A stretch of 18,311 nt of DNA from an uncultured Pseudomonadota bacterium (lineage in GTDB: Bacteria > Pseudomonadota > Gammaproteobacteria > Burkholderiales > SG8-41). The translations under genes and the position numbers were made by a program. Position 1 is the first letter of the stretch, and every line of letters begins with the position of its first letter. A model generated the notes under the pieces. That model saw nothing but the letters and a program-made list of their open reading frames with translations, had not been told where the DNA came from and searched no databases. The stretch spans positions 1-18,311 of the forward strand of contig CAMPGR010000077.1 in NCBI GenBank assembly GCA_946885605.1, given 5' to 3'. Below, piece by piece: positions 1 to 18,311 of this stretch.

Positions 1-1436
1 TCGGTCGCGAAGCGCTCGTGCGCCTGCATTGCCGCGAGCGCGTGTCCCGCGTTCGCCATCTCGTCGTACACCGGGATGCCAAGCTCGACGGCGCGCGCGC
101 GAAACTCGCGCTTGCGATCTTCGAGGGTCGGCTCGCCGTCGGAGCGCAGGACCAGCACGAAATGCGCCTTGCCGGGATGCTGCTTCTGGACCCGAAGCGC
201 GGCGTCCACGAGATTGTCGAGCACTTCCTTCTTGGTGCGCCCGACGAATGCCGAAAGATTGAGATGCATCACGAGCGCATCCGGGTTGCCCTGCTCGTAG
301 ATGATATCGAGTATTGTCTCCGCGACGCGCCCGTCGTCCTGCTGCAGCGTGCCCACCGGGCAATCGACCGGATTGGTGATACTCGTTCCCGGCGGCAGTT
401 TCATCGCGGCGAGCGCATCGATCGCCCGGCGCTCGAACGGCAGCACGTCGAGCCCGAGGCGCGCGAAATAATCCGTCGCGAGCACGCTGGTGCCGCCGCC
501 ATTGCCGAAGAGCACGACGCGTTTCGTCGGCTTCGCCGCGTTGGGCTCGAGCGCCTGGAAGACGAGCAGCGTGTCGATGAACTGGTCGAGCGTGTCCACG
601 AGCACGCAACCGGTCTGCCGGGCGAGTGCGAGCCATACGCGCTCATCGCCTGCGAGCGAGCCGGTGTGCGAGGCGGCGGCCGCGCGCCCCTGCTGGGTAA
701 GACCGCCCTTCAGCACGACGACCGGCTTGCGGGCGCACGCGTCGCGGAGCGTCTCGAAGAGACGCCGCCCGTCCTTCGCTGTTTCGATGTAAAGGCCGAT
801 CACGCGCGTCTGCGCATCCGAAAGATAGTACTCGAGGATGTCGGTGGGCCCCACGTCGGCGCAGTTGCCGATGGTGATCAAGCCCGAGAACTTGAGCCCG
901 CGGTTCAAGCCCCGGCGGATGATATCGGTGCCGAGCCCGCCGCTCTGCGAGATGATGCCGACATTCCCGGTTTCACGCGGCCCGATTTCGGCGAACGTCA
1001 CACGCCCGCGTGGCGTGTAGATGCCGAGACAATTCGGCCCGAGGAGGCGCATGCCGCCGGCACGCGCTGCCGTAGCGAGTTCCTCCTGCAGCGCCTTGCC
1101 TTCATCCACTTCGCCGAAACCGCTCGAGATCACCTGCGCGAAACGCACACGGCCCTTGCCGGCGGCAAGGAGCTGCGGCACCTGGGCGGCGGCGATCGCG
1201 ATGTAGGCGTAGTCCACCGGCTGGGGCGTCTCACCGAGACTCTTGTACGCGGGCAGGCCGTCGATCTCAGCGGCAGTGGGATGGATGGGATAAATCGCGC
1301 CTTCGTAGCCGAACTCGCGGATGCGGCGAATGAAGACGTTGGGCAACGCCGTGCCCTTGGTCGATGCACCGACGACCGCGACGGTCTTCGGTGCGAAGAG
1401 CGCTTCGTATTGCTGAAGTATCTTTTGCGTATCCAT
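1..1436 (-). CDS. NDP-forming acyl-CoA synthetase, alpha (CoA-binding) subunit, partial at left edge
   Basis: This is the alpha half of an ADP/NDP-forming acyl-CoA synthetase (acetate-CoA ligase family), which interconverts acid + CoA + ATP with acyl-CoA + ADP + Pi through a phosphohistidine. Translating the minus strand from the ATG at 1436 gives about 478 residues before the window ends. They comprise a Rossmann CoA-binding domain (VAVVGAS near residue 19, LLGPNCLGIY near 131, ISQSGGLGTDI near 162) and a succinyl-CoA-ligase-like flavodoxin domain with SHTGSLAG. His257 in that motif (codon 668-666) is the expected phosphorylated residue. The visible end (DEMANAGHALAAMQAHERF) looks close to the family's C-terminus, so little is probably missing. 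The start lies 5 bp after the stop of the ATP-grasp subunit, so this is the last visible gene of the operon. The acid substrate cannot be read from the sequence. Confidence 0.9.
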   Translation of the reverse strand, partial: MDTQKILQQYEALFAPKTVAVVGASTKGTALPNVFIRRIREFGYEGAIYPIHPTAAEIDGLPAYKSLGETPQPVDYAYIAIAAAQVPQLLAAGKGRVRFAQVISSGFGEVDEGKALQEELATAARAGGMRLLGPNCLGIYTPRGRVTFAEIGPRETGNVGIISQSGGLGTDIIRRGLNRGLKFSGLITIGNCADVGPTDILEYYLSDAQTRVIGLYIETAKDGRRLFETLRDACARKPVVVLKGGLTQQGRAAAASHTGSLAGDERVWLALARQTGCVLVDTLDQFIDTLLVFQALEPNAAKPTKRVVLFGNGGGTSVLATDYFARLGLDVLPFERRAIDALAAMKLPPGTSITNPVDCPVGTLQQDDGRVAETILDIIYEQGNPDALVMHLNLSAFVGRTKKEVLDNLVDAALRVQKQHPGKAHFVLVLRSDGEPTLEDRKREFRARAVELGIPVYDEMANAGHALAAMQAHERFAT

Positions 1437-1441
1437 CGCGA

Positions 1442-2143
1442 TCATGCCAGCACGAAGCGCGCGTCCACCGCGACGGCGCCTCGATCGGAAACGATGAGCG
1501 GATTCACGTCGGCTTCCTTGATGTCCGCGGCGTGGCGCATCAGGAGACCGTCCTCGCCGCCTATCTTGAGCAGCGTCTCGACGATCGCGGGCTTCGCGAC
1601 GGGCTTTCGGCCGCGCGCGCCTTCGAGCACCGCCTTGCCCTTGAGTTCAGCGAGCATCTCTTCCGCGTCGAGCCGCGTAATCGGGCAGATGCGGAATGCG
1701 ACGTCCGCAAGCACTTCGACGAAGATGCCACCCAGGCCGACCATGACGAGCGGGCCGAAGTCGGCATCGCGCAGGCCGCCGATGACGATCTCCTGTCCGG
1801 CGGGCGCCATCTCTTCCACGAGGAAGCCGTCGATGCGGGATTCCGCGATTACCGGCTGCCGCATCATCGCTTTGATCGCCTGCTGCACCTCGGTCGCAGA
1901 CTGCAGCCGAACCTTGACGCCCCCGGCATCGCTTTTGTGCAGGATGTCGGGGGAGACCACTTTCACTACGTACGGCGGATTGAGCTGCACGAGCGCTTCA
2001 TTCACCTCGTCCGCGCCCCCCACCATGACCGAACGGGGGACCGCAATGCCGTAAGCGCTCAAGAGCGCCTTGCCCGATTGCTCGTCGAGCGCTGTGCGCC
2101 CTTCGCGCCGCGCTCGGTTGATGAGTTCCGTCGTATCCATCAT
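1442..2143 (-). CDS. NDP-forming acyl-CoA synthetase, beta (ATP-grasp) subunit
   Basis: A 233-aa stand-alone ATP-grasp protein that would bind the nucleotide and exchange phosphate with the His of the alpha subunit encoded just downstream. The family signature VVKVVSPDILHKSDAGGVKV lies at residues 59-78, the second conserved block (GPLVMVGLGGIFVEVLADV) at about 130-148, and the metal-binding end (EADVNPLIV) at about 210-218. Its length is right for the ATP-grasp_5 type. In many proteobacteria the two halves are fused in one protein of about 700 aa; here they are separate, with beta first. The start ATG overlaps the stop of the biotin carboxylase gene by 4 bp (ATGA), implying translational coupling. 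A second in-frame ATG follows immediately, so the start is uncertain by one codon. Confidence 0.9.
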   Translation of the reverse strand: MMDTTELINRARREGRTALDEQSGKALLSAYGIAVPRSVMVGGADEVNEALVQLNPPYVVKVVSPDILHKSDAGGVKVRLQSATEVQQAIKAMMRQPVIAESRIDGFLVEEMAPAGQEIVIGGLRDADFGPLVMVGLGGIFVEVLADVAFRICPITRLDAEEMLAELKGKAVLEGARGRKPVAKPAIVETLLKIGGEDGLLMRHAADIKEADVNPLIVSDRGAVAVDARFVLA

Positions 2144-3495
2144 GCCGCCTTCTTCTGGCTCATCACCTGCTGGATGATGCCCGTATGCACTTCGCCATTG
2201 CGGAACGCGCTGGAGTCGAGAACCGCGATGACCGCGGGCGTGTTGTGCTTGATGCCCTGGATATCGACCGCTTTGAGCGCTTCGATCATCCGCTCGATCG
2301 CTTGCTCGCGCGTGGCATCGCGCACGATCACCTTCGCGATCATGGGATCGTAGAACGGCGTCACGTCGCGTCCCTCGGCGTAGCCGGTCTCGACCCGTAT
2401 CGCCTTGTCTTCCGGCAAGCGGAACACCTTGAGCCGGCCGGGCGAGGGAAAGAAGTTCTTCGGGTCCTCGGCATAGATGCGTGCCTGGAGCGCGTGGCCG
2501 GAGAGCGCGATCTCCGGCGGCAGGATATCGGCGAGCCGTTCGCCATCCGCGCTCCGAATCTGCGCGTGCACGAGGTCCACTCCCGTCACCGCTTCGGTGA
2601 CGCCGTGCTCGACCTGGAGCCGCGTGTTCATCTCGAGGAAGCTGAACGTCCCGTCCGCCCCGTAAAGCATCTCCACCGTGCCGATGTTGTCGTATCCCAT
2701 GCCGCGCACCATGGCCGCGACCTTTGCCGCCATCGCGTCGAGCTCGCTCCGCGCGATCGCCGGTGCGGGCGCCTCTTCGATCACCTTCTGGTTGCGGCGC
2801 TGCGTCGAGCAGTCGCGCTCGTAGAGATGCACCGCGCCGCCGTGCTGGTCGCCGAGCACCTGAAATTCCACGTGGCGCGGACGCTCGATCAGCCGCTCGA
2901 GATAGACCTCGGCGTTGCCGAAGCCGCGGCTTGCGAGCGACCGGGAGCGCTCGACCACCGAGAGGAGCTCCGATTCGTTGTGCGCGGCGAGCATGCCGAT
3001 CCCCCCGCCGCCCCCCGCAGGCTTCACCAGCACCGGAAAGCCGGTCTTACGCGCGGCATCGAGTATGGCGTCCGGCTCGGCGGGCAGCACATCCGTGCCT
3101 TCGGAGAGCGGCAAGCCGTGCTCGCGCGCGATCTCGCGCGCCCGCGTCTTGTGCCCCATCGCGCCGATCCACTTGGGTGAGGGCCCGATGAAGCGCACGC
3201 CGGCATCGATGACACGCTGCGCGAACTCGGCATTCTCCGAGAGAAATCCGTAACCGGGATGCACGCCGTCGGCGCCGGAGCGTTGAATCGCTTCCATCAT
3301 CCGCTGCTGGTTGAGATAACTCTCGGCGGCGGGCGCCGGTCCGATGGCCTGCGTCTCGCTCGCCATTTCGAGGTAGGGCGCGCCGTAGTCGGCTTCCGAA
3401 TAGACCGCGACCGACTTGATGCGCAATTCGTAGAGCGCCCGCAGCACGCGCGCGGCCACGGCGCCGCGGTTTGCAACCAGAACTTTCTCGAACAT
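2140..3495 (-). CDS. Biotin carboxylase subunit of an acyl-CoA carboxylase
   Basis: ATP-dependent carboxylation of the biotin on a separate carrier protein. The 451-aa length matches free-standing AccC-type biotin carboxylases, not the longer fused PccA/LiuD type. Visible are the N-terminal Rossmann domain (VLVANRG at 5-11, HPGYGFLSEN at 79-88), the ATP-grasp lysines K116 and K158, the glycine-rich loop at 160-166, H208, the NQKVIEEAPAP block at 235-245, E275, and EMNTRLQVEH at 288-297. By eye these match the catalytic residues of E. coli AccC almost number for number. Three conserved spots differ (see findings). The open frame runs on upstream to 4026, but the ATG at 3495 is the true start: it begins the family N-terminus and follows TGAGG, the upstream stop doubling as a ribosome-binding site. 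It lies 8 bp after carboxyltransferase B. Confidence 0.93.
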   Translation of the reverse strand: MFEKVLVANRGAVAARVLRALYELRIKSVAVYSEADYGAPYLEMASETQAIGPAPAAESYLNQQRMMEAIQRSGADGVHPGYGFLSENAEFAQRVIDAGVRFIGPSPKWIGAMGHKTRAREIAREHGLPLSEGTDVLPAEPDAILDAARKTGFPVLVKPAGGGGGIGMLAAHNESELLSVVERSRSLASRGFGNAEVYLERLIERPRHVEFQVLGDQHGGAVHLYERDCSTQRRNQKVIEEAPAPAIARSELDAMAAKVAAMVRGMGYDNIGTVEMLYGADGTFSFLEMNTRLQVEHGVTEAVTGVDLVHAQIRSADGERLADILPPEIALSGHALQARIYAEDPKNFFPSPGRLKVFRLPEDKAIRVETGYAEGRDVTPFYDPMIAKVIVRDATREQAIERMIEALKAVDIQGIKHNTPAVIAVLDSSAFRNGEVHTGIIQQVMSQKKAA

Positions 3496-3503
3496 GGCGC
3501 GCC

Positions 3504-5039
3504 TCAGTAGCTTGTGGGCCAGCTGCGCATGAGGTGCTGGCCGACGCCTTTGGTGATGCGCAGCTTGTAGACGTCGAGCATGCGGATGAGGTAGTCGCGC
3601 GTCTGCTCGGGCCGGATCACCGCCTGCGCCGCGTAGACCGCCGCGAGCCCCCACACGTCGCTCCCCTTCCGGATCTGCGCGAACTTCTCTTCGAAGCCGG
3701 GCTCGCCCATGCCGACCCCGTGCACGATCTTGGTTGCGAACTCGGGCGACATGAAGCTCACTTCCGCCGTCGGCCACGCGGCGATATCGTCGGAGTGCCG
3801 CCCGCCGCCCATGCATACATAGGCGCGGCCGTAACTCTTGCGGATGATGACGGAGAGCCGCGGCACGGTGACCAGCGTCATCGCGTTCATGAAGTTCATG
3901 ATGCGCCCCGGTGCGCCGGCTTTTTCCGCTTCGGTGCCGATCTGGAATCCGGGCGTATCCACGAGGAGCACGATCGGAACGTTGAAGGAATCGCACAGCA
4001 CGAGAAAATCGACGATCTTGCGGCACGCGTCCGCATCGAGCGCGCCGCCGCGGTGGAGCGGATTGTTGCCGATGATGCCGACGCTTTTTCCCCCCAGCCG
4101 CGCGAGCGCCGTCACCGCGCTCTTGCCGAAACGGGGTTTGAGTTCGAAAACGCTATCCTTGTCGGCGATGCTTTTCACGATGCGCCGCATGTCGTAGACC
4201 TGCGTGCGGCTTTCGGGAAGGATCGAGAAGATCTTGTCCGCCTCGCTCCCCGAGCCCGCGGGCACCGGCGCATCGGGCGGCGGCTCGTTGTGATGGCTGG
4301 GAAGGTAGGAGAGGAATTTCTTGATCGCGTCGAACACTTCCTCCTCGCGATCCACCACCTGATCGACGAGCCCCGTGATTTCGGCGTGCAGCCTCCAGCC
4401 GCCGAGGTCCTCGGGATCGACCTTCTCGCCGAGCGCCATGGACACGAGCCGCGGGCTCGAGACCGCCATCGTCGCGCCTTTCTGCATCACTGCAAAATCC
4501 GACTGGCACATGAGCCAGGTGGAAGAACCGAAGGAGGGGCCGAATGCCGCGGCGCACATGGGCGTTTCGCGCGTGCGGCGGAATTGCGTGTTGTCGTTGC
4601 CGAGAAGCAAGCCCATGCCGCGCGAGCCCATCGCGTCGGGAAGCCGCGCGCCGGTCGATTCGCCGATCACGACGAACGGCATGCCGCGCTCGGTGGCGGT
4701 GCGCTTCATGTGTCCAACCTTCTTGCTGTTGGTGTAGGACGTCGATGCGCCTTTCACCGTGAAATCGTTGACGACGATCGCCACATCCCGCCCGTTGATC
4801 CGCCCGTACCCCGCGAGCTTGCCGTCGGTCTGCGTTTCGTCTTCCTGCTCGGGATAGACGCCCGATGAACCGAAGAGCCCTGATTCGATGAACGAGTCGG
4901 GATCGACGAGCGCCGCAATGCGCTCGCGCGCGTTCCATACGCCGCCCGCCTTGCGCCTTGCGTACTTCTCCTCGCCGCCTCCCGCGAGCGCCTTCGCGCG
5001 GCGCGCTTCGTACTCTTTCAACAATGCTTCAAATGCCAT
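3504..5039 (-). CDS. Acyl-CoA carboxylase carboxyltransferase subunit B (PccB/AccD-like)
   Basis: A 511-aa two-domain carboxyltransferase that moves CO2 from carboxybiotin to an acyl-CoA. The N-terminal crotonase-fold domain has WNARERIAALVDPDSF (about 35-50), IGESTGARLPD (about 125-135) and DLGGWRLHAEITG (about 211-223). The C-terminal domain has GIIGNNP (about 321-327), LLVDTPGF (about 358-365) and RKSYGRAYVCMGGG (about 400-413). Length is normal for a PCC/MCC beta subunit. The start is supported by GAGGT five bases before the ATG. It is the second of two carboxyltransferases in the operon and lies 8 bp before the biotin carboxylase gene, its probable partner. The usual oxyanion-hole glycine pairs are altered (GPSFGSS, KSYGRAY). 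The acyl-CoA substrate is unknown. Confidence 0.9.
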   Translation of the reverse strand: MAFEALLKEYEARRAKALAGGGEEKYARRKAGGVWNARERIAALVDPDSFIESGLFGSSGVYPEQEDETQTDGKLAGYGRINGRDVAIVVNDFTVKGASTSYTNSKKVGHMKRTATERGMPFVVIGESTGARLPDAMGSRGMGLLLGNDNTQFRRTRETPMCAAAFGPSFGSSTWLMCQSDFAVMQKGATMAVSSPRLVSMALGEKVDPEDLGGWRLHAEITGLVDQVVDREEEVFDAIKKFLSYLPSHHNEPPPDAPVPAGSGSEADKIFSILPESRTQVYDMRRIVKSIADKDSVFELKPRFGKSAVTALARLGGKSVGIIGNNPLHRGGALDADACRKIVDFLVLCDSFNVPIVLLVDTPGFQIGTEAEKAGAPGRIMNFMNAMTLVTVPRLSVIIRKSYGRAYVCMGGGRHSDDIAAWPTAEVSFMSPEFATKIVHGVGMGEPGFEEKFAQIRKGSDVWGLAAVYAAQAVIRPEQTRDYLIRMLDVYKLRITKGVGQHLMRSWPTSY

Positions 5040-5050
5040 GTATGACCTCG

Positions 5051-6049
5051 CTACGGATGTCCTGCCTTGAGTTTCCGGACCTCGTCGATGAAAGCCGGAA
5101 TGAATTGCTGATAGTCGGCGATGACGCCGAAGCGCGCTTCCTTATAGATCGCCGCGTCCGGGTCGGTGTTCACCGCGACGATCGTCTTCGCGTTGCCGCA
5201 GCCCGCCATGTGGTGTCCGGCGCCGGAAATGCCGACCGCGATATACAAATCGGGCTGCACCGTGCGGCCGGTGAGCCCGATCTGCCACCCGCGCGGGCAC
5301 CAGCCGAGATCGCACGGCACGCGGCTTGCGCCGACGGCTGCCCCCAGCGTGCCGGCGAGCGCTTCCAGCGCGCGGAAACCTTCCGGTCCGTTCAAGCCGC
5401 GCCCGCCCGCGACGATGACGCTGGCGTCTTCGAGGCGAACGCCCTCGTATGCTTCAGCGCGCCGCTCGATGATCCTCACCCGTTCGCGCTCCGCGTTCAG
5501 TTCGGGCGTGAACCGGCTCATCGTGCCTTGACGCATTTCATCGCGCGCTGCCGCTTGCGCGCTGCCTGCGCGCACCGTCGCGACCGCGACACCGCTCTTG
5601 AATGAAAGCGTTTCGCGCACGTTGCCGCCGTAACATGGCCGCGTGAACTGGTACTTGCCGTCCCGCCAGGCAATCTCCACGCACCCGGTTGCTGCCGATC
5701 CATCAAGCCGAAACGCAAGTCGCGGCGCCAGATCGCCGCCGAGCGCCGTGTGCGCCATCAGCACGAGCGCGGGCTGCGCTTCGCGGCAAAGCTGTGCCGC
5801 CGCGCTCACCCATGCTTCACTCTGATAGGGCTCGAGAGCGCGGTCCTCGACGGCATAGACGTGATCTGCGCCGAGGGCGATCAGCTCGCTCGACGATTCG
5901 TTTCCGCAACCGGTAAAAGAGGCGGCCGCCACCCGCGCGCCGGTTTGGGCCTTGAGCGATAGTCCCAGTTCCGTAAGCTCGCACGTCAGCCGGTTCGGTC
6001 GACCGTCGGCAACTTCGGCAATGATGAGGATCGACCCGGCCGCGCTCAT
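5051..6049 (-). CDS. etfA: Electron transfer flavoprotein alpha subunit
   Basis: The FAD-binding subunit of the soluble ETF heterodimer, which takes electrons from flavin dehydrogenases and passes them to ETF:quinone oxidoreductase. The 332-aa protein has the N-terminal ETF fold (SILIIAEV at 6-13) and the C-terminal FAD domain: VAGGRGL at 213-219, then GLTGRTVQPDLYIAVGISGA at 258-277, AGHHMAG, and TIVAVNTDPDAAIYKEARFG at 289-308. The usual GQTG reads GLTG and the Ile of SGAIQH is Gly, both mild departures. Its ATG overlaps the ETF beta stop by 4 bp and its stop is 11 bp from carboxyltransferase B. No acyl-CoA dehydrogenase or ETF-QO gene is visible, so the partner is not identified. Confidence 0.93.
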   Translation of the reverse strand: MSAAGSILIIAEVADGRPNRLTCELTELGLSLKAQTGARVAAASFTGCGNESSSELIALGADHVYAVEDRALEPYQSEAWVSAAAQLCREAQPALVLMAHTALGGDLAPRLAFRLDGSAATGCVEIAWRDGKYQFTRPCYGGNVRETLSFKSGVAVATVRAGSAQAAARDEMRQGTMSRFTPELNAERERVRIIERRAEAYEGVRLEDASVIVAGGRGLNGPEGFRALEALAGTLGAAVGASRVPCDLGWCPRGWQIGLTGRTVQPDLYIAVGISGAGHHMAGCGNAKTIVAVNTDPDAAIYKEARFGVIADYQQFIPAFIDEVRKLKAGHP

Positions 6050-6837
6050 ACGAGATTCGCCGCGCGAAGTTGCTGGGCGAGTGCCGCGGCCTGCTCCTGC
6101 ACCGAGCCCGTAATGAACTCACATAGCCCCTCTTTGGTGGGCGTGTAGAGCCCCTCGCGGGTGCTGCGCACATGGAGCCCCTCGCCCATCACCGCGAGAT
6201 CAGACACTTTCCATACCGCGACCGGCTTTCGCGCCGCCCGCATGGTTTCGCGCAGGTTAGGCGTGCGCGGCGGGCCAAGTTCGTTCGATACGGTGACGAG
6301 AGCAGGCAGCGCGGCTTCGACGACCTCCGTGCCGTCATCCAGCACGCGTTCCACACGCAGCGCGGCGTCCTGCACACGCATGTCCTTGGCGTAGGTGATC
6401 ACCGGCAGGCGGAGCAGCTCGCCGATGCCCGCGCCCACGATACCCGCATCGCGATCCGCCGACTGCCGTCCCGTCAGAACGAGATCGCAGTTGCCGAGCT
6501 TGCGGATTGCCGCCGCAAGGGCATGCACGGTTACATAACCGTCGGCCTCGTCCAGAGCGGGATCGCAAATCAGAACGCCTTCGTCGGCACCCATGGCAAG
6601 TCCGTGCTTGATCGCATTGCGCGCGCTTTCCGGGCCGAGCGACATGACGGTGAGCTTGGTGCCGGGATGCATTGCGCGGATGCGCAGTGCCGCCTCCACC
6701 GCCTGCTCGTCGAACGGGCTCATCACCATTGGCAGACCCGGCGCGGGGACGACCCGCTTCGCCGCCTCATCGACCTTGAACATGCTGAAGGCCGCTTCGG
6801 GGTTCGGCACCTGCTTGGCGCACACGACGATATGCAT
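6046..6837 (-). CDS. etfB: Electron transfer flavoprotein beta subunit
   Basis: The AMP/adenine-binding partner of ETF alpha, 263 aa, of normal length. It begins MHIVVCAKQVPNPEAAF, carries LTGRQSADRDAGIVG at 121-135 (the nucleotide-binding loop), and has the beta-subunit signature region VSNELGPPRTPNL followed by a basic stretch. The order beta then alpha with an ATGA overlap is the standard arrangement. The start lies only 4 bp after the stop of the sulfite-oxidase-family gene, with no separate ribosome-binding site that I can see, so translation is probably coupled. That spacing ties ETF synthesis to the molybdoenzyme and suggests, but does not show, that they work together. Confidence 0.93.
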   Translation of the reverse strand: MHIVVCAKQVPNPEAAFSMFKVDEAAKRVVPAPGLPMVMSPFDEQAVEAALRIRAMHPGTKLTVMSLGPESARNAIKHGLAMGADEGVLICDPALDEADGYVTVHALAAAIRKLGNCDLVLTGRQSADRDAGIVGAGIGELLRLPVITYAKDMRVQDAALRVERVLDDGTEVVEAALPALVTVSNELGPPRTPNLRETMRAARKPVAVWKVSDLAVMGEGLHVRSTREGLYTPTKEGLCEFITGSVQEQAAALAQQLRAANLV

Positions 6838-6841
6838 TTCG

Positions 6842-8086
6842 CTAAACGATGGTCACGTCCGTGGGCACGATGCCGTCGAAGTGCTTGCGCTGGTAGTTCC
6901 ACGGAATCTGCGGCTGCACGCGGCCGGTCTCATCCGTCGCCCGCGCGCGGATGCGGTAGTGGCCGGGCTCTTGCGGTTCCCAGAGATGCGACCAGCGCAC
7001 CCAGAGCCAGCGCTCGCGCGGCTCTTCGAGATGCGCGTCCACCCACGTCTTCCCGTCGTCCACGCTCACCTCGACGCGAGTGATCGCGCCCATGCCGCTC
7101 CACGCAAGGCCGCGGATCTTGTGCGCGCCGCGCTCGAGGGGCGAATCCTCGTCGAGCGGATCGATGATGATGCACCGGACGCCCATCGCGGTGATCATTT
7201 CCTTGTTCGGGTCGCCAGGCGAGTTGCCGTAGACAAAGTAATGTTTCTGGTAGTAGCACTCCGGCATGCGGTCGAGCACCTCGACTCTCTGCAGCCACTT
7301 CACCCACCAATTGCCAGACCAGCCCGGCACGACCGCGCGCACCGGCGCGCCGTGGACGTGCAGCAGGTACTCGCCGTTCATCGACCATGCAAGCAGCGTG
7401 TCGGGATGCAGCGCTTTCGCGATCGGCAAGCCCTTCTCGTAATTGATGACACCCGGATCGACGAGCTTGAAGTCGGAGCGCCCCACGGAGCGATATTGCA
7501 CGGCGAGGTCAGGCTGCCCGCGGTCGTATCCTTCCATGCGCACCGAGACCGCGCCCGGCTTCAGCCCTGCCTTCTTCAGCACTTCGGCGAGCGGCACGCC
7601 GGTGAACTCGCCCGCGCTCATCGCACAGGTGGTGGTCGACTCGTTGCCGATCTCGTCGGTGGACGGCACCGCATTCTGCTCGCGCTGCACGGCGCGCTTC
7701 TGCATGTCCTGCTGGTTGATGCGCGAGGGCTTGCGGCCGCCCTTCTTCAGGTAATCGAAATAGCCGGCATCGTTGCCGGCGCACTCGGTCACCGCACGCA
7801 CGGTGCGCCCGCGGAGCTTCTGCAGATCCTTGAGCGAAAGCTCGATCGGCCGCTCGACTTCACCGCTCACGCTCAAGATCCAGTCGTCGGGATGGATCGG
7901 CTCGGGCACTTCGAGCTGGTTCACGACGTAGTACGCGTCGGTCGGCGTGATGAGACCCTCGAGCTCCGTGATCGGCGCACGCCCGTTGATGACGCGGCCC
8001 TGCGAGTCCTTGCCCGCGATCAGCGCCGGACGCTTGCGGTCGGGCCAGCCCATCACCCAGTCGCCTTCGATCTCCCGCTTCGGCAT
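6842..8086 (-). CDS. Sulfite-oxidase-family molybdopterin oxidoreductase (SoxC/SUOX-like), no export signal
   Basis: A 414-aa member of the sulfite oxidase fold: a molybdopterin-binding core (about 45-285) then the Ig-like dimerisation domain (about 295-400). Cys102 in the ECAGN motif (codon 7783-7781) should be the molybdenum ligand. Other landmarks are GEFTGVPLAEVL (159-170), HGAPVRAVVPG (245-255), VKWLQRVEV (262-270), GLAWSGMGAITRVEVSVDDG (326-345) and RATDETGRVQPQIPWN (382-397). There is no heme domain and no twin-arginine or Sec signal, so the enzyme is predicted to be cytoplasmic, unlike SoxC or SorA. The arginines that hold sulfite in SUOX (chicken 138 and 190) align with V55 and A107, so the substrate may not be sulfite. 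The start at 8086 is chosen because AGGAG stands 7 bp before it; an in-frame ATG at 8110 would add eight residues. Confidence 0.85.
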   Translation of the reverse strand: MPKREIEGDWVMGWPDRKRPALIAGKDSQGRVINGRAPITELEGLITPTDAYYVVNQLEVPEPIHPDDWILSVSGEVERPIELSLKDLQKLRGRTVRAVTECAGNDAGYFDYLKKGGRKPSRINQQDMQKRAVQREQNAVPSTDEIGNESTTTCAMSAGEFTGVPLAEVLKKAGLKPGAVSVRMEGYDRGQPDLAVQYRSVGRSDFKLVDPGVINYEKGLPIAKALHPDTLLAWSMNGEYLLHVHGAPVRAVVPGWSGNWWVKWLQRVEVLDRMPECYYQKHYFVYGNSPGDPNKEMITAMGVRCIIIDPLDEDSPLERGAHKIRGLAWSGMGAITRVEVSVDDGKTWVDAHLEEPRERWLWVRWSHLWEPQEPGHYRIRARATDETGRVQPQIPWNYQRKHFDGIVPTDVTIV

Positions 8087-8131
8087 GGTGTTGCTCCTCT
8101 CTCGAATCAACGGTATTCGAATGATGTGCGC

Positions 8132-9700
8132 TCAGGGCCGCACGCCAGCTTTGTATTTCGGGCCGAGCTGCGTCATGAGCCGCGGCTGCAGCGCATCGAT
8201 GAACTGGCAAAGATACGGCCGCGTCTCGCGCGGGTCGATGAGATCTTCGATCGCAAAGGCCTCGGCGGTGCGAAACGGCGAGGCGAGCTGCCGCAGCTCC
8301 TCCTCGATTTCCTTCTCGCGCTGCGCGGGATCCGGCGCGCTCTCGATCTCCTTGCGGTAAGCCGCTTTCACCCCGCCCTCGACGGGAAGCGAGCCCCATT
8401 CGGCGGATGGCCAGGCGATCTTGAAGTTGAGCCCGCGGCGATCGATGGCACTGCCGCCAGCCACGCCGTAGCACTTGCGCACGATGACGGTGAAAACCGG
8501 CACGCTCACCTGCAACCCGATGTAGCGGGCACGCACCCCTTCGCGGAGGATCGCGTTCGCTTCCGACTCCGCACCCACCATCAACCCCGGCACATCGGCG
8601 AAGAAGATGAGCGGGATATGGAACATGTCGCACAGCTCGGCGAAGTGGCCCTGCTTGCGCGCCGCCTTGTGGTCGACGATGCCGCCGAACATCGGGTTGT
8701 TCGCGACGATGCCGACGACTTTTCCGTTCATGCGCGCGAGCGCCGTGATAATGCCGCGTCCGAAAGTCGGTTGAATCTCGAAGAGCGAGTCCCGGTCGAC
8801 GACAAGCTCGACCAGCTTCTTCATGTTGTACGCCTGCCGCGCCGAGCGCGGCACGATGTCGGCCAGCGCATCCTCGCAGCGATCGACCGGGTCGTCGCAG
8901 GTGAGCGCGGGCGGCAACTCCCAGACGTTCGTCGGCATGTAGGAGAGGAAGCGCCGGATCTGCCGGAAACAGTCCGCCTCCTCCATCGCCGTATTGTCGA
9001 TGGTGCCTGCGGTGTCGACCGCCACTTTGACCCCGCCCAGCGCATCCTTGGTGAGCTTCTCGCCGAACGCGCGTTCGACCACCGGTGGGCCCGCGGCAAA
9101 GATCTGGCCCGTGCCCTGCACCATGATCGACCAGTGTGCGAGGATCGCGCGCGCCGAGGGTCCCCCCGCCGTCGTGCCCATCACGGCGCTCACGACGGGG
9201 ACGATACCCATCAAGTCCACCGAGCGCTCGAATCCGTCCTGCCCGTAACCCGGCACGACGGTATAGCCCTTGCGTTTCGCGGTGTTGACCGTGCCGCCGG
9301 TGCCGTCGATCAGATTGATGAGCGGGATGCGGTACTCGTACGCGAGATCCTCGACGAATCCGCCCTGTCCACCCTTGCGCCGGTCGGCGCCGAAGCTCGT
9401 TCCGGCGCGGATGGTGTAGTCCTCGCCGCCGATGGCGACCGGCCTGCCCTCGATGCGGCCGATGCCCATCACGTAGGGCGCAGGCTCGAAGCCGATCAGG
9501 TTTCCCGCTTTGTCATAGCTGCCGCGCCCGGCGAGCTTCCCGACTTCGCGAAAGGAACCCGAATCGAGCACCCGCGCGATGCGCTCGCGCACGGTGAGCT
9601 TGCCGGCGGCATGATGCTTTGCGACCGCCTCCGGCCCGCCACACGCTTCCGCGAACTTGCGCCGGCGGTGGACTTCCTCGATCTCGGCTTTCCAGCTCAT
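8132..9700 (-). CDS. Acyl-CoA carboxylase carboxyltransferase subunit A (PCC/MCC beta-like)
   Basis: A 522-aa carboxyltransferase, clearly diverged from the one at 3504-5039. The N-terminal domain shows LTVRERIARVLDSGSF (35-50), GEDYTIRAG (92-100), LINLIDGTGG (127-136), and the intact oxyanion glycines TTAGG (176-180), with GGVKVAVDTAGTIDN further on. The C-terminal domain shows GIVANNP, FFADVPGLMVG, RKCYGVAGGSA and WPSAEWGSLPVEGG. The tail AIEDLIDPRETRPYL is typical of the family. It follows the biotinyl carrier gene by 16 bp and precedes the molybdoenzyme gene by 45 bp. With only one biotin carboxylase and one carrier visible, the two carboxyltransferases may form a mixed complex or serve two substrates in the same pathway. 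Substrate unknown. Confidence 0.9.
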   Translation of the reverse strand: MSWKAEIEEVHRRRKFAEACGGPEAVAKHHAAGKLTVRERIARVLDSGSFREVGKLAGRGSYDKAGNLIGFEPAPYVMGIGRIEGRPVAIGGEDYTIRAGTSFGADRRKGGQGGFVEDLAYEYRIPLINLIDGTGGTVNTAKRKGYTVVPGYGQDGFERSVDLMGIVPVVSAVMGTTAGGPSARAILAHWSIMVQGTGQIFAAGPPVVERAFGEKLTKDALGGVKVAVDTAGTIDNTAMEEADCFRQIRRFLSYMPTNVWELPPALTCDDPVDRCEDALADIVPRSARQAYNMKKLVELVVDRDSLFEIQPTFGRGIITALARMNGKVVGIVANNPMFGGIVDHKAARKQGHFAELCDMFHIPLIFFADVPGLMVGAESEANAILREGVRARYIGLQVSVPVFTVIVRKCYGVAGGSAIDRRGLNFKIAWPSAEWGSLPVEGGVKAAYRKEIESAPDPAQREKEIEEELRQLASPFRTAEAFAIEDLIDPRETRPYLCQFIDALQPRLMTQLGPKYKAGVRP

Positions 9701-9716
9701 CGTTCGCGCGAGGCTG

Positions 9717-9938
9717 TCAGTCTTCGAGTATCGCCACGACCTGGCCCTCGGCGACCGGGTCTTTCTCCTTCACGAGGATCTCCTTCACGGTGCCGCCGTC
9801 CTCGGTGATGACCGGTATTTCCATCTTCATGGACTCGATCACGATCAGCGTGTCGCCGGACTCCACTTTGTCACCGGGCTTCGATTTCACCTGCCATACC
9901 GTGCCGGTGATCTCGGACTTGACTTCGACTCTGGCCAT
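9717..9938 (-). CDS. Minimal biotinyl (BCCP-like) carrier protein
   Basis: A 73-aa free-standing biotinyl/lipoyl domain. It holds the attachment motif ESMKME at 35-40, with Lys38 as the biotin site, between the paired beta-hammerhead halves (GTVWQVKSKPGDKVESGD and GTVKEILVKEKDPVAEGQ). It lacks the proline/alanine-rich linker of full-length AccB, which makes it the compact type found with acyl-CoA carboxylases. It would shuttle carboxybiotin between the biotin carboxylase (2140-3495) and the carboxyltransferases. It is the promoter-proximal gene of the operon. GAGGAG lies about 11 bases before the ATG, followed by an A-rich run. Confidence 0.93.
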   Translation of the reverse strand: MARVEVKSEITGTVWQVKSKPGDKVESGDTLIVIESMKMEIPVITEDGGTVKEILVKEKDPVAEGQVVAILED

Positions 9939-10050
9939 TTTTTTCTACGCTCCTCGAAAGTGAATGTCGCAAACCGGCGCTCAAGCAGCGACCCAGCGGG
10001 GAACTTGCAGGACTTGACGCGGCGGCGCCCGGGCACGGAACGCCAGCCGC

Positions 10051-10080
10051 ATCGTAAGCGTGCGCCTTCGATGTTGTCAA
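10051..10080 (-). promoter_or_regulatory. Predicted sigma70 promoter of the minus-strand carboxylase/ETF operon
   Basis: On the minus strand TTGACA (10080-10075, a perfect -35) is followed after 18 bp by TACGAT (10056-10051, 4 of 6 to the -10 consensus). Transcription would begin near 10044 and leave a leader of about 105 nt before the biotinyl gene. The -35 box lies in the left arm of the inverted repeat shared with the rightward promoter. Predicted from sequence only. Confidence 0.55.
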
Positions 10081-10097
10081 GAAGATTGTTGACAATC
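10074..10097. promoter_or_regulatory. Predicted GntR/FCD operator: nested palindromes over both -35 boxes
   Basis: Two nested symmetries are visible. TTGTCAA (10074-10080) and TTGACAA (10089-10095) form a perfect 7-bp inverted repeat across 8 bp. GATTGT (10084-10089) and ACAATC (10092-10097) form a perfect 6-bp palindrome across 2 bp. The core TTGT-NN-ACAA suits the short GT...AC operators typical of FCD-type GntR regulators, and the regulator gene is directly adjacent. A protein bound here would cover the -35 elements in both directions, consistent with autoregulation and control of the operon. Confidence 0.6.
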
Positions 10098-10117
10098 CTA
10101 CAACGCGGCGCTATCGT
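10089..10117 (+). promoter_or_regulatory. Predicted sigma70 promoter of the GntR regulator gene
   Basis: TTGACA (10089-10094, perfect -35), a 17-bp spacer, then TATCGT (10112-10117, 4 of 6 to the -10 consensus). The start point would fall at about 10123-10125, on or next to the regulator ATG at 10125, implying a leaderless or nearly leaderless mRNA. The -35 sits inside the predicted operator. Confidence 0.55.
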
Positions 10118-10124
10118 CGCCCGC

Positions 10125-10892
10125 ATGACGGCTCCTCGTCGAACCCTTCCCTCGGCAGCACAGGCGCACTTCAGGCTGCCGCGCGCCGCCGCGCCGCTCA
10201 CCCAATCGCTCCCGGAGCAGATCGCAGCCCAGCTTTCGGAACGCATCGTCACCGGGGCGTACGAGCCGGGGCAGCGCATCCTCGAGCAGGCGATCGCGGC
10301 CGAGTTTTCGGTAAGCCGCGGGCCGGTGCGCGAAGCGCTGCGGCTGCTGGAGCGCGACGGGCTCTTGACCATACTGCCCCGGCGCGGCGCGCAGATCACC
10401 AATTTGAGCACGGCCGAAGTGAAGGAAATTTTCGATATCCGCGCGGTGCTGAACGGCCTGCGCGATCGGGAGCTCGCCGAAGACCCCGATCGCATGCGGC
10501 TTCTGCCGGCGCTCGAGGCGGAGGTGGCGAAGCTCGTGCGTTATGCCCGCCAAGCCGACATGGGCGACGCGTACATCGAGACCGTGTTCGCGCTGAACCG
10601 ACTGCTCACGCAGGCCTCGCGCAACAGCCGGTTGCGCACGATACTCGATTCACTTGCGCTGCAGACGCTGCGCTACTCGCGCCTCGGGCTCTCGACGCCG
10701 CAGCGGCGCCGCCAATCTGTCCAGAACTGGCAGAAACTGGTAAAAGCGATCCGCGAAGGCGATGGCGCCGCGGCCGAACGCGCCGCGCAGCAACGCGTGC
10801 TCGATTCGCGCGATGCGGCGATCCGGCAGCTGGAAGAACACCATGCGGTGGCGCCGACCTCGCACGCGATCAGGTCGCGCCGCGCCGCCTGA
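10125..10892 (+). CDS. GntR-family transcriptional regulator, FCD (FadR-like) subfamily
   Basis: A 255-aa DNA-binding regulator, divergent from the carboxylase/ETF operon and probably its local controller. The winged helix-turn-helix spans about 26-90, with IAAQLSERIVTGAYEPGQRI, LEQAIAAEFSVSRGPVREAL and LLERDGLLTILPRRGAQI as the family landmarks. The helical FCD effector domain spans about 95-235. The His residues that bind metal in many FCD domains appear replaced (ALNRLL where FH..L is usual, QNWQKL where .H..L is usual), so the ligand mode may differ. The frame is open upstream to 9657, but the ATG at 10125 is chosen because the predicted promoter and operator lie just before it. No Shine-Dalgarno is visible. 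The ligand is probably an acyl-CoA or acid of the pathway (inference). Confidence 0.9.
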   Translation: MTAPRRTLPSAAQAHFRLPRAAAPLTQSLPEQIAAQLSERIVTGAYEPGQRILEQAIAAEFSVSRGPVREALRLLERDGLLTILPRRGAQITNLSTAEVKEIFDIRAVLNGLRDRELAEDPDRMRLLPALEAEVAKLVRYARQADMGDAYIETVFALNRLLTQASRNSRLRTILDSLALQTLRYSRLGLSTPQRRRQSVQNWQKLVKAIREGDGAAAERAAQQRVLDSRDAAIRQLEEHHAVAPTSHAIRSRRAA

Positions 10893-10919
10893 TCGACATA
10901 TTCCACCAAGGACGTTCGA

Positions 10920-11723
10920 ATGACCCTGCCTCAAATGACTGATGCCGCGCTCACGGTCGAGGGCCGTGTGGCGGTTCTCACCTTCAAGCGCGACGACGTG
11001 CGCAATGCGCTCACCAGCACCGCGCTCGTCGAAGACATCCCGCATGCGATCGAATGGGCGAATGCGAATCCGGCGGTCTCCGTGCTCGTCATGACGGGCG
11101 AAGGGAGCGCATTCTCCGCCGGCGGCAACATCAAGACCATGGGAGAGCGCAGCAAGGCGCCGCCGCACGTCCTGCAGCAGAACTACCGGAGCGGCATACA
11201 GCGAATTCCGCTCGCCCTCGAGGCCGCCGAGATTCCCGTCATAGCGGCAGTCAATGGCCCGGCGATCGGCGCCGGGTTCGACATGGCGAACATGTGCGAC
11301 ATCCGGATCGGATCGACCAACGCCCAGTTCGGCGAGACGTTCGTGAACCTCGGCATCATCCCGGGAGACGGCGGTGCGTGGTTCCTGCAAAAGCTCGTGG
11401 GGTATCAACGCGCGGCCGAGCTCGTCTTTACCGGCCGCATCGTGAAAGCCGAGGAGGCGAAGGCGATTGGGATCCTGCTCGAAGTGACGAGCCCGGAAGA
11501 GTTGATGTCGCGTACGCTCGAGATCGCACGCAAGATCGCCGCCAAGCCGCCGCTCGCGGTGCGATACGGCAAGAAGCTCCTGAAGCTCGCGCAGCGCCAG
11601 AATCTCGAAGAGCATCTCGATATCTGCGCGGCCTACCAGGCGATCTGCCACAAGACCGAGGATCACGCGGAAGCCCTCGCCGCCTTCTTCGAGAAGCGCG
11701 CCGGCCGCTTTGAGGGCAAATGA
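10920..11723 (+). CDS. Crotonase-superfamily protein (enoyl-CoA hydratase/isomerase-like)
   Basis: A 267-aa crotonase-fold protein acting on a CoA thioester. The oxyanion-hole segments are present: FSAGGNIK at 65-72 and GPAIGAGF at 113-120. Aligned by eye with rat mitochondrial enoyl-CoA hydratase, the two catalytic glutamates (144 and 164) become Asp121 (GAGFDMANMCD) and Phe141 (FGETFVNLG). Acidic residues appear nearby at Glu139 and Asp150 (PGDGGAW). A simple hydratase is therefore doubtful; an isomerase, hydrolase or decarboxylase is as likely. AAGGA stands 7 bp before the ATG. The gene follows the regulator by 27 bp on the same strand, so it is likely co-transcribed with it and part of the same CoA pathway. 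Confidence 0.88.
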   Translation: MTLPQMTDAALTVEGRVAVLTFKRDDVRNALTSTALVEDIPHAIEWANANPAVSVLVMTGEGSAFSAGGNIKTMGERSKAPPHVLQQNYRSGIQRIPLALEAAEIPVIAAVNGPAIGAGFDMANMCDIRIGSTNAQFGETFVNLGIIPGDGGAWFLQKLVGYQRAAELVFTGRIVKAEEAKAIGILLEVTSPEELMSRTLEIARKIAAKPPLAVRYGKKLLKLAQRQNLEEHLDICAAYQAICHKTEDHAEALAAFFEKRAGRFEGK

Positions 11724-12418
11724 ACGTGAGGCGTATCGCGGCGCAGGCACTCGCCGCGCTCGGCCTAGCTTTGGCCGTCGCCGCCGCGGACGCGCAGCAG
11801 ACCGAGCCGCGGAAGCTCATGCCAGTGGATGAAGCGGCCAAGGATCCATCGTGGGTGAGCTTCAGGCGACAGCTCCTCGACGCCCTTGCCAGGCACGACC
11901 GCAAGTTCCTGCTTTCGGTGATCGACCGCAACATCCGCAACCCGCTCGATGCGCCGCGCGGGGTCGCGGTATTCCGCAAGCACTGGGACCTGGAGGCCGA
12001 TGACAGCCCGCTGTGGCGCGAGTTGCCGGCCGCGCTTTTTCTCGGCAGTGCGTGGCTGAAACCGGAGAAGGGGCCGCGCCAGCTCTGCGCGCCCTACGTT
12101 GCGGTGAAGTGGCCGGATGATGTCGATCCCTTCGACTACGGCGCGATCACCGCTCGCGACGCGCTTGCCAAGTCCGCGCCTTCATCGGATTCCGAAACAC
12201 TGGCGACGCTTGCCTACGACCTCGTGCACGTGACTGATTGGGAGGTCGCCGACCGCGCGGCGGACAGCAAGCAGAAGTGGGTGAAGATCCGCTTGAAGGA
12301 CAAGGACGCTTACGTGCCGGAAGAGCAGGTCCGCAGTCCGATCGAGCATCGGGCCTGCTTCGTGAAAACCGAGGGCGGCTGGCGCATGGTCGCGTTCGTC
12401 ATCGGCATGGAGAAGTAG
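11720..12418 (+). CDS. Secreted SH3-like domain protein of unknown function
   Basis: A 232-aa protein with a signal peptide (charged MNVRR, an Ala/Leu core, likely cleavage after ADA at residue 25), so probably periplasmic. Residues about 45-150 form an alpha-rich region that I cannot assign. Residues about 160-207 look like a bacterial SH3 barrel (LATLAYDLVHV, KWVKIRLKDKDAYVPEEQVR), followed by a conserved-looking end (RACFVKTEGGWRMVAFVIG). Two cysteines (123 and 213) could pair after export. Its ATG overlaps the crotonase stop by 4 bp (ATGA), so translation is coupled. The pairing of an envelope protein with a cytosolic CoA enzyme is odd and may only reflect shared transcription. Confidence 0.75.
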   Translation: MNVRRIAAQALAALGLALAVAAADAQQTEPRKLMPVDEAAKDPSWVSFRRQLLDALARHDRKFLLSVIDRNIRNPLDAPRGVAVFRKHWDLEADDSPLWRELPAALFLGSAWLKPEKGPRQLCAPYVAVKWPDDVDPFDYGAITARDALAKSAPSSDSETLATLAYDLVHVTDWEVADRAADSKQKWVKIRLKDKDAYVPEEQVRSPIEHRACFVKTEGGWRMVAFVIGMEK

Positions 12419-12432
12419 CGGCGCGGCGCCCG

Positions 12433-13407
12433 ATGAAGCGGGCCGTATGGTTGGTGGCGGCGTTATTCATGGCGACTTCCGCACACAGCTTCGACTTGCA
12501 GGCCCACCGCGGCGGGCGCGGCCTCTACCCCGAGAACACGCTCCCCGCCTTCGCACATGCGCTGGGACTCGGCGTCACGACGCTCGAGCTCGATTGCGCC
12601 ATCACGCGCGACGGCGTGGTTGTCGTAAGTCACGATGCGCTGCTCAATCCTGAAATCACGCGCGGCAAGGACGGCGCGTGGCTCGCGCTGCCGGGACCGC
12701 CGATCTGGCATCTCACCTACGACGAACTGCGCCGCTACGATGTCGGCCGCATCAAGCCCGGCACCTCTTATGCCGCGCGCTTCCCGAATCAGCATGCTGT
12801 GGACGGCGCGCGCATGCCGCGGCTTGCCGAGGTGTTCGAGCTCGCGCGCCGCGCGGGAAACGACAGCGTCCGGTTCAACATCGAGACGAAGACTGACCCG
12901 CAACATCCGGAGCGCACCGCGGAACCGGAGCGCTTCGCGCGCAAGCTGATCGAGGTCGTGCGCAGAGCCAGTATGGAACGGCGCGTCGCGATCCAGTCCT
13001 TCGACTGGCGCACGTTGCGCGTGGTGCAGCAGGAGGCGCCGGAGATTTCCACCGTCTATCTCACTGCGCAGCAGGACTTCACGGACAACATCCTCGCCCG
13101 TCACGCGGAGTCGCCGTGGACGGCGCCGCTGCACGTGCGGCACTTCGGGGGTTCCATTCCGCGCATGGTGAAAGCGGCGGGTGGCGCGGTGTGGTCGCCC
13201 TATTACGCGGAAGCCACGCGCGAGAACGTCGCGGAAGCGCAGCGCCTCGGTCTCAAGGTGATTGTCTGGACGGTCAACAGCGAGGCCGCTATGCGGCGGA
13301 TGATCGATCTCGGCGTCGACGGCATCATTTCGGATTATCCCGACCGCCTGCGCCGCGTCGCCGGCGAGCGCGGTATCGCGCTCCCCGCGGCGACGCCGCT
13401 ACGCTGA
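12433..13407 (+). CDS. Exported glycerophosphodiester phosphodiesterase
   Basis: Hydrolyses glycerophosphodiesters released from phospholipids to glycerol-3-phosphate and an alcohol. The 324-aa protein has a signal peptide (MKRAVWLVAALFMATSAHS, cleavage likely after residue 19). The GDPD catalytic set follows: HRGGRGLYPENT at 25-36 (His25, Arg26, Glu34), LELD at 51-54 (Glu52, Asp54) and His67 in VSHDALL. The TIM-barrel end is marked by VIVWTVNSEAAMRRMIDLGV and DGIISDYP. Length fits the periplasmic GlpQ/UgpQ group. The start at 12433 is preferred to longer in-frame options because it begins the signal peptide 14 bp after the SH3 gene. Its 3' end overlaps the convergent phosphoesterase gene by 9 bp. 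Confidence 0.9.
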   Translation: MKRAVWLVAALFMATSAHSFDLQAHRGGRGLYPENTLPAFAHALGLGVTTLELDCAITRDGVVVVSHDALLNPEITRGKDGAWLALPGPPIWHLTYDELRRYDVGRIKPGTSYAARFPNQHAVDGARMPRLAEVFELARRAGNDSVRFNIETKTDPQHPERTAEPERFARKLIEVVRRASMERRVAIQSFDWRTLRVVQQEAPEISTVYLTAQQDFTDNILARHAESPWTAPLHVRHFGGSIPRMVKAAGGAVWSPYYAEATRENVAEAQRLGLKVIVWTVNSEAAMRRMIDLGVDGIISDYPDRLRRVAGERGIALPAATPLR

Positions 13408-13917
13408 GCCACCCCGCGGGCGACCCTGTACGTCGAACTCGACGAGCCGCGCGTCGATGCTGTCTCCCGCGATGGTGAGCTCCGCCGCAGCAATCGGGAG
13501 ACTGAAGCGGCGCGGCCCCGCGCTGCCGGGATTGACGTAGAGAACGCCGTCGCGCTCGGTGATACGCGGACGGTGCGAGTGGCCTGAGACCACCACCCGG
13601 AATCCCGCCGCGGCAGGGTCGACGTCGAGCGCCGCGAGGTCGTGCAGGACGTAGATCAGCACCTCGTCGATCTCCAGCACTTCGGTCTCCGATAACCGCA
13701 TCGCCCACGCGCCCTTGTCGTTGTTGCCGCGAACGGCGGTCACGGGCGCGATGGCGGCAAGCCGGTCGAGTATCGCCGCGTCGACGATGTCGCCGGCGTG
13801 AACGATGAAGTCGCTGCCGCGGAGGAACGCAGTCGCTTCAGGCCGCAGCAGCCCGTGCGTATCGGAAATGAGTCCCACGCGCGCGGGGCGAGTGCGCCTC
13901 CGGGTGACGACAGGCAT
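13399..13917 (-). CDS. YfcE/MJ0936-type metallophosphoesterase
   Basis: A 172-aa calcineurin-like phosphodiesterase of the small YfcE class. All metal-binding motifs are present in order: DTH at 19-21, GD at 42-43, GNND at 64-67, His92 and GHSH at 112-115. The C-terminal NPGS (129-132) is typical of the class. Family members hydrolyse simple phosphodiesters in vitro; the natural substrate is usually unknown. No signal peptide, so cytoplasmic. It is convergent with the GDPD gene and overlaps it by 9 bp. Its start, at 13917, is divergent from the lipoprotein gene, with no clear Shine-Dalgarno. Confidence 0.9.
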   Translation of the reverse strand: MPVVTRRRTRPARVGLISDTHGLLRPEATAFLRGSDFIVHAGDIVDAAILDRLAAIAPVTAVRGNNDKGAWAMRLSETEVLEIDEVLIYVLHDLAALDVDPAAAGFRVVVSGHSHRPRITERDGVLYVNPGSAGPRRFSLPIAAAELTIAGDSIDARLVEFDVQGRPRGGSA

Positions 13918-14065
13918 ACCAGGAATTTATTACAGCCGATTCTTGAACGATTGACCGCTCGGCACGGCGCATACGCCGATTTCGTGTGGCGCGCCAGCCG
14001 CTCGCACGTTCTGGAACAGAATGTGCTTAAACCCGGGTGTCATCGCTTTACTCGAGGAGTTCATC

Positions 14066-14524
14066 ATGTTCATGTTTCGTTCCTTTATTGCAGTGATCAT
14101 GCTCGTTACGCTCTCGGCATGCGGAACGACGGAAACGTTCCCCGGGGACGGCAGCAGTTATGGCAGCACGCCCGCGACGACAACGTATCAGCCCGGCTAT
14201 GGCGTCGTCGAGTCGGTCTCCATCGTCGAGGCCCCGGCCCGGCGAGGCATCGGTGCGGGCGCGGTCGCCGGCGGCGTCGTGGGCGGGATACTCGGCAGCC
14301 AGGTCGGAAGCGGAAGTGGCCGTACGGCAGCGACGGTTGCCGGTGCCGGCGTCGGCGCATACGCGGGCCACCAAGTCGAGCAGCGCGTGCGCACGGTGGA
14401 AGCCTATCAGCTGGCGGTACGCATGGAGAACGGGGTCGTGCAGAACATCGTCCAGGACAATCGCTCCTTCCAGGTCGGCGATCGCGTTCAGATCACGAAC
14501 GACGGTCGCGTCATTCTGCTCTGA
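14066..14524 (+). CDS. Glycine-zipper outer-membrane lipoprotein (17-kDa antigen/SlyB-like)
   Basis: A 152-aa lipoprotein. The signal peptide ends in the lipobox LSAC with Cys19 as the lipidated residue. A Gly/Ala zipper follows at about 61-102 (GIGAGAVAGGVVGGILGSQV and TVAGAGVGAYAGHQVE), which would span or associate with the membrane. The C-terminal beta-rich part (112-152) resembles the end of SlyB/PcpY-type proteins. The longer frame begins at 14021, but GAGGAG at 14054-14059, six bases before the ATG at 14066, fixes this start; an ATG two codons later is possible. Members are usually linked to envelope integrity. It is a single-gene unit with its own terminator downstream. Confidence 0.9.
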   Translation: MFMFRSFIAVIMLVTLSACGTTETFPGDGSSYGSTPATTTYQPGYGVVESVSIVEAPARRGIGAGAVAGGVVGGILGSQVGSGSGRTAATVAGAGVGAYAGHQVEQRVRTVEAYQLAVRMENGVVQNIVQDNRSFQVGDRVQITNDGRVILL

Positions 14525-14548
14525 CCGCCAGACCGCTCTCGTAACTAG

Positions 14549-14580
14549 CGGCGGACGCCGGACGGCCTCCGCCGTTTTCT
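14549..14580 (+). terminator. Rho-independent terminator after the lipoprotein gene
   Basis: CGGCGGA (14549-14555) pairs with TCCGCCG (14568-14574). Inside it, after a C-C mismatch, GCC (14557-14559) pairs with GGC (14564-14566) around the loop GGAC. A TTTTCT run follows. It starts 25 bp after the stop codon. The hairpin also lies just past the end of the convergent carbonic anhydrase gene but has no T run in that direction. Confidence 0.8.
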
Positions 14581-14582
14581 CG

Positions 14583-15227
14583 TCAACCGCGTCCGGCCAC
14601 CGCGGCCCGGTAGGCCTCGCGCGCTTCATCGGGCGCGGCAATCGTCATATCGAGGTCGCGCAGCATGCCGTCCTTGAGCCCGTAGATCCAGCCGTGCACA
14701 GCGAGCGGCTGGCCGCGCTCCCAGGCATCGCGGGCTATACTGGTATGGCAGATGTTCATCACCTGCTCGATCACGTTGAGCTCGCACAGCCGGGCGGCTG
14801 CATCCGCTTCGGTCGCCGCCTCTCTCAGGCGCGCGTCGTGCTTCTCGCGCACATCCTGCACGTGCCGCAGCCAGTTGTCGCTCAAACCGATGCGCTCGCG
14901 GCGCAGCGCCGCCTGCACACCGCTGCAGCCATAGTGGCCGCAAACGATGATGTGCCGGACTTTCAGGATATCGACCGCGAACTGCATGACGGTGAGGCAG
15001 TTCAAATCGGTGTGCACCACCAGGTTCGCGACATTGCGGTGGACGAAAAGCTCTCCGGGAAGGAGATCCACGATCTCGTTGGCCGGCACCCGGCTGTCGG
15101 AGCAGCCGATCCACAGATAATCCGGATATTGCTGCTTCGAAAGCTTGAGGAAGAATTCAGGGTCCTGCGCGCGGATACGCTCGGACCATGCCTTGTTGTT
15201 TTCGAAAAGATGTTTGAGCGTTCTCAT
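14583..15227 (-). CDS. can: Beta-class carbonic anhydrase
   Basis: Interconverts CO2 and bicarbonate in the cytoplasm with a Zn-bound water. The 214-aa protein matches E. coli Can in layout: CSDSRVPANE with Cys42, Asp44 and Arg46, and CGHYGCSG with His98 and Cys101, giving the Cys-His-Cys zinc site plus the Asp/Arg dyad at the same residue numbers. The tail VHGWIYGLKDGMLRDLD is also family-typical. The open frame continues upstream to 15803, but those residues are an out-of-frame reading of the methyltransferase gene; MRTLKHLFENN is the family start. It follows the methyltransferase stop by 8 bp. Bicarbonate supply to the biotin carboxylase is a conceivable link, but carbonic anhydrase is a general housekeeping need. 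Confidence 0.95.
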   Translation of the reverse strand: MRTLKHLFENNKAWSERIRAQDPEFFLKLSKQQYPDYLWIGCSDSRVPANEIVDLLPGELFVHRNVANLVVHTDLNCLTVMQFAVDILKVRHIIVCGHYGCSGVQAALRRERIGLSDNWLRHVQDVREKHDARLREAATEADAAARLCELNVIEQVMNICHTSIARDAWERGQPLAVHGWIYGLKDGMLRDLDMTIAAPDEAREAYRAAVAGRG

Positions 15228-15235
15228 GGCGGGAA

Positions 15236-15892
15236 TCACTGTTTCTCCGCAACGATCGCATAGCGACCCTTGTCGCGTTCGGAAGTCGGCATATTCATGA
15301 ATTCGCTGATGATGGGCACCAGGCCCAGTCCGCGCAACAAATGCAGCACCTCGTGCGGCGGAAGCGAATCGTAGAAGAAAGTCTCGCCGAACATCGAATC
15401 CGTGAACGCCGGGTGCGCGGAGCCGCCCACCGTCAGCATGAGGCGTCCGCCCGACGTCAAGCAGCGTGACATGTGCTCGAGTATCGCCACATGGTGCGCC
15501 CGCTCGATGTGAAAGAGCGCATCCCAGAGAATCGCGACGGCGCAAGGCTCTTCGAACGCATACGTTTCGAGCGCCGCGTGGACCCACTGTTCTTCCGGGA
15601 ACCGCGCCCTCGCCTTCGCGAGCAGCTCTTCGGATTGATCGATGCCAAGGATGCGGTGACCGCGCGCGATGACGTATTCCGCCATCGGCCGCCCCGTGCC
15701 GCATCCGGCATCGAGTATCGTCGACCGTGGGCTCAATCCTTCCAGCAACGTGTCGAGATATGCCTGCTCGCGGCCGAAGAACGCGGTGCGGGCCCGCTCC
15801 CATTGCGGCGAGATCCGGTTGTACGCGGCTCGATTCATCGCGCGGCCGTCACATGGTTGCGGCTGCGCCGCTGCATTCAGGTTGTGCTTCAT
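15236..15892 (-). CDS. Class I SAM-dependent methyltransferase
   Basis: A 218-aa Rossmann methyltransferase. Motif I (ILDAGCGTGRPM) lies at 59-70, the acidic residue ending strand 2 (GIDQSEELL) is Asp85, and the motif IV/post region reads ILWDALFHIERAHHVAIL, then LTSGGRLMLTVGG. Length and order fit the small-molecule methyltransferases (Methyltransf_11/25 type). The substrate cannot be told. The start at 15892 is the longest option; Met19 (15838) is an alternative, and neither has a convincing Shine-Dalgarno. It is probably in an operon with the carbonic anhydrase gene 8 bp downstream, and it is divergent from the DNA ligase gene with only about 35 bp between them. Confidence 0.85.
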   Translation of the reverse strand: MKHNLNAAAQPQPCDGRAMNRAAYNRISPQWERARTAFFGREQAYLDTLLEGLSPRSTILDAGCGTGRPMAEYVIARGHRILGIDQSEELLAKARARFPEEQWVHAALETYAFEEPCAVAILWDALFHIERAHHVAILEHMSRCLTSGGRLMLTVGGSAHPAFTDSMFGETFFYDSLPPHEVLHLLRGLGLVPIISEFMNMPTSERDKGRYAIVAEKQ

Positions 15893-15927
15893 CGAACCAT
15901 GATAGCCGAATGCCGGTCTGCCCGTGT

Positions 15928-17022
<1,095 letters not shown>

Positions 17023-18125
17023 CCGGCTGGCGGCGCTTCGAGGGCTGAACGCGAGGCGGCTCTCCTCGCGCCTTGCGATAGTGCGGCGGCCACGGCGCCT
17101 CGCCCTGCCCTTCACGTTCCTGCCGCGCCGCGAGTTCGATCAGCGGCTCGAGCGTGCACGGGCGGCGATCGATGGCCTTATGAGGGTCGCCTGATTTTGC
17201 GTAGCGCGCGCGAACGGTGGCGAGAGTGAAATCGCGCGGCTCGCAGTCGGGAAGCTCGCGCCACTTGATCGGCGCCGAGACGGTCGCCTCGGGCGTTGGA
17301 CGCACCGAATACGCCCCCGCAATCGTGCGGTCGCGCGCATTCTGGTTGTAGTCGATGAAAACGCCGTGGCGTTCCTCCTTCCACCACGCGGAGGTCGCGA
17401 GCTTCGGCGCGCGTCGCTCCACTTCGCGGGCGAGCGCGAGCGCACAGCGGCGCACCTCCTCGTAAGTCCAGCGCGGCTTGATGCGCACGTAGACGTGCAG
17501 TCCGCGCTTGCCGGACGTTTTCGGCCAGCCGGCAAGCTCGAGCTCCTGCAGCACTTCGTGCACGAGGCGCCCGACTTCACGCACCTGCGGCCAGCCCACA
17601 CCCGCAACGGGATCGAGGTCGATCCGCAGCTCATCGGGGTGGTCGAGATCTTCCGCACGTACGGGATGAGGATGGAGTTCGAGGCAGCCCAGGTTCGCCA
17701 TCCACGCGAGCGCTGCCGGATCCCGCGGCACGATCTCGTCGGCGCTGCGTCCCGACGGAAAGCGGATCGTCACGACTTCGATCCATGCGGGCCGCGAGGC
17801 GGGCGCGCGCTTCTGATAGAAGAATTCCCCTTCGATGCCATTCGGATAGCGAACGAGCATGTTCGGCCTCCCGCCCGATCCACGAAGTGCGCCGTCCGCC
17901 ACTTCAAGGTAGTAGCGCACGAGGTCGAGCTTGGTATGGCCTAATTTCGGAAACAGAACCTTGTCGGGGTTCGATATGAGAACGCGCTTCTTGCCTACGG
18001 CGAGTTCTACGCCTGCATTTTTCATCCGCTACGCCCAATGCATCTCAAGGTCGCTAGGACATCGCATGGTAGTAGGAGTGCTGAGAAACGTGTTTTGTAC
18101 CGTCGAACTTCCGGGCTTGCGGACA

Positions 18126-18311
18126 CTATCGGTTTGCGGCGGAGACGTTGCCCGTCGTTTGTTCGATGAACCGGAACGTGGCCTCGAGCGCCTTCAGATT
18201 GGCATCGCGTGTCTGCTCCAGCGTCTTGCCGAGGAAATGATGGCCGACGCCGGCCAACACGATGAGTTCGTGCTTGACGCCGGCCGATCTGAGCTTTTCC
18301 GCCATGGCGAG
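18126..18311 (-). CDS. Alpha/beta hydrolase, C-terminal fragment cut by right edge
   Basis: The last 61 residues of a minus-strand gene ending at the TAG at 18128-18126. It reads LAMAEKLRSAGVKHELIVLA, then GVGHHFLGKTLEQ, then a helix and a short polar tail. This is the usual end of alpha/beta hydrolases of the dienelactone hydrolase or prolyl-oligopeptidase-like group, with the catalytic His in the GHHF turn. The nucleophile and acid lie outside the window, so activity and subgroup cannot be judged. The stretch 18026-18125 before the polymerase gene shows no convincing terminator or promoter. Confidence 0.75.
   Translation of the reverse strand, partial: LAMAEKLRSAGVKHELIVLAGVGHHFLGKTLEQTRDANLKALEATFRFIEQTTGNVSAANR

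Follow-up and report, generated by a model that had tools for sequence, protein, structure and literature searches.

A sulfite-oxidase-fold molybdoenzyme linked to an electron-transfer flavoprotein within a carboxylase/CoA-ligase operon of an uncultured Burkholderiales bacterium

A nine-gene block and its neighbours

The window, by which we mean the whole 18,311-nucleotide stretch analysed here (contig CAMPGR010000077.1, assembly GCA_946885605.1), carries nine genes on its minus strand in the order BCCP-CT1-SOX-ETFB-ETFA-CT2-BC-ACSb-ACSa, as established from their coordinates and from Pfam and NCBIfam assignments. The first encodes a 73-aa biotin carrier (BCCP, 9717..9938; PF00364, and NF004547 above its cut-off) in which an ESMKM biotinylation motif can be read, and a gap of 16 bp separates it from CT1, a PccB/MmdA-type carboxyltransferase of 522 aa (8132..9700; PF01039). 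The sulfite-oxidase-fold molybdoenzyme SOX (6842..8086; PF00174, PF03404) has 414 aa from a conserved ATG, which lies 45 bp from CT1; with a TTG start the gap is 21 bp. It is followed after 4 bp by ETFB, the EtfB of a SOX-linked subfamily (6046..6837; PF01012; signature GRQ[AS]ADxD), which overlaps by 4 bp ETFA, the corresponding EtfA (5051..6049; PF01012, PF00766; subfamily signatures). Gaps of 11 and 8 bp then lead to CT2, a second carboxyltransferase of 511 aa (3504..5039; PF01039), and to the biotin carboxylase BC (2140..3495; PF00289, PF02786, PF02785), and 4-bp overlaps join BC to ACSb (1442..2143; PF13549) and ACSb to ACSa (3..1445; PF13380, PF13607), the ATP-grasp and CoA-binding subunits of an NDP-forming acyl-CoA synthetase. 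ACSa matches positions 2-446 of the 447 in TIGR02717 and is cut by the window edge. The initial annotation had proposed these families, in this order, on one strand and with overlaps or gaps of at most about 45 bp, and all of this was borne out.

Two sigma-70-like sites, consensus matches only, lie upstream where shuffled sequence gave 0.1 expected: a promoter-like TTGACA-18-TACGAT for the nine-gene operon (10051..10080, minus strand) and a divergent site (10089..10117, plus strand) for a GntR/FCD regulator (10125..10892, plus strand, start codon approximate; PF00392, PF07729). The regulator stands beside the core operon in relatives with SOX and in relatives without it. Next on the plus strand are ECH, enoyl-CoA hydratase-like by sequence inspection (10920..11723), whose homologues adjoin the GntR gene in relatives, and an exported-looking protein (11720..12418), a conserved neighbour present in 34 of 49 loci (L001-L029 and L198-L217); its homologue in L002 had no Pfam match at 1e-6. 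A carbonic-anhydrase-like gene (about 14583-15250, minus strand) was rejected as part of the system, since it was near none of the 49 related loci.

We found that the conservation of the block exceeds chance. Among the 29 loci nearest in SOX, those of the window's type (L001-L029), the seven genes from SOX to ACSa keep their order on one strand in all 14 that have at least 8.7 kb downstream; the other 15 have less, and departures from the order occur there in L003, L006 and L028. The suggestion that the gene combination is unusual was upheld, and in relatives with SOX the block is found again; its conservation in relatives generally, proposed as a check, holds for the seven genes in the long-enough loci and fails in those three departures and in distant loci, which show no carboxylase or ligase genes. 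The initial annotation had also advised looking past ACSa for an acyl-CoA dehydrogenase or transporter. In the three relatives where the gene after ACSa was typed, it encodes a CoA-transferase in L015 and an Fe-alcohol dehydrogenase in L020 and L025.

Separability of the carboxylase and SOX-ETF genes

The biotin carboxylase, the ESMKM carrier and the carboxyltransferases, found by profiles and by reading of the motif, are together the components of a biotin-dependent acyl-CoA carboxylase, and the top solved relatives of CT1 are acyl-CoA carboxylase beta chains. Judged from gene families, BCCP, CT1, CT2, BC, ACSb and ACSa (module 1) would turn an organic acid into a CoA thioester and carboxylate it in a biotin-dependent manner. 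Module 1 shares its biotin carboxylase, carrier and carboxyltransferase families with the propionyl-, 3-methylcrotonyl- and geranyl-CoA carboxylases, but differs from them in its free-standing 73-aa carrier, its two unlike carboxyltransferases and its linked NDP-forming CoA ligase. At the position of PccB Asp422, presumably the residue that selects propionyl-CoA, we read by eye a Val in CT2 and a Gly in CT1. CT2 at 79% identity or more is found in 60 of the 74 genomes of the family of genome G014, by our own count of rows. CT1 was rejected as an obligatory part, because no CT1 was found to separate SOX from the carrier gene in L014, L019 and L022.

Module 1 also occurs in close relatives without SOX or ETF. 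From 38 genomes that have CT2 at 79% identity or more but no full SOX match, 20 were fetched; in 14 of 17 SOX-less loci the distance between CT1 and CT2 is about 20-184 bp, and in a tree built from 40 CT2 rows the presence of SOX switches at least seven times. Conversely, in the more distant L030-L068, ETFB follows SOX in 27 of 39 loci and no carboxylase or ligase gene is seen in any of the 39, among them loci that are betaproteobacterial by title (L036, L039, L043, L066, L068). These results demonstrate that the nine genes consist of two modules, with a SOX-EtfB-EtfA cassette (module 2) inserted between CT1 and CT2.

The initial annotation had instead read the block as one catabolic route, in which an acid is made into a CoA thioester, carboxylated and oxidised by way of ETF, with a molybdenum step. 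A linear nine-gene pathway of this kind, in which the molybdenum step is indispensable, would sit well with the tight spacing, the one promoter-like site and the seven-gene order in all long-enough loci of the window's type, but it is weakened by relatives that keep the core operon intact without SOX-ETF, by cassettes that stand elsewhere without carboxylase genes, and by a profile scan that found no acyl-CoA dehydrogenase among the nine genes, and we consider it improbable.

The SOX pocket and its sulfur context

SOX has the domains of the sulfite oxidase family (140.3 bits for PF00174 and 58.4 bits for PF03404), and its top structural match in Foldseek was SorA (2blf, E 4.5e-31). With the sulfite dehydrogenases SorA and SorT and with SoxC it shares the molybdopterin and dimerisation domains, the Mo-ligand Cys and the fold. 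It differs from them in that no export signal was seen, in that its linked partner is an ETF and not cytochrome c, and in that the Arg and His of the sulfite pocket are replaced; its scores are far under the NCBIfam curated cut-offs (201.8 of 420 bits for SoxC, 189.4 of 600 for SorA and 148.1 of 570 for SorT). In a plasmid collection, 455 matching records were all below 60% identity, and the 20 best, at 33.5-35.9%, include several named sulfite oxidase.

In the AlphaFold model of SOX (mean pLDDT 78.8) the loops of the pocket, residues 45-60 and 238-246, are poorly supported, and we therefore based statements about the pocket on alignments. C102 aligns with the Mo-ligand Cys of SorA and is invariant in 29/29 rows, whereas V55, Q57 and A107 align with SorA Arg55, His57 and Arg109, which we take to be its sulfite-binding residues; in all 29 rows Gln57 is invariant and Arg stands at neither 55 nor 107. 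Where a gap of one residue is placed decides whether Y283 or F284 is the counterpart of SorA Tyr236, and the alignments include both placements. The alignments thus bear out the earlier claim of an altered pocket and indicate that the sulfite-binding arginines have been lost in SOX.

Genes of sulfur metabolism (SfnG, a DmoA-type monooxygenase, SoxC) lie near some cassettes in four lineages without carboxylase genes, and none of the three was found near the 29 window-type loci. Some of the neighbours, SoxY and SoxZ among them, were named by eye. Neighbours were also counted in 40 control windows from six genomes (G001 7, G002 10, G003 8, G004 6, G005 2, G006 7), among which some case lineages are unrepresented. 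The neighbour proteins were chosen from case loci after inspection, which guarantees a count for the loci that supplied them, and the cases also comprise L138, a further 20 kb beside L068 that has no counterpart among the controls. This comparison is therefore a background check and not an enrichment test. TauD was rejected as a marker of sulfonate context and carries no weight, as 3 of the 40 control windows have it, against 2 of the 71 case loci.

These observations bear on the possibility that SOX is a cytosolic sulfite oxidase which acts on free sulfite, either to remove a toxic compound or to make use of it, and hands the electrons to ETF, the latter part being common to the explanation that we prefer. 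The retained fold and Mo-ligand Cys, a Tyr at or one residue off the Tyr236 position, and the sulfur genes near cassettes in some lineages are consistent with this possibility; the replaced pocket residues and the lack of those sulfur genes in L001-L029 make it rather unlikely. Our guess is that SOX may act on some sulfur compound, reduced or organic, that is distinct from free sulfite. An organosulfur acid such as 3-sulfinopropionate had been suggested, and here the sulfur link gained indirect support from other lineages, but nothing favours this acid in particular. Sulfur-acid catabolism by the 3-sulfinopropionate route is described for Advenella mimigardefordensis in PMC5373536, where the acyl-CoA dehydrogenase gene acd and a mercaptopropionate dioxygenase gene (mdo) have a TctC receptor listed near them by gene number; the word 'carboxylase' is absent from its main text. 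Neither acd nor the dioxygenase has a counterpart among the window's nine genes, nor is an acyl-CoA-dehydrogenase-like desulfinase, the mark of a 3-sulfinopropionate cluster, found among them.

SOX and its electron-transfer flavoprotein

Both ETF subunits carry PF01012 and the alpha subunit carries PF00766. The nearest solved relatives are ETFs of the caffeyl-CoA reductase (CarD/CarE, 6fah) and of Clostridium (5ol2): ETFB scored 170.6 bits against CarD and 87.3 bits against human ETF (1efv), and ETFA 196.1 bits against 5ol2 and 133 bits against 1efv. The motifs that we read in housekeeping rows, GKQAIDDD..Q in EtfB and QVGQTG in EtfA, are absent from the window, which has GRQSADRDAG and QIGLTG, so by its motifs the SOX-linked ETF differs from housekeeping ETF. 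The bifurcating-type CarD motif GRQAIDGDTAQVG is partly kept in the window's EtfB, which reads ADRDAG where CarD has IDGDTA. Furthermore, the partner gene of the window's ETF is a molybdoenzyme, whereas that of CarD/CarE and the 5ol2 ETF is an acyl-CoA dehydrogenase.

Of the 61 loci with at least 540 bases downstream, 51 have ETFB behind SOX in the same orientation, including Alpha- and Gammaproteobacteria without a carboxylase gene in the fetched stretch; the records are mostly metagenome-assembled genomes by title. Among the ten exceptions, L033 has the SOX-linked ETF type divergent and adjoining SOX, and in L036, L037, L041 and L061 the SOX gene is a second copy, the assembly having a linked one as well. 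Of 399 genomes of one order, ten have SOX, and all ten, eight of which are loci already in the SOX homologue set, have the SOX-linked ETF type; in an eleventh ETF carrier SOX is interrupted by a contig end. In the class of G002, SOX and ETF occur in the same 2 of 385 genomes, both known carriers. The ETF type was not found in L031 and L047, which have SOX, nor in G843, the genome assigned by coordinates to L028, where SOX adjoins CT2 without ETF; for L032 and L046, only a 44-45% relative was found elsewhere in the genome.

Acyl-CoA dehydrogenases are the classical clients of ETF, and a MaoC dehydratase adjoins the triad in SAR116. The ETF might accordingly serve such a dehydrogenase encoded elsewhere, its adjacency to SOX reflecting a shared pathway only; we regard this as improbable, given that the SOX-ETF linkage persists across very different gene contexts and that the ETF subfamily co-occurs with SOX. 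The profile scan found no other ETF client among the nine genes. ETF-quinone oxidoreductase (ETF-QO) is encoded near the triad in five loci (L044, L045, L063, L068, L139), but also in 1 of 40 control windows, and the triad-adjacent copy may be the ordinary one. To the extent that it suggests delivery to quinone, it speaks against a reversed flow in which ETF would feed SOX and SOX would reduce an oxidised substrate, for instance a sulfoxide or N-oxide. In favour of such a flow, the superfamily to which SOX belongs includes a reductase, MsrP, and the SOX-linked ETF is closer to bifurcating-type ETFs than to human ETF; even so, reversed flow appears very unlikely to us.

Taken together, we favour, with a probability of roughly 70%, a reading in which both modules belong to what appears to be a single transcription unit and SOX uses its own ETF as acceptor, with electrons passing onward to quinone. 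SOX, as a cytosolic molybdoenzyme, would oxidise its substrate and pass electrons to its own EtfBA, and from there via ETF-QO to the quinone pool. Direct transfer from SOX to ETF, and its direction, are inferred, and gene adjacency alone does not prove transfer. We judge it evenly balanced whether the cassette represents a mode of electron transfer that is new to the sulfite oxidase family: a cytosolic molybdoenzyme with a dedicated ETF partner and quinone delivery via ETF-QO, spread as a cassette through Proteobacteria and acting on an organosulfur substrate in a pocket that has lost its ability to bind sulfite. Among the matches listed in open-licence PMC, no title or abstract paired ETF with YedY or with a sulfite oxidase or dehydrogenase. 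In cultured Glaciimonas immobilis DSM 23240 the triad lies about 9 kb from sfnG, which makes the SOX-ETF idea directly testable. If true, the pairing of a molybdoenzyme with a dedicated ETF would be new among redox partnerships and would lengthen the list of ETF clients, and it would provide an annotation rule for proteins currently named sulfite oxidase or YedYZ-like.

The nine-gene block and its relatives

The block had been proposed in the initial annotation as a nine-gene operon behind a single promoter. We found all nine genes on the minus strand in the proposed order, with overlaps or gaps of at most 45 bp, every gene family supported by Pfam and NCBIfam, and a promoter-like site upstream of the block at 10080-10051. 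Genes for a GntR regulator and for an enoyl-CoA hydratase-like protein point the opposite way from the nine; gene context past the window edges was taken from relatives. At 11720-12418 on the plus strand the window encodes a short exported-looking protein; 34 of 49 loci have it close to the operon, whether or not they carry the sulfite-oxidase-fold molybdoenzyme (SOX), and its homologue in the relative L002 has no Pfam match. The right side of the window (14583-18025) holds a carbonic-anhydrase-like gene, a methyltransferase-like gene and two convergent genes resembling, by eye, LigD ligase and polymerase domains. None of these right-side genes was found near the operon across 49 related loci (the ligase query, with two stops, being a weak test).

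A SOX profile built from alignment A1 was run against a collection of 84,980 species, each represented by one genome, and returned 68 SOX loci. By record title, the 29 closest to the window (L001-L029) are betaproteobacterial except L013, titled only bacterium. The titles of the remainder (L030-L068) place them in Alpha-, Gamma- and Deltaproteobacteria, in Chloroflexota (SAR202, Dehalococcoidia) and, for a further five, in Betaproteobacteria. The only named strain, Glaciimonas immobilis DSM 23240 (L068), is one of these five. SOX, the electron transfer flavoprotein subunits ETFB and ETFA, the carboxyltransferase CT2, the biotin carboxylase BC and the acyl-CoA synthetase subunits ACSb and ACSa lie in this order on one strand in all 14 of the closest loci with at least 8.7 kb downstream. 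Three of the 15 shorter contigs deviate from this order: a second carboxyltransferase stands behind CT2 (L003), TctC receptor and CoA transferase homologues separate ETFA from CT2 (L006), or SOX lies directly ahead of CT2 with no ETF (L028). No carboxylase or ligase genes were found in L030-L068. In L024, L027 and L029 ETFBA is preceded by two tandem SOX genes, the copies differing in sequence. Five MAGs titled Bordetella parapertussis (L009, L012, L015, L021, L023) carry SOX at ~80% identity, like environmental betaproteobacterial MAGs, so the species name looks wrong.

Linkage of SOX to a distinct ETF

Of the 68 loci, 61 extend 540 b or more past SOX, and in 51 of these ETFB lies behind SOX on the same strand; the other seven, whose stretches end, were left out, and ETFB is visible in none of them. 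The ten loci without this arrangement are of several kinds. L033 carries the same ETF type divergent to SOX, and at L036, L037, L041 and L061 the SOX gene is a second copy, each assembly having a linked one as well. The genomes of L032 and L046 have a 44-45% relative elsewhere, the L047 genome has a best ETF match of only 29%, and a search of the L031 genome for ETFB gave no match. L028 is a real exception, since its genome (G843, matched by coordinates) shows no SOX-type ETF. Among the seven dropped loci, L030 is probably another, because a different-looking gene begins within its 463 b past SOX.

The same association was seen across whole genomes. In the order of Glaciimonas (399 genomes), SOX was found in 10 and SOX-type ETFB (E below 1e-70; next match 4.4e-47) in 11, with all 10 in common; the eleventh, G363, has the last 98 SOX residues at a contig end. 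As eight of these 10 carriers had already been found by the profile search, what this count adds is mainly its negatives, along with two further carriers, G020 and G154. In the class of G002 both genes occur in the same two of 385 genomes, each a previously known carrier. In the 74-genome family of G014, SOX was found in 25, ETF (E below 1e-60) in 22 and both in 21. The four with SOX only are G843 and G797, G799 and G848, in the last three of which SOX is near a contig end by coordinates. Genomes of this family, both with and without SOX, also contain another ETFB class that matches less well, at 37-43% identity.

ETFB was matched in 14 of 15 carrier genomes searched, and 10 of them hold the SOX-type ETFB together with a second, weaker one (29-41% identity, nine at 29-34%). 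SOX-linked subunits read GRQ[AS]ADxD in EtfB and, for most rows, CDLxW and Q[IV]GL[ST]G in EtfA, whereas housekeeping rows read GKQAIDDD and QVGQTG; by these signatures, the SOX-linked ETF is distinct from housekeeping ETF. Its nearest relatives among solved structures are the caffeyl-CoA reductase Etf CarD/CarE and an Etf of Clostridium; human ETF ranks behind them. A gene for ETF-quinone oxidoreductase (ETF-QO) lies within a few kb of the triad in L044 (typed by Pfam) and in L045, L063, L068 and L139 (typed by homology; opposite strand in L139). As ETF-QO also occurs in 1 of 40 control windows, it may be the ordinary enzyme. A RibBA-like riboflavin-synthesis gene is near the triad and ETF-QO in L068 (sequence reading) and L139 (NCBIfam scan). 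Separately, L084 and L116 show a sister ETF type, ~40% identical to the window's ETFB, behind a long ORF resembling, by eye, a flavin-dependent dehydrogenase, a candidate for another dedicated ETF pair.

The SOX pocket and its sulfur context

SOX has the fold and domains of the sulfite oxidase family but scores far under the SorA, SoxC and SorT cut-offs. The altered pocket noticed initially is borne out by alignment: SorA Arg55, His57 and Arg109 are replaced by Val, Gln and Ala, and the Cys ligand is kept. Across 29 aligned rows, Arg is never found at position 55 and Gln always at 57. SorA Tyr236 aligns with Tyr283, or with Phe284 if a one-residue gap is omitted. SorA numbering was taken from the alignment and is consistent with how the mutants R55M and Y236F are titled; in SorA, Arg55, His57 and Arg109 are sulfite-binding residues and Tyr236 is the catalytic Tyr. 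The AlphaFold model is of moderate confidence and weak in the pocket loops. The SOX N terminus is conserved from its first residues with no export signal seen by eye, which would fit a cytosolic SOX meeting a cytosolic ETF.

Among the matches listed (titles and abstracts, open-licence PMC) there was no report of a sulfite-oxidase-family enzyme paired with ETF. Passages of PMC4760952, PMC5373536, PMC12262181 and PMC6147048 were consulted; in those of a SAR116 study the genes described are sox, soeABC, ssuD and msmA, with no mention of a SOX-ETF system.

Sulfur genes accompany some distant triads. The locus of the cultured carrier, Glaciimonas, has SfnG (525 bits, cut-off 383) and an MsuE-like reductase (under its cut-off) about 4.5-6.3 kb past the ETF-QO gene, 8-10 kb from SOX. 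The adjoining stretch L138 has SoxC (572 of 420 bits), MaoC-like and MFS-like genes ~16-20 kb from SOX; its MaoC, MFS and SoxC are 59, 49 and 51% identical to genes around SAR116 triads. SoxC is present in four SAR116 loci (L048, L049, L053, L054), MaoC in 12 loci without counting L138, and NtaA/DmoA-type monooxygenases near SOX in L033 and L047. Homologues of SfnG, DmoA-type, SoxC, SoxY, SoxZ, MsuE, MaoC and MFS genes were found in none of 40 control windows of 20 kb, a background figure rather than an enrichment test since the queries were picked from the case loci themselves. TauD, considered as a sulfonate marker, was no commoner than in controls. An S-(hydroxymethyl)glutathione dehydrogenase (L054:5090-6217, 603 of 544 bits) a few kb from a SAR116 triad hints at formaldehyde release. 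Two observations count against a sulfur role in the window: none of the SfnG/DmoA/SoxC-type neighbours was found in L001-L029, and L036, L039, L043, L044, L045, L063 and L066 instead have xanthine-dehydrogenase-type hydroxylase homologues nearby. A sulfur substrate for SOX is a lead, not a result.

The core operon and the SOX-ETF cassette

From its gene families, the core operon (biotin carrier BCCP, CT1, CT2, BC, ACSb, ACSa) would combine CoA ligation by the NDP-forming synthetase with biotin carboxylation. Neither CT1 nor CT2 reads Asp (by eye, unaligned) at the position where this residue selects propionyl-CoA in PccB. Relatives have an Fe-alcohol dehydrogenase or CaiB-type gene behind ACSa, or BC and ACSb are separated by a gene for a FadJ-like fusion enzyme (eight loci in one cluster, one typed).

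CT2 at 79% identity or more was found in 60 of the 74 G014-family genomes, 22 of them with SOX. We fetched loci from 20 of the 38 without SOX, and neither SOX nor ETF was found by homology in 19; in L202 a SOX-type ETFA adjoins CT2 at the contig end, and it was counted as a carrier. With the CT2 start assumed at 511 aa, the gap from the CT1 end to CT2 is about 20-184 bp in 14 of 17 loci with both genes. L200 has 471 bp, and L198 and L212 have ~2.3 kb, with homologues of a TctC receptor and of a CaiB-type CoA transferase. In the window the gap is 3.1 kb and is occupied by SOX-ETFB-ETFA. On a quick CT2 tree (40 rows, 21 with SOX including L202; 18 of 37 inner branches weak), SOX presence changes at least seven times. 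Close relatives thus have the whole core operon with neither the molybdoenzyme nor ETF, and the triad itself acts like an accessory cassette.
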